Of a stretch of 64,000 nt of DNA, positions 1 through 64,000 are shown in pieces. A model generated the notes under the pieces. That model saw nothing but the letters and a program-made list of their open reading frames with translations. It was not told where the DNA came from and did not search any database. A program made the position numbers and the translations under genes. Location of the stretch: contig RPFO01000253.1 of the NCBI GenBank assembly GCA_009746045.1, positions 2,961,475 through 3,025,474 on the forward strand. Reading direction: 5' to 3'. Within the stretch, counting starts at the first letter, position 1. The number at the start of each line of letters is the position of its first letter. The stretch is from Mesostigma viride (taxonomy: Eukaryota; Streptophyta; Mesostigmatophyceae; Mesostigmatales; Mesostigmataceae).

Positions 1-1
1 G

Positions 2-1855
2 GCCAGCGTGCCGGTCTCATGCTTCAGTTCTTCAGCCGGGGCTGCACGCCTCAACCCTTCCGCGGCTGCGGGCGTGGTGGAGGTCAGCATGGTGGAGGTA
101 CGGGCGGCGGGCTCATCGGCGTGGGACAAGCATCGGACGGTGCTGCCCCAGCCAACGGCGAGCATTGCCAAGATGCGCACGCAGTGGTCGCTGGATGCTG
201 TGACGTCCACGCGGCAGCTGGCTATGCGCAAGCGGGTAACTGAAGCCGTCATCACCATTCCTCAGATGGCCAGCCATGGCCTCACTTTGCTGCAACCGGG
301 TGTCTCGGAGGCCCAAGGTAATTTTTCTGCTGCAATCTTACCGCAGGCCCCTGATTTTGCCAAGGGTGCGGTAGTGTTGGAACTGTTTGCGGGGATCGGA
401 GGGGGCATTGCAGGCTTTTTGGCCGCAGGCGGCGTGTGCCGTAAACTCATCGCGGTAGAGCCATCGCACAAGGCGCGTCAGGTGTACTTCAGTCACTGTG
501 GCGTGTTGTCGCGAGAGTATCCCGCGCAGTTTCCGCCATCAGCATGGCGTGACCCGTTTGGGGAATGTCCTCAAGATATCCGAGCCATCGGTGAGGTGCA
601 GGTGCAGCAGTTGTTGCGCAGGCATCATGCCATCGACTTGGTAATTGCGGGTTGGGAGTGCCAGGGCCTGAGCCAGGCAGGGCAAGGGCGGGGGCTAGCC
701 GATCCGCGTAGCGCGCTGTTCTGGGAACTGTTGCGTGTGGTGGGACTGTTGCAGTCGCGTCAGCCCCATCCGCCTGCGTATCTGTTTGAGAACGTTGTGG
801 CGGGTGACAGCCCACATCAGGCGGTGCGGGAGGACTGGGCTACAATCGTGGCACTCCTGGGGGAGCCCATCGTGTGTGACAACGCAGGGCTGGGTGGGCT
901 CACGCATCGTTTGCGTGCCTATTGGACCAACGTGGCGTGTGCGACCGATGTGCAGGCGGTCTTGGGGGCCGTAGCAAGGCAGCATCCGAGTGTGTCTGCG
1001 GAGGTAGCATTGCCTTCCCACCTAGTCACGCAGAAGGTGGATAGCGAGGATCGCCCACCGTATGCACGCGTCAACCGGGTCGGGAGCCCCATGTGTGCAC
1101 TGCCGACCCTGGTCAGTTACCAAGGGTCGACAGCATACCGTGATCGGGGTAAGGGTCTCGTTTGGGACACTACCACCGGTCTGTTGGTGCAGCCACCCGC
1201 AGAATTTCGTGAGGCCAGCATGGGTTTTCATGTCGGGGCCTCGGCGCTGCCGGGCGTGCTCGAGAGTGAGCGCTGGTCTTTGATAGGCCAGGCTATGTCG
1301 GTGTTGCAGGTCGGGTATGTGCTGCTTGCATCGGTTGCCGTGCGCCAGTCTGGGGGGGCGTCCCCAGCCAATCCGCCTCAGCAGGTTGAGGCGCGCGCAG
1401 CCAAACTGAAGCGCCCTGCAGCGACGGGGACTTCATCAGCATGGGGGTGGCGTCTGCGACAGGTGTGGACTATCATTCTCATGACCGCCCTGCTGACCAG
1501 CACCGTGCTGGCCGGCGAGCCCACGCTGCATCGGGTAATACACCGTGCGGCACGCGAGGCTCCGGCGGTGGGTGTCACACCAGGCGTGGCAGCCTTTTCC
1601 TTGTTCCACGACGATGCGGCTAGGGCGCCGCATCTTGAGGCACATGCGGTAGCTGTGGGTGATCCCGCGGATACGCACCCCTGGGCTATTGGCGAACACC
1701 TTTCTGATGCGCAGCGCTCAGCCATGCTAAAGTGGCTAGGCACTGCAAGGGGGGCCTTCGCTTTCACAAGTGATGAACTGGGGTGTTTCAATGGTGGGAC
1801 CATGCGTGTTCCATTGGACACTGACACCCTTTGTTCCGACGCCAGCATCGCCTGA
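2..1855 (+). CDS. DNA (cytosine-5) methyltransferase domain in a gypsy polyprotein (5' end outside window)
   Basis: The frame is open from the window edge, so the start is not visible. Counting residues from base 8, motif I (LELFAGIGGG) is at about 123-132, motif IV (GWECQGLSQ) has the catalytic Cys at 218, motif VI (ENV) has Glu at 261, a motif VIII-like R-L-R is near 301-303, and motif X-like LIGQAM is near 425. A target-recognition stretch lies between VIII and X, so the catalytic core looks complete. The usual Pro before the catalytic Cys is Glu. After the enzyme come a linker with a hydrophobic segment (about residues 487-505) and FAFTSDELG, which is the usual sequence just before a gypsy RT. 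The domain therefore belongs to the retrotransposon polyprotein. It would transfer methyl groups from S-adenosylmethionine to cytosines in DNA. The frame ends 25 bases into the RT frame, so a -1 shift is needed. Confidence 0.88.
   Translation, partial: ASVPVSCFSSSAGAARLNPSAAAGVVEVSMVEVRAAGSSAWDKHRTVLPQPTASIAKMRTQWSLDAVTSTRQLAMRKRVTEAVITIPQMASHGLTLLQPGVSEAQGNFSAAILPQAPDFAKGAVVLELFAGIGGGIAGFLAAGGVCRKLIAVEPSHKARQVYFSHCGVLSREYPAQFPPSAWRDPFGECPQDIRAIGEVQVQQLLRRHHAIDLVIAGWECQGLSQAGQGRGLADPRSALFWELLRVVGLLQSRQPHPPAYLFENVVAGDSPHQAVREDWATIVALLGEPIVCDNAGLGGLTHRLRAYWTNVACATDVQAVLGAVARQHPSVSAEVALPSHLVTQKVDSEDRPPYARVNRVGSPMCALPTLVSYQGSTAYRDRGKGLVWDTTTGLLVQPPAEFREASMGFHVGASALPGVLESERWSLIGQAMSVLQVGYVLLASVAVRQSGGASPANPPQQVEARAAKLKRPAATGTSSAWGWRLRQVWTIILMTALLTSTVLAGEPTLHRVIHRAAREAPAVGVTPGVAAFSLFHDDAARAPHLEAHAVAVGDPADTHPWAIGEHLSDAQRSAMLKWLGTARGAFAFTSDELGCFNGGTMRVPLDTDTLCSDASIA
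1825..1855 (+). other. Overlap and -1 frame change between methyltransferase and RT frames
   Basis: The methyltransferase frame stops at 1853-1855. The RT frame is open only from 1825, after a stop at 1822-1824. The protein before (…PLDTDT) and after (RRQHRLSQ…) matches one continuous gypsy RT leader, so a -1 change must occur in these 31 bases. I see no classical X-XXY-YYZ heptamer in the correct phase. It may be an unusual frameshift site, a small indel or a sequencing error. Confidence 0.6.
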
Positions 1856-4800
1856 GTCAGGCCGAGTTGGATTTTGTAGCCGAGCAATGCAAGGAGTTAG
1901 AGGATGCCGGTATCATCAGGCAATCTTCCTCCAGCTATGCCGCTGCCGTTGTCGTTGCGCCCAAGAAGGACGCTATCACCGGGGCATGGACGGGTATGCG
2001 CATGGCCACCGATCTGCGGTTGCTGAATGCACACACACCCGTGGACCGTTACCCCATGCCACGTGTGGATGATGTCCTGGATAAGATATCTCCTCATGTG
2101 AAGTTTGTGTCCTCGCTGGACCTGCGTAGCGGCTTTCATCAGATCGCAGTTGCGCCGGAGGATCAGCGGAAGCTTGCATTCTGGGGGGGCGGCAATTTGT
2201 ATGAGTGGGTGCGCATGCCCTTTGGGCACCGCAACGCTAGTGCTGTTTTCCAACGAGCTATGGACAAAGTGCTTGCAGGTCTTCCTTTCGCCGCTTGTTA
2301 CATTGATGATGTAATCGTCTTTAGCGCGACATTTGAGGAGCACCTGGCGCACTTGGAGCAGGTTCGCTTGGCTCTCGAGGAGCATAATATGCGGCTGCAC
2401 CCTGAGAAGTGCAAGTTCGCCCAGCGGACCCTCTCATTCCTTGGTCATCAGATTGTGCCGGGTGGCCGGACGCCTGATGCCGCCAAGGTCGAATCCATTG
2501 TGCAGGCCGCCGTACCCACGGATGTCTCAGGGGTGCGGGCGTATTTGGGTTTGGCTGGCTATTACCGAGGTTACATTGAGAACTTCAGCAGCAAGGTGAA
2601 GCCCTTGACCGAGTTACTCAAGAAGGGGTGCGTGTGGGCGTGGGGTCCCGCACAGCAACGCGCCATCGAGACAATCAAGCAGGAGCTCACGTCGGCCCCG
2701 ATTCTGCGCGCCCCTGACTATGCTTTGCCGTTTGTGTTATATACCGACTGGTCCAAGGTAGGACTGGGTGCGGTCTTGGCGCAAAAGGATGGTGATGGGC
2801 GCGAGCACGTTATTGCTTATGCTAGTCGCAGCAACAACCCAGCGGAGAGCCGGTATTCTTCCTATGAGGGGGAGGCACTGGCTGTGGTGTGGGCCATCAA
2901 GCACTTTCGCCCGTATTTAGTTGGGCGCGTGTTTACTCTGGTGACAGACCACCAGCCGCTTCAGTGGCTAATGACCAACACCAACCTGACGGGTAAGCTC
3001 GCCCGATGGGCCATGATTATCCAGGAGTACCACATGACCATTGTGCATCGGGCCGGCAAGGACCATGTCAACGCCGATGTGCTATCCCGATACGCCATGC
3101 CTACCACTGTTGACCACACTGGAGCCCGGGCCATGGGTGCCGAGGGCTCGTCGGGTTCTGTGGTCTTTGTGAACGCTGCTGGGTATGCGGCCGACGATGA
3201 GGAGGAGGCGTGGTGGCGCAGTGTCGAGTACTCTGTGGCGGACTTCGGCATCAGCGACGACCCGGTGCGGCCGTCGCCATTCACGCCATCCAAAGCTGTG
3301 TGCGCTATGGAAGAGGGTAGGTCTCTGTCCTTTGACATTGATCCTTCTCTGCAGCAGCTGATCGCTGTGCAGGCTCTCTTAGCGCGTAGCTCTCTTGCTG
3401 ATTGCTACACCGCTGATATCTGGCTAGATGGTCGAGTTTTGGAGCAAGTGCAGGGTGCTGTCTTGACTCCTACTCCAGTCGATTGGACTCCTGCTCAGAA
3501 GGCGACGGAGTTGAACAGGGTGCAGCACAGGGCTGCAACCTATGGTTGGGAAGATGGGGTTTTGTACAAGCTGTTGGGCAAGCGTAGGGTGGTCGTCCCA
3601 CCGCCTGACAAGCGCGTTGCTATAGTGCAGGCGTACCACGAGCGGTATGGTCACTTGGGTGGCAATCGCACGCTCAGCCTCGTACGGACCAGCTATTGGT
3701 GGAATAACATGCGACACACAGTGGCCCAGGTAGTGGCCAGCTGTGTCCCGTGTGCTCGAACCAAGGCTAACTTTAGCGCAGATCATGGTGCCAAGGAGCT
3801 GATGTCGCTTCCCATCAAGGGCTTGTTTTATCGCTGGCACGTCGATCTGTGCGGGCCGTTTCAGGAGAGCCCTGACGGCAACCTCTATGTCATGGTATGC
3901 GTGGAGAGCTTTAGCAAATGGGTTGAGTTGATCCCCATTGCTGACAAGCATGCCGCTACCACAGCGAAGCATTTTGCAGACATCATCACCAGGTTTGGGG
4001 CTCCCGCGGAGGTAGTCACGGACCAGGGTGGTGAGTTCAGGGGTGAGTTCCAGGAGTTGCTGGATGGATGTCTTATTGATCACCGTCGCACTTCTCGGGA
4101 GCATCCTCAGGCCAATGGTTTGGCTGAGAGATTGGTGCAGACCGTCAAGCAGGCGCTGCGCAAGTGGAGCCTGCAGGTGCCGGAGTCGGCCAGGTGGGAT
4201 CGCGAGTTGGCATGGATTGCCATGGGTTATCGCATGTCTCCCCAGGAGTCTCTCGCTACCTTCTCCCCGTATTTCCTTCTGTTCGGGCGTAATCCTCTTT
4301 TGCCTACGGAGGCACAGGTTGCGCACCCCGAACCCATGGCCTTCGACAACGCTCAGCAATTTTTGGTTGAGGTGCTGGCCAGGGCAGAGACTTTTAAGAA
4401 GGTCATGCCCATCGCGATGAACAACTTGTTCATTGCTCAGCACAGGGACTCCCTGCGTTACGCTCAGCGCCGGGGGGGCGCATACATGGCTCGCCAGCTG
4501 CGGTTTAGGCCAGGGCAGTATGTTTTCCTGCGCACTCAGCTGAAGCACACTTTGGATGTGGAGGCGGGGCCCACCATTTTGCGCATTGTGGCTATCAAAC
4601 CATCGGGAGTGGCAATTTTGGAGGGCGCCGACGGGAGCCGTACGACAGACAACCTCAGCAATCTCAGTCCCTGCTCACTGCCCAATTTGGTCCACGACCT
4701 CCAACCGCACACATCTCGCCGAGTCAAGGACGCCCAGTGTCAGGTTTGTCACCGGGTCGATCAGGCGGAGTCCATGTTATTGTGTGATCAGTGTAACTGT

Positions 4801-4950
4801 GGTTGGCACATGCAGTGCTTGCAGCCCGTGGTCACCAGCATTCCGGAGGGGGATTGGTTTTGTCCAGTGTGCACCGCTGCGCAGTTTACCTCCCGCAGCT
4901 TGACTGCGGTCACCGCTGCCCTTGTCTTGGTACGATCGCTGTCTTCGTGA
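1831..4950 (+). CDS. Gypsy I pol: reverse transcriptase, RNase H, integrase, C-terminal PHD finger
   Basis: This 1,039-residue frame has no ATG at its start and is read through from the upstream frame. RT occupies about residues 10-200, with DLRSGFHQI and the catalytic YIDD at 157-160. RNase H covers about 300-420 with Asp in YTDWSKVGLG, Glu in YEGEALAV and Asp in VTDHQPL. The integrase HHCC zinc site begins near 604. The DDE residues are in VDLCGP (about 672), VTDQGG (about 730) and GLAERL (about 765). After the integrase C-terminal domain there is no chromodomain. Instead a full C4HC3 PHD finger lies at about 970-1017 (CQVC…CDQC…GWHMQC…CPVC). All catalytic motifs are intact. The PHD probably binds histone tails and could steer integration, by analogy with chromoviral chromodomains (inference). 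Confidence 0.93.
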   Translation: MFRRQHRLSQAELDFVAEQCKELEDAGIIRQSSSSYAAAVVVAPKKDAITGAWTGMRMATDLRLLNAHTPVDRYPMPRVDDVLDKISPHVKFVSSLDLRSGFHQIAVAPEDQRKLAFWGGGNLYEWVRMPFGHRNASAVFQRAMDKVLAGLPFAACYIDDVIVFSATFEEHLAHLEQVRLALEEHNMRLHPEKCKFAQRTLSFLGHQIVPGGRTPDAAKVESIVQAAVPTDVSGVRAYLGLAGYYRGYIENFSSKVKPLTELLKKGCVWAWGPAQQRAIETIKQELTSAPILRAPDYALPFVLYTDWSKVGLGAVLAQKDGDGREHVIAYASRSNNPAESRYSSYEGEALAVVWAIKHFRPYLVGRVFTLVTDHQPLQWLMTNTNLTGKLARWAMIIQEYHMTIVHRAGKDHVNADVLSRYAMPTTVDHTGARAMGAEGSSGSVVFVNAAGYAADDEEEAWWRSVEYSVADFGISDDPVRPSPFTPSKAVCAMEEGRSLSFDIDPSLQQLIAVQALLARSSLADCYTADIWLDGRVLEQVQGAVLTPTPVDWTPAQKATELNRVQHRAATYGWEDGVLYKLLGKRRVVVPPPDKRVAIVQAYHERYGHLGGNRTLSLVRTSYWWNNMRHTVAQVVASCVPCARTKANFSADHGAKELMSLPIKGLFYRWHVDLCGPFQESPDGNLYVMVCVESFSKWVELIPIADKHAATTAKHFADIITRFGAPAEVVTDQGGEFRGEFQELLDGCLIDHRRTSREHPQANGLAERLVQTVKQALRKWSLQVPESARWDRELAWIAMGYRMSPQESLATFSPYFLLFGRNPLLPTEAQVAHPEPMAFDNAQQFLVEVLARAETFKKVMPIAMNNLFIAQHRDSLRYAQRRGGAYMARQLRFRPGQYVFLRTQLKHTLDVEAGPTILRIVAIKPSGVAILEGADGSRTTDNLSNLSPCSLPNLVHDLQPHTSRRVKDAQCQVCHRVDQAESMLLCDQCNCGWHMQCLQPVVTSIPEGDWFCPVCTAAQFTSRSLTAVTAALVLVRSLSS

Positions 4951-4965
4951 TGGGGCCGGTCGCCA

Positions 4966-4978
4966 GCGAGGGGGGGAA
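4966..4978 (+). promoter_or_regulatory. Polypurine tract of gypsy I (putative)
   Basis: A G-run followed by AA lies just before the repeat starting at about 4,979. This is the expected position for the plus-strand primer next to the 3' LTR. Confidence 0.5.
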
Positions 4979-6260
4979 TCATGGGACAGGTCCTCGCCCA
5001 CCCCACAGGGCATGCAGTTAAGGCAGGCACATCAGCTCAGCTCATTTGGGTTTTACCAAATTAAGCTGAGTGGCCAGCCGCCATGGTGGCGCCGGAGATT
5101 GTGGCACGCAGACGCGACAGCTGTCACGGACGCGCGCTATGTCATCCGGGCGCCCACTATGCACAAGACCGGTGACGTGCGCAAGGAATTTGTCTTCTAC
5201 GCATTTTCGACAAAGGCTAGTGACCGGGGGGGACACTAGCACTTGCAGCATAAGAGCGGACGAAAGTGTACGTGCACGCGCGCCGGGCCAGGCACAGCTG
5301 GGCGCGCAGCACTGACTTGAGCGGACGGCAGCACAAGTGTGCAGCGTCGAGAGGATCATACGCGTGTTAGTGGACAGCTGGAGCTGAAGCTGGACTGCTG
5401 GACTTCAACAGCGCCGAGGCTATTGACAGGCCAGGTGTCTTTGTGGTGTAGAATAGCGGGTCAACGTTATGAGGACTGGACAGAAAATGGAAAAGGACAA
5501 TTTGCGGTGCGGAGCCAGATCGCTGGAATGAATGCGAAATCGCTGGCAGCCCTAAAAAGGGATTTCTTCTAGAAAGGAACGATTAGACGCAATGTTTGCT
5601 GGGCCACTCACACGCAAGGTGTGAGCGTGCAGATTGTCTGAAGGATATTATGCTTCGACCTTGCTGGACGTGACTCAATGTCGGACATTCCCAGGGACAG
5701 AAATGCCGGAGCCTCTAGGAGATGAGATCGGCAACAGGGTAGCAATTTAGATTTGTCGGGATGCCTTCCTGCTTTTGTTGGCATGTGTGGTAGAAAGCCA
5801 GGACGGCAACTGGAATGCGGTTTCTATTCGCATGGTTCAGGCAGCAAGATAGTTTTGGCATTCCTGGCTGGACTGACAAGTGTGGCGTGTGTCATGCGTG
5901 TGGCATGACGAATGGTTTGGTTCATAGTCGAAGAGGACTCTCACGCAGCGTGTAGTCTCTTCGAGTCTCTCGTTAGTGGCCTTCGTGTTTCTCCCTTTCC
6001 TTGGGAGCAAGGCCGGTAGCATGTCATGGAGCGCTGCCTAACTGCGGGCTCGTGAGCATGGAGTGCATCGATATTGAGACTATCAACGTGTTGTAATTGT
6101 ATTAACTTTCTCAATAAACTCCGCATGTGCGGCTTCATCATCAGACTGTGCAAAGTGTGTGTTTTGAAAGCATTATTCTATAGCAGGGGAGGCAATAAGG
6201 TGGTTATCAGGCACGAGGGACAGTTCCTTGTCCTCGGCTGAGAGCCCTCCTTTCTTTAAT
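4979..6260 (+). repeat. Putative 3' LTR of gypsy I
   Basis: The region follows the polypurine tract and has no convincing ORF. Its first 140 bases recur at 6,261-6,400. An AATAAA lies near 6,112, as expected for the LTR poly(A) signal. The 5' LTR is outside the window, so LTR ends cannot be confirmed and the length of about 1.28 kb is only an estimate. Confidence 0.5.
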
Positions 6261-6400
6261 CATGGGACAGGTCCTCGCCCACCCCACAGGGCATGCAGTT
6301 AAGGCAGGCACATCAGCTCAGCTCATTTGGGTTTTACCAAATTAAGCTGAGTGGCCAGCCGCCATGGTGGCGCCGGAGATTGTGGCACGCAGACGCGACA
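6261..6400 (+). repeat. Second copy of the first 140 bases of the gypsy I LTR
   Basis: Bases 6,261-6,400 match 4,979-5,118 almost perfectly by eye, from ATGGGACAGG to ACGCGACAG. The copy then changes abruptly into LINE sequence. It could be a second, truncated LTR or a template-switch 5' end on the LINE. Confidence 0.8.
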
Positions 6401-9400
6401 GGGTGTACTCCATTCACGGGCGCGCTCAGCACGCGCGCGCCTGTGTTGCTCAACGGCCCCTCAACCGGCCAGCAGTCCCGGCCCCCTCCCCCCCTCCCGC
6501 CTCGGCTCCCACCGGCTCCCAGCCCCCGCCGCCCGACTACTCGGCCAGTTGGCGTTGGCTTGACACGGTTCCCTGGGATGCATGCGCCATCAACCCGACG
6601 TCTACCCTGACCGACCTCCCCCACCGCGCGCGTAGCCTTTTCGCGCAATGTGCAATCGCTTCTCTCCGGCGCATGCACGCCGCTCCGGACGACCCGCTTG
6701 GCTTTAAACTGCACATGGTGACCCCCCGCCTGCTCCTCACCCCTCTCGGGCGTGGTGTGCGCGGCCTCCAGGGTGCGGTTATTGCCCGTTGCCGACGCTT
6801 TCTGCAGGGGGACTGGGAGGGGCTGTTTGACGTGCCGCCCCCGCGCACGGCCCGGCTGTCGGGGGAGGTCAACTTCGAGCGGGTGGCCGCCGACGTCATC
6901 CGCCTCGTCCGCGAGGGGCAGCTCAGCCGGGCCATGACCCGCTTGGAAATGGCCAAGCTGGCCCCCGCCAATGCGGCTACCCTGGCGGCCTTGGAGGCTC
7001 TTCACCCTGCGGAGCCCGGATTCCAGCTGCCCGTGCCGGACCCCCTGCCGGCCCCCCTCCGGCTGGACCGCGACTGCTTCCTGGAGGTGATGCGTGCGGT
7101 CCCGCGGGCTTCCTCTACCGGGCCGTCGGGCTGGCGCTACGAGCACTTGGAGGTCCTGGTGGGGCATGGGGGCGAGGACATTCTCTTTGACACCCTCATT
7201 GACCTGGCGGCTGGTCGCGTTCCTCCCGCTGCGCGCGAGTGGTTAGCGGGCGCTCGCCTCCTCGCTCTGCTCAAGGGTGTCTTGCCCCCCCCGAGGGCAA
7301 GGTGCGCCCGATCGCCTGCGGTGAGGTGCTCCGCAAGCTCGTGGGCAAAGTGATCTGCCGCCAAAAGGCGCCCGAGCTCCGTGCCTTTTTCTGCCCGCCC
7401 CTCGCAGCGGGTGAGACCTCGGTGGCGGCCCAGCTGGGGGTGACGACTCCAGGCGGGGCGGATATCCTCATCCATTCGGTGCAGGCCTACCTCGAGGCCC
7501 ACCCCACCCACGCTGTCGTCAAGGTCGACTGCCACAACGCGTTCAACAGTCTGTCCCGCGCCAGCATGTTTGCGGCCGTCATGGAGTCCTTCGAGGACTT
7601 GTACGCTTGGACAGCCGTGTGCTACGGCCAGCCCGGCCAACTGGTTCACATCATGGAGGACGGCACTCGCGGCGGCCTGCTGTCGCGGACGGGCACCCAG
7701 CAAGGGGACCCCCTGGGACCCCTGTACTTTGCCGCCCCCCTCCAGGGTTGCCTCCAAGCGGTCCATGCTGCCCACCCGGCGGTCGCTATTCAGGCCTACT
7801 TGGATGATATCTACCTTCTGGGCCCTGTGCCGGACACCACCGCGGCTCTGCTGGCACTGCAGACCGCGGTGGCCGACATCAACCTCCAGTTGACCCTGGC
7901 CAAGTGCGCGGTGTACTCGCCCCAAGGTGATTGCTCCGGCTTTCCGCCCCAGCTCTTGGGCCGGGACGAGCGCCTCCATGGGTTGGATGTCCTCGGCGTT
8001 CCGGTTGGCGACCCCGCGTTTGTCATCGATGCTCTGCGGGCCGCCCTCGAGGCACGCACTGAGGTACTGCCCTTGATTGCGCGCCTTCATGATTCGCAGA
8101 CCAAGGGTCTGCTTCTGTGGTTTTGCGCTTACCCTCGCGTCGTTCACTGGCTCTGGGGCGCTCTTCCCGGGCTCAGGTCCGGCTGGCCGCCGAGGGCCAC
8201 GACGAACGCATCCAGTCGGCCTTGGCGCAGCTGGTCCCGGGCCCCGACCTCCCGCCACATGCTATTCGCATTGCCTCCCTGCCTGCACGGATGGGTGGCT
8301 GTGGTCTGACTCGTGCCGCCCGGCTGGCCCCAGCAGCATTTTTGGGCTCCGTCGCTCAGTCGTGGGCGGAAAGCTGCCGGCTCCTGCCCCTTTTGGCAAC
8401 GGCAGCGCCTGACCTCCTGGACCCCAGCAACCCCTTGCCCTTCGTCACTGCCATCCAGGAGGCCTATGCTGAGATCCAGCAGGCCTGTTCTCCCGTCCGT
8501 GCCGCTCAGGCGGTACAGCGCCACCTCCCTCGCGGCACTCCCTCGGTCGCCTCCGTTCAATCTCCCGCCGCATTCCCTGCTCGCGTCATCGATAAACACC
8601 AGAAAACCTACGCGGGTATTCTTCTGCACACGGCTGATTGGATTGCTCTTTTCGCGGACCTCAACGCCCAGGGACGTGCGTGGCTGTTCTCGCTTTCCTT
8701 GCGGAGTGTGGGCTCGGCGTACCTTCATGCTCTTCCCATGGCCCCCCCATTCGCCTTGGCTCCCAGCCACTATACTCGGTGGCGCTCCGGCACCAGCTAT
8801 TTGCCCCGCAGCCTCTTGTTCCGGCCGGGCGGCCTTGTGGTAGCTGTGGGCAGCCGCTGGATCCCACGGGGACTCACTACCTTTCCTGCATGGGGGGCCA
8901 ACAGAATCAGAATTGGTATTTGTATTTGCACACTGTCCTCCTGACGGTGGTGCTCGCCATGATTCGGTCGGTTTTCCCCCACGCGAACATCCGGTCCGAG
9001 GATGCGGATGGCGCTGCCTTCTATTCCCCCAACCACCGGCCTGACATCGTGGTGCTGGACTTTGAGGGGGTGGCCGGCATCTGCTTATCGACGTTTCGGT
9101 GGCGCGGCCCTTGGCTCTTAGCCACGTGGCTGGGGCCTCCCTCACGGCAGGTTACACGGCGGACCGGGCGGAGCGGGCCAAGCTCCTGGCCTACGGCGAC
9201 GTCGGGCACCATCGTGTGGTGCCCTTTGTCCTGGAGGAGTTTGGGGCTATGGGGCCCCTGACCTCCGCCTTCTTCAAGGAGTGTTGCCGGCTCCGGGAGG
9301 ACCGGCTGGACCTGGAGGGCCAGCGGGCCTCATGGTCGGCGCGGACCTGGACGTCATATTGGCGTCAGCGCTTGTCGGTGGCGCTGACTCGGGCCATGGC

Positions 9401-9597
9401 TGACATCATGCTCCGCCGTACGCGGGCTGATTTTGCGGTGCAGCAGGGTTATTAGGTTCCTCCCGTTAGGCGTTTCCATTGGTCTTATCGTAGTATAGAG
9501 ATTTGACATGGCTCTGTATAGAGGTTTATAGCTGGGCGTTTGCTTTGGTTTGAGTGATTTCACTCTGCTGTAAGTAATTATATTATTAAATATATAT
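6401..9597 (+). mobile_element. Family-1 LINE copy A (5'-truncated, R2-like endonuclease type)
   Basis: The copy starts inside the second C2H2-like finger (VYSIHGRAQH) of the family-1 protein and runs through RT and endonuclease to the AT-rich 3' tail (CTGTAAGTAATTATAT). It matches longer copy E at 47.4-52.6 kb. It ends tail to tail with copy B. Confidence 0.85.
6402..9455 (+). pseudogene. Family-1 LINE RT and restriction-like endonuclease, frame-broken
   Basis: The N-terminal RT part is open to 7,353. The RT core continues in another frame from about 7,290, after a run of eight C. The core has QGDPLGP near 7,700 and the catalytic YLDD near 7,798. Compared with copies E and G, further small indels occur near 8,160, 8,620, 8,773 and 9,070, so the endonuclease region is split over frames. 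Its zinc motif, PD…D catalytic region (HRPDIVV…LLIDVSV) and C-terminus ending QQGY remain recognisable. The protein would nick DNA and prime reverse transcription of the LINE RNA, but this copy is probably inactive. Confidence 0.8.
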
Positions 9598-11049
9598 ATT
9601 AAAAATATAATTACTTACAGCAGAGTGAAATCACTCAAACCAAAGCAAACGCCCAGCTATAAACCTATATACAGAGACATGTCAAAGCTCTATACTACGA
9701 TAAGACCAATGGAAACGCCTAACGGGAGGAACCTAATAGCCCTGCTGCACCGCAAAATCAGCCCGCGTACGGCGGAGCATGATGTCAGCCATGGCCCGCG
9801 TCAGCGCCACCGACAAGCGCTGACGCCAATATGACGTCCAGGTCCGCGCCGACCATGGGGCCCGCTGGCCCTCCAGGTCCAGCCGGTCCTCGATCCCGGA
9901 GCCGGCAACACTCCTTGAAGAAGGCGGAGGTCAGGGGCCCCATGGCCCCAAACTCCTCCAGGACAAAGGGCACCACACGATGGTGCCCGACGTCGCCGTA
10001 GGCCAGGAGCTTGGCCCGCTCCGCCCGGTCCGCCGTGTAACCTGCCGTGAGGGAGGCCCCAGCCACGTGGCTAAGAGCCAAGGGCCGCGCCACCGAAACG
10101 TCAATAAGCAGATGCCGGCCACCCCCCTCAAAGTCCAGCACCACGATGTCAGGCCGGTGGTTGGGGGAATAGAAGGCAGCGCCATCCGCATCCTCGGACC
10201 GGATGTTCGCGTGGGGGAAAACCGACCGAATCATGGCGAGCACCACCGTCAGGAGGACAGTGTGCAAATACAAATACCAATTCTGATTCTGTTGGCCCCC
10301 CATGCAGGAAAGGTAGTGAGTCCCCGTGGGATCCAGCGGCTGCCCACAGCTACCACAAGGCCGCCCGGCCGGAACAAGAGGCTGCGGGGCAAATAGCTGG
10401 TGCCAGAGCGCCACCGAGTAGTGGCTGGGAGCCAAGGCGAATGGGGGGGCCATGGGAAGAGCACGAAGGTACGCCGAGCCCACACTCCGCAAGGAAAGCG
10501 AGAACAGCCACGCACGTCCCTGGGCGTTGAGGTCCGCGAAAAGAGCAATCCAATCAGCCGTGTGCAGAATACCCGCGTAGGTTTTCTGGTGTTTATCGAT
10601 GACGCGAGCAGGGAATGCGGCGGGAGATTGAACGGAGGCGACCGAGGGAGTGCCGCGAGGGAGGTGGCGCTGGACCGCCTGAGCGGCACGGACGGGAGAA
10701 CAGGCCTGCTGGATCTCAGCATAGGCCTCCTGGATGGCGGTGACGAAGGGCAAAGGGCTGCTGGGGTCCAGGAGGTCAGGCGCTGCCGTTGCCAAAAGGG
10801 GCAGGAGCCGGCAGCGACTTTCCGCCCACGACTGAGCGACGGAGCCCAAAAAGGCTGCTGGGGCCAGCCGGGCGGCACGAGTCAGACCGCAGCCACCCAT
10901 CCGTGCAGGCAGGGAGGCAATGCGAATAGCATGTGGCGGGAGGTCGGGGCCCGGGACCAGCTGCGCCAAGGCCGACTGGATGCGTTCGTCGTGGCCCTCG
11001 GCGGCCAGCCGGACCTGAGCCGGAAGAGCGCCCCGGAGCCAGTGAACGA
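9598..11049 (-). mobile_element. Family-1 LINE copy B (5'-truncated, inverted against copy A)
   Basis: This minus-strand copy begins with the AT-rich 3' tail a few bases after the tail of copy A. It is truncated at about 11,048 in an (AT)n stretch. It covers the thumb/linker and endonuclease part of the protein. With copy A it forms an inverted repeat with arms of about 1.4 kb and almost no spacer. Confidence 0.85.
9785..10969 (-). pseudogene. C-terminal part of family-1 LINE protein (endonuclease)
   Basis: About 394 residues stay open, from the region after the RT through the CCHC zinc motif (CGSCG…THYLSCMGG) and the PD…D nuclease motif. A small insertion near 9,893 (TCGATCC where other copies have TCC) shifts the last 40 or so residues out of the family frame. 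There is no RT domain, so it cannot function on its own. Confidence 0.75.
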
Positions 11050-13164
11050 ATATATATATATAGCTTGAATCTGGTCACGTGCGTAACTTTTGCTTCACTG
11101 TATTTCAGCTGCACAACCGATGATACTGGCGGCTGCGTAAGTAAGTGCATCGAATGCATACAAGTGATCTGACTGATCGAATTTGGGGCTCAGACGCAAA
11201 AGTTTTGAGTGCCGCCGTCAGCGAGGCGCGCCGTCATCAGCCATTGTACTGCATCGGCGAGTCTTAGTAGCCATCGCTTAGCCATGTATCAATAAAAGCA
11301 GGTCGAGTAGGTGACGATCGAAGGATCTGAATCAAACCGATTGGAACAAAGCCGATGCACAATGATGGGCAGCGCGCAGTTTCACATAGCAGCGTATGCC
11401 GACCAGGGGTAGGGTTCTGTCGTGAGGGTATAGGAACGCAGCGCATCTAGCACGCACGCAAGGCACGAAAAGTGTGCACATGGAAGGAAAAAAGACGCTG
11501 CTGTCACAATCGCCTCCACTGTAATCTCAAACCACAACAAGGAATCCCTACCATAATAACTATAACACAGATCAGCTCAGTCGTAAAATGCATGCGTAGG
11601 AAAGAGGCTTGCTATATCTACATGAGGGCTTCCGCTGTGAGCGGGTCTAATGCCTTGTGAGGGGTGCGCGCATGTCCTGGAATGCAGGCAGCACCTACTC
11701 TACAAGCTCGCCGGCGACCCGACCATTACCTTGCGAAAAAGCTAAACTGTCTCCGTTGCTCTGATGTCGCGTCCGTGATCTATCACGTCCGCAATTCAGA
11801 TTTTAGCGTAATTCTGACGTCCGCAGCCTTGTGCGGGTTGCTATACCGCGGCCCGGTACTGACGCCGCGGATCTCAGTTGTACTCACGCGCCAAGTCCGC
11901 TGAATTTGCTGACGGAACTTTTGGGCGGACCTGAATTTCACTGACATTCGTCACAAGGGCAGTTTGCCGAATGCTGGTACACAGCAAGCCGGGGAGGCAC
12001 TGAGCAGATGTGCAATTTCAGGATTTTAACGTGGGACACCAGACACAATTAATGCAAGGAAGCCCCAGGCGGTGCCTGGCATAGCCGATAGATTTGCCCT
12101 TGTATATTTGTGTTCGCTTGACAGATAAAGCTTGAAGTTTAGCTTGTCGGAAATTAGACAATGTTATGATTGGCTGATGTCTAAAGTGGCGCTAGTGGCG
12201 CCAGCCGCCAGGCTTGAGCTTTGAGCAGTATAGAAGGATGAGCAACGAACCATGGTGGTCGTTGTTCGTCCATTTCTCTCCCTCACAACTGGTTTGTTGT
12301 CTTCATGGGGTGAAATAGTTCGAGCAGCCCGGAGCAGCCCCCGTGAGTGGTTGCATGCAGTCAGTTGCCATGAGGATGGACTGACGGATATGACAATGTA
12401 TTGGTTTTGTTAAGAATGTGTGTAAGACTGAGAACGAGACAAGGGACAGGGCCTTCGGGCACCCTGGTCGTCGTTGGCAAGAATGCCAGTAGGAACTAGG
12501 TCGGGAACACATGCACTGCCGCCACAAGGGGCCTGCAGTGGCGTAACCCAAGGGGCCTCACAGCTGCTCTTATAACTACAACATTACAACTCGACAGTCT
12601 TTGTAATTCGTCATGTATCTCATTGGAATTGAAAGCTAGGTCTTTTGGTTGCTTTGATGATAAAGCATTATCTCAAGAATCGGCTGATTGGGCCGGATTG
12701 CCTGTCATGAAGGTGGCGGTGCCGTAAAGGACCGCACCTTTCATTCTCATTTTAGGTGGCATATCTCACACATGATTACTGCTGATAGTGGATGCATTCC
12801 AAGTAGCGGTAATCACCAGTCCAGGATGATATGGCACGTCGCAAACGCGACACTGATGAGTCACGGAAAGTCAACAATCCCGGGATTAAGTCAAAACAAA
12901 AACCAAACGGGTTGTCGTGCAGAGGATTGTTGTCGTGGCTCGCTACTCGATCTCAACCCTAAACCTAATAAACCTCCAGAACCATTGTTATGTACGCCGT
13001 GTTTCTTCCCATGCAGCTGCCGCCTCGACCTCTACATACCTAACCACTGTGTTCCACGTTTAATAACTGCATGCATGTACCTAAACTAGTCAAGCCAGAT
13101 GAGGAGCTACCTTGAGATGCAAAAGATCTACGAGACCGGACTCAGATGTCAATGCATTGACGTA
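11050..13164. other. Non-coding interval
   Basis: Only short ORFs (under 140 codons) with no recognisable domain are present. I see no LTR, TIR or tRNA-like structure. It may be host intergenic DNA or decayed repeat. Confidence 0.5.
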
Positions 13165-13330
13165 CGTAATATCAAGGAGACAACCAGCGCAGGCCAGAAA
13201 TCGGGAGAATCGGGACCATGGTAGCTCGAGCCTAGCTGCCGTTGTCTTGTCCGTGTTTTCGAGTCGTTCAGGATGATGATTATGAATGGAGATGGGAATG
13301 TGTAGCCTTGTGCATGCATTGAAATTATGG
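13165..13330 (+). repeat. Dispersed repeat, copy 1
   Basis: The stretch from GAGACAACCAGCGCAGGCC through CATGGTAGCTCGAGCC to CCTTGTGCATGCATTG recurs inverted at about 30,311-30,460 and, more diverged, at about 63,690-63,765. The family is unknown. Confidence 0.75.
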
Positions 13331-14996
13331 CTGGCTTATACGTGTAGCTCTAGCAACTAGATGACCTAGACTTAGACAGCGAGGCCAGAAACAGCTTGCT
13401 TGATCAGGGCATGTGTTTTGAGCCTATACTAACTGGCCGGGAGTGTCTAGTGGTGAGCACCATTGCTGCGATCGTACGTAATATAACCAATGGTACTGGC
13501 CATTAACCAAATCAACTCAAAACATAATTTGAAGGCAATCTGTCTCACCTAACTAAATAAACCATGACCCTAGCTAATTTCTGTTACAAATCCATAACAC
13601 ACGCTGTGCAGTGAATTAATTCACTCGGCGCGGCGTGTGTGATGCATTTGTAAGAGATATTCGAAGTGGATAACGAGGGGTACATTGGCGGCATTGCCAG
13701 GACGATGGATAAATGATCACCCACCTTCGTGCATGCTCGGGCCGACTTTGAACCTCGCAGGACCACTTTTTTCTACACAAACGATAAATAAGGATCGACA
13801 TGGCACCTTGTGGCCATCAGCTTGCGCCTTAGCTGACGTCTTGAGCCCACCTCACCTTTGTAGCATAAGCTATGCGTCAGCCTACCTATGGTATTGCACT
13901 GGTTGTATTGCACCCACAGTGTACGTTGCGCCCCGGCATACACCATGCTGTGGAGAGACTAGCGCTCTGTTGTGGCCTGCCCACTTGCGGCAGTGAGAGA
14001 AGCTAGGGCGCCCTCCCTCCTTCTCGCTGTGTATAGGGTTGAAGGTTCCTTTACTCTGTATTGGCACCCACGTGACGCAGTCACGTGCTTATTAATTAAG
14101 GATCCACATTCCTGGCGCCCGGCCAGCTATGAAGTATGCAGTGCGGTGCGACTGTACCGACTCAAAGTACCACACATGCAACCGCGGCACGCCACAGGAC
14201 CGGGTATAACATCCGGTTGGAAAGTCCTAACTACAGTCATTGGCGTAGGCAAAGCCTACGAACATAAGGGCGAATTTATGGCATGACTATAATACCGCAG
14301 TATTAATTAATAATAACCACGTGTCTGCGTAATTAATTAACGCAGTAAGTTACGTGCCGTAATAGCTGCATGGCCGCCAGTACACCAGCTGGGGCTTCTT
14401 TGGGCTCAGTACGTCTTGTGGCGGATGTAGTCCGGCCACCGGATCGCGGCGGGCGCTGCTGCTGTGCTGGGCCAGGCTGCGGCGTCATGGGTCGATCGGT
14501 GAGACAGGATCAAACCGGTGTCGCGAGATACAATGTCGTGATGAGCACTGGATGGGGCCCAGCCTCATGTCGATCCCGTGAGTGCACTTCCATGGGGCAG
14601 GCAGTGGGTGCCCTGCAGTATCATTCATTGCAGCTCCATGCGCGCCAATTGAGCCATGGTTCCTGCATGGGATCGACGTACGTGTGGTCGACTGTCGAGG
14701 GATCGATCGAAGAGAGTCTGGCCGGGGTCTCCCCCAGCTGCATATGTTGAACTAGCGCCAGAAAATGACCCTAAGCAGCAGCGCGGCGGTCGCGGTCGAC
14801 AGCGACCTCGCGGCGCTTGTCCTCCAGCTCCTGTAGCTAATCGGTCAGTGGTGATCAGCGGTGGTGGCAGAGCTACTAGGACAATGTCTGCCGCTCTTGA
14901 GCTGCATGCCAGGTCCGCCCAGGGTCATCGCTGCATAGCAGAATTTGGGCGGCGATCAAGTACAGTCATGACCGTTGCGTTTTTAAAGGTTGGGTT
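13331..14996. other. Non-coding interval
   Basis: No convincing gene is visible. AT-rich TTAATTAA-type stretches occur near 14,300-14,345, one with an ACGCAGTAA motif resembling the foldback ends just downstream. Confidence 0.45.
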
Positions 14997-15089
14997 ACTG
15001 CGTTAAGTTGCGACGCCAAAGTTTGGGCAGCGACCGCCACTGAAGCATCGGCATGCCATCGCAACTTAACTCGAGCTAACGCGGTAATG
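14997..15089. repeat. Small foldback repeat (MITE-like), copy 1
   Basis: The left arm TTACTGCGTTAAGTTGCGA pairs with a right arm ending in GCGGTAA, with a 10-base extra stretch in the right arm. A second foldback with the same arms lies at 15,668-15,730. Confidence 0.6.
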
Positions 15090-15667
15090 ACTCAATTTGT
15101 AGGTGTCAGGCCATTTTTTGCCGTGCAGGAGGCCACTTTTTGCCAAGTCTGGAGTCCGGACTCCGGACCCGCTAATAATGTGGCTTTGGGCGGCAAAATA
15201 CGCAATTATAAAGCTCCACTGGCGCGCAGACGTCGATCCCCGCCTCCCGGCAATTATCATAAGTGAAACTAGCGCGAATGATGCAACCTTGCAATTTCCA
15301 ATTAATTTGCAGCCTGCGGGCTCAGTGCGGTACATAGCATGCAGGGCGCACATGTGGACGGCACAAATTTCACATGGTATCAGTAAAACACAGGCACTCA
15401 CGCGCTGTGTGGCTGGCTGGCTACACCCGGGCGGCGTGTCGTAAGTACTGCGGCAGCGCGCCTTTCTCACATGACTAACTCATGAGAAGATACCTGGTAT
15501 GGGAAAACAGGAAAATGGACTTTGGGCGGCTTTGATCATGCTGGAGCTAGCTGGGCCGGCTTGACGAGAGCTCAGTGTCGAACTGAATGCATGCCGTATA
15601 GAAGTCCGTGATCGAGAGGAGGAGGGGGCGGGATGCTATAGCCTATCATTTTACCGTTAAGTTGCAT
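15090..15667. other. Interval between two related foldbacks
   Basis: No gene is supported. ORFs on both strands here are short and antisense to each other. Because both ends carry the same inverted arms, 14,997-15,730 could be one larger terminal-inverted-repeat element. Confidence 0.4.
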
Positions 15668-15730
15668 TACTGCGTTAAGTTGCGACGCGGAATTTTAGGC
15701 GTACGTCGATCGCAACTTACCGCGGTAATG
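15668..15730. repeat. Small foldback repeat (MITE-like), copy 2
   Basis: The arm TTACTGCGTTAAGTTGCGA faces its near-complement TCGCAACTTACCGCGGTAA across a short loop. It matches the foldback at 14,997-15,089. Confidence 0.6.
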
Positions 15731-15978
15731 ACTGTATAGCCCCGCGCGTCCGCTTGGCGATCTCGCGCGGGGACCTCAGTGCGTGCCGGCCAGTCTGAGC
15801 GTCTGCCGTCTTCCTTGCATGGTATATGTAGCAACTGCCTCGATCGATGCAGCATCACGATCCCTTGGCCAACTTGGCCTTCCACCTGCATGAGTGGCCA
15901 AGCCGGCCCTCGTGGGCGAAAAGCAGCCCGCGTGGCGACAAATTGCTTTCCGCACTCGGGTTCAGTGAGGAAAGCGGC

Positions 15979-16550
15979 TGTTACGTCGCGTAACAATTCG
16001 TGTAGTTACGGACGTAAATTAGGTCTTTTGCCTCGGTTGTCCCTAGGTTTACGTTTAGGCTCCTACCGGGACATTATTGTCTTCGTAACAGTACTGTGGT
16101 ACATTGGGTGCCGTTGGGCGCCGCGCCGCGTACTTTACTAGTGGTCCTGATCCTGTGGTAGAATGTAGTGGACCAGCGTGCACCAGTAGATGTAGTGGAC
16201 CAGCGTGCATCTGTAGGCGAGGGCCATGTCGGCCCGAGCGTGTTGGACCGTTGGTGACCATTTATGCGCGTTCTACCCCTTGTGTGTGCACTCGGCGTGT
16301 GTTAAGTGAATTGACACATTTAGGCTTGGGTCACGGCAGTGTAGTTGTGTTTCCTTCCTCTATTCCTGGAGTAAACGGGTTTTGGTAAATGGTTGTATGG
16401 CGTATTATAGCAACACTTACGTTAATGCATTGAGATCAGCTCCGTCACGTTCGTCTTTCGCCAGAGGGTTAAGTAGAGGAGGCCTGACCAGTTTAGGTAG
16501 TATCAGGCCCATTAGAGGTAGAGGTGGAGGTAGATATCCGCGGCGTAACA
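15979..16550 (+). repeat. 5' LTR of gypsy II
   Basis: It begins TGTTACGTCGCG and ends CGCGGCGTAACA, giving imperfect 12-bp inverted ends. It matches 26,204-26,776. Near 16,165-16,210 it contains two tandem copies of a roughly 24-bp unit containing GTAGTGGACCAGCGTGCA. Confidence 0.95.
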
Positions 16551-16551
16551 A

Positions 16552-16560
16552 TGGTTCCGG
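16552..16560 (+). promoter_or_regulatory. Primer-binding site of gypsy II (putative)
   Basis: TGGTTCCGG starts one base after the 5' LTR and would pair with a tRNA acceptor end reading CCGGAACCA. The tRNA identity cannot be set from nine bases. Confidence 0.6.
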
Positions 16561-17073
16561 AGGAACTTCAGTAGGTAGTGAACGAGACGACTATCCCTTG
16601 CCACATACACCTTTTCAAGACCCCTTCCGCGTCCAGGAACAAGAAGTCGACACTTCCTTGATAGGTAATGGGCGGGTCGCCTTCAAGCTAGGAGCGTCGT
16701 GCTGCCCGTTTCGGGACACGCTTTACCTAGAAGCTAGACCTGCTCACAGCGGATAAATCCTTTCGTAGTTAGCCTGTCCTTCGCCTTGTTTTCCTGCTTA
16801 CGGTTGTTTCCTGCCTTAGATCGGGGAGTATTACTGTTCGGAGACGATTAGCGTCGCCGTACCTACACCTTTTTCCTTGTGCTGCTGCTTTATTAGACGG
16901 CCGCACCCGCAGAGTTACGGGGCGCTGTGTTAGGACGAGCGCTGGGATATCCGGCCGCTGACTTAGGACGAGAGCTGGAAACTCCCGCCCTCCTTCTTCT
17001 TTCGGTGATCCAGATCGTCAAGCTAAGTCGCCTACCCCTACCTCGTCTAGCTTGACATCACAAGACACGCCAG

Positions 17074-17570
17074 GTGAGTTATCATGAGTCAACGTCGTGT
17101 TTTTACTGCGCCTTCCCATTCATCTAGTGATAATAGTTTAGCTAAGTATTACGTAGTTATTACCCCTCAATGGTCAGCCATTTTCCTCTCTTGGTCAGAT
17201 GCTAGGAAGATAGTGCAAAACCGTACATATAATGTAATTAGGTATAAGAAATTTGTTACCTTCGAGGAAGCTCAACAATTCCTTATAGACCATAGCGTAT
17301 CAGATCTAGGCCTACACGTACGTTCTACTCCTCATGGTCGCCCTCCTGTAGAAGCTCTAGATTTTGCTACCCCTCCTTCGTCTCCCCCTAAGAGGGCTGC
17401 ATCCTCATCTAGCTTAGATACTCCTCTCACCTTGGAATTCGGTTCCCTATCCATTACTGTTGTTAAAAAGGACTGATTTAAATTGTTCCTTTCTTTTAAG
17501 CCATTAAAATCTTTTCCTTTTCTTTCCTTGCCTTATATTAGGCCTTGTCCTTTATCCTTGTTGCTTTCAG
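17074..17570 (+). other. Predicted intron in the gypsy II leader containing ORF0
   Basis: A strong donor (CAG followed by GTGAGT) is at 17,071-17,079. A strong acceptor (pyrimidine tract then TTTCAG) ends at 17,570. Removing these 497 bases would join the leader to the gag start at 17,601 and delete the small ORF at 17,084-17,476 from that mRNA. This is a prediction from consensus only. Confidence 0.55.
17084..17476 (+). CDS. ORF0: RNase-H1 N-terminal / caulimovirus viroplasmin-like protein
   Basis: A 130-residue ORF starts at ATG, six bases after a splice-donor consensus. Residues about 22-68 (YYVVITPQWSAIFLSW … YKKFVTFEEAQQFL) match the pattern of the small RNA:DNA hybrid-binding domain found at the N-terminus of RNase H1 and in caulimovirus P6. 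That pattern is Tyr-Tyr-Val, a central IFLSW with an Arg-Lys pair, then YKKF and EEAQQFL. The rest is Ser/Pro-rich. It could bind RNA-DNA hybrids or aid translation or packaging (inference). A separate ORF upstream of gag is unusual for a chromovirus. The frame is intact. Confidence 0.65.
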   Translation: MSQRRVFTAPSHSSSDNSLAKYYVVITPQWSAIFLSWSDARKIVQNRTYNVIRYKKFVTFEEAQQFLIDHSVSDLGLHVRSTPHGRPPVEALDFATPPSSPPKRAASSSSLDTPLTLEFGSLSITVVKKD

Positions 17571-17600
17571 TTAGATTTTTGATCATTTACTTAAACAAAA

Positions 17601-19260
17601 ATGGATCCAATGGGTGGTAACCTGTCGCCTATACCTACCAATACTCCTACTATGAATAATAATAATAATAATAATAATAACAACCATAACAACAATCGGG
17701 GTAACCGACGGGACTCACTTGAAACGGTACACCATCTCACTCCTCAAGGTAATCTTCGTGCCTCACCTCCTTCTCCGCTTGCTGATGGTCGCCGTCGTCC
17801 CTCACTTACCCCTCCTACCTATGAACAACGTCAACGTATGCAAGTCAGATTTAGTGATGACCCTTCCCTTACCCTGAACCAGGCCCCTGCCCCTCCTGCA
17901 ACCTTGGCTCAACCCTCCAGCAGGTCCTCACTAACTAACAATGTTTTTAGGCCTCCTTCCCACCCTGTTCCTTCCATGCCTGCTCTTAACACGGGTCGTG
18001 CCTCTGCCCCTGTCGGTCCTTCTGGGCGCCCTAGTGCAGTTCCCTTTTACCCACCTGCTTCCTGGTCCTACCCTGAGACGGCCTATGAGGCAGCCCAGGT
18101 CCCTACCCGTGTGGCTGATTTAGAAGTTAATAGTGATTTCAGCACCATGCCCTTAGATGACAGAAATTATGATCATTTTGCCTATTCCTCTCTTCGTGAG
18201 CAATATACTGTCCCCTTCTCTTATGGGCACCAGCCTGAAACGGTGGCCCCGTCTAGACCCCTACCCAAGACTTTTCCTCTTCCTTCCTTCTATCCCGCTT
18301 ATGTAGCAGTGGAAGCTAGTGGCCCTATGGGAAAAACTGACTCTTCTAATCCCCCTAAGCCCCCTGCTCTTCCCCTCTTTGCTAACCTTCCCAAGCTGGA
18401 TGTCAAGTCTACCCCTCAACAGTTTTTCACCTTTATTATGTTGCTTACACAGAACACGGAGTCGTGGCAGAATCATAATAGATGGCGTCTTTCTGATGCT
18501 GTATTAGTTCCTCACTATCTCACAACCTGTATTACTCCTGAGCTTGCTAACCTCATTCAGTGTGAGTCTTTGGCCTCTCATGCCTACCCTAACTCTGTAG
18601 CAGAATTGTTTAAGCGTTTAGAGAACCATTTAGTCCCTCCTGATTCAGATTGGCAGGATAGATTAGCCTTTGGTACCTTGCAGCAGGGTACTAAATCATT
18701 TAAGGAGTATATGAAAGAGTTTGATGCTCAGATGGTACGAATTAGGGATTTGTCGGGTGCAGAAGTACGTGCTCGCTTCCTCCAAGGCCTCAGTAGACCC
18801 TTATTACGTGAAGTCAAGCGCCAGTTCTCTGCCTACCGTTTTACTGATCTGCCCCTCAAGCATGTGCGCCAGCATCTCTTGCGTGTAGCAGATTTCTTCA
18901 CCACCCTTCTCTTCCTACCCGTTCCCGTATTAATAATATTATCCTTACCCCTGAGGAGGAGAACTCCTATGTAGAAGAATTAGATATCTGTGTTACTGAC
19001 CTTTCAGCCCTTGATGTCTCTCATATCACATGCTATCATTGTAAGGAAGTAGGTCATCTTAAACGTGAGTGCCCCAAGTTCCTTTCGGGTGCTCCCCCTC
19101 ATCCCGACGCTCGCCCTCCTCGTACCCCTCAGCGTGCTCCTATTCGTCCTACTTCAGGACGCATTCCTTCAGCTACCCCTAGTAGGCTGAATGCTGTGCA
19201 GACAGGATCCCCAGGGTTCCCCTATGATAATCAGGCTCCCGCACCCTCTTCTCCCTCGTG
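17601..19260 (+). pseudogene. Gypsy II gag (frameshifted before the zinc knuckle)
   Basis: The ATG at 17,601 has a good context (AAAATGG). The first frame gives 457 residues: an Asn-repeat and Pro-rich N-terminus, then a retrotransposon gag domain (about 275-425) containing WQDRLAFGTLQQ and FLQGLSRPLLREVK. It ends at 18,974. The natural continuation lies in another frame, with a CCHC zinc knuckle (CYHCKEVGHLKREC) at 19,031-19,072 and a Pro/Arg-rich tail ending at 19,260. A -1 change between about 18,860 and 18,960 is needed. Such a shift before the knuckle would remove RNA binding, so it is probably a mutation and not programmed. Confidence 0.8.
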
Positions 19261-19463
19261 ACCCTCCAGCAGTGGCTTTTCCGCCAGGGTCTTCTTCGGG
19301 GTTAGTTCCTATGGATTTGGGGGGGAGGGGGAACAGTAGGCCTGTCAGCCGGGGGTAACCTGGACAGGTCCTTAGATAGTACCCCAGATAAAATTTTTGC
19401 CTGCCTGTTTTTATAACCTCTGTAGGAGCTGAATCTTCCCTACCACTACGTGTGCGTCCTCTT

Positions 19464-21833
19464 ATGTTCTTGAATGGTGGTTTAACCGTCCCTCACACTG
19501 TTGTAGACCCCTTCTTGCATGCTGATGAACTCTTGAATGTCTCTGTGTTGGTAGATAGCGGTGCGGCTAGCTCCTTTGTGAGCGAGGCCCTAGTTAGACG
19601 TTTAGGACTAGTCCCTACCCCTCACACCAAACCCGTTACTGTTCATTATGCTGATGGTCGCACCAGTCATTCCCCGGGTACGGTGTCCCTTCCCATGGTT
19701 ATACAAGGACGTACTGTCAACCTGACGGCCACTATAGGCCCTATCACTACCGCTGATGTATTACTAGGATTAGATTGGCACCAGGATAATAAGATTACTA
19801 TTAATTATGATACCATGGTCATTTGGTTTCCAGATAGCTCTTACTGGGTACCTGAACGTCATTATAGATTGGAAAATTTATCCTTGGTAGATATTACTCC
19901 TCCTACACCTGTTGATCCTCCTGTAAGACCTATACCTGAAGTATTAATGTCAAATGACGAATTACGTTCTGAATTAAAGCAAAATGGATACCTATTATGT
20001 ATGTTCCTTCAGTTAGAAGTACAAGAGATACCTATCACTAATAATAGTGTGGATATAGATGTAAATACAGTGGATACAATAGGAGTAGGATTTACTGAAA
20101 ATGAAATAGTAAGATACATGGCTGTGATAGATTCCTCAAAAGTATTTGAAGAAAAGACTCCTTCTTATCCTCCTCCTCGTTCTGTTTTACACCGTGTAGT
20201 TATCAAGGACGGTGCAGTTCCTACGCACTCTCCGATGTATAGAATGGGCCCTACCGAGTTAAAGGAACTAAAACAGATTTTAGTGTCATTATTAGAAGCA
20301 GGATTGATAGAGCCTAGTAACTCCCCCTACTCAGCTGGTGTCCTGTTAGTTCCTAAGCCAAATGGCAAGTTTCGCCTAGTTACTGATTATAGGAAGTTGA
20401 ATGATATTACTGTGAAATCTAAATACCCTCTACCTCGTATTGATGATATATTTAATAAGGTTAAAGGTTCCACTTGTTTCACAGTACTGGATTGTGCGGA
20501 TGGTTTTTGGCAGTTGCGGATAGCTCCTGAGGATTGCCATAAAACCGCCTTTGCTACCCCTTTTGGTCATTACCAGTTTAGAGTAGCGGCTATGGGACTC
20601 TGTAACTCGCCTGCCTCTTTTCAAATGTTAATGAATGAAGTGCTTAGACCTGTTATGGGAAATTCTCATCTTCCTCAGGTGTCCTCTGATCTAAAGGATC
20701 CCTCCTTCTCCTCTGTTTCTTTATCTGAGCATGACCGTTCTTGTGCTCAAGCTTACTTAGATGATATTCTTATTTACTCTCCTGATTTTGAAACGCACCT
20801 ACGTGATTTAAAGAAAGTATTAGAAATAATGGCTGAAAATTCTTTGTGGGCGCGCCGTGCTAAAGTGCGTTCGGGTAGGAGTGTCCCATTTTTAGGGCAC
20901 GTTCTGTCAGATGCCGGGGTCGCTACCGACCCGGATAAAACTAAGTCAATTCAGGAATGGCCTACTCCTACCGACGTTAAAGGTGTACGTAGTTTCCTAG
21001 GAATTGCTTCTTACTATAGGCGTTTTATCCCGCGTTTCGCCACTATAGCAGCCCCTATTAATCATTTATTAAAGAAGGATATCCCCTTTGTTTGGAGTAG
21101 TGAGTGTCAGTCTGCTTTTCAGTGCCTAAAATCCCTACTCCTTTCCCCTCCTGTACTCATCCTACCGGATACTACTAAACCCTTTGTTGTGGCTACAGAT
21201 GCTAGTAAAGTAGCTATAGGTGGTGTCCTTCTCCAGGATCAGGGTCAGGGCTTACAGCCAATTGAGTATATCTCTAGGACAATGCTCCCTGCGGAGCGTA
21301 ACTATCCCGTCCACCAGCAGGAACTCTTAGCTGTGGTGTATTGTTGCCACGCGTGGCAGCACTTCCTTAAAGGTGCTCAATTTGATGTCTGCCTGAATGA
21401 ACCCTGTGAGCTAGATCCTTATAGGTTAGTTATCCAAACGGATCATCGTCCCCTTACCCATCTTCTCTCCCAACCCAACCTTACCCCTCGGCAAGCGCGC
21501 TGGATGGAATTTTTAGCACAGTTTTCCCCTTTTAAACTTCAGTATGTCAAGGGTGTAGATAACATAGTACCAGATGCACTCTCTCGTCGTGCAGACTATT
21601 CCTTCTTCGAGGACCTTGATGTTCTCAATACTACTCTAGTTCCTACTACTATGGGTGTAACCCCTTATGGTGAACTACCTGATGATGATTCCTATGCCTA
21701 CCTCTTTCATACAGCTGTTCGCATGCCTGATCTCCTTTCTCACGTAGGACTCTCTCTCCCGTGTGAGGCCCTTCCTGTGGCCTCGGTGGGGGGGAGGGGA
21801 AAAATAAAATTTCTATACCGCTTAGCCATATAG
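19464..21833 (+). CDS. Gypsy II protease, reverse transcriptase, RNase H
   Basis: The frame is open from 19,392; the first ATG is 19,464. The aspartic protease motif VDSGAASSFV is near 19,550. RT motifs include YPLPRIDDIF, LDCADGFWQLRIAPED and catalytic YLDD at 20,754-20,765. Between NEVLRPVMG and YLDD lie roughly 25-30 extra residues (SSDLKDPSFSS…) not usual in this family. RNase H follows (VATDASKVAIGG, HQQELLAVVY, QTDHRPL). The frame stops at 21,833 after a G-rich stretch, and the integrase continues beyond it in another frame. It makes the DNA copy of the element inside virus-like particles. Confidence 0.9.
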   Translation: MFLNGGLTVPHTVVDPFLHADELLNVSVLVDSGAASSFVSEALVRRLGLVPTPHTKPVTVHYADGRTSHSPGTVSLPMVIQGRTVNLTATIGPITTADVLLGLDWHQDNKITINYDTMVIWFPDSSYWVPERHYRLENLSLVDITPPTPVDPPVRPIPEVLMSNDELRSELKQNGYLLCMFLQLEVQEIPITNNSVDIDVNTVDTIGVGFTENEIVRYMAVIDSSKVFEEKTPSYPPPRSVLHRVVIKDGAVPTHSPMYRMGPTELKELKQILVSLLEAGLIEPSNSPYSAGVLLVPKPNGKFRLVTDYRKLNDITVKSKYPLPRIDDIFNKVKGSTCFTVLDCADGFWQLRIAPEDCHKTAFATPFGHYQFRVAAMGLCNSPASFQMLMNEVLRPVMGNSHLPQVSSDLKDPSFSSVSLSEHDRSCAQAYLDDILIYSPDFETHLRDLKKVLEIMAENSLWARRAKVRSGRSVPFLGHVLSDAGVATDPDKTKSIQEWPTPTDVKGVRSFLGIASYYRRFIPRFATIAAPINHLLKKDIPFVWSSECQSAFQCLKSLLLSPPVLILPDTTKPFVVATDASKVAIGGVLLQDQGQGLQPIEYISRTMLPAERNYPVHQQELLAVVYCCHAWQHFLKGAQFDVCLNEPCELDPYRLVIQTDHRPLTHLLSQPNLTPRQARWMEFLAQFSPFKLQYVKGVDNIVPDALSRRADYSFFEDLDVLNTTLVPTTMGVTPYGELPDDDSYAYLFHTAVRMPDLLSHVGLSLPCEALPVASVGGRGKIKFLYRLAI

Positions 21834-21941
21834 CGACTAGGTCAGGAAAGTCTTATGAAAACGTAGTCCCTAGGACCTCCCCTTCTCTTCGGCAAGGCGG
21901 TAGGAGATCTCTTTAAACCTGTTCTGGATACTTCTGTAGCG

Positions 21942-23467
21942 ATGCCTACCTCTGATCTTGAACGCCTTATTAGTAGATTTACGGCCACTGAGCCGGAAGC
22001 ATTAGCTGCCATTGCTGCACATCCCCAACAATTAGGCAAGCACCCTTGTAAATTTGTAGGTGGGTTTTTATATGTGCAGATAGCAGATTCTCCCCCTCAA
22101 TGGCGCCTGTATGTCCCTCCTATCTGTCGCTCCTCCTTGCTCTTTGAGTTGCATGACTTAGCTGCTCACAGGGTGGTAAACGGGTACGGGACCTAGTAGC
22201 CCGCTCTTATTACTGGCCTTCCCTTTATAAGGATGTGGATGAGTATGTTAGAACTTGTCAATCTTGCCAGGAAATGAAACCCAATAATGTAGGACAGATA
22301 GCAGAACCTAGGACCTTGCCTGACCCTATCATGCCTTGGGATTCTATCATGATGGATTTTGTAGGACCTTTTAGAAAGAATGATAGGGGCAATGCCCAAA
22401 TCCTTGTGTTCATAGATCGTTTTACTCGTATGTGCCATCTTGTGCCGTGTCCTTTAGAACTCACCGCACGTGATTGCGCACGCCTATACCTCAATAATGT
22501 ATATAGATATCATGGATTGAGTAGGCAGTTTATTAGTGATAAGGATAAATTATTTACCTCAGATTTTTGGCAGCAGTTTTTCGCTGCCATCGGTACCAAG
22601 GTTACCTACGGTACTGCCTACCACTCCTCCTCCTCTCATTTAGTAGAGCGTCTTAATAGAGTAGTAGAAGAAGCGCTTAGGCACTATGTTAATGGCTCGG
22701 GTAGTGATTGGGAGGATTATTTATGTTTGGTAGAGTTCTCCCTCAACAATTGTCCCCAAGCTGCGCATGGATATACGCCCTTCTTCTTAGATACTGGGAG
22801 ACAGCCCCTTACCCCTACCTCTCTCTTAGCTAGTCCTCTACGGGACAAGGATGATGTGTCCCGAGATACTGTAGAAGGTGTACAGTCCTTACTAGATAGA
22901 ATGAAAACTGCTCATGACCACGCGATCTCAGGGTATCAAAAAGCTCAGGCTAAGTACCTTGCTAGGTTGCGTGCCTCCTTAGATAGACGAGCACCTGAGA
23001 TAGAAGTAGGAGATCTAGTATTAGTAGAAGGCCCCCGTGTTGGCCGTTTTGCTCATAAGTTTGAAGCAGAACTGAAGGTCAAACTTAGGCCTGCCTTCTT
23101 AGGACCCTTCCATGTGTTGTCTAGGGTAGGAAATTTCTTGTATAAAGTCGATATCCCTACCTCTTGGCAAACGCATTCAAACACCTTCCATAGGAGCCAG
23201 CTTAAACTGTACCACCCTAGTACGTTCGCTGGCAGGGAGTTAGCGCCTGCCCCTTTAGAGCATAATCCTGACACTGGGGAAGTAGAAGACGAAGTAGAAA
23301 GCATCGTGGCCCATCGAGATATCAAAAAGGGCCGCGGTACCCAGCGTCAGTATAAAGTGAAGTGGATGTATGCTCGTAGTGAAGTAGATAAGGTTTGGTA
23401 TACGGAGAGTGAGCTAGATGGGTGTAGTCGCCTGCTGCAGGAATATAAAACCCTGCACAAGCTCTAG
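21942..23467 (+). pseudogene. Gypsy II integrase with C-terminal chromodomain (frame-broken)
   Basis: The N-terminal zinc region is split. One frame carries ELHDLAAH (to about 22,180). The next, from about 22,185, carries RSYYWPSLYKD and CQSCQEMK, so an indel near 22,180 separates the two His from the two Cys. The catalytic core follows with Asp in MMDFVGPF, Asp in FISDKDKLF and Glu in HLVERLNR. The last 60 or so residues form a chromodomain (VESIVAHRDIKKG … YKVKWMYAR … VWYTESEL), the hallmark of chromoviruses, which directs insertion to marked chromatin. The core frame 22,235-23,467 is intact. Confidence 0.88.
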
Positions 23468-23523
23468 TCGTAGGCCTTCTCCTCTCTTATGTTATGTCTG
23501 CTGTCGACGGGTGGTTGGTTGTC

Positions 23524-23540
23524 CCCTCCCCTCCGCAGCC
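23524..23540 (+). promoter_or_regulatory. Predicted splice acceptor for ORF3
   Basis: A pyrimidine tract (CCCCTCCCCTCCGCAG) ends three bases before the ORF3 ATG at 23,544. Together with the donor at 17,074 it could give a spliced subgenomic ORF3 mRNA. This is inferred from consensus alone. Confidence 0.45.
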
Positions 23541-23543
23541 GTC

Positions 23544-25836
23544 ATGACAGAGCCTACCCCTCCGGCTGAGAGCCCGCTGCCGTCCCTGCCCCTACCGGAC
23601 CCTGAGCTGTATTTCGAGGCCCTTCCGGGCCGTTGGGTGTCGCGATCATGTTACCGGGGTGGCGTTGTGCAGCCGGCCCTTCAGGCCCAACATGCGAGCT
23701 TAGTCAGGGCGGCCCTCTTCGGGGTCACGTGGTATGGTCCTTCCCCTAATGAGCCGCACCAGCTTGTCCTGCACGGTTCGACGATGCCGGACACTGTTTG
23801 TTGGGGTGTGGTTCTCGCTGTCCCGCCTTGGAACAGATAGATGCGGTTCTCCGGTGTTGCCGTGTGTTCTCCTACCTCTCTACCCCTGTGGGCCGTACCT
23901 GCCTACGGGAGGTGTTTCCTTGGCTTCCGGCTGAGGGTGATGCTGAGGTAGATGAGAACCCCTGCGACCTTTTACGGGCCGTAGAATTCATGGAGATAGC
24001 TGATCAGGCGGCGGGACTAGCGGTTGATGGTCCTGCCCCTTCGGGCGCCCCAGCCGAGGTACATTATACTCCAGATTATTCTGCCTCGAGCGCTGCGTCC
24101 GCCTCCTCGGCGTCTGTTCCTCCCTCTCCGGTCCCGTCGTCCCCTCGGTCGACCCGGGGTTGCAGTGGAGCCTACCCCTTCGGGTTTGCCTGATCCTCTT
24201 TCGGCGACGGTCTCGGCTATGCAGGCTCAGATCCAGTCCCTGACCACGGCGTTTGGGGCCTTCCTGGCGGCCCAGGCGCAGGTCCCGGCTACGCCAGCTG
24301 GATCCGCGCCTCCTACCCCTTCTGTTGCCCCGGCGACTACGGCTTCGCCCGCGCCCCCGCTGGCGCCCGCGGTCGCTGTGGTTCCGGCGGCTGCTGCGAC
24401 TCCTGCTGCCTCTGCGCCTGTGACCGCTGTACCTGCGCCTACGCGCGAGTCCCTGCCCCTGTGACCGCGCCCGCTGTCGCTGCTTCCGAGCCTCCACCAG
24501 CTCAGTCGCAGCCGTCGCGGGGCTTCTTTGGCGACACTAGCGGACTGCCCAGGCTTTGGGAGGGTGGTCCCCGCAGAGGATTCCGGTTCCTGACTGGAGC
24601 CTGGATGGTAGTCAATCTTATGCAGGACTGCCTGTCCCTACGGGCCCCATTTTTAACATGTGGCCTGAGGGTGCACCGGCCACGAGACCGGCGCGCCAGC
24701 TTCGGGGCGGGTCCGTCACGGCCCCTCTGGCTTCGGGTCCGGCGCGACCTCTGCTGTACCAGTGTCACCTGCGTCGGTGTCGGCTCCTGCCCCTGCTTCG
24801 GCCCCTGCCCCTTCGGCCTCTCTGTCCTTGGCTGCGGTTGTTCGGTCCACCGGTCAGGATCCTCGCGCTACCCGCGCTTCCGACTCCCTCCGGGAGTTGT
24901 CCCAGGGTGATCGGGACAGGGCTCCTTCTGTGGTGCATGCGACGCCGGAGTCGCGCGACACGCCCGTGCCTGGATGTGGTATGTCCGCACTCGCCTGCCG
25001 CCAGTGTGACCTGCCGCGCGCCTCCGCCGAGCTTGCCATCTCGCCCATGTCCTACGGGTTTTCCCAGGTGTGTCGGGCGCCTCGGGATCGTGGCCTACCC
25101 ATTGAGACTGATCGGCCTCCTTTCGACATGGTTATTTTAGCTGATCCTGTGTTCCAGGGTGAGATCCTGGTTCGGCGCGTTCTGTATCGCTGGGCTAGGC
25201 GCCACAACGACTTGGACACCTACGGTGGGTTCCAGTGGGCTTACCCTCCGCCTCTGGGCATTATGGCTTCGGATGCCCTTACGGTAGAGTTTCCTGCGGT
25301 GCCGGGTGTTACGTACACCACGGTCCTCCAGCCCATCCTCGAGTGGGATGCCCGGCGTCCGGCGCCCCTCCCGGGCCAGGGTCTAGACTCCCGCGGTCAC
25401 CCTCCTCCTCGGGCCAGCGACTACCTAGAGACATTCGGGTCGCGCCAGTGTACGCGTCGGTGGCGCTCCCGTGAGATTCGGCACATCCGGTTGTGGCCGT
25501 CCAACGTGGAGCCCCTGGTGGACCTGTTTTTCCCGACGGGTATGCGCCCTCGGATCCGGTATCATCGCCTCTCCTGCGGGCCTCTGCCTGATCGCGGTAG
25601 AGCCTTTCCTTCGCCTCTTTGCCTGTGGTTTCCTGGACTGGGCCCGTGGCCAGGTCGTTCTTACGCAGCATAGGTATTACTGGGCCTTTCTGGGCCTTTT
25701 TCCTGACGGCGTGTGGGCCGATGTTTTCCTCACTGTAGATAGGCATGACAATGTTGAGGATGTGGCCCACTACCAGGCCTACCTGGAGTCCTGCTGGCCT
25801 CCCGTGGTACCTACCAGACGGATGGCCATTAGATAG
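23544..25836 (+). pseudogene. Gypsy II ORF3, large extra protein of unknown function (several frameshifts)
   Basis: Downstream of the chromodomain, about 2.3 kb is coding-like but spread over three frames. Pieces in order are 23,544-23,840 (PLPSLPLPDPELYFEALPGRW…); a continuation to 24,193; a stretch with a short coiled-coil candidate (MQAQIQSLTTAFGAFLAAQ) and an Ala/Pro-rich linker to about 24,464; a globular-looking part to 25,673 (LYRWARRHNDLDTYGGFQW…); and a last piece to 25,836 (LDWARGQVVLTQHRYYW…). I recognise no domain and see no signal peptide or clear membrane segments, so it is not an obvious envelope. The coiled coil plus proline linker could suit a structural protein. Multiple indels make this copy inactive. 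Confidence 0.5.
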
Positions 25837-26190
25837 AGGGCCTTAGGCCCGACCTGAGGGTGTTGTCCCTCCGGTATGTAGAGTCGCCCTCATATTCTGG
25901 CCAGTTGGTTGGCTGTTCTTGGTCCTTGGCGCTGATGTGTTTACTCTGTGTGTCCTGCCCAGTGCCGTCCCCCCCGGCCAGGACTCCGTTCCAGGCAGTT
26001 AGGGGAACCTACCACCAGGCTTGGTGCTGGCTAACCCTACACCACCCGGCGTGGTGGTGGAGACCGTGTGAACTATTGGTGCTTTGTATCTGGGATGGTC
26101 TATCGATTGTGTTGGTGTGTGCTGGGTGCATTAGGTTTTTCCTACCCCTTGGTTTCCTCCCTGTGCGTAGGGAGAGGGCTCCCTACCTTT

Positions 26191-26203
26191 GTGGGGGGGG
26201 AGG
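26191..26203 (+). promoter_or_regulatory. Polypurine tract of gypsy II
   Basis: A G-rich run ending AGG lies directly before the 3' LTR start TGTTACG, the expected plus-strand priming site. Confidence 0.75.
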
Positions 26204-26776
26204 TGTTACGTCGCGTAACAATTCGTTGTAGTTACGGACGTAAATTAGGTCCTTTGCCTCGGTTGTCCCTAGGTTTACGTTTAGGCTCCTACCGGGACAT
26301 TATTGTCCTCGTAACAGTACTGTGGTACATTGGGTGCCGTTGGGCGCCGCGCCGCGTACTTTACTAGTGGTCCTGATCCTGTGGTAGAATGTAGTGGACC
26401 AGCGTGCATCAGTAGATTTAGTGGACCAGCGTGCATCTGTAGGCGAGGGCCATGTCGGCCCGAGCGTGTTGGACCGTTGGTGACCATTTATGCGCGTTCT
26501 ACCCCTTGTGTGTGCACTCGGCGTGTGTTAAGTGAATTGACACATTTAGGCTTGGGTCACGGCAGTGTAGTTGTGTTTCCTTCCTCTATTCCTGGAGTAA
26601 ACGGGTTTTGGTAAATGGTTGTATGGCGTATTATAGCAACACTTACGTTAATGCATTGAGATCAGCTCCGTCACGTTCGTCTTTCGCCAGAGGGTTAAGT
26701 AGAGGAGGCCTGACCAGTTTAGGTAGTATCAGGCCCATTAGAGGTAGAGGTGGAGGTAGATATCCGCGGCGTAACA
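26204..26776 (+). repeat. 3' LTR of gypsy II
   Basis: This is a 573-bp copy of 15,979-16,550 with the same inverted ends. Differences seen include one extra T near 26,226 and substitutions near 26,251, 26,308, 26,408 and 26,417. It is followed by the target duplicate GCGGC. Confidence 0.95.
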
Positions 26777-26781
26777 GCGGC

Positions 26782-27356
26782 TTGTCCACTTTTTTAGCCC
26801 GGCCACGGATCGGAATCTAAGGATATTTGACAGATTTCGGTGATCTAAGAGATAGAATCTTCTCTGTAAGTCTTAGAATTCGCACTAACACAAGAGAATA
26901 TCAGTCGCCACTCAAAGAATCGGATCTACCCTGGATCTACTCAGGTTTGGAGCTCCGAAACATGGAAACGTAGTGTTTAGTGCCAGGTGGTTGGGGCGTA
27001 GTGAATCCCAGGTTATTGGGGCGCGACAGCCGTAGATTTCAGATCTTAATGACGGTTACGCAATCTTGACCTTAGCCTGCACCCTGACATCTCGTAGCGG
27101 GTCCTCAACGCTTCGCCGGCCTGGGCCTGCCGCTGCGATGGAGGATTCATGACCCAGGGATCCCGGATCTTCCTGAATAACCCACAGTTGTGTATCAACC
27201 TGTAGTTTGCGCGATTCCACAGGGACGTCTTCTGACAGGATCCAGGTATTCCGGTCTCGTAACTCCCCGGGCCTTGTTAGTTGGTCCACGTCACATTGCC
27301 CCGATAAGTACCACCGGTACTCAAATCCGCGGCTCCATGTATATACGGCCCCCGGC
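26782..27356. other. Interval between gypsy II and the copia element
   Basis: There are no convincing ORFs or repeats beyond the two target duplications at its edges. It is probably older host or repeat DNA into which both elements inserted. Confidence 0.5.
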
Positions 27357-27720
27357 AGTTAGCCTCTAGTCGTGGACATAGGCTAAGTACCAGATAGCAA
27401 TGTGCTATCTGGGGTTTCGCACGTGTAGGCTCGGTCAGAAGTCCCGGCTATATGTGATTCGGCAGGCTAGACTATTCGATAGCCGAGTCCTGGTGACGGA
27501 CGCCAGTACCCAAGTAGGATTGGCGGTACGGCGTCGCCAGTACCCACTCGGGACTGACATTGAGGTGTCGGATGTTGGACTAAGGTCCTGAGAGTCTAGC
27601 AGTGGCGTCGCGCCACTCAGGCTGCACCACAGAGCCCAACGGCCACTGTCGGCTGCTCCAGACGTGGCAGCCAGGCAGAGCGTTGCTTGTCGACAATGCT
27701 AAATGCCCTTGTGCACGTTG
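27357..27720 (+). repeat. 5' LTR of copia element, left part
   Basis: It matches 41,710-42,073 and ends CACGTTG where a CACTA-like element inserted. The LTR resumes at 31,705. Confidence 0.95.
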
Positions 27721-27734
27721 CACTAGGAACTCAG

Positions 27735-28075
27735 ATTCTGAGAATTTTCTCAAAACCCTCAATTTTCTCACCCTTTGTGAGAATTTTTTGAGAAAATTGA
27801 GAAAAATCTCAATTTTTTTCCGCAAACGCTAGGCAAAAAATCTCACCAGGGTGAGATTTTGGTGAGAAAAAGGGGGTTTTGGTGAGATTGGGGTGAGAAA
27901 AAACCCTAAAGTGAGAAAAAAGGTGAGAATGGGTGAGAAAAAGTGAGAAAAATTGAGAAAATTGAGAAAATTGAGAAGTTTCTCACCAACACGAGAAAAA
28001 TCACTAACACGAGAAAAATCACAAGTCAACGTGGTGAGAAATTTCTCACCAAGAGTGTAACACGAGAAAAATCAT
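27735..28075 (+). repeat. Left subterminal GTGAGAA array of the CACTA-like element
   Basis: There are many irregular copies of GTGAGAA and GAGAAAATTGA in about 340 bases. The array is mirrored by TTCTCAC copies at the other end. It is a likely transposase-binding region and could form a long hairpin with the right end. Confidence 0.85.
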
Positions 28076-28077
28076 GA

Positions 28078-28513
28078 GCTTTATTTCATTAAGTCCTTAA
28101 CGTGAAAAAAAAACTCAACACCACTTTGATATGCATTATAGGGTGCACAAAGGTGCAATATAGGGTTGTCATACAATATAAAACAGCACATCATTCCATA
28201 AACAATGCTGTCATTGAATTGAATTGAATTGTAACATAACTCCGTTGGGAGTATATGTAGCACATAGCCCAGAGAAGGGGCATATGGCCTATCATACATT
28301 CTAAGCTACTTCCTGCAAGGGTGGGAATGTAAACAACACTTGCTCTAGGTGCACCAGGGGCACCTACACCCTCATGATCTTCACACTATGCCCAGCTAAG
28401 GGGGAGTATGTCATGTGGGGGAAGATCAACATGGCTATACAAGAGCTAGGGCATGGCTTCTCAGCAGGGCCACTACAAGGCCACTGTCTATCTATTCTAC
28501 TGCTGCTGTATTC
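28078..28513. other. CACTA interior, non-coding left part
   Basis: This AT-rich stretch lies between the left subterminal array and the 3' end of the cargo gene. I see no ORF or repeat of note. Confidence 0.4.
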
Positions 28514-28515
28514 CC

Positions 28516-29740
28516 CTAGGCTGGGGCTGCCGGAGTCGCTGGGGCCGCGGTGGTTGAGGGGGTCGCGTGCCAGGGCTTGTGGCCGACGTAGATGTCCGCC
28601 CCCTTCCAGTACACCGGCTGGCCCGCCTTGGTCTGCCGGAGCTGGAGGTAGGTCGGCCATAGCTCCCGTCGCCGTTGTTGCTGCGCCAGGGTCAAGTCGT
28701 CGTCCACGGTGAAGGGAGTGTTCTCGAGCCGCTTGCGGCGTCTGAGGAACGAAACCTTGTCCGCTGGGCTCTTAAAGATGAGAAGAAGCGGAGGCGCCCC
28801 TGCCTTACCCCGCGCGCGGGGGAGGCAGTGGGCGGTCAGCTTAATCTCACCAAGGAGGCCCATGCGTGCAAGGATTTTGCTCTCAAACGCACGTGCAAGC
28901 TTCTCGGAATTCTCACCTTCCACCAGGTCGAAGTTCTTGAGGATGGCGTTTAGGCTGCGCTTGGCGAGCTCGGCCTCCTCGCGGAGGTCAAGCGTCTGCC
29001 GCTGGAGCTGGGCTGCGACGGCGGAGGTGGTGGAGGTGGTATGTTGCTTAAGCATGTCCGCCCAGGTGGTGATGGGAGGAGCATCGCCGGCCAGGCCAGC
29101 CGGGGCTGGCTTGGCGGCAATGTCCTTCACCGCCTGGGCGGTGAGGCCTGCGGTGCTCTGCAGAACCTCGATAGCGATGGCGTTGTCCTTAAGACGCTGG
29201 TCGATGTCACGGAGCTGGGCGGTGATGCCGTCGGAGGTGGAGGTGGTGGCGGTGGAGGAGGCGAGGAGGGTGGAGGTGGCGGTGGAGATGGTGGAGGTGG
29301 CGGTGGAGATGGTGGAGGTGGCGGTGGAAGGAGGGGAAGCTCGGCAGTCAGCGTGCCGCCGATGGCCGCCACATCTGCAGCAATGGGGTCCACGTGCTCC
29401 TCGAGGGCCTCCTTAAGGAGTGAGCGGATGGAGGATTCGGTTAAGGTGGTGGTGAGAGGCTTGGGGGGCCAAAGCTCCCCGATGGAGCGTCCAAGGAGGG
29501 AAAAGAGAGCGACTTGCTGGAGGTAGGGGCGGTGGAGGCTGGGAATGGTGTCGAAACAGGAGATACGAATCAAGCGAGGGTCAAAGAGGCGACCTTGGTT
29601 GAAGAGCTGCTTGCATAGTGCAAGAAGCGAGGCGTGCGTTCCATGAAACACGCAGACCAGGATGCGTTCCGTGGTAAGCGTGTCAAGGAACCCGGGCTGG
29701 CTGGCTTCGGCGACAAAGTCGGCCGCTATCCAACTCGAAG
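28516..29740 (-). pseudogene. CACTA cargo: poly-proline, coiled-coil, L1-ORF1-like RNA-binding protein (one frame break)
   Basis: Read from right to left, an N-terminal part (CKQLFNQGRLFDPRLIRISCF…, from at least 29,651) leads into a long run of PPPPPPS repeats (about 29,225-29,330). The next part is a coiled-coil candidate (RDIDQRLKDNAIAIEVL), reachable only by a frame change inside or near the proline repeat. The C-terminal 204-residue frame (29,130-28,516) has an RRM-like region followed by FKSPADKVSFLRRRK, VDDDLTLAQQQRRREL and VYWKGADIYV. That is the pattern of the C-terminal half of L1 ORF1 proteins, which bind RNA in LINE particles. No RT lies nearby. It may be a captured LINE ORF1 or a host relative; the proline repeat makes an assembly indel possible. 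Confidence 0.55.
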
Positions 29741-30310
29741 ACTAAAAAAGTAACATGCATTAATGGCCCGCATGCATAAAGGGCCTGAATTCTGATGCGG
29801 GCCCAACGGCAGCACCGCCAAAGCAGATAAGGGCCCGCAGTCTGATGCGGGCCCCACGGCACCACCGCCATAGCAGAGCTCGAAGGTCGTGGTGCGCGTG
29901 AAACGTACGTATGCCCTTTGTCGGTAGGTGCCGTTGGGGTCAAATTGGGTGCCGCCAAAAATCGGGCCGACGCGTCAATAGACTGAGGCCGTCGATGAGA
30001 GCCATCATGCGGCTTGGGGAACTTCAGCTAAGTTAACTTAACGCAAACCACTGGTCGCCCGCGTCGGGAACCGGCCCAACGGCTCTCCCGCAACAGAAAA
30101 TTACGCGGCATACTGCATAAGTCGTCGGATTGTTACATTTCGACGGTCAAGATTTCATGATGAGGTTTGCGTTCAATTTGCCGCAGTTTGCCGCCCAGAG
30201 AAAGTAGTTGTTGGACTCGTTGCCCACGATGAAACACAATCAAGCAAGCCGTTTCCGGCCCCACCGTGTAGGTCATGTAGTCGCTCTTCACGTCAGCCAG
30301 CCGTAATTTC
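29741..30310. other. CACTA interior, non-coding
   Basis: No supported gene. A short local duplication is visible: AGGGCC(T/C)G…TCTGATGCGGGCCC(A/C)A at about 29,780-29,815 and 29,830-29,870. Confidence 0.45.
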
Positions 30311-30460
30311 AATGCACAAGGCTACACATTTCCATCTCCATTCATATTCATAATCCTGCACGACTCGAAAACGCGGACAAGATAACGGCAGGCTCGAGCT
30401 ACCATGGTCCGGATTCTCCCGATTTCTGGCCTGCGCTGGTTGTCTCCTTGATATTGGCAA
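30311..30460 (-). repeat. Dispersed repeat, copy 2 (inside CACTA cargo)
   Basis: This is the reverse complement of the block at 13,165-13,330, sharing CATGGTAGCTCGAGCC-type sequence and the flanking GGAGACAACCAGCGCAGGCC. Confidence 0.75.
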
Positions 30461-31017
30461 CTCTCTCCGGTAAGAGATTTTCCGCAGTTTGGCTGTTTCG
30501 AAACGTTAATTAAGTGAGATGCCTTCGGATCAGGAGACTCACACAGCCGCGAAATCATGCCAAAGGTCATATGTTCGATCCCTTGCTGGTAGCTTCTGAG
30601 CTTTCTTATTTTCTGTGTTCCGCGGAATCTCAGATTTGGGCCGCTAGCGTTTTCACGTTTGTTGCTTTCTGATCCGACGACAACGTTGTGCCTTGCTCGT
30701 GTGACATCTGGCGCATGGTGTGATTCATGTGTATGGTGCTGCCTTGCCACATGGGGCTGCTTTGCCATAAGAGTGAGTGTTGGGTTCTACACATTTGCTG
30801 CATGGACCGTCAGGTGCTGGTGAGCTCTTCCTTGTAGAATGGTGATGTCTATGTCAAGGATCTGATTTCTTTTGCTCTTGCGTATATTGTGTCGGTTTGC
30901 TTTATTTCTTGCAGGGACCACGAGAGTAAAATGCAAGCGGTTCCACTTTCAAGTCAGCATGTGACGCCCTGTCGACCGGCCCGCTTTGTTAGCTAGCTAC
31001 CATATAGTATTTGATGA

Positions 31018-31168
31018 TAGGCATTGAATGCGTAAGATGTCATAACGCCATAACAGACTGTGTTGAACAGGCATTGAATGCCAAAGATGTCATAACGCCA
31101 TAACAGACTGTGTTGAACAGGCATATTTGAATGCCGAAGATGTACATAACGCCATAACAGTGTTGAAT
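31018..31168 (+). repeat. Tandem repeat, about three 60-bp units
   Basis: Units contain GGCATTGAATGC, then a short spacer, then CATAACGCCATAACAG and GTGTTGAA. The third unit is slightly shortened and diverged. Confidence 0.8.
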
Positions 31169-31329
31169 AGTTGAATCAACGGGTTCTTGCAGCTGTAAAC
31201 ATTAAAATTATTCAAACATTTAATGAAAAAATCATTATTGTTCGTGCTGTCTTGAACAGCGGTTGTTACTGGCACTGCATGCATGTGTCTGCTGCCAGCA
31301 TATTGCATTATGGGTGTGTTTTTCAGCGC

Positions 31330-31690
31330 TGTGTTTTCTCACTTTTCTCACGTCCTGTTTTTCTCACTTTTCTCACTTTTCTCACGTCCTGTTTTTCTCA
31401 CTTTTCTCACTTTTCTCACGTCCTGATTTTCTCACTTTTCTCACGTTTCACACCTCCCGTTTTTCTCACTTATCTCACGTCCTGTTTTTTGAGATTTTTC
31501 TCACGTTTTTCCCCTTTTTTCACCTTTTTGGGGCAATCTCACCCGGGTGAGAAACGTGTTTTCTCACCCATTCTCACCCCATTCTCACCCTTTTTTCTCA
31601 CCTTTCTCACCCATTCTCACCCATTTCTCACCCTTTTTCTCACCTTTCTCACCCTTTTTCTCACCATTTCTCACCCATTCTCAAAGCCGA
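31330..31690 (+). repeat. Right subterminal TTCTCAC array of the CACTA-like element
   Basis: Dense TTTTCTCAC and TTCTCACCC copies lie in inverted orientation to the left array, directly inside the right terminal repeat. Confidence 0.85.
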
Positions 31691-31704
31691 GTTCCTAGTG
31701 GTTG

Positions 31705-31783
31705 GGTGCGGGGCTTGTGATTTATTGTAATAAACACATGCGTTAGGCCATTGAGCATTGAGAGGTCCATTCGTTTATTAACT
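31705..31783 (+). repeat. 5' LTR of copia element, right part
   Basis: These 79 bases match 42,074-42,152 (GGTGCGGGGCTTGTG … TTTATTAACT). A poly(A)-type AATAAA is near 31,729. Confidence 0.95.
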
Positions 31784-31814
31784 TGAATTAAAGTCGTTTA
31801 CCATAGACAAAATC

Positions 31815-34800
31815 ATGGGAGATCCTATTATGCCAGGCCTGAAATTCAAAAAGAAGCGGATAGATGATGCTGGCTGGCAGACGGTGCCAACAGTAGAGGA
31901 GAAGGCTGCGGCCAAGAAAATTAAAAAAGCAAGAAGGGCGCAGGCGGAGCAGGAACAGCTAGTGGCTAGGCAGCTAGCGACAGCAATGGCTCAGCAAAGC
32001 GTCAAGGCAGCCGCCCAAGAGCGGCAGCTGGCAGCCCTGCAAAAACAGGTAACCTCCTTGGCCGAACAGGCCGAAAAATCTGTTTTTTCTAGCCCAGCTA
32101 GCTCGCAAAAATCCGTAAGCAGTATGCGGTCCCCCAGCCCTCAGGCAAGCCCCGCTGACCTCCCCGCTAAGGCACCGTCCCAACCTCCTCAGGAGGAGGG
32201 CGGAATAGCCAAAAGCGGTGGAGAACAAGCGGGGGTGCCGATCGTCCCCTCATCCGCTCAGAAAGCGGGGGGGTACGAGAGGAAGCTGAAGAGGGACGCA
32301 TACATGTTCAAAATGCGGACCAAGAAGGTCCCAGGACCCGTCATCGGCAGCATTCAGCTGTCTGATGACGAGGTCACCCTCTCCCCAGGGGTTTCTGATG
32401 GGGAGATTGAGATGAATCCACTCAATCAGGCGGTCGAACAGGCCGCCGCCCAGTTTGTAGAGGCACGCCGTCTTGCACAGCAAGAGCGGGACCGCAAAAA
32501 GACAGCGGCCCGCAACATGACTGCTGAAAAGCAGCTGGCTGCCATGCAAGCTGGAGAGGTGCTCCATGAGCGCCTCTTCAATGAGCTGGTTGTTGCACAG
32601 GGGGACGAGGGGGTCACGCTAACAGCGGACCAACTCAATTCCCTCCTGTTGCAGCTGACCAAGCTGCAGGAGAAGATGCAGGCAACAGAAACGCCTGCAC
32701 TCCCTGCACATACCCTCCCCACCCCTGGCACTGATTTGAGCCAAAGGGTGGTTGGAGGGGCCGTGTCACCAAGGGTGCTGCAGGGCAAGAGCCAGGGCAC
32801 TGTCCCCAGCTCCCCCAGCAAACCCCCAAGTGACCCGGATGCCCAGGAGCTCCACCGCCGCAAGGTGGTGGAGAATAAACTCCTAGAGGCCATGATAGCC
32901 CGTGAGGGCGGCCTGGCAGCCCAAGCAGCAGCGCTGCAGCAGCTTGGCCAGGCCAAGGGTTTTCCTACCAGCAGTGGAGTAAGGCAAGGGGAACAAGACC
33001 CTGCGCCTGCAGCTGGAACACCACCAGCCACTGCACTAGCACAGCAAGCTGGAACACAACCACCTTCTGCGGAGGCCCAGCAGACTGCACCCACACCAGG
33101 GCAGTCAGATAAGAGCAAGGCGGTGGCAAAAGGGACCCCAGTGGACCCAACCCCACCCACCCTTAAGGGGGACGTCCAAGAGCTGCTTGCCATACTCACG
33201 GCACAGCTCAAGACCATGGCCACCAACCCCATGGACGACCTGTCGCGCACCCAGCTGGATGGCCTCCTGGCCAGTATCTCCCAGCTGGAAAGGGGCAGGG
33301 CGAACATGGAGGAGGCTGATCTTCAACAAGCAGTCAAGACTTTCTTGGCTGAAAAGAAGGACCCGGTCAAAGGTACGTTTAACCCAAAACAAAAAGAATC
33401 TAAAATAGAAATCCCTGGCTTACCTGAGGGTTACACCCAGGAACAGGCCAAGGAATTTTTGTTTAGCCTGAACTACTGTTTTGAGTCTCTGAATGTCCAG
33501 AACTGGTTCAGTGCCTTGCGTGCATCCACCACCATCCATAGGTCAGCCCCAGCCATTAAAACCTTGGTCCAGATTTACCAAGAAAAGGCTGGGACACCTA
33601 ACCTAGCAATTGCATTGTGGCCAGCCTTCATGGATGAGCTTAAGCACTTGCTGGTGGATAGGACACAGTTTGAATCCATCCGTGGTTTCAACTGGCTTAA
33701 TGCTTACCAGGTCAACAAGCAAGACTATGCCACTGATTGCAAGAATTATAGGTTGGCTGTAGAAAAGGACCCTGATCTCAGGGGTCTGCCTGCTAGCTAC
33801 CTGCTGTATTCATGGTTGTCAAATGCTAACCTGGACAAAGCTGTGTACGCCACTGTGGTTGCAGGTCTCAAACCTCTGTGGAACGATTTCCGGGCGGGGA
33901 TGAACCATATCCAAGACTGCCTGACTCCCCTGGCTATAGGTGCTCCGTCTGCAACCCCAACCCCCAAGGTCCAACAGACCCAAGGGAAGGGGCAAGGAAA
34001 AAAGCGCCAGCTAGGGGGGCAGCAGGGCGGCCAGTCCAAGAAGGCCAAGGGCAACCAGCCCCAAGGCCAGCCGGGACAGCCTGCTCAGCTCAAGCCAAAC
34101 CAGTGGAGGCGGCCCACCCCCCCCACACCTGCCCCACCCACCCCTGCACCCACTGCTCAGCCCCCCCATGCAGGTCCCAAGAACAAGTGCACCCGGTGTG
34201 GCACCAAGGGACACCAGCGGGCGGACTGCAAGTGGAACCCCGCAGTAGGCGACGTGGACCTCTGCTTCGGTTGCAAGCACCCCCGCCATCTGCCCCCCGG
34301 CACGTGGTGCGACCGGCAGGACAAGGCTCCAAAAGGATGTACGTCCTCACAGCACGCCTATGTGGATTTATATGATCTCATTATCATTGGGGATAAAGAC
34401 AAGGGACTGCTAGATTTTGAGGCAGCTCAGAAAATCTCCTCCACGTATAATGTGATACTGCCCTACCTCAAAGCTCTTACCCCAGCTGCTGTTGACACAG
34501 TAGACTTAAGGGAACTAGCAACCCAGCTCCACATAGCCATGGGTCATGAGGTGGTGGCAGAAAAGATTGCCAGAAGAGCAGGAGGTTCACGACTCAGGAA
34601 TGCTGTCAGGTTGGCTAGAAAACACTGCCAGCAATGTCAGTTCCATGGCCCAAAACCTCCCAAATGGCATGTCGCAACACCACCCACCCAAAGGGGAATA
34701 ATTGTGGGTGATGTCGTGCATATCGATGGTGAACAATATCTGATCCTAAAAGACACATGGTCCAGATTCACTGTCATGGAACCCCTACCTGGCATGGCTA

Positions 34801-35159
34801 AAGAGCAACTGCGTGCAGCACTTGTGATAGCATTGCCCAGATTCTACCCAGTTGACACTATACTGCTTGATCAACAGTTTAGCTGTCTGGCTGAGTGTGA
34901 AGGATGGGATGCTAATATTGAGATTGCTGGATTGCAAGATCATGAAGGGCAGGGTGTCATTGAAAGAACCATCAGGTCAGTCAAAACTTTAGTGGCGAAA
35001 TCCACTGACCTGAAAGCCACATCTGGAAGCTATGCTGACAGAGCACTGTGGTGCAGTGAAATCTGTGCTACACTTAACTCGTCGTCTGTCCCTGGTCCTC
35101 TACGGAGGACTGAGTTGAACTCAGTCCTCTCTAGAGGACCGAGTTTTTGGGTTTCGTAG
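31815..35159 (+). CDS. Copia gag and integrase, one frame (interrupted at 35,077)
   Basis: ATG at 31,815, 31 bases after the LTR. The N-terminal 550 or so residues are rich in Ala, Gln, Lys and Pro with coiled-coil character. A gag-like helical domain follows (about 535-690). A zinc knuckle CTRCGTKGHQRADC begins near residue 792, followed by CFGCKHPRHL. The integrase begins near 900: HIAMGHEVV and CQQCQF form the HHCC site. The core has Asp in VVHIDGEQY, Asp in TILLDQQF and Glu in GVIERTIRS. No protease lies between gag and integrase, which is unusual. True element coding ends at 35,077; the last 27 codons are read from the inserted transposon. Precise removal of the insert (1,722 bases including one TTAA) rejoins the frame with that starting at 36,810. 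Confidence 0.87.
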   Translation: MGDPIMPGLKFKKKRIDDAGWQTVPTVEEKAAAKKIKKARRAQAEQEQLVARQLATAMAQQSVKAAAQERQLAALQKQVTSLAEQAEKSVFSSPASSQKSVSSMRSPSPQASPADLPAKAPSQPPQEEGGIAKSGGEQAGVPIVPSSAQKAGGYERKLKRDAYMFKMRTKKVPGPVIGSIQLSDDEVTLSPGVSDGEIEMNPLNQAVEQAAAQFVEARRLAQQERDRKKTAARNMTAEKQLAAMQAGEVLHERLFNELVVAQGDEGVTLTADQLNSLLLQLTKLQEKMQATETPALPAHTLPTPGTDLSQRVVGGAVSPRVLQGKSQGTVPSSPSKPPSDPDAQELHRRKVVENKLLEAMIAREGGLAAQAAALQQLGQAKGFPTSSGVRQGEQDPAPAAGTPPATALAQQAGTQPPSAEAQQTAPTPGQSDKSKAVAKGTPVDPTPPTLKGDVQELLAILTAQLKTMATNPMDDLSRTQLDGLLASISQLERGRANMEEADLQQAVKTFLAEKKDPVKGTFNPKQKESKIEIPGLPEGYTQEQAKEFLFSLNYCFESLNVQNWFSALRASTTIHRSAPAIKTLVQIYQEKAGTPNLAIALWPAFMDELKHLLVDRTQFESIRGFNWLNAYQVNKQDYATDCKNYRLAVEKDPDLRGLPASYLLYSWLSNANLDKAVYATVVAGLKPLWNDFRAGMNHIQDCLTPLAIGAPSATPTPKVQQTQGKGQGKKRQLGGQQGGQSKKAKGNQPQGQPGQPAQLKPNQWRRPTPPTPAPPTPAPTAQPPHAGPKNKCTRCGTKGHQRADCKWNPAVGDVDLCFGCKHPRHLPPGTWCDRQDKAPKGCTSSQHAYVDLYDLIIIGDKDKGLLDFEAAQKISSTYNVILPYLKALTPAAVDTVDLRELATQLHIAMGHEVVAEKIARRAGGSRLRNAVRLARKHCQQCQFHGPKPPKWHVATPPTQRGIIVGDVVHIDGEQYLILKDTWSRFTVMEPLPGMAKEQLRAALVIALPRFYPVDTILLDQQFSCLAECEGWDANIEIAGLQDHEGQGVIERTIRSVKTLVAKSTDLKATSGSYADRALWCSEICATLNSSSVPGPLRRTELNSVLSRGPSFWVS

Positions 35160-36795
35160 AAAATTCGCCCCGGTCAGAATGTTTGACAAAAAAATTCTCT
35201 CAAAATTTATTCAAATACTACGTGAAAAGATCTTTCTTGGACATATTTTTGGGATTTTTTTGGATTTGGTATGCGCGGCTAACTGTACGGTCAAAGTACA
35301 GGTGGTAAGGGTACTTTTCCACGTGAAACGCGAGTTCCGGAAATGCACGACCTAGCCATGGCGGCTCGCGCCCATGCATGCAGTTTACGTTTGCGGACGA
35401 GTTAGCCGTCCAAACTCAGTAAATAGATTTAACATGCCCTAAAGATGATATAAATCAATTTTTAGCTCGCGGGGATGCGATTTACCCGGTGTCGGCACTG
35501 TTCTTGCTGGAAAAAACTGCGATAAGGCAGGTCGACGGAATTGATTACTGCGCTTGCTTTCCGGCGCAATTTCAATGGCTGATAGGTTTCTTTCTACATG
35601 TTAACATGAGTTGCATTAGAATATATTGAGTGACAGTATAGATTTGATGATCTCGACCATTCTGTCACGTCATGGTCTATGTGCCGCAAAGTGCCACTTT
35701 TGCGGGCACCGCCTGGGCCAAGGTAACGCCAGCCGTGCCAGGTAAAGCCGGATAATCGTTGCCTCTTCGTTCCTTGATGTTCGTACATGAGTTTAAGCTT
35801 GCGAGGCGTTGTCAGGTTCAAGTCTTGATGCTCTTTCTTGACCGTTGCCTGCCCCTCTCTAAAACCCCCTTTTCAGATGATGTTAGCAGGCATTTGCCTT
35901 AACCCAGTGTAGTTGTGCAGGGTTTTAGGAGCTGTGCAGGTTTAAACACCTTCATAGATGTTAGTTATTCTTTTGCTACGTTCATACTGCATGATTGTGT
36001 GGCCACGGGCTGCGTCAAGGGTGCATTCAAGCTTTTACGGGTGAGTGAAAAGTCTTGGTGACAAACCACTGCCATCATGTGCCAGCAACTATGTTGGCCA
36101 CATCATGGCAAGGCAAAACAGTTATAGCCATATCTATTGTTGTTTGAAACAATGGAAATATGCTTAACCTACCCATTATATTGGTGGTTGACACTTATAA
36201 CATAACCCTTTGTTGGTAGGTATCCAAGCCCATTCCCTACATGCATGCATAGGCTCTCACTACATGATAAGGCATGATATACCTGAAGTATGATGATGCA
36301 AGTGTGTTGTCCTGTAATGCTTGAAGGGAAATGAGTTGATTGGGATGGTTGGTGGCCACGGTGATGTAGTATGACCGCACTTACATGCTAGCAAAGTTAG
36401 CAAAAGCCCCATTCCTCTCCTGAGGACTGAGAGTTTTTTAATTGTTTCAGGCAGTTGCAGTGGCCAAATGGAGCCCAGTTTTTTGCCACGCTTCAAGAAC
36501 TATGTTGTTTACATGCCTATATTTTTTCTTCATGCACCAGGATTTGATTGAATTTTTCCCACTCGTTCTTATCCCGAAAAATGCAAATTCGCGAGGGGCG
36601 CCCAACGTCCGTGTAATTTTCAGGTGTTCGGGTCAAGTTTTCACATATGCAGTATTTTTGCCAACAAAATGATATCTAGTACACCCCAGATCCACATCAA
36701 AACATTTGGGATGGACCCCCCACCTAGTCGCTACACGCGGTTGAAAATTGTCAACTCAGTCCTCCTGTGAGGACTGAGTTGGGACAGACGACGAG
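35078..36795. mobile_element. TTAA-flanked DNA transposon (non-autonomous) in the copia integrase
   Basis: The ends CTCGTCGTCTGTCCC and GGGACAGACGACGAG are a perfect 15-bp inverted repeat, flanked by TTAA on both sides (35,074-35,077 and 36,796-36,799). Just inside each end are palindromes built on GGACTGAGTT/AACTCAGTCC. No transposase ORF is present. TTAA duplication is typical of piggyBac-type elements, but these termini do not start with the common CCC, so the superfamily is open. Confidence 0.87.
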
Positions 36796-36809
36796 TTAAC
36801 CTTAGACCT

Positions 36810-38990
36810 GTGTTGCATGCACCATGGGGGGAAATCCTTCCCATTGGCTTACAGGCAGGTGTGTACCCTCCAGAGGTATTAGCTCTGTATAACACAGTAA
36901 GAGCTAAAGTGGCTGATAAGCTAGCTGAAAAGGACATAACACACCCCAGAACAGTATTCCAACTGGGTGAACAAGTCCTATATTTCAAAGAAACCAAACA
37001 TGGCAAGACAGGCATGTGGTATGGTCCGTGCACTGTTCTAAGAATGACCAAAAAAGGAAAAAATATGGATATTCGAAGTTTGGAAACAGGGAGAAAACAC
37101 AGGGTGAGCAGTCATAGAGTTAAGAAGTATTTCCCTCCTTTGGCAGACGTGCCAGGGGAAGAGTCCTTGAACATGGATTCCCTCCTTAACTCTGGTGAGC
37201 AAGCAGAACCACCCAGCATTCCAACACCAGGAGCTGATGATGGCACTACCACACCCTCTGTCATTCCTCCACCCCTCAGTGAGGTACGTGTCACCCCACA
37301 ACCTGGTGTAAGTCCCTCTGGGCAGAGTTCAACCAGGCATGAGGTACCAGAGCAAAACAAAGGCAATCCAGCTGAGTTCAAATCCAAGCTAGAAAAAGCC
37401 CTGGCAGCTCTGCATAAGGCTCACAAGAGCAAGGCTAAACAAGCCTCAGGTTTGGCCAAGGTCTCTGCTGTGTGCTCCGATTATAGCCAGGAATCCTGCA
37501 TCCTAGCTGTGGACACTCAGGCACAGGTCAGTGTGATCAGTGCACAAGCCATTCCTGGTCTGCAACTTGCACCCTCACCATGGACACAGGTGCAAGATTT
37601 TTCAGGCAAAACAACCTTAGGTGTGTTGGGTCAAGTAATGATCCCCATACTTGGCATCCAGACACCTTTCCAGGTAGTGGAAGGGTACATGGGCAATGCT
37701 TTGTTGGGAGAACCCTTTATCTCTTACCCAGGTGTCACCATCACTGCTAGCCAGCTGCGTGTGACTGGGGTAGGAGCCATTCCCTTGGATCACTACAAGA
37801 TTCCATTGTCCCAACTGGTTCATGGATTAGATGCCTATATCAAGGCCATTAACATCAAATATGGGCCAGGTGAAATCCCTGACCTAGAGAAAAAGGTGCA
37901 CAATCAAAGGCCACACCCGCAGTCCTTTGGGGTTGGAAAGTGGGACTTAGCCATGCACTCTCCTCACAACTATGATGCTCTAATCCAACAATGCAAAACA
38001 CAAAAAGGGTTTCAAAAATGGATCCAAGCCATTAGGCACCAAGCCCGCGAAGAGTGGGTGCTGCCAAACCCTAAGCATCCTGACTATAAGCCACCTGTCA
38101 CTCCTGTCTGGGAAATTCCAGAAGGTGCCAAAAAGTTGAGACTCAAGTTTGTGCTAAAACACAAGGCACAGCCAGTAGGCTCACCTATATATCATGCTAG
38201 GCCATGTGTGACAGAATTAAAAGGCATGTCAAAACTGTCCAAGGGTGAACTCTACACTCCTGGGCTGCAGCAAACATCCCTCAGGATACTGCTCTCTGTC
38301 TTCCTCCACCATCTCAATGCTGGCCAAGATTATGCCTGCAAAGCTACTGATATCAAAAGGGCTTTCCTTAGAGGGGACCCTGATAAAGCGCAAGATGTGT
38401 GGAAGGGTCAGGTCTATGTGGTTCCCACCCCTGCTGCATGGGCACATGATATTGATGAGCCATATCTACTCCTAAATCTAGGGGTGGAAGGTTTGCAAAG
38501 TGCTCCCACTATCTTCAGAAAATCAGCAGAAGAGGTGTTCAAGAAACTTAATGCCACTTATGATGATCTGGACCCTTGTCTCTTTGCTGTGCCCACACCC
38601 TCTGGCTTGCTCCTGTTTGTGTGGCATGGTGATGACCAACTGATTTGTGGACCAAGAGCTGAAGTTGACAAGTTCATTCAGCAGGTTCAGCAGTCATATG
38701 AGATTGGAAAGCAGACAGAGCTGGGGCCAGAACCCCTACAGTTCTGTGGCATAATGCTAGCACTGGAAGAGCAACAGGAACAGTGGGTGTGTACTCTATC
38801 CCCGCCTGCCCAGTACTTAGAAGAATGCCTAGAGCTGCTTGATATTCCGTGCATTCCTGCTCACATGTGTGCTACTGTCAAAGGAAAATTAGGGTGGCTG
38901 AGTGCTATCTGTGCACCTCATCTGGCAGTGGTCAGCAGGATTGATGACACAGTATTACAAACCATGAAACCTAATGTTAAGCCTCCCACG
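36810..38990 (+). CDS. Copia integrase C-terminus, protease-like domain and reverse transcriptase
   Basis: This continues the upstream frame after the TTAA insertion. First comes the integrase C-terminal part (GKTGMWYGPCTVLRM … VKKYFPP). Around residues 225-320 a retropepsin-like region appears: VDTQAQVSVIS, GQVMIPILG and NALLGEPF. It lies between integrase and RT, whereas copia elements normally place protease before integrase. The canonical DTG is DTQ here. RT follows with ATDIKRAFLRG and the catalytic pair in WHGDDQLICG. The open frame runs to 39,026, but from about 38,991 it is inserted sequence. RNase H resumes at 40,728. Confidence 0.82.
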
Positions 38991-40727
38991 GTCCTAAATT
39001 TAGGACTTTGTCCTAAATCGTCCTAGTGGTCACTATAACCGAGGTACCGGGGGGGGGGTCACTATATGGACCGTACCCCATGTCCACCGTACCCGGCATG
39101 ATGTACCCGACCCGTGGTACCGGCACATGGTACCCGGATTCCGTACCCGGGTACCGGGTATAATGGCGGGAAAGTAGGTACCTCGACCAAAAATATAACC
39201 GATTTTGGAGCGAAAAAGTGGGTGCGGGAATGAAGTGAGGTGGATATGGCGACCTGACAATCGTGGCCGGCGTTTTCACGTGCGTTTATCATTTCGGGCG
39301 CCCAGTAGCAAAAACGAAAGGTTGTTAGTTATGCTTAAAGGCTGTGAATATTTTCTGCGCAAGTTTTTATGTGTAGCGCTGTAGCACAGCGGCACAACAC
39401 AAATGGGTCGCAGATCGCCTGCTCGCGGAGGGTCGATTTTGGCACAAACATGTTAGTGTATTAGCAATGGTGGTGCGAATCAAGCCAGGAAATTTTTGTG
39501 GACGATTTTTATTATAGTCTGGAGTTTAGAAACGGAGTATTTGACATGGGAGCGCCTGGGCCGTGATATTCTTGCCCGATTTCCATTGTCGACCATGTTT
39601 TAGGGACGTTCAGGCTGGGCAGCGAGCGCACCTTATAGGTCTTCACTTTCGGTATTTCTTGGACCTAGAACGCAGCACAAGCGTGGTTTATATCATTGTC
39701 GAACCGGTTGGCCAGCTTTGGTGCGCTCAGCTCTCGGAAAGCTGACCTCGCTGCGGATTTCAGCGACTTTTTTGCAACCATCTGGAATGAGGCGACGTAA
39801 GTAGCAGGTACGTGCCGGGTTGTCCTAGATCATGAGTGCAACTGGCAACGCTGTCGTGGTGTTTTGAGTCAGCCAGCTATGCCTAAAAAGAGGGGACGCT
39901 CTCTGTGCACATAACTGTCACACATAGTTGGTTTACGTCATACAATTTTTTACGTCTCTATCTTCGTCGTCCGCTGCAGCTAAAACACACATGCGTAAGA
40001 GCAGTTTTACTCATGTGTTAGTTATAAACCATGGTCCTATGGCCTGCAGTCGTTCAGGGTGTTCTCAGACAGTATATACAGTATGGTTTACGTGTTACAT
40101 GCACCCTGAATTCGCTCACAAAGCGTTGCATGTTAGCACACCGTTGTTTTGTAACTTGATTTGGCTGCATTCATGTGTTAGTTGCAATGCAAATGCATTG
40201 TTTTTTCATCGCTGGGTGGTGGCCAGCATGTCCGTGATGTCAAAGAAGGTTTGGCATATGCTTAGAGAAAGTTTACCGCAAGGGGTGGGCCATGTTCAAG
40301 CCGGGCAACCTCAGCAACCATGCAACCGTATATTGCATTACCTGCACCATCTGTGACACCGTTAAGCACGCGTATATATAGAGGCAGCCACAGCAGGGTA
40401 TGGCCTTGTTATACGCTGCCCCGCCATCCCAAGGCCTCGTAGGGTCCCCTAGCGCTTGTAAGATGCTCAAGGGACCGTGTGGATAGCATGGTCATGCGTT
40501 GACACTAATTGGTCCTAATGGTCCTAAAACCCACATTTTGGCCAAATTCGCGCTTTGAGGTCTGGCAGGTGGCAGGGCCCATTCATGCACTAAATGTAAT
40601 TATTTGACCCCAGGTTTTTTATAGAAACTAAAAAAGTGTGTTATCTGTCATGGGCACGAATGCCAGGGTCAAATTTTAATGTTTGCATATATATATTGTA
40701 ATTCCACTTGGTCCTAAATTTAGGACT
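38991..40727. mobile_element. Palindrome-ended insertion between copia RT and RNase H
   Basis: The 16-bp palindrome GTCCTAAATTTAGGAC occurs at both junctions (38,991-39,006 and 40,711-40,726). Further GGTCCTAA/GTCCTAAA motifs lie just inside (39,009-39,026 and 40,513-40,530). RT coding stops at the left junction and RNase H resumes in the same frame at the right. No transposase-like ORF is seen. The exact ends and target duplication are ambiguous because the palindrome sits at the edge. It is probably a non-autonomous DNA transposon. Confidence 0.7.
39040..39175. repeat. GTACC-rich low-complexity patch
   Basis: Many copies of GTACC, GGTACC and TACCCGG occur in about 135 bases, after a G11 run. 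It is part of the palindrome-ended insertion. Confidence 0.6.
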
Positions 40728-41336
40728 TTTACTGGGAAGATGGACACTAAGGATCTCCAGAAGCTACTAAAGGCTGGACCTTCCCTTGTCATTCATCCAC
40801 TCAACCTCATGGAAGATATTCACATCAACTGTCTGATGGACAGCTCCATGGAGAGTAGGGTCATAACAAAAATGGATGCCAGGGAGGCTGGGGTGTTCTT
40901 CCTTACCAACAAGGGAGACTATATGTCCATGGTGTCGTGGTACAGCAGATTGCATCGCAGAAAAGCTGTTGGCAGTAACTCTGCTGAGTGCCGTGCTGTG
41001 GTGTCTGCTGTGCAGCATGCTCGATCCCTTCAGCACATACTAACCTGGTTGCAAACTCAGGCTGGCAGCAAGGCTGATGTGCATGCTCACTTACACACTG
41101 ACAGTCAGTCAGTCATTAGTTTCCTTAACAAGAAATCTGTGACTGCTGCTGTGCATACTGATCTGGACTGGGTGATTTTGAAACAGGAAACAAGCTATTT
41201 TTCCAGCTGGCAGCATCTGCCAGACGAGGAGAACCTGGCTGACGCATTGACCAAGATTCCGTCATTAGCAGCAACCCAGTACCAGCTTCTGTGTGATGCA
41301 ATGAATCCCTATCTGTCTAGTCAGACAAATGGATGA
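40728..41336 (+). CDS. Copia RNase H domain (C-terminal part of pol)
   Basis: About 200 residues continue the RT frame after the insertion. Landmarks are SNSAECRAVVSAVQHA, HTDSQSVISFL and ENLADALTKIP, the last being the typical copia RNase H ending. The frame ends at 41,336, 373 bases before the 3' LTR. The enzyme degrades RNA in the RNA-DNA hybrid. Confidence 0.88.
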   Translation, partial: FTGKMDTKDLQKLLKAGPSLVIHPLNLMEDIHINCLMDSSMESRVITKMDAREAGVFFLTNKGDYMSMVSWYSRLHRRKAVGSNSAECRAVVSAVQHARSLQHILTWLQTQAGSKADVHAHLHTDSQSVISFLNKKSVTAAVHTDLDWVILKQETSYFSSWQHLPDEENLADALTKIPSLAATQYQLLCDAMNPYLSSQTNG

Positions 41337-41635
41337 TGAAATAGGGCACTCCAGACTAATGGTGCAGACTATGGTCTTTCCCAGCTGGTGGCAACTTGGC
41401 AACAAACATAATAATTTCTTGATGTGCCCCCTGGTTTTTCCATAGCCACTCATCACTCCACTGACTTGTACAAACAGGGGATCCTAGGTTCAGAAACCTC
41501 AAAGACACTGTCAGATTTAAAGGCAATGGGGTCTGTGGGCGCTTTAATTCACAACGTCCATTGTGGTCTGATATGAGTTTTCCTGTACCAATGTCTTATT
41601 CATGATATTGCCAAGTACCTGAAAAAAACAAAAAG
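41337..41635 (+). other. Copia 3' untranslated region
   Basis: About 300 bases without a coding frame lie between RNase H and the poly-A micro-insertion. Confidence 0.5.
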
Positions 41636-41650
41636 GAATAAAAACTGGAG

Positions 41651-41665
41651 GTGCAGCACTGATGC

Positions 41666-41697
<32 letters not shown>
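41651..41697 (+). mobile_element. Micro-insertion: 18 bases plus about 29 A with target duplication
   Basis: GTGCAGCACTGATGCCTT followed by about 29 A is bounded by near-identical copies of GAATAAA(A)ACTGGAG (41,636-41,650 and 41,698-41,711). This has the form of a severely 5'-truncated polyadenylated RNA inserted by target-primed reverse transcription, right at the copia polypurine/LTR junction. Confidence 0.55.
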
Positions 41698-41699
<2 letters not shown>

Positions 41700-41709
41700 A
41701 TAAAACTGG

Positions 41710-42152
41710 AGTTAGCCTCTAGTCGTGGACATAGGCTAAGTACCAGATAGCAATGTGCTATCTGGGGTTTCGCACGTGTAGGCTCGGTCAGAAGTCCCGG
41801 CTATATGTGATTCGGCAGGCTAGACTATTCGATAGCCGAGTCCTGGTGACGGACGCCAGTACCCAAGTAGGATTGGCGGTACGGCGTCGCCAGTACCCAC
41901 TCGGGACTGACATTGAGGTGTCGGATGTTGGACTAAGGTCCTGAGAGTCTAGCAGTGGCGTCGCGCCACTCAGGCTGCACCACAGAGCCCAACGGCCACT
42001 GTCGGCTGCTCCAGACGTGGCAGCCAGGCAGAGCGTTGCTTGTCGACAATGCTAAATGCCCTTGTGCACGTTGGGTGCGGGGCTTGTGATTTATTGTAAT
42101 AAACACATGCGTTAGGCCATTGAGCATTGAGAGGTCCATTCGTTTATTAACT
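41710..42152 (+). repeat. 3' LTR of copia element (intact, 443 bp)
   Basis: It starts AGTTAGCC and ends TTAACT, matches both parts of the split 5' LTR, and is followed by the target duplicate CCGGC. Confidence 0.95.
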
Positions 42153-42157
42153 CCGGC

Positions 42158-43421
42158 CACTATAGATTCTCTGCTGCCCATGAGCGGCGAATCCCAGGGA
42201 GTCCCCGGACTTATAGTAAGTCCCGAGGATACGAAAGATTCTGCGGTTGACAAGAACCTGGTGGAATCTTTCCGTATCCCGCTCCCGCTCCCGCGCCCAC
42301 ACAGCTGACTGACTGTAGCCGGTGCCCTAAATCCCCGGGTACATTTAAGTGTATGTAGCCAACTGTTGTAACGGAAGATTCCGCCGTTAACCAGAGGGAA
42401 TCGTTCCCGCTCCCGTGTGGGAACACCACTACAACAACAATAGATTCCGTCATGGATCCTGGCGGACGGAAGATTCCATCAGCGCTCCCAAAAAACTGCG
42501 ACGCCCAAAAACTGACAGCCGGAGCAGGGCCGGAGGAGGAAAAAAAAGAAAAAGCAGCGCAAAAAAAAAGCGCCCGCTAAACCCGTCGACGTTCCCCCCC
42601 CCCCCCTCGCTACGCTTGCCCGCCCGCCTCCCCAACTTCTCCGCGCCACTTGAAGCACCTCCGCTACCCATGGCCTCGTACTGGGTTTCTGGAGTCGACA
42701 TCGGACGGTGGAAAGTGTCATCCACGGCTGATAAATGGCGCGCGCCGAGTACAAACATTTCAAGGAAAGGCCAAACGTTTCAAGGAAACTTTTAGAACTT
42801 TAAAATTGGCATCTTACGGTTCAACATGGCGGGCCGAGATCTGGACGGTTGAAAATGCGCGTGCGACAAGCAATTTGTTCCCCCCGTGACAATAAACGAA
42901 ATGGCGCACTGCTTACCACCAAAAGTGGACAAGCTAGGCGGGAGGTCACAGTGGCTGTGGCCTCAGAGATCGACCTAGCTGGGCGGTGCCCAATGTGCTC
43001 TTTCGTGGCGGTAATCAAACTGGGGCTGCATGGACACATGGAGTTAAGTAATGCGATACGCATTACTTTTGCATTCTTGCAACTCAGCAATTAATTGTAT
43101 GCAAAAGTATTAATGCGTACTTTTTGATCTATGGAGCTTGTACGTGTACGTACGACTTTGGCTTGAAGGTTGTTGACCTAACTAATAGGCGGTGATGACC
43201 AGTTAACCAGTGTTGAGCGGGCCGTCCTATATAGGAGCATTCATGCAGGGGCGGCTGCGAGCTGCTCAGTGAATCGGCGCGCCAGCCGGCTGTTTCAATC
43301 TCCACGTACTGCGCATGCAGCTCGGATGGTGTCTGCCTGTCCGGGCTGCCTAGGGGATGCGCTCGATCTGCGAGAATGCTGCAGGTGCCCGTCGGAGCTG
43401 GTGTGCATGCACTGACGGTGG
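42158..43421. other. Interval without recognised genes
   Basis: GGAAGATTC-type motifs recur around 42,230-42,475, and C- and A-rich low-complexity runs lie near 42,540-42,610. The 80-130-codon ORFs here show no known domain. Confidence 0.45.
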
Positions 43422-43716
43422 TAGTTAGCTCTAATAAATAGCGCCGGAGCCTTTTTCATCCTGCAGCAACAGGTCCGGAGCTACATAGCCGGCGATAGCC
43501 ACTCGCCGGTACACTCAAGTTAATTCCTCCTTCGGAAATATTAACTTGTCAGAGTACACTCAAGTAAATTCCTCCTTCGGAATTAACATGTCATGCAGAG
43601 TGTACCAGCGAGTGGGTTATCACGCGGCGCCGGCTATCTAACTCCGGACCTATATAGCTGTTGCCGCAGGCCGGTGGCAAAACGGCTCCGGCTAGTATTT
43701 AATTTAGAGCTAACTA
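43422..43716. repeat. Foldback element, about 295 bp
   Basis: It begins TAGTTAGCTC and ends GAGCTAACTA. Most of its length forms an imperfect palindrome (GGTCCGGAGCTA … CTCCGGACC; CTCGCCGGTACACTC … GAGTGTACCAGCGAG). It is MITE-like, with no coding. Confidence 0.8.
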
Positions 43717-43811
43717 ATCGACCTGCGCATCCTGGCCCGAATCCGCAGCTAGTGCATGAGACACGCGGGCGCCCAAGTGCGTGCTCAGTGGCCACATGCG
43801 GGCCGGGCAGT

Positions 43812-44807
43812 CGCCAGGTGAGGACAAAACGTCCGCGGGCTGCATGGCGGGGCTTGGTGCCAGTTATAGTATATAGATCTATCTGATGTGTCTACCTGAT
43901 CTGTGCGGGCCAGGTGCCCCGCTATAGGCCCCTAGGCGCCTGTGCCTAAGAATGTGGGAAACATAGGGCAAATCAGGCCGTACAAATCGACCTCACGTTA
44001 CTAAGCACGTACTGTGCAAACCAACAATTAAAGGGGCCTTGCGCAGCATCTTGGTGACGTTGCCGTCGAGTCGTGTATCCAGCTCTTGCGTCAGTGTCCA
44101 GGTCTCGGCGCCGTAGGTTAAGACCGTCAGAATCAATGACCTTGAAGACGTCACGTTTGACGATCCGGGGTAGGGCGGGGTTGCTCCACCAGCGGCGGTG
44201 GTCATGGAGCTGCGCCCACACGGCACGCCATATGCCAATATTAGGTATATATCCGTGTCGTCAGGTCGTCCTCGCAGTCGGCAATTTATAAGGCAACTGC
44301 CGAGCAACTTGAAGCGGCCTGAACTAGGGTAACTGACCTCGGTGTCGTCTAAGAGGCGGAGTGGGGCCCGGCCAGGCCGAGAGCCAGGGCCTCCGTTTTG
44401 GGGCTGATTTCTAGTAGACCAATGTTCAGCCCGAGCCTCGAGCGCCAGGCAGTCCAGCCAAAGTGCGGCAGACTCTGGCTTCTCATCATGATGGGCGTAA
44501 TGTCGTCGCCTCGTCGTCATAAAATGAGGTCAGCTTGAAAATTCTGCCTGTTGGTCGGCCCCCATTCCCCAAGCTCGTTCGTGATCACCAGGCCTGGCAG
44601 AGGCACGGCCAGCGATGCGGGCACGTGCCTGGCACATAACATAATCCACTACAATGATAAACAGGAACTCGATCCCATGATTGCCTTCATCATGACTTTC
44701 ACTAGTCAAGAACAGCGCCCCAGCAGCGGTGCGCTGGCCGCCCTGGCCGTCCATGCAGTACGTTATGAACTAATGATCGCAATTATCATGAGAAGATATG
44801 TCTGCGA
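43812..44807 (-). mobile_element. Family-3 LINE fragment, copy K (decayed)
   Basis: On the minus strand, pieces of a second kind of LINE RT are visible. They include VLTYGAETWTLTQELD and TKMLRKA, typical of the post-RT region of APE-type LINEs, and upstream a degenerate RT palm region. It is closely similar to copy L at 57.2-58.4 kb, including the non-coding 3' flank. Several frame breaks make it a relic. A family-2 LINE follows its right end at the TGCGAGATATAT motif. Confidence 0.7.
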
Positions 44808-45640
44808 GATATATTCATTGAGAATGATAATTTACGGAGGTGCATGATAATGGCAGGCAACATGTACGGAAATTAAACCGGCCCCGAAAATAAGAACCCT
44901 CAAGACAGTAAAAAGAATCCAAATCGGGAATCATTACAAGGATCAACTGCCTGGCAGCACAAGGTACAACCAACTACATTACACCAAACTACTACGACAC
45001 GCAGCAACACGTCTGCCGGCCCACGCACCAGGCGGGCCGGGGAAGTGAACTATACCGCCTGGGTCGCGACAAAGTCGGCCAGGACGCGGCGGAATAACAC
45101 ATCAGCTAGCCTTCATGCGAGTGAGGGCGATCGGGACAGGCGCTGCCGCCAATACTAGGACCATGTCCCGGCAGACCACGGGGCAGGACTTCTGACCCTC
45201 GAGGTCGAGGAGGTCTTCCCGCCGTTGGCAGCACTCGTGAAAAATCTCCGCCGTCTAATTGGGGTCCATGGCCCTGAACTCCTCAATTTAGGACGAAGGG
45301 GATTCAACCCGACGGGGCCCCAGGTTGCCATACCATAGGATCAGGCAAACTTGTCGCGCTCGCCGCTCGATCGGCCACAGCGGCAGTAGCCGGCCGGCAT
45401 AGAAACAGCCGCCCGGAGGAATCATGCACATGGTGACCGGAAAGCGGCCGAGCCACGGGGACATGCATCAATGAGCATGGTGGCAACCCTACCACCATAG
45501 ATAGTCCAGCACGTAATGTCGGGCCGGTGGTTGGGGGAATAAAGGGCGGCCGGCCCCATCCGCGTGGTCACACTTGATGGTGGAGTGGGGAAAGACCGAC
45601 CGAACCTTGTTGAGGCACACACCGCCCGTAGGAGAGCGGT
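44808..45640 (-). mobile_element. Family-2 LINE fragment, copy H (decayed)
   Basis: It starts with the family-2 3' end (TCATTGAGAATGATA on the plus strand) right after TGCGAGATATAT. It contains a degenerate endonuclease region similar to copies I and J. It ends at GAGAGCGGTAT, where a family-1 tail is joined. Frames are heavily broken. Confidence 0.7.
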
Positions 45641-45716
45641 ATATATTAAAAAATATAATTAATTAGTTTACAGCATGAGTAAAGGCACCCATGCGAGAGC
45701 CGTATATATATTAAAA
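45641..45716 (-). repeat. Degenerate family-1 LINE tail fragment
   Basis: ATATTAAAAAATATAATTAA and a diverged TTTACAGCATGAGTAAAG resemble the family-1 3' tail. A second TATATATATTAAAA precedes copy C. Confidence 0.6.
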
Positions 45717-46621
45717 CGTTCTCGCTTTCCTTGCGGAGTGTGGGCTCGGCGTACCTTCGTGCTCTTCCCATGGCCCCCCCATTCGCCTTGGCTCCCAGCC
45801 ACTACTCGGTGGCGCTCCGGCACCAGCTATTTGCCCCGCAGCCTCTTGTTCCGGCCGGGCGGCCTTGTGGTAGCTGTGGGCAGCCGCTGGATCCCACGGG
45901 GACTCACTACCTTGCCTGCATGGGGGGCCAACAGAATCAGAATTGGTATTTGTATTTGCACACTGTCCTCCTGACGGTGGTGCTCGCCATGATTCGGTCG
46001 GTTTTCCCCCACGCGAACATCCGGTCCGAGGATGCGGATGGCGCTGCCTTCTATTCCCCCAACCACCGGCCTGACATCGTGGTGCTGGACTTTGAGGGGG
46101 GTGGCCGGCATCTGCTTATTGACGTTTCGGTGGCGCGGCCCTTGGCTCTTAGCCACGTGGCTGGGGCCTCCCTCACGGCAAGTTACACGGCGGACCGGGC
46201 GGAGCGGGCCAAGCTCCTGGCCTACGGCGACGTCGGGCACCATCGTGTGGTGCCCTTTGTCCTGGAGGAGTTTGGGGCCATGGGGCCCCTGACCTCCGCC
46301 TTCTTCAAGGAGTGTTGCCGGCTCCGGGAGGACCGGCTGGACCTGGAGGGCCAGCGGGCCCCATGGTCGGCGCGGACCTGGACGTCATATTGGCGTCAGC
46401 GCTTGTCGGTGGCGCTGACTCGGGCCATGGCTGACATCATGCTCCGCCGTACGCGGGCTGATTTTGCGGTGCAGCAGGGCTATTAGGTTCCTCCCGTTAG
46501 GCGTTTCCATTGGTCTTATCGTAGTATAGAGCTTTGACATGGCTCTGTATATAGGTTTATAGCTGGGCGTTTGCTTTGGTTTGAGTGATTTCACTCTGCT
46601 GTAAGTAATTATATTTTTAAT
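45717..46621 (+). mobile_element. Family-1 LINE copy C (5'-truncated)
   Basis: It covers the last 250 codons, with an intact frame from 45,731 to 46,486: zinc motif CGSCG…THYLACMGG, HRPDIVV…LLIDVSV, and the usual C-terminus ending QQGY. The 3' tail meets copy D tail to tail. Confidence 0.85.
45731..46486 (+). pseudogene. Endonuclease domain of family-1 LINE (copy C)
   Basis: This is a 5'-truncated but uninterrupted frame of 251 residues carrying the complete restriction-like endonuclease with its CCHC zinc motif and PD…D core. Without RT it cannot mobilise itself. Whether the fragment is expressed is unknown. Confidence 0.8.
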
Positions 46622-47447
46622 ATATATTAAAAATATAATTACTTACAGCAGAGTGAAATCACTCAAACCAAAGCAAACGCCCAGCTATAAACCTATAAGC
46701 TCTATACTACGATAAGACCAATGGAAACGCCTAACGGGAGGAACCTAATAGCCCTGCTGCACCGCAAAATCAGCCCGCGTACGGCGGAGCATGATGATGT
46801 CAGCCATGGCCCGAGTCAGCGCCACCGACAAGCGCTGACGCCAATATGACGTCCAGGTCCGCGCCGACCATGGGGCCCGCTGGCCCTCCAGGTCCAGCCG
46901 GTCCTCCCGGAGCCGGCAACACTCCTTGAAGAAGGCGGAGGTCAGGGGCCCCATGGCCCCAAACTCCTCCAGGACAAAGGGCACCACACGATGGTGCCCG
47001 ACGTCGCCGTAGGCCAGGAGCTTGGCCCGCTCCGCCCCGGCGGTCCGCCGTGTAACCTGCCGTGAGGGAGGCCCCAGCCACGTGGCTAAGAGCCAAGGGC
47101 CGCGCCACCGAAACGTCAATAAGCAGATGCCGGCCACCCCCTCAAAGTCCAGCACCACGATGTCAGGCCGGTGGTTGGGGGAATAGAAGGCAGCGCCATC
47201 CGCATCCTCGGACCGGATGTTCGCGTGGGGGAAAACCGACCGAATCATGGCGAGCACCACCGTCAGGAGGACAGTGTGCAAATACAAATACCAATTCTGA
47301 TTCTGTTGGCCCCCCATGCAGGCAAGGTAGTGAGTCCCCGTGGGATCCAGCGGCTGCCCACAGCTACCACAAGGCCGCCCGGCCGGAACAAGAGGCTGCG
47401 GGGCAAATAGCTGGTGCCGGAGCGCCACCGAGTAGTGGCTGGGAGCC
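46622..47447 (-). mobile_element. Family-1 LINE copy D (5'-truncated, inverted against C)
   Basis: It begins with the 3' tail adjacent to that of copy C and stops at GGGAGCC (47,447). It is near-identical to the matching part of copy E, with small indels near 46,795 and 47,036. Confidence 0.85.
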
Positions 47448-47592
47448 GTATATATATATTAAAAATATAATTACTTACAGCAGAGTGAAATCACTCAAAC
47501 CAAAGCAAACGCCCAGCTATAAACCTATATACAGAGCCATGTCAAAGCTCTATACTACGATAAGACCAATGGAAACGCCTAACGGGAGGAAC

Positions 47593-49806
47593 CTAATAGC
47601 CCCAGTGCTGCACCGCAAAATCAGCCCGCGTACGGCGGAGCATGATGTCAGCCATGGCCCGAGTCAGCGCCACCGACAGGCGCTGACGCCAATATGACGT
47701 CCAGGTCCGCGCCGACCATGGGGCCCGCTGGCCCTCCAGGTCCAGCCGGTCCTCCCGGAGCCGGCAACACTCCTTGAAGAAGGCGGAGGTCAGGGGCCCC
47801 ATGGCCCCAAACTCCTCCAGGACAAAGGGCACCACACGATGGTGCCCGACGTCGCCGTAGGCCAGGAGCTTGGCCCGCTCCGCCCGGTCCGCCGTGTAAC
47901 CTGCCGTGAGGGAGGCCCCAGCCACGTGGCTAAGAGCCAAGGGCCGCGCCACCGAAACGTCAATAAGCAGATGCCGGCCACCCCCCTCAAAGTCCAGCAC
48001 CACGATGTCAGGCCGGTGGTTGGGGGAATAGAAGGCAGCGCCATCCGCATCCTCGGACCGGATGTTCGCGTGGGGGAAAACCGACCGAATCATGGCGAGC
48101 ACCACCGTCAGGAGGACAGTGTGCAAATACAAATACCAATTCTGATTCTGTTGGCCCCCCATGCAGGCAAGGTAGTGAGTCCCCGTGGGATCCAGCGGCT
48201 GCCCACAGCTACCACAAGGCCGCCCGGCCGGAACAAGAGGCTGCGGGGCAAATAGCTGGTGCCGGAGCGCCACCGAGTAGTGGCTGGGAGCCAAGGCGAA
48301 TGGGGGGGCCATGGGAAGAGCACGAAGGTACGCCGAGCCCACACTCCGCAAGGAAAGCGAGAACAGCCACGCACGTCCCTGGGCGTTGAGGTCCGCGAAA
48401 AGAGCAATCCAATCAGCCGTGTGCAGAATACCCGCGTAGGTTTTCTGGTGTTTATCGATGACGCGAGCAGGGAATGCGGCGGGAGATTGAACGGAGGCGA
48501 CCGAGGGAGTGCCGCGAGGGAGGTGGCGCTGTACCGCCTGAGCGGCACGGACGGGAGAACAGGCCTGCTGGATCTCAGCATAGGCCTCCTGGATGGCGGT
48601 GACGAAGGGCAAAGGGCTGCTGGGGTCCAGGAGGTCAGGCGCTGCCGTTGCCAAAAGGGGCAGGAGCCGGCAGCTTTCCGCCCACGACTGAGCGACGGAG
48701 CCCAAAAAGGCTGCTGGGGCCAGCCGGGCGGCACGAGTCAGACCGCAGCCACCCATCCGTGCAGGCAGGGAGGCAATGCGAATAGCATGTGGCGGGAGGT
48801 CGGGGCCCGGGACCAGCTGCGCCAAGGCCGACTGGATGCGTTCGTCGTGGCCCTCGGCGGCCAGCCGGACCTGAGACGGAAGAGCGCCCCGGAGCCAGTG
48901 AACGACGCGAGGGTGAGCGCAAAACCACAGAAGCAGACCCTTGGTCTGCGAATCATGAAGGCGCGCAATCAAGGGCAGTACCTCAGTGCGTGCCTCGAGG
49001 GCGGCCCGCAGAGCATCGATGACAAACGCGGGGTCGCCAACCGGAACGCCGAGGACATCCAACCCATGGAGGCGCTCGTCCCGGCCCAAGAGCTGGGGCG
49101 GAAAGCCGGAGCAATCACCTTGGGGCGAGTACACCGCGCACTTGGCAAGGGTCAACTGGAGGTTGATGTCGGCCACCGCGGTCTGCAGTGCCAGCAGAGC
49201 CGCGGTGGTGTCCGGCACAGGGCCCAGAAGGTAGATATCATCCAAGTAGGCCTGAATAGCGACCGCCGGGTGGGCAGCATGGACCGCTTGGAGGCAACCC
49301 TGGAGGGGGGCGGCAAAGTACAGGGGTCCCAGGGGGTCCCCTTGCTGGGTGCCCGACCGCGACAGCAGGCCGCCGCGAGTGCCGTCCTCCATGATGTGAA
49401 CCAGTTGGCCGGGCTGGCCGTAGCACACGGCTGTCCAAGCGTACAAGTCCTCGAAGGACTCCATGACGGCCGCAAACATGCTGGCGCGGGACAGACTGTT
49501 GAACGCGTTGTGGCAGTCGACCTTGACGACAGCGTGGGTGGGGTGGGCCTCGAGGTAGGCCTGCACCGAATGGATGAGGATATCCGCCCCGCCTGGAGTC
49601 GTCACCCCCAGCTGGGCCGCCACCGAGGTCTCACCCGCTGCGAGGGGCGGGCAGAAAAAGGCACGGAGCTCGGGCGCCTTTTGGCGGCAGATCACTTTGC
49701 CCACGAGCTTGCGGAGCACCTCACCGCAGGCGATCGGGCGCACCTTGCCCTCGGGGGGGGCAAGACACCCTTGAGCAGAGCGAGGAGGCGAGCGCCCGCT
49801 AACCAC
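47593..49806 (-). CDS. Family-1 LINE reverse transcriptase and restriction-like endonuclease (copy E)
   Basis: A 737-codon frame without its own ATG continues the upstream RT region after a frame change at a run of eight C. RT motifs are KVRPIACGEVLRKL, VKVDCHNAFNS, QGDPLGP (about 49,323-49,350) and catalytic YLDDI (about 49,232-49,250). After the thumb region the C-terminus has CGSCGQPLDPTG…CMGG (CCHC zinc motif) and HRPDIVVLDF…LLIDVSVARP, the PD…D core of R2-like endonucleases. It would nick chromosomal DNA and use the nick to prime copying of LINE RNA. The frame is open throughout and over 99% like copy G, so the family was recently active. Confidence 0.9.
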   Translation of the reverse strand: MVSGRSPPRSAQGCLAPPEGKVRPIACGEVLRKLVGKVICRQKAPELRAFFCPPLAAGETSVAAQLGVTTPGGADILIHSVQAYLEAHPTHAVVKVDCHNAFNSLSRASMFAAVMESFEDLYAWTAVCYGQPGQLVHIMEDGTRGGLLSRSGTQQGDPLGPLYFAAPLQGCLQAVHAAHPAVAIQAYLDDIYLLGPVPDTTAALLALQTAVADINLQLTLAKCAVYSPQGDCSGFPPQLLGRDERLHGLDVLGVPVGDPAFVIDALRAALEARTEVLPLIARLHDSQTKGLLLWFCAHPRVVHWLRGALPSQVRLAAEGHDERIQSALAQLVPGPDLPPHAIRIASLPARMGGCGLTRAARLAPAAFLGSVAQSWAESCRLLPLLATAAPDLLDPSSPLPFVTAIQEAYAEIQQACSPVRAAQAVQRHLPRGTPSVASVQSPAAFPARVIDKHQKTYAGILHTADWIALFADLNAQGRAWLFSLSLRSVGSAYLRALPMAPPFALAPSHYSVALRHQLFAPQPLVPAGRPCGSCGQPLDPTGTHYLACMGGQQNQNWYLYLHTVLLTVVLAMIRSVFPHANIRSEDADGAAFYSPNHRPDIVVLDFEGGGRHLLIDVSVARPLALSHVAGASLTAGYTADRAERAKLLAYGDVGHHRVVPFVLEEFGAMGPLTSAFFKECCRLREDRLDLEGQRAPWSARTWTSYWRQRLSVALTRAMADIMLRRTRADFAVQHWGY

Positions 49807-51998
49807 TCGCGCGCAGCGGGAGGAACGCGACCAGCCGCCAGGTCAATGAGGGTGTCAAAGAGAATGTCCTCGCCCCCATGCCCCACCAGGACCTCCAAGT
49901 GCTCGTAGCGCCAGCCCGACGGCCCGGTAGAGGAAGCCCGCGGGACCGCACGCATCACCTCCAGGAAGCAGTCGCGGTCCAGCCGGAGGGGGGCCGGCAG
50001 GGGGTCCGGCACGGGCAGCTGGAATCCGGGCTCCGCAGGGTGAAGAGCCTCCAAGGCCGCCAGGGTAGCCGCATTGGCGGGGGCGAGCTTGGCCATTTCC
50101 AAGCGGGTCATGGCCCGGCTGAGCTGCCCCTCGCGGACGAGGCGGATGACGTCGGCGGCCACCCGCTCGAAGTTGACCTCCCCCGACAGCCGGGCCGTGC
50201 GCGGGGGCGGCACGCCAAACAGCCCCTCCCAGTCCCCCTGCAGAAAGCGTCGGCAACGGGCAATAACCGCACCCTGGAGGCCGCGCACACCACGCCCGAG
50301 AGGGGTGAGGAGCAGGCGGGGGGTCACCATGTGCAGTTTAAAGCCCAGCGGGTCGTCCGGAGCGGCGTGCATGCGCCGGAGAGAAACGATTGCACATTGC
50401 GCGAAAAGGCTACGCGCGCGGTGGGGGAGGTCGGTCAGGGTAGACGTCGGGTTGATGGCGCATGCATCCCAGGGAACCGTGTCAAGCCAACGCCAACTGG
50501 CCGAGTAGTCGGGCGGCGGGGGCTGGGAGCCGGTGGGAGCCGAGGCGGGAGGGGGGGAGGGGGCCGGGACTGCTGGCCGGTTGAGGGGCCGTTGAGCAAC
50601 ACAGGCGCGCGCGTGCTGAGCGCGCCCGTGAATGGAGTACACCCGCTGGCAGTGAGCTTCCGGGCACCGGTAACAGCTCATGGCCTGCAGATCCGCCGCG
50701 CCGAGATCGGGGTGCACAGCGCGAAGGTGCTGGCAGAGGAGGTTACGGTTGTGGAACACACCCGCACACGGGGACCCCGTGGGAAGCAGCACGGCACACC
50801 GGTGAAGGCCGTCGGCGGGCGCTGAGTGGCGGGGAGCGGCGCCAGCAAAGGCAGGACGTGGGGCCTGCGGCGTCTCCCCAGCCGGGCCGGCAGGCGCGCG
50901 CACCACGACCCGACCAGCGCCCGGCAGGCCCGCCGGGGCCACGGAGGAGGCAGTGCCCACCGGGGAGACCCCCAGCGGAGGGGGATCGAGAACGCCGGCG
51001 CCCCTCCCAGGGGGACTCGCCAGCGCGCCCGCGACCACCCCAGGCCCCGGCAACGAGGCCGGGGGCGGAGGCCGAGGGGTCGGGGAGGCAGCTGGCCCCG
51101 GGGCCCGGTGGGGACCCGGCAGGGGACCCAGCGAGACCGGGGGCGGGCCGAGAGGAAGCGCAGTCCCAGGGGGCGGCACAACAGCCCGGCACAACGGGCA
51201 GCGCGGCACGGAGTGGAGCAAGCTGCGCGCGATGCACGCTTGATGGAATGTGTGGCCGCACGCGGGCAGGCGACACAAGCCATCCCCCGGCCGGAAGGGC
51301 TCAAGGCAGATGGCACAGGAGCCCGACTCGGGGTCGTCCCCCTCCAGAAGGGACCGGACATGAGGGGGGGGCGGGTCCCAGCCGGCCTCCCAGCAACCCG
51401 GGAGAGCGGCAATCTGGGCGCGCGAGAGGATGCCGACCGGTTGGTCAGCCGCGGGGTGCCATTCGTGCGGGATGCCTGCCAACTCCAGGATGTCGTGGAG
51501 GAAGGCAGAAACAGGCGTCCCCGCGGTTAGGGGCTGGGCGCGCCCGGCCGAGTCCACCAAGATGGCCTGGCCGCCCTGAACCGCGATGGGGGCCCCGAAC
51601 TCCACACGCAGCATGGCGGCCTGCGCCAGGCTGAGGGAGGTGATGAGAAAGCCCCCACTGGCAACCGGGCCGGGAGGCGGGGCCTGGGCGTCCAAGAAGA
51701 GGCGAAGCTGCCGCGGGGACATGAGGCCCAGGTCGGCGCCGCCCGCGAGGTAGGCCGCCCGCACCGAGACCTGTGCGTCTCGAGCCACCGCCGTGACGAA
51801 CTCGACCACCTCCTGACCCACCCGCTCGTCCAGGGAAAGCAGCTCTTCCTGCCGGGCGGCCGGGAGATGCCACGGCAGCCGGCAGCCGGCGTGATATCCT
51901 TCCAAGACATACCCCCAAAGAGTCGAGGCCGTCACCGGGGGGCGGCGGAAAGAAATGTCGCCCGCACCTGCGCAACTAGGGCCAGGAAGGCCGGGGGC
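49692..51998 (-). CDS. Family-1 LINE N-terminal part: RING-H2, two C2H2-like fingers, start of RT (copy E)
   Basis: This frame is open on the minus strand from 51,998. After a region with no known domain comes a canonical RING-H2 finger at about 51,190-51,322 (CAIC, PACGHTFHQAC, CPLC), the fold of E3 ubiquitin ligases. A Pro/Gly-rich linker and two C2H2-like fingers follow (HRCAVLLPTGSPC … HLRAVH; CYRCPEAHC … HARAC), the kind that place R2 proteins on target DNA. The RT N-terminal extension follows to 49,692, where the frame leaves the RT at a C8 run. A RING in a LINE protein suggests ubiquitin ligation or protein contacts (inference). Confidence 0.85.
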   Translation of the reverse strand, partial: APGLPGPSCAGAGDISFRRPPVTASTLWGYVLEGYHAGCRLPWHLPAARQEELLSLDERVGQEVVEFVTAVARDAQVSVRAAYLAGGADLGLMSPRQLRLFLDAQAPPPGPVASGGFLITSLSLAQAAMLRVEFGAPIAVQGGQAILVDSAGRAQPLTAGTPVSAFLHDILELAGIPHEWHPAADQPVGILSRAQIAALPGCWEAGWDPPPPHVRSLLEGDDPESGSCAICLEPFRPGDGLCRLPACGHTFHQACIARSLLHSVPRCPLCRAVVPPPGTALPLGPPPVSLGPLPGPHRAPGPAASPTPRPPPPASLPGPGVVAGALASPPGRGAGVLDPPPLGVSPVGTASSVAPAGLPGAGRVVVRAPAGPAGETPQAPRPAFAGAAPRHSAPADGLHRCAVLLPTGSPCAGVFHNRNLLCQHLRAVHPDLGAADLQAMSCYRCPEAHCQRVYSIHGRAQHARACVAQRPLNRPAVPAPSPPPASAPTGSQPPPPDYSASWRWLDTVPWDACAINPTSTLTDLPHRARSLFAQCAIVSLRRMHAAPDDPLGFKLHMVTPRLLLTPLGRGVRGLQGAVIARCRRFLQGDWEGLFGVPPPRTARLSGEVNFERVAADVIRLVREGQLSRAMTRLEMAKLAPANAATLAALEALHPAEPGFQLPVPDPLPAPLRLDRDCFLEVMRAVPRASSTGPSGWRYEHLEVLVGHGGEDILFDTLIDLAAGRVPPAAREWLAGARLLALLKGVLPPPRARCARSPAVRCSASSWAK
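49745..49756 (-). other. C8 homopolymer frame change inside RT (copy E)
   Basis: On the coding strand TTG is followed by eight C and GAG. The two RT frames connect only by a -1 slip. Copies A (about 7,287-7,295) and G (about 55,072-55,080) have the same C8. Confidence 0.75.
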
Positions 51999-52562
51999 CT
52001 AGGGAGCGAGGGGAAGGCGGCCTGGAGCCCGACCGCGTCCAGCAACAAAGGGCAGTACGCCCAAGAAAAGGTGGCGCGGCCCACCACGCCGACAATGTGC
52101 GAGGGCGGCCACGAGGTGAACGCGTGGGCCCGGGGGCCGCCGTCCCACGCGGCAAGGACGGGGGTGGCGGCTGGGTGGCCAACCGCGGCCGGGGGAAGGG
52201 AGGCCAGAGCGTCGGGGAGCGAGGGGCCGGGGGCGGGCGCCGGGGTCGCCAGGCCCGCCGGGGGTCGGCCGGGCCCAGCCCAGGCGACAGCGCCGCGCCC
52301 CCGTCGGCGGGGCCAGGCGACGGGTGGGGCCCCGGGGCCGAGGGCGCCAGGGCCCGAGCAACGGCGGCCCCATCGGGCAGGCCACGGCCCGCCCCGAGGG
52401 CCTCGGCAGGGGGGCACACGGGGCAGGGGGCTTGAGCACCCAGCGGGGAGGGCAGCCCGGGGGCCCGCCGGGGGGGACAGCGCGGGCACGTCCAGGAGCC
52501 CGGCGGGACCCGGTAGAGCCGGGGAGTAAGACACTGCAAGTGCCACCCGGAATTGCAAGCAG
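51976..52562 (-). CDS. Family-1 LINE N-terminal PHD finger fragment (copy E, 5'-truncated)
   Basis: The minus-strand frame starts at the truncated 5' end with the second half of a PHD finger (CNSGWHLQCL … GSWTCPRC) and a long Pro/Ala/Gly-rich linker. It ends at 51,976 in a different frame from the RING part, and a frame change near 51,980-52,000 is needed to join them. The PHD half resembles that of gypsy I. Confidence 0.6.
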
Positions 52563-52746
52563 AATCCATATATAAATTAAAAATATAATTACTTACAGCA
52601 GAGTGAAATCACTCAAACCAAAGCAAACGCCCAGCTATAAACCTATATACAGAGCCATGTCAAAGCTCTATACTACGATAAGACCAATGGAAACGCCTAA
52701 CGGGAGGAACCTAATAGCCCTGCTGCACCGCAAAATCAGCCCGCGT
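52563..52746 (-). mobile_element. Family-1 LINE copy F (very short, 3' end only)
   Basis: It contains only the AT-rich tail, the 3' UTR and the last few codons, and is cut at CAGCCCGCGT. ATCCATACCGCT (52,747-52,758) follows directly. Confidence 0.85.
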
Positions 52747-52914
52747 ATCCATACCGCTATATATGTAATCCATATATATATTAAAAATATAATTACTTAC
52801 AGCAGAGTGAAATCACTCAAACCAAAGCAAACGCCCAGCTATAAACCTATATACAGAGCCATGTCAAAGCTCTATACTACGATAAGACCAATGGAAACGC
52901 CTAACGGGAGGAAC

Positions 52915-55125
52915 CTAATAGCCCTGCTGCACCGCAAAATCAGCCCGCGTACGGCGGAGCATGATGTCAGCCATGGCCCGAGTCAGCGCCACCGACAAGC
53001 GCTGACGCCAATATGACGTCCAGGTCCGCGCCGACCATGGGGCCCGCTGGCCCTCCAGGTCCAGCCGGTCCTCCCGGAGCCGGCAACACTCCTTGAAGAA
53101 GGCGGAGGTCAGGGGCCCCATGGCCCCAAACTCCTCCAGGACAAAGGGCACCACACGATGGTGCCCGACGTCGCCGTAGGCCAGGAGCTTGGCCCGCTCC
53201 GCCCGGTCCGCCGTGTAACCTGCCGTGAGGGAGGCCCCAGCCACGTGGCTAAGAGCCAAGGGCCGCGCCACCGAAACGTCAATAAGCAGATGCCGGCCAC
53301 CCCCCTCAAAGTCCAGCACCACGATGTCAGGCCGGTGGTTGGGGGAATAGAAGGCAGCGCCATCCGCATCCTCGGACCGGATGTTCGCGTGGGGGAAAAC
53401 CGACCGAATCATGGCGAGCACCACCGTCAGGAGGACAGTGTGCAAATACAAATACCAATTCTGATTCTGTTGGCCCCCCATGCAGGCAAGGTAGTGAGTC
53501 CCCGTGGGATCCAGCGGCTGCCCACAGCTACCACAAGGCCGCCCGGCCGGAACAAGAGGCTGCGGGGCAAATAGCTGGTGCCGGAGCGCCACCGAGTAGT
53601 GGCTGGGAGCCAAGGCGAATGGGGGGGCCATGGGAAGAGCACGAAGGTACGCCGAGCCCACACTCCGCAAGGAAAGCGAGAACAGCCACGCACGTCCCTG
53701 GGCGTTGAGGTCCGCGAAAAGAGCAATCCAATCAGCCGTGTGCAGAATACCCGCGTAGGTTTTCTGGTGTTTATCGATGACGCGAGCAGGGAATGCGGCG
53801 GGAGATTGAACGGAGGCGACCGAGGGAGTGCCGCGAGGGAGGTGGCGCTGTACCGCCTGAGCGGCACGGACGGGAGAACAGGCCTGCTGGATCTCAGCAT
53901 AGGCCTCCTGGATGGCGGTGACGAAGGGCAAAGGGCTGCTGGGGTCCAGGAGGTCAGGCGCTGCCGTTGCCAAAAGGGGCAGGAGCCGGCAGCTTTCCGC
54001 CCACGACTGAGCGACGGAGCCCAAAAAGGCTGCTGGGGCCAGCCGGGCGGCACGAGTCAGACCGCAGCCACCCATCCGTGCAGGCAGGGAGGCAATGCGA
54101 ATAGCATGTGGCGGGAGGTCGGGGCCCGGGACCAGCTGCGCCAAGGCCGACTGGATGCGTTCGTCGTGGCCCTCGGCGGCCAGCCGGACCTGAGACGGAA
54201 GAGCGCCCCGGAGCCAGTGAACGACGCGAGGGTGAGCGCAAAACCACAGAAGCAGACCCTTGGTCTGCGAATCATGAAGGCGCGCAATCAAGGGCAGTAC
54301 CTCAGTGCGTGCCTCGAGGGCGGCCCGCAGAGCATCGATGACAAACGCGGGGTCGCCAACCGGAACGCCGAGGACATCCAACCCATGGAGGCGCTCGTCC
54401 CGGCCCAAGAGCTGGGGCGGAAAGCCGGAGCAATCACCTTGGGGCGAGTACACCGCGCACTTGGCAAGGGTCAACTGGAGGTTGATGTCGGCCACCGCGG
54501 TCTGCAGTGCCAGCAGAGCCGCGGTGGTGTCCGGCACAGGGCCCAGCAGGTAGATATCATCCAAGTAGGCCTGAATAGCGACCGCCGGGTGGGCAGCATG
54601 GACCGCTTGGAGGCAACCCTGGAGGGGGGCGGCAAAGTACAGGGGTCCCAGGGGGTCCCCTTGCTGGGTGCCCGACCGCGACAGCAGGCCGCCGCGAGTG
54701 CCGTCCTCCATGATGTGAACCAGTTGGCCGGGCTGGCCGTAGCACACGGCTGTCCAAGCGTACAAGTCCTCGAAGGACTCCATGACGGCCGCAAACATGC
54801 TGGCGCGGGACAGACTGTTGAACGCGTTGTGGCAGTCGACCTTGACGACAGCGTGGGTGGGGTGGGCCTCGAGGTAGGCCTGCACCGAATGGATGAGGAT
54901 ATCCGCCCCGCCTGGAGTCGTCACCCCCAGCTGGGCCGCCACCGAGGTCTCACCCGCTGCGAGGGGCGGGCAGAAAAAGGCACGGAGCTCGGGCGCCTTT
55001 TGGCGGCAGATCACTTTGCCCACGAGCTTGCGGAGCACCTCACCGCAGGCGATCGGGCGCACCTTGCCCTCGGGGGGGGCAAGACACCCTTGAGCAGAGC
55101 GAGGAGGCGAGCGCCCGCTAACCAC
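52915..55125 (-). CDS. Family-1 LINE reverse transcriptase and endonuclease (copy G)
   Basis: A 736-codon frame almost identical to that of copy E, with all RT (QGDPLGP, YLDDI) and endonuclease (CCHC, HRPDIVV…LLIDVSV) motifs, ending QQGY. The upstream part is linked through the same C8 frame change. Few substitutions separate E and G, so they come from one recent source. Confidence 0.9.
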   Translation of the reverse strand: MVSGRSPPRSAQGCLAPPEGKVRPIACGEVLRKLVGKVICRQKAPELRAFFCPPLAAGETSVAAQLGVTTPGGADILIHSVQAYLEAHPTHAVVKVDCHNAFNSLSRASMFAAVMESFEDLYAWTAVCYGQPGQLVHIMEDGTRGGLLSRSGTQQGDPLGPLYFAAPLQGCLQAVHAAHPAVAIQAYLDDIYLLGPVPDTTAALLALQTAVADINLQLTLAKCAVYSPQGDCSGFPPQLLGRDERLHGLDVLGVPVGDPAFVIDALRAALEARTEVLPLIARLHDSQTKGLLLWFCAHPRVVHWLRGALPSQVRLAAEGHDERIQSALAQLVPGPDLPPHAIRIASLPARMGGCGLTRAARLAPAAFLGSVAQSWAESCRLLPLLATAAPDLLDPSSPLPFVTAIQEAYAEIQQACSPVRAAQAVQRHLPRGTPSVASVQSPAAFPARVIDKHQKTYAGILHTADWIALFADLNAQGRAWLFSLSLRSVGSAYLRALPMAPPFALAPSHYSVALRHQLFAPQPLVPAGRPCGSCGQPLDPTGTHYLACMGGQQNQNWYLYLHTVLLTVVLAMIRSVFPHANIRSEDADGAAFYSPNHRPDIVVLDFEGGGRHLLIDVSVARPLALSHVAGASLTAGYTADRAERAKLLAYGDVGHHRVVPFVLEEFGAMGPLTSAFFKECCRLREDRLDLEGQRAPWSARTWTSYWRQRLSVALTRAMADIMLRRTRADFAVQQGY

Positions 55126-56276
55126 TCGCGCGCAGCGGGAGGAACGCGACCAGCCGCCAGGTCAATGAGGGTGTCAAAGAGAATGTCCTCGCCCCCATGC
55201 CCCACCAGGACCTCCAAGTGCTCGTAGCGCCAGCCCGACGGCCCGGTAGAGGAAGCCCGCGGGACCTCACGCATCACCTCCAGGAAGCAGTCGCGGTCCA
55301 GCCGGAGGGGGGCCGGCAGGGGGTCCGGCACGGGCAGCTGGAATCCGGGCTCCGCAGGGTGAAGAGCCTCCAAGGCCGCCAGGGTAGCCGCATTGGCGGG
55401 GGCGAGCTTGGCCATTTCCAAGCGGGTCATGGCCCGGCTGAGCTGCCCCTCGCGGACGAGGCGGATGACGTCGGCGGCCACCCGCTCGAAGTTGACCTCC
55501 CCCGACAGCCGGGCCGTGCGCGGGGGCGGCACGCCAAACAGCCCCTCCCAGTCCCCCTGCAGAAAGCGTCGGCAACGGGCAATAACCGCACCCTGGAGGC
55601 CGCGCACACCACGCCCGAGAGGGGTGAGGAGCAGGCGGGGGGTCACCATGTGCAGTTTAAAGCCCAGCGGGTCGTCCGGAGCGGCGTGCATGCGCCGGAG
55701 AGAAACGATTGCACATTGCGCGAAAAGGCTACGCGCGCGGTGGGGGAGGTCGGTCAGGGTAGACGTCGGGTTGATGGCGCATGCATCCCAGGGACCGTGT
55801 CAAGCCAACGCCAACTGGCCGAGTAGTCGGGCGGCGGGGGCTGGGAGCCGGGGGAGCCGAGGCGGGAGGGGGGAGGGGGCCGGGACTGCTGGCCGGTTGA
55901 GGGGCCGTTGAGCAACACAGGCGCGCGCGTGCTGAGCGCGCCCGTGAATGGAGTACACCCGCTGGCAGTGAGCTTCCGGGCACCGGTAACAGCTCATGGC
56001 CTGCAGATCCGCCGCGCCGAGATCGGGGTGCACAGCGCGAAGGTGCTGGCAGAGGAGGTTACGGTTGTGGAACACACCCGCACACGGGGACCCCGTGGGA
56101 AGCAGCACGGCACACCGGTGAAGGCCGTCGGCGGGCGCTGAGTGGCGGGGAGCGGCGCCAGCAAAGGCAGGACGTGGGGCCTGCGGCGTCTCCCCAGCCG
56201 GGCCGGCAGGCGCGCGCACCACGACCCGACCAGCGCCCGGCAGGCCCGCCGGGGCCACGGAGGAGGCAGTGCCCAC
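55011..56276 (-). pseudogene. Family-1 LINE C2H2 fingers and RT start (copy G, frameshifted)
   Basis: The finger part (56,276-55,800) and the RT N-terminal part (55,691-55,011) are in different frames. Compared with E, indels are visible near 55,794 (one A missing) and in the proline codons near 55,850-55,880. The RING and PHD are missing by truncation. Confidence 0.75.
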
Positions 56277-56296
56277 CGGGGAGAATCCATATATAT

Positions 56297-57036
56297 ATCC
56301 ATACCGCTCTCCTCCGGGTGGTGTGTGCCATGGTTCGGTCGGTCTTTCCCCACTCCACCATCAAGTGCGAGGACGCGGATGGGGCCGCCCTCTACTCACC
56401 CAACCATCGCCCCGATATTACCGTGCTTGACTACGACGGGCAGGGTTGCCACCTGCTCATCGATGTCTCCGTGGCTCGGCCGCTTTCCGGTCGCCACATC
56501 CTCCGGGCGGCTGTGGATGCCGGCGCTGCTGCCGCTGTGGCTGAGCGCGACAAGTTTGCCTCCTACGGCAATGTGGGGCCCCACCGGGTCATCCCCTTTG
56601 TCCTTGAGGAGTTCGGGGCCATGGGCCCCAAGACAGCGGAGTTTTTCCACGAGTGCTGCCAGCGCCGTGAAGACCGCCTCGACCTCGAGGGTCAGACCGC
56701 CCCGTGGTCGGCCCGCACGTGGTCCTCGTATTGGCGGCAGCGTCTGTCACTCGCCCTCACTCGCACCGTGGCTGATGTGTTATTCCGCCGCACCCGGGCC
56801 GACTTTGTCGCGACCCATGCGGTCTAGATCCCTTCCAGGCCTGCATGGTGGGCCGGCAGCGCTGTTGCTGCGTGTAGTTTTGTGATGTATAGTTAGTTGT
56901 ACCTTGTGCCGCTGGCGTGATCCTTGGATGTCTGTGTCAGATTACTATTAATTTCTTCAGGGTTATTCTCCCAGTTATCGGGTTTTTCCTTATGTTGCAT
57001 GCCTATCTCACCTCCGTAATCTATCATTCTCAATGA
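56297..57036 (+). mobile_element. Family-2 LINE copy I (interrupted by the family-1 array)
   Basis: A plus-strand copy starts at ATCCATACCGCT right after copy G and ends with the family-2 3' end (TCATTCTCAATGAATATAT). It is followed by a small stretch, GGAGATATAGAGGAACCAG, that looks like the antisense of family-2 sequence just upstream of the interruption point. Confidence 0.75.
56300..56827 (+). pseudogene. Family-2 LINE endonuclease domain (copy I)
   Basis: About 175 residues stay open: LRVVCAMVRSVFPHSTI, HRPDITVLDY…HLLIDVSVARP, VIPFVLEEFGAMGP and SARTWSSYWRQRL, ending at the TAG at 56,825. It is clearly related to the family-1 endonuclease, but too different to be a recent copy of it. 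The upstream RT is missing. Confidence 0.8.
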
Positions 57037-57213
57037 ATATATATGGAGATATAGAGGAACCAGTTTGATATACTGCGAGATATTTATTATAATTAATTAA
57101 TAGACACATGACTGCGTCACGTGAGCTCAGTGGGAGGGGAACATGGGATGGAATGGATGGTGTAAGCTATCTAGGTCCTAGTTACAGGGTTGTGGGCACC
57201 GCGGCCCGAATCG

Positions 57214-58377
57214 CTATGAATGCCATACGGCGGTCACACGCGGAGCCCCCACAGACTTGGGGGTGGTCTCCTTCATCACTACTTGCCATCTAGCTATCCT
57301 TGCGTACCATCTGCCTCCATGTGACAGACAAACCAGGAGGCTGCCCGGGTGTGAGCCCGTCACGTCTAGTGTATAGCACATGTCCATGCCGAGTCGTTCA
57401 CGAAAAGTCCACGCCGGGGTGCATGGCGGCCCTGGGCACCGCGTGCGGCCTGGGGCACGCCAGGTGAGGACATATCGCCTAGGCTGGGCGGGCTTGGTGC
57501 CAGCTAGTCTATCTGATGTGTCTACCTGATCTGTGCGGGCCAGGTGCCCGGCTAGGCCCAGGCGCCTGTGCCTAATAATGTGGGAAACATAGGGCAAATC
57601 AGCGTACGAATCCTCATTACTAATGTGCAAACCAAAGCTAGGGGATGTTGAGGGCCTTGCGCAGCATCTTGGTGACGTTGCCGTCGAGTCGTTGCTCCAG
57701 CTCCTGCGTCAGTGTCCAGGTTTCGGCGCCGTAGGTCAGGCCTCGTCAGAATGACGACCTTGAAGAGGTCACGCTTGACGATCCGGGGTAGGGCGGGGTT
57801 GCTCGATCCACCAGCGGCGGTGGCCATGGAGTTGCGCCCACGCTATGCCGATCTGTGTCGTCAGGTCGTCCTCGCAGTCGGGAAGCCAACTGCCGAGCAG
57901 CTTGAAGCGGCCTGAAGTAGGGTAGTTGACCTCGGTGTCGTCTAACGGTCTAATAAGAGGCGGAGTGTGGGTGGGGGCCCTGCCATGCCGAGGGCCAGGG
58001 CCTCCGTTTTGGGGCTGATTTCTAGACCAACCGCCCGAGCCTCGAACGCCAGGCATTCCAGCCAAAGTTGGGCAGACTCCGGCTTCTCGATGAGCGTGAT
58101 GTCGTCGGCATACATAAATGAGGTCAGCTAGTAAATTCTGCTTGTTAGTCGCCCCCCCTTCTCCAAGCTCGTTCGTGATCGCTAGGCCAGGGGCACGGCC
58201 TGCAATGCTAGCAAAGCGAGCACGTGCCTGGCGCATATAGCATAATCCACTACAATAATAAACAGGTACGGCGACAGGACGCAACAACCCTGCCAGACGC
58301 CGGTCTGCAGTGGGCATGGCGGGGTAAAGCCGTGTTCAGTGCGCACCGAAGTGGTCGACCCCTCGTTTGTGCGAGAT
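57214..58377 (-). mobile_element. Family-3 LINE fragment, copy L
   Basis: The minus strand carries an RT fragment with LQTGVWQGCCVLSPYLFII, a decayed region where the YADD motif belongs, and FKLLGSWLPDCEDD. The C-terminal IIRHRRLGLAGHLAR is typical of APE-type LINEs. It is similar to copy K, with frames broken by several indels. It is cut at 58,377 by family-2 copy J. Confidence 0.7.
57769..58317 (-). pseudogene. Family-3 LINE RT relic
   Basis: About 180 open codons cover pieces of RT after the GxxQGCxLSP motif, but the catalytic YADD segment is garbled by frame changes (LADLIYVCRRHH). It is non-functional. Confidence 0.65.
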
Positions 58378-59475
58378 ATATTCATTGAGAATGATAGATT
58401 ACGGAGGTGAGATCATGGGCATGCGACATGAGGAAAAACCCGAAAAGGAGAAGAACACTGAAGAAATTAATAGGAATCTGACACGGACAGCCAAGCTGGA
58501 TCACGCCAGCTGCACAAGGTACAACTAACTACATCATGCACAAAACTACGACACGCAGCAACATCGCTGCCGGCCCACCATGCAGGCCTGGGAGGGATCT
58601 AGACCGCATGGGTCGCGACAAAGTCGGCCCGGGTGCGGCGGAATAACACATCAGCCACGGTGCGAGTGAGGGCGAGTGACGGGCGCTGCCGCCAATATAC
58701 GAGGACCACGTGCGGGCAGACCACGGGGCGGTCTGACCCTCGAGGTCCGCGAGGCGGTCTACACGGCGCTGGCAGCACTCGTGGAAAAACTCCGCTGTCT
58801 TTGGGCCCATGGCCCCAAACTCCTCAAGGACAAAGGGGATGACCCGGTGGGGCCCCACATTGCCGTAGGAGGCAAACTTGTCGCCCTCAGCCACAGCGGC
58901 AGCAGCGCCGGCACTCACAGCCGCCCGGAGGATGAGGCGACCGGAGAGCGGCCGAGCCACGGAGACATCGATGAGCAGGTGGCAACTGGCAACCCTGCTC
59001 GTCGTAGTCAAGCACGGTAAATATGTCGGGGCGGTGGTTGGGTGGGTAGAGGGCGGCCCCATCCGCGTCCTCGCACTTGATGGTGGAGTGGGGAAAGACC
59101 GACCAGACCATGGCACATGCACACCACCCCGAGGCAAGCGGTATGGAGATAGAGGAACCAGTTCTGGTTCTGCTGGCCACCCATGCATGCGATGTAGTGC
59201 GTCCCAGAAGTATCGAGAGCAAGCCCGCAGCTGCCGCAGGACGCACCCGCCGTGATGAGCTAGAGGATGCGGGGCATACAGCTGGTGGCGGAGAGCGATG
59301 GCGTAATTAAAGGGCCGGAACCAGCGTGAACAAAGGGCTCATGGGAAGGGCGCGCAGGAATGCGGACCCCACGCTCCCCTCAAGGGAAAGGGAGTGAAGC
59401 CAAGCCTTCCCCTGATCGTTCAAGCTCGCATGCATGCAGACCCATCCAGTCGGCACAGTGTAGTACATACCCGCG
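58378..59475 (-). mobile_element. Family-2 LINE copy J with 12-bp target duplication
   Basis: The left end is the family-2 3' end (TCATTGAGAATGATAG on the plus strand). The right end is a 5' truncation. TGCGAGATATAT occurs on both sides (about 58,366-58,377 and 59,482-59,493). The endonuclease region is recognisable but frameshifted. At about 59,135-59,150 it preserves the uninterrupted sequence (AGCGGTATGGAGATAGAGG) that family-1 elements have hit in copies H and I. Confidence 0.8.
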
Positions 59476-59493
59476 TAGGTCTGCGAGATATAT

Positions 59494-60422
59494 ACTGTAA
59501 CGGAACTGGGCTAATATCTGTGATTATGGTACCGGGCCCATCACATGAGTGGCCGGGGTGGAACATCCCAGACACTCAGATTTGGTTTTAATTGTTAGCT
59601 TAGATCAAACTTTCTTGGGCGGCGGGAGAGATCCCGGAGGTTCTTGGTTGTGGTGGACATTCAGCGGACTTCTGTCGGTAACTTCCTGTAAGTGCAGACA
59701 ATCTGTTACTAATTGTGTAGATGACTGGATTGTCGTGCCTACACTCGATCTCTGTGATCGACACTCTCTTCATTGTAAATCATTCAAGTTATAATATCAG
59801 GCGCATCAATTGTGGTTGTGACATATACATTATGAAAGTCGACAGGGACGTGCTCGCCAATTAGGGCGGTTGCTGAGGCACAACGCTCCCTTTGCTTTCT
59901 CTTTCATAAGTAATTAAAGTGATTATCATAGGGAACCTGTTGCACAATTCCCCACTAGCGCCTGCGCCCAAATAGCTATACGTCTCGAGCCTTCAGGGTA
60001 GTCCACTGAGGTAGGGAGTGTGCTTGAAACTGGCAACAGCCTAACTAACTGCGAATTGTAGCTGGGGCAAACTAAGAATGCCAGCTAACTACCCGCATCA
60101 AGAATGGCTCCGGCCTTTGTAGTTCTAGTGAGCCGCACGTACTGCTCCCATAATATGTGTCATTAATTGATTATTGCAGTCACCAAATTCTATCAATCTT
60201 ACAAATCCAAATTCCACCAACCATAAACCATGCAAGCATGATGAACAACAAATCTCAGTTGCAGCACAGGTCTCCCAATTAGAAAATACCCCTGTCTAAT
60301 ATCCTTTCTTGCATGCATCCCCAATGATCCCTGGCAAGTGGCAGGTCGCATCTGGTTGTATGGATGGTCATTTGGCTGACTTGATCAGAATGTCAACTAT
60401 CACAGTGTGCCATCACACACTG
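59494..60422. other. Interval without recognised genes
   Basis: Only short ORFs are present and no repeat structure is seen. It is possibly the 3' flank of the DUF1997 gene. Confidence 0.45.
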
Positions 60423-61292
60423 TCACTGTCGAGATTCCTTCGGCAGCGCCGCCTGGTACTCCCGACAAAATGCCAGGTAGTCTCGGAGGAACAACTCCTC
60501 GTCAACGTTGCGGACAACAACCGCCAGGATGGAAGACACGATCGACTCTCCAAGCATGCGAATAAAGCTTGCAGGCAAGAGCCCGAATGCGTTTATTTTA
60601 GATTTGAGCAACTGCACGTTAGTCCCCAGCCTCACATTAAGCGACGGCGGCGAACCACGCTCTCGCAGGCAGTAAACGACACCTTCCACCGCCAGGTCAA
60701 ACTCAGCTGCCGTCAAAGCATCCGCCAGATCCCTGCCGAGATCACACTGGGTGGCCAAAAATCGCAGCGACGAATCGTTACCTCCTTTGCCTTCTTCCAG
60801 CACCGCTTCGATGTCAATAACGGGTTTAACGTCAAACAAGAGCGGAATACTGATGCCTTGCTTTCCACCCAACTGGACGCGCCATTTGTCTTCCGCAATC
60901 TTCTGGCTTAAATTTCGATCAGGAAAAATGATATAGAACAATCTGTCAGATTGTGCAATATACCGAGACACCGGCACGGGCTCGACGTCCAAATCCACAG
61001 AGACATTAACTGCCCCCTGGAACGTCACCTTGTCAGAATTACGAACACTGCTGCACGCTGTTGTCCTGTCCAAACTCCCACGACCCCTGGCTCCCGACAG
61101 TTGGCCATGATGAGATGCCCATTTCCCCCGCGTACTGGGCTCTGCCACAAGGCAAGAAAGCTTTGCGGACTGCTTTTGCCGGATTCCGGACGTCTGCGCA
61201 GGATGCTGATGCACTAGCAAACCGTGCAAACCGCAAGGCGGGAGTCGACAAGGAACCGCCACGCTTGCGGTACGGCAGGCACAAGCGGCCAT
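60423..61292 (-). CDS. DUF1997-family protein, probably plastid-targeted (host gene)
   Basis: A single uninterrupted frame of 289 codons starts at ATG. The first 60 or so residues (MAACACRTASVAVPCRLPP…) are rich in Ala, Ser, Arg and Pro, as in a plastid transit peptide. From about residue 88 the pattern fits DUF1997, a family of cyanobacteria and plastids: VTFQGAVNVSVDLDVEPVPV, SRYIAQSDRLFYIIFPDR, WRVQLGG, a central beta-rich part, LLPASFIRMLGESIVSSIL and FLRDYLAFC near the end. The biochemical role of the family is not established. It is the only convincing host gene in the window and it appears intronless. Confidence 0.82.
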   Translation of the reverse strand: MAACACRTASVAVPCRLPPCGLHGLLVHQHPAQTSGIRQKQSAKLSCLVAEPSTRGKWASHHGQLSGARGRGSLDRTTACSSVRNSDKVTFQGAVNVSVDLDVEPVPVSRYIAQSDRLFYIIFPDRNLSQKIAEDKWRVQLGGKQGISIPLLFDVKPVIDIEAVLEEGKGGNDSSLRFLATQCDLGRDLADALTAAEFDLAVEGVVYCLRERGSPPSLNVRLGTNVQLLKSKINAFGLLPASFIRMLGESIVSSILAVVVRNVDEELFLRDYLAFCREYQAALPKESRQ

Positions 61293-62227
61293 GTTTGCTG
61301 CCTGTCGCTCCGTGCGTGGATGCGTCCCTCAGAGCAGTGTCTTGGCCTCATGGTAGCGATGCGACCCGACAAGATCGTTGCTTTACCAACGTCAGAAAAG
61401 TGCTCGACTGAGCTTGTAAAATTTTCCGCTGCCAACGTGGCGCATACTGAGCACACATGAACGTGGCCAGCGCATGGACGTGGCCAGGACAGGTGACACG
61501 AGGAGATGGACTCATTCACTGTGCGCTCGTTGGAGAACCCGTGGACTGCGGAGCCGGTGACTCATCCGCCCCGAGTCACGTGTCCTTGTTTGGCTGTGCA
61601 GTGTGCACTGCCACAGACTGCCACAGACTGCCACTGCACTGCCTGCTACTTCCTGCCTGGCGCGCCGCGCGCGGGCTGTGTACTGCTGTGACGACCGCCA
61701 GACTGCTGACCTGCAACTTCAAGCCACGTGGCAGTGCGTTGCCCATTTCCCGCAGAGAGCAAAAAACTCGGACATCCAGTTGTGACCGGTTATGCCAGCC
61801 AATCCAACTCCGACGCCGGTCCCCGTGCAGGCCTGCGGTTGTGGCTGGCGTTACTCTAGAGACTAGTTCCCCATCAGCACGGATTGTAATCGATGAACAA
61901 TGCAGGTAAAAGTTATAATGATTTATTATATTTTCCCAACCATTGTACAGTTCCAGTCGATACTTCAGACCTTTTACTCTGATAGTCTGTTTGACCAGCA
62001 TTGAAAGCAGCGTACGTAGTATGCTCTGCAAACGCAGAATCCTGCGTGCAACCAACGTCTGTGCACGTTCGTACTCTTCTAGGTAAAACTCATCCACAGG
62101 CAAGCATGCCGCCACTTCAGTTGGCCGGAGGCGAGACGTGTCAATGACCCGCGACCAGGCATGCTGCTGAAAAATTTTGCAGCGAAAAGGGGCAGGTTTT
62201 CCTGTTTTCCAATACAACTCGCGTTTA
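61293..62227. other. Interval without a convincing gene
   Basis: A minus-strand frame (61,576-62,217) contains a helix-rich stretch (LEEYERAQTLVARRILRLQ), but has no ATG start and its C-terminal half is low-complexity-like. It could be a decayed or exonic piece. No domain is recognised. Confidence 0.4.
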
Positions 62228-62659
62228 TGGATGGAAGAAAAGGGCGCATATAGGATTCTTCGCTGGTTTACTTTCCCGTTCCTCGCAGCCTTTGGCGTAT
62301 TGCTGGGCCTTTTCCTGAAAATGCAGCCGGTCGCGCCGGGGATCTATCGGCGGAAACCTGGATCTAGGCGATGGACTGCGTGTGAGAACAACGCGAGCAT
62401 GGACTTCCTCATGAAGATTTTTGCCGCGCTGAGAAAAGGAGACACGGCTACAGAAGGGGACCGTCACCGGATTAGCTTCAAAGCAGTTTCAAAATTCCTA
62501 CCGTCTGAAGTCTCTGCTCTCCGAAATGATCTGTTGATAGTATATGAACCCCTATCTTCCAAGACAGGCAGCAACTGCAGCGTCCAGCGTGAATTACGGT
62601 GCAGCAGCGTTCGTCGACCGCGAGTGGGGGAGCTTAAGCGGCTGGTTGGTGAAAGATGA
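62228..62659 (+). CDS. Small hypothetical protein with one membrane helix
   Basis: ATG-started frame of 143 codons. Residues about 8-31 (ILRWFTFPFLAAFGVLLGLF) would form one membrane helix. The rest is basic and polar. No family is recognised, it could be a chance ORF, and the codon content does not stand out from the surroundings. Confidence 0.3.
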   Translation, partial: WMEEKGAYRILRWFTFPFLAAFGVLLGLFLKMQPVAPGIYRRKPGSRRWTACENNASMDFLMKIFAALRKGDTATEGDRHRISFKAVSKFLPSEVSALRNDLLIVYEPLSSKTGSNCSVQRELRCSSVRRPRVGELKRLVGER

Positions 62660-63060
62660 CACGATTGTTTTGGCGCAAAATATATTTAACGACCTCCGTT
62701 CATTTGCTTGATGATGCCAGCTGGAGACATTCCCTGGGCATTGTACCACATGAGTCATGCTGTCACCCTCACTTAGCTTTTGCAGGTCGTACGCGAGGGG
62801 GCTCCTTTTCTCTGCTGATGTCATGAGAAATATGCCGCAGCACATAGCATTGGTTTAAAATGCTGCGTGGGCAAGGCATGGGTAGAATGTTCTCGTGGGG
62901 CAATTTTATCCAAGTGTGTCTTTTCATGTTAGCTGGCAGCCTTCTTTATGTGCAAGCGAGTTGATAACCTGCCACCAGCCAAGGAGGCATCCAAGGTGGT
63001 GCTACTTTCGGTGCATCACTGGGCAGCTATCGCAATGAGCAAGCACTTACATGATAACAA
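62660..63060. other. Interval without recognised features
   Basis: No ORF of note and no repeat was seen. Confidence 0.4.
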
Positions 63061-63342
63061 GGTACAGTCATTCACGCTTAAGTTGGGTTGGCTTAAGTTG
63101 TGTTCACGCCTTAAGTTGGGTCGAATAGGATTTCGGCATTGTGAGTTCAACGTATTTCAGAGTGTTATGTTTTAGTATCTTTAGTTCAACTTATAGTAAA
63201 ATTTTGTAGAGCCTTTAACGCCTTCAGTTGGGTTCACGTCTTCTTATGTTATAGCTTTCTTGGCGATGGAAAGCTTATTAATTAAGTTGGGTTGACCTGA
63301 GTAAAACCTTGAACCCAACCTAAGGCGTGAATGACTGTAACC
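63061..63342. repeat. MITE-like element with terminal inverted repeats
   Basis: The left end GGTACAGTCATTCACGC and right end GCGTGAATGACTGTAACC are inverted, and the symmetry continues into TTAAGTTGGGTT/AACCCAACCTAA. The TTAAGTTGGGTT motif recurs about five times inside. It is 282 bp and has no coding capacity. Confidence 0.8.
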
Positions 63343-63684
63343 AAAAAAAGTTGGGATGGATGCAGCACCGACCAGCAAATTGCTGCATGGAAACATGTGC
63401 GCTGTCCTAGTCAGTTCGAATACTGCATGGCTTCAGACGTTAAAATATTGCATGGCTTCAAAGGTGCACTCTAGGGACCCAGGTATGGTATACTTCATGA
63501 ATAGGAGGATTACCACCAACGTGTGGCTGCCCACCCCTTGTTCAGCTCCACAGCTACGCACAAAAGCTGACCTTCAGTTGTCTGTATGTTGCTACAAAAT
63601 TTGCTCTGGTTCCTTGGCTTCCTTCCCAGTGAGTCGATTCCCCCCCCCCTCCGTTCCTTTGTATCTGTCATCTACAGCCTTCGT
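63343..63684. other. Interval without recognised features
   Basis: A 145-codon frame begins near 63,356 but shows no domain and runs into the dispersed repeat. Not called as a gene. Confidence 0.4.
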
Positions 63685-63765
63685 ATCATTGAGACAACCG
63701 GCGCATGCCAGAAATCTGGAGAATGCGGACCATGGTAGCTCGAGCCTGCCGTTATCTTATCCGCG
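63685..63765 (+). repeat. Dispersed repeat, copy 3 (diverged)
   Basis: GAGACAACCGGCGCATGCC and CCATGGTAGCTCGAGCCTG match the blocks at 13,165-13,330 and 30,311-30,460 with several substitutions. Confidence 0.65.
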
Positions 63766-64000
63766 TTTGTCTTCTGACTTATCATCATGGTGATGCATGC
63801 GCCCTGCCCACGTGGCTGCGTGCACACACAAAGTGTTGCCTTGGAACATGGATGCAGGATGAAGCAGCCGGCAGTGGTTTGTACGCTACCCGGTTCTGCC
63901 TCGGCGCTTTCGAAAATCATGCATGGTCCTCGTCGAGCTCTTCCGCTTGCATAAGTAACAACCTGCCCCCACACGTGTGTGCACGCGCACTGTCACACAG

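What the first reader, a model, noticed from the sequence alone, without database searches (positions are those of the whole stretch)
2..4950. Gypsy retrotransposon whose polyprotein contains a complete cytosine-C5 DNA methyltransferase
Motifs I, IV, VI, VIII-like and X of a C5 methyltransferase lie directly upstream of a gypsy RT leader in the same polyprotein, not in a separate host gene. All RT, RNase H and integrase catalytic residues are also intact. From memory, retrotransposon-borne cytosine methyltransferases have been reported in some algae and dinoflagellates, so the concept is not new, but this placement between the gag/protease side and RT may be. The element could methylate its own copies or the host genome, for example to tolerate or exploit silencing.
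Basis: partly seen in the sequence, partly recalled or inferred. Interest (0 to 1): 0.92.

Follow-up and report, generated by a model that had tools for sequence, protein, structure and literature searches.

The report
Algal jumping gene carrying DNA methyltransferase
This is part of a virus-like jumping gene, apparently from a green alga, that carries its own DNA-marking enzyme; such elements have been described before, but this one belongs to a family in which the enzyme sits at two alternative places and often has an unusual active site.

Summary
Window 2-6401 holds the right part of a Ty3/gypsy element. The association is real: relatives keep protease-MTase and MTase-RT order. In this copy, though, MTase and RT are in different frames; the break lies in a block that relatives read through, so damage or sequence error is likely. 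The domain is DNMT3/DRM-like, but its catalytic Pro-Cys is Glu-Cys. Gypsy elements with a Dnmt3 in Pol are published (KnitGypsy-Dnmt3, 2018), so the kind is known. Not found in print in my searches: a large PHD-gypsy family (135 proteins examined) with two placements that follow clade: MTase upstream of RT (window's clade) or between RNase H and integrase. Glu-Cys occurs in 35 of 53 rows covering motif IV, and the tree needs several changes. One two-ORF relative (L001) separates gag-PR-MTase from RT by a UAG in the CARYYA readthrough context. Best reading: the element methylates its own cDNA or insertion site. Activity is untested; host copies could not be searched.

The parts
2..1855 (+). ORF A, 617 aa, open at the window's left edge: linker after protease, MTase domain, MTase-RT linker; gag and protease would lie left of the window
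   Evidence: P0001 aligns from its residue 496, after its protease-like stretch
365..1306 (+). cytosine-C5 MTase domain (ORF A aa 122-435), DNMT3/DRM-like
380..403 (+). motif I ELFAGIGG
   Evidence: translation; alignment
653..664 (+). motif IV W-E-C-Q: nucleophile Cys present, usual Pro replaced by Glu
788..796 (+). motif VI E-N-V
905..931 (+). motif VIII HRLRAYWTN
1825..1855 (+). overlap of the two frames; frame break inside the block conserved before RT
   Evidence: uninterrupted in P0029, P0058, P0099 and in the start of L001 ORF2
1825..4950 (+). ORF B, 1041 aa: RT-RNase H-integrase-PHD
1960..2454 (+). reverse transcriptase (RVT_1)
2641..3030 (+). RNase H
3598..4107 (+). integrase zinc-binding (H2C2) and core (rve)
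4738..4872 (+). PHD finger after the integrase; nearest solved relatives BAZ2B, BAZ2A, KDM5/lid
4968..4976 (+). purine run (polypurine-tract-like) just before the repeat
   Evidence: sequence
4977..5120 (+). 144-nt direct repeat, copy 1 (probable start of a terminal repeat)
6258..6401 (+). 144-nt direct repeat, copy 2, 100% identical; its right end is the left junction of a LINE copy

Best explanation
A copy, broken in frame, of a Ty3/gypsy element from a PHD-bearing family of green algae that carries a DNMT3/DRM-like cytosine methyltransferase. In the window's clade the MTase is made together with gag and protease, ahead of RT. It probably travels in the particle and methylates cytosines of the element's newly made cDNA, so that the DNA enters the nucleus already marked, while the PHD finger on the integrase steers insertion to chromatin lacking H3K4 methylation. 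Shown here: the domains, their conserved association, two placements that follow clade, the Glu-Cys motif. Inferred: cDNA as substrate, activity, PHD targeting, algal host.
For: Domains. MTase in 73 of the 137 sequences of the census (135 proteins plus two window ORFs), next to another retroelement domain in 69 of the 73 and the only detected domain in 4 (window ORF A, P0003, P0008, P0021). MTase tree and integrase tree split the same way. Cys of motif IV kept in 50 of 53 rows that cover it, among sequences mostly 31-41% identical. Nearest solved MTases of the family profile are DNMT3A, 3B, 3C and DRM (60 of 203 and 60 of 121 matches shown). De novo CG methylation by two retrotransposon DNMTs of the DIRS class was shown in yeast (PMC5890265 section 10). 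PHD closest to BAZ2B and BAZ2A; that these read unmodified H3K4 is recalled.
Against: The Glu at motif IV could weaken or change catalysis. The K. nitens gypsy DNMT gave no methylation in yeast, called inconclusive by its authors. Three rows have lost the Cys (P0103, P0066, P0135), so activity is not always kept. Searched alone, the window's MTase finds DRM, HaeIII and HhaI in the PDB but not DNMT3A/3B at E<=1. This copy has a frame break. No expression, methylation or dN/dS data were available.
Confidence: 0.55

Rival explanations
1. The MTase acts mainly on the host genome or on the site of insertion (with the PHD finger as chromatin reader), self-silencing each new copy so the host tolerates the element.
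For: Related ideas are discussed by de Mendoza et al..
Against: In L001 the MTase sits in the gag-protease ORF, apart from the RT-integrase ORF, so one polypeptide need not hold both.
Confidence: 0.2
2. The domain is a nucleic-acid binder or decoy with little or no methylation activity, as the catalytic Pro is Glu in many members and some members lost the Cys.
For: Glu in 35 of 53 rows covering motif IV, Cys lost in 3.
Against: Cys, ENx and the motif VIII block are kept in most rows that cover them among sequences mostly 31-41% identical; E and P forms alternate on the tree.
Confidence: 0.17
3. Chance neighbour: a host MTase gene interrupted by, or misassembled with, a gypsy element.
For: Different frames in this copy.
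Against: P0001, Mesostigma P0002 and L001 keep protease then MTase (the protease profile was cut from P0001 itself); P0029, P0058 and P0099 keep MTase then RT in one ORF.
Confidence: 0.03
4. The frame change at 1825-1855 is a programmed frameshift that sets the ratio of gag-MTase to RT.
For: Two overlapping ORFs near the MTase / RT boundary; another element of the clade (L001) has a stop codon near there.
Against: It lies inside a protein block that relatives read uninterrupted, and I saw no slippery heptamer in the phase of the upstream frame (reading, no program run).
Confidence: 0.05

Closest known systems
KnitGypsy-Dnmt3 of Klebsormidium nitens (de Mendoza et al. 2018, PMC5890265; section 5 part 1 and sections 9, 10, 11 read, not the whole text, figures or supplements)
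   Same: LTR Gypsy element with an unrearranged Dnmt3-type MTase in Pol; repeats described in the Fig. 4 legend as DIRS-like, compatible with the 144-nt repeat pair here
   Different: I had no K. nitens sequence to compare; a search of the main text for PHD, chlorophy, Volvox and Mesostigma found none; motif IV variants and clade-specific placements are not mentioned in the parts read
SymbioDIRS-Dnmt3 and SymbioLINE-Dnmt of Symbiodinium (same paper)
   Same: retrotransposon-borne DNMT; for DIRS in the Pol ORF with RT
   Different: tyrosine recombinase or LINE machinery, not a DDE integrase
Chromoviruses (gypsy with integrase chromodomain)
   Same: histone-reader-type domain at the integrase C-terminus; one such element lies in this window (17595-23467)
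   Different: PHD instead of chromodomain, and an MTase
Animal DNMT3A/3B, plant DRM
   Same: nearest solved MTases to the family profile; DRM nearest for the window alone
   Different: Pro-Cys at motif IV; DRM is circularly rearranged (its motif I-IV part lies C-terminal), this is not; the family forms its own branch

Membership tests
Ty3/gypsy LTR retrotransposon | RT-RNase H-integrase order with H2C2 and DDE core | tested here: met
Ty3/gypsy LTR retrotransposon | gag and aspartic protease upstream | tested here: inconclusive
   outside the window; in P0001 a protease match below cut-off (E 0.034 and 0.043) and DSG by reading; in P0015 zinc knuckle above, protease below cut-off; in L001 by reading
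Ty3/gypsy LTR retrotransposon | two LTRs, primer-binding site | tested here: inconclusive
   144-nt repeat pair on the right only, ending at a LINE junction; left end not in window
C5 cytosine methyltransferase | motifs I, VI, VIII, X region and catalytic Cys | tested here: met
   Pfam match covers the N-terminal third of its profile only
C5 cytosine methyltransferase | Pro-Cys dipeptide of motif IV | tested here: not met
   Glu-Cys in the window; 35 Glu, 14 Pro, 1 Ser, 3 without Cys among 53 rows covering it, 20 rows not covering it
DNMT3 clade | closest to DNMT3/DRM, unrearranged motif order | tested here: inconclusive
   DNMT3A best solved MTase for family profiles and P0021, absent from the list for the window alone; own clade 100/98 beside DNMT3A plus four phage MTases, with one DNMT3 row only
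KnitGypsy-Dnmt3 | descent from the same MTase-bearing gypsy | not testable with these tools
DIRS order | tyrosine recombinase | tested here: not met
   DDE integrase, no tyrosine-recombinase family match in ORF A or B

The most novel reading that the evidence does not exclude
A green-algal gypsy lineage carries an epigenetic reader-writer kit, a DNMT3-like writer with a repeatedly re-evolved Glu-Cys active site and a PHD reader of the BAZ2B type on the integrase, and has moved the writer between two sites of its polyprotein: next to gag-protease (probably high dose, in some elements set apart from RT by a leaky UAG stop) or next to integrase. The Glu-Cys form would be a second working version of the C5-MTase active site, perhaps tuned to cDNA or RNA:DNA hybrid.
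Probability: 0.2. Interest if true: 0.82.

Novelty: new variant of a known kind. Interest (0 to 1): 0.6.

Why it matters
Retroelements that write the mark normally used to silence them test ideas about host-transposon conflict. Here the trait appears as a family rather than an oddity, with two placements and natural Pro/Glu active-site variants, which makes dose, timing and chemistry comparable between related elements. It also gives a natural test of whether the motif IV proline, present in all 20 related viral loci examined, is really required.

Tried and rejected
Host genome search for further copies, left end and dN/dS: not completed. Structure prediction: switched off, so no fold search. 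Viral contigs with the patterns [IVF]AGWECQ and [HY]RLRA[YLF]WT: 28 stretches, none a relative; with patterns that allow W[EP]CQ: 30 stretches, 20 relatives, all 20 with WPCQ. Phage records: 256 with a tblastn match to P0021, four fetched as outgroups. A conserved membrane helix before RT: 5 of 26 linkers pass hydropathy 1.6, and the window's does not stand out from shuffles (p 0.25); dropped. Coupling of motif IV Glu with motif VI (P rows 13 of 14 ENV, E rows 8 of 34 ENV) is strong in raw counts, but only 3 independent pairs exist and they give no support, so it may be shared descent. Rfam on the window: none. Paper searches for algal DNMT-gypsy or PHD-gypsy; among the listings only PMC5890265, PMC12344493 and PMC6338049 were opened as bearing on it. 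Searches (DIRS-like repeats; readthrough) were listings, of which only PMC3542737 was opened.

Full report
1. What is there. The window opens inside a retroelement. ORF A (2-1855, frame 2, open to the left) encodes 617 aa; ORF B (1825-4950, frame 1) encodes 1041 aa. Pfam finds DNA_methylase in A (E 6.7e-12, 45.9 bits against a cut-off of 22) and RVT_1, RT_RNaseH, Integrase_H2C2, rve and PHD in B, all above cut-off. A second gypsy element in the same window (17595-23467) has protease and RT in one ORF without an MTase match, and a chromodomain instead of a PHD, a useful contrast.

2. The frame. In this copy they are in different frames, overlapping at 1825-1855. The overlap falls in the block leading into RT, which reads without a break in P0029, P0058 and P0099, where MTase and RT share one ORF. 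By eye I saw no slippery heptamer in phase. Damage or a sequence error is the simplest reading; a programmed shift is unlikely.

3. Relatives. One search with ORF A gave 4 proteins: P0001 (97-99% identical; its gene model leaves the window's sequence near its C-terminus, and its MTase match covers positions 1-270 of 317), P0002 of Mesostigma viride, P0003 and P0004. P0001's source is blanked; I infer another copy in the window's own or a near genome, since it differs from the window at a few residues. One search with an alignment gave 19. One search with ORF B residues 590-1030 gave 375 at E<=1e-10, of which 120 were listed. In all 135 proteins were examined; the 255 unlisted ones were not. 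Rows with a named host: Haematococcus lacustris P0014 (MTase present), P0023 and P0046 (none detected); Volvox africanus P0044 (none detected); V. reticuliferus P0066 and Astrephomene gubernaculifera P0135 (MTase without the motif IV Cys); Mesostigma P0002 (MTase present). P0048 is named after a Spirochaetia MAG. The window is inferred to be green algal; it was not named to me.

4. Two placements. A census with profiles that I built from these same sequences (the protease profile was cut from P0001) found the MTase in 73 of 137 rows. RT-RH-MT-IN order, complete, occurs in 24 rows (22 of them with PHD); 39 further rows have the MTase next to IN or after RH in shorter ORFs; 3 have MT before RT in one ORF (P0029, P0058, P0099); 3 have PR then MT; 4 have MT as the only detected domain. 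In the integrase tree of 127 rows (quick method, SH-aLRT only) a 30-row branch (94; 27 of the rows at 97) holds the window and the three type I rows, and none with MT between RH and IN. Outside it, 26 of 28 rows that cover RH to IN have the MTase there; P0109 and P0116 do not. A careful tree of 44 chosen rows keeps the split at 98/91. The MTase tree of 49 rows (the 73 less those under 60% coverage or without motif IV Cys) separates 8 rows, the type I set plus the lone P0021, from 41 type II rows at 100/99 (its bootstrap had not settled). So placement and MTase travel together. In the 25 window-clade rows that cover RH to IN without a detected MTase the ORF begins at most 178 residues before RT, so absence is not shown; P0028 starts in what reads as the MTase tail.

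5. A DNA relative. The one locus found in prokaryote genomes (L001; record titled cyanobacterium MAG, which I take for an algal contaminant) has gag-protease (by reading) and MTase in ORF 3-3491 and RT-RNase H-integrase from 3492, same frame, separated by a UAG followed by CAATCA; the stored stretch ends before a PHD could be seen. This fits UAG-CAR-YYA, the readthrough consensus of tobamoviruses (PMC3542737, one passage seen). With equal bases such six letters occur once in 512; it is one case, noticed after the fact. ORF2 is 92% identical to P0041, a cluster of 226 sequences whose ORF begins five residues after that stop, so two-ORF elements with the MTase in ORF1 may be common. Readthrough is not shown.

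6. The enzyme. By sequence the nearest solved MTase is tobacco DRM for the window alone (E 5.6e-5, then HaeIII and HhaI; DNMT3A/3B not listed at E<=1), and DNMT3A for P0021 (1.5e-8) and for family profiles (3.7e-19; 7.6e-18). In a 35-row tree (window and 19 of the 72 MTase-bearing proteins, L001, 9 of 20 viral loci, 4 of 256 phage records with a match, one DNMT3A fragment) the family is one clade at 100/98, next to DNMT3A plus the four phage enzymes (93/88), and these together stand apart from the other viral enzymes (100/99). There type II is one clade (100/99) while type I is not resolved as one, so type II may have arisen from within type I. One capture, later moved within pol, is the simplest history; two captures from one source are not excluded, and whether the donor was cellular or viral is open. 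DNMT3A scored higher against the four phage enzymes than against the family, which speaks against a simple 'stolen host Dnmt3'.

7. Motif IV. Of 73 MTase rows, 20 do not cover motif IV; of the 53 that do, Glu-Cys 35, Pro-Cys 14, Ser-Cys 1, Cys lost 3. On the tree, built without those columns, the trait needs 6 changes (bootstrap 5-7; starred branches force 2 to 3). All 20 viral relatives found with a pattern that allowed E or P have P, and so has L001. That Pro-Cys is nearly universal in C5 MTases is recalled. The window has Glu together with ENV, as few Glu rows do (8 of 34).

8. PHD and ends. The PHD finger matches BAZ2B best (E 3.2e-16), then BAZ2A, KDM5 lid, WSTF, ATXR5. That BAZ2B, BAZ2A, KDM5 and ATXR5 PHD fingers read unmodified H3K4 is recalled. 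After ORF B a purine run (4968-4976) is followed by a 144-nt stretch repeated exactly at 6258-6401. This suits the DIRS-like repeats noted for KnitGypsy-Dnmt3 (legend) or two abutting LTRs, but copy 2 ends where a LINE begins, so the element's end is unknown.

9. Known or new. Gypsy with Dnmt3 in Pol is published (PMC5890265: section 5 part 1 and sections 9, 10, 11 read). A 2025 survey (PMC12344493: passages and section 5 read) repeats it and, differing from the first paper, speaks of Copia. PMC6338049 (passages) cites it and names green algae and charophytes among hosts of DAM- or DCM-encoding gypsy and DIRS elements. The searches named in Tried and rejected found no report of this family, its placements or the Glu-Cys variant; most subscription papers, preprints and supplements were not open to me. 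Verdict: new variant of a known kind.

Noticed in passing
window 6401-11049 and 45683-56000: Several copies of one LINE family (96-99% alike over 0.9-3.2 kb), one pair forming a long near-perfect palindrome (arms about 8140-9589 and 9599-11049, 96-100% complementary in pieces).
   Followed up: partly
window 49692-52608, - strand: The upstream LINE reading frames carry a RING finger (Pfam 5.4e-11) and the second half of a PHD finger (E 2.1e-4, under its cut-off); the PHD half resembles that of the gypsy element (55% over 27 aa).
   Followed up: partly
window 17595-23467: A gypsy element with gag, protease, RT, RNase H, integrase and chromodomain in three ORFs.
   Followed up: no
window 31782-41336: A probable copia-like element (RVT_2 in 36771-39026, E 3e-9) with a long upstream ORF without Pfam match at E<=0.001.
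   Followed up: no
P0066 (Volvox reticuliferus), P0135 (Astrephomene), P0103: Elements with the MTase next to integrase whose MTase has lost the motif IV Cys: the domain persists but looks dead.
   Followed up: partly
P0010, P0012, P0013, C-terminal parts: Beyond the integrase these polyproteins share a further region that reads like another SAM-dependent methyltransferase; seen by eye only.
   Followed up: no
P0009; also P0018, P0061, P0075: A G-patch domain lies between MTase and integrase in P0009; it is listed without position for P0018, P0061 and P0075.
   Followed up: no
L001 and P0048: Records named as bacterial MAGs (Synechococcales, Spirochaetia) hold these elements, probably algal contamination.
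   Followed up: partly
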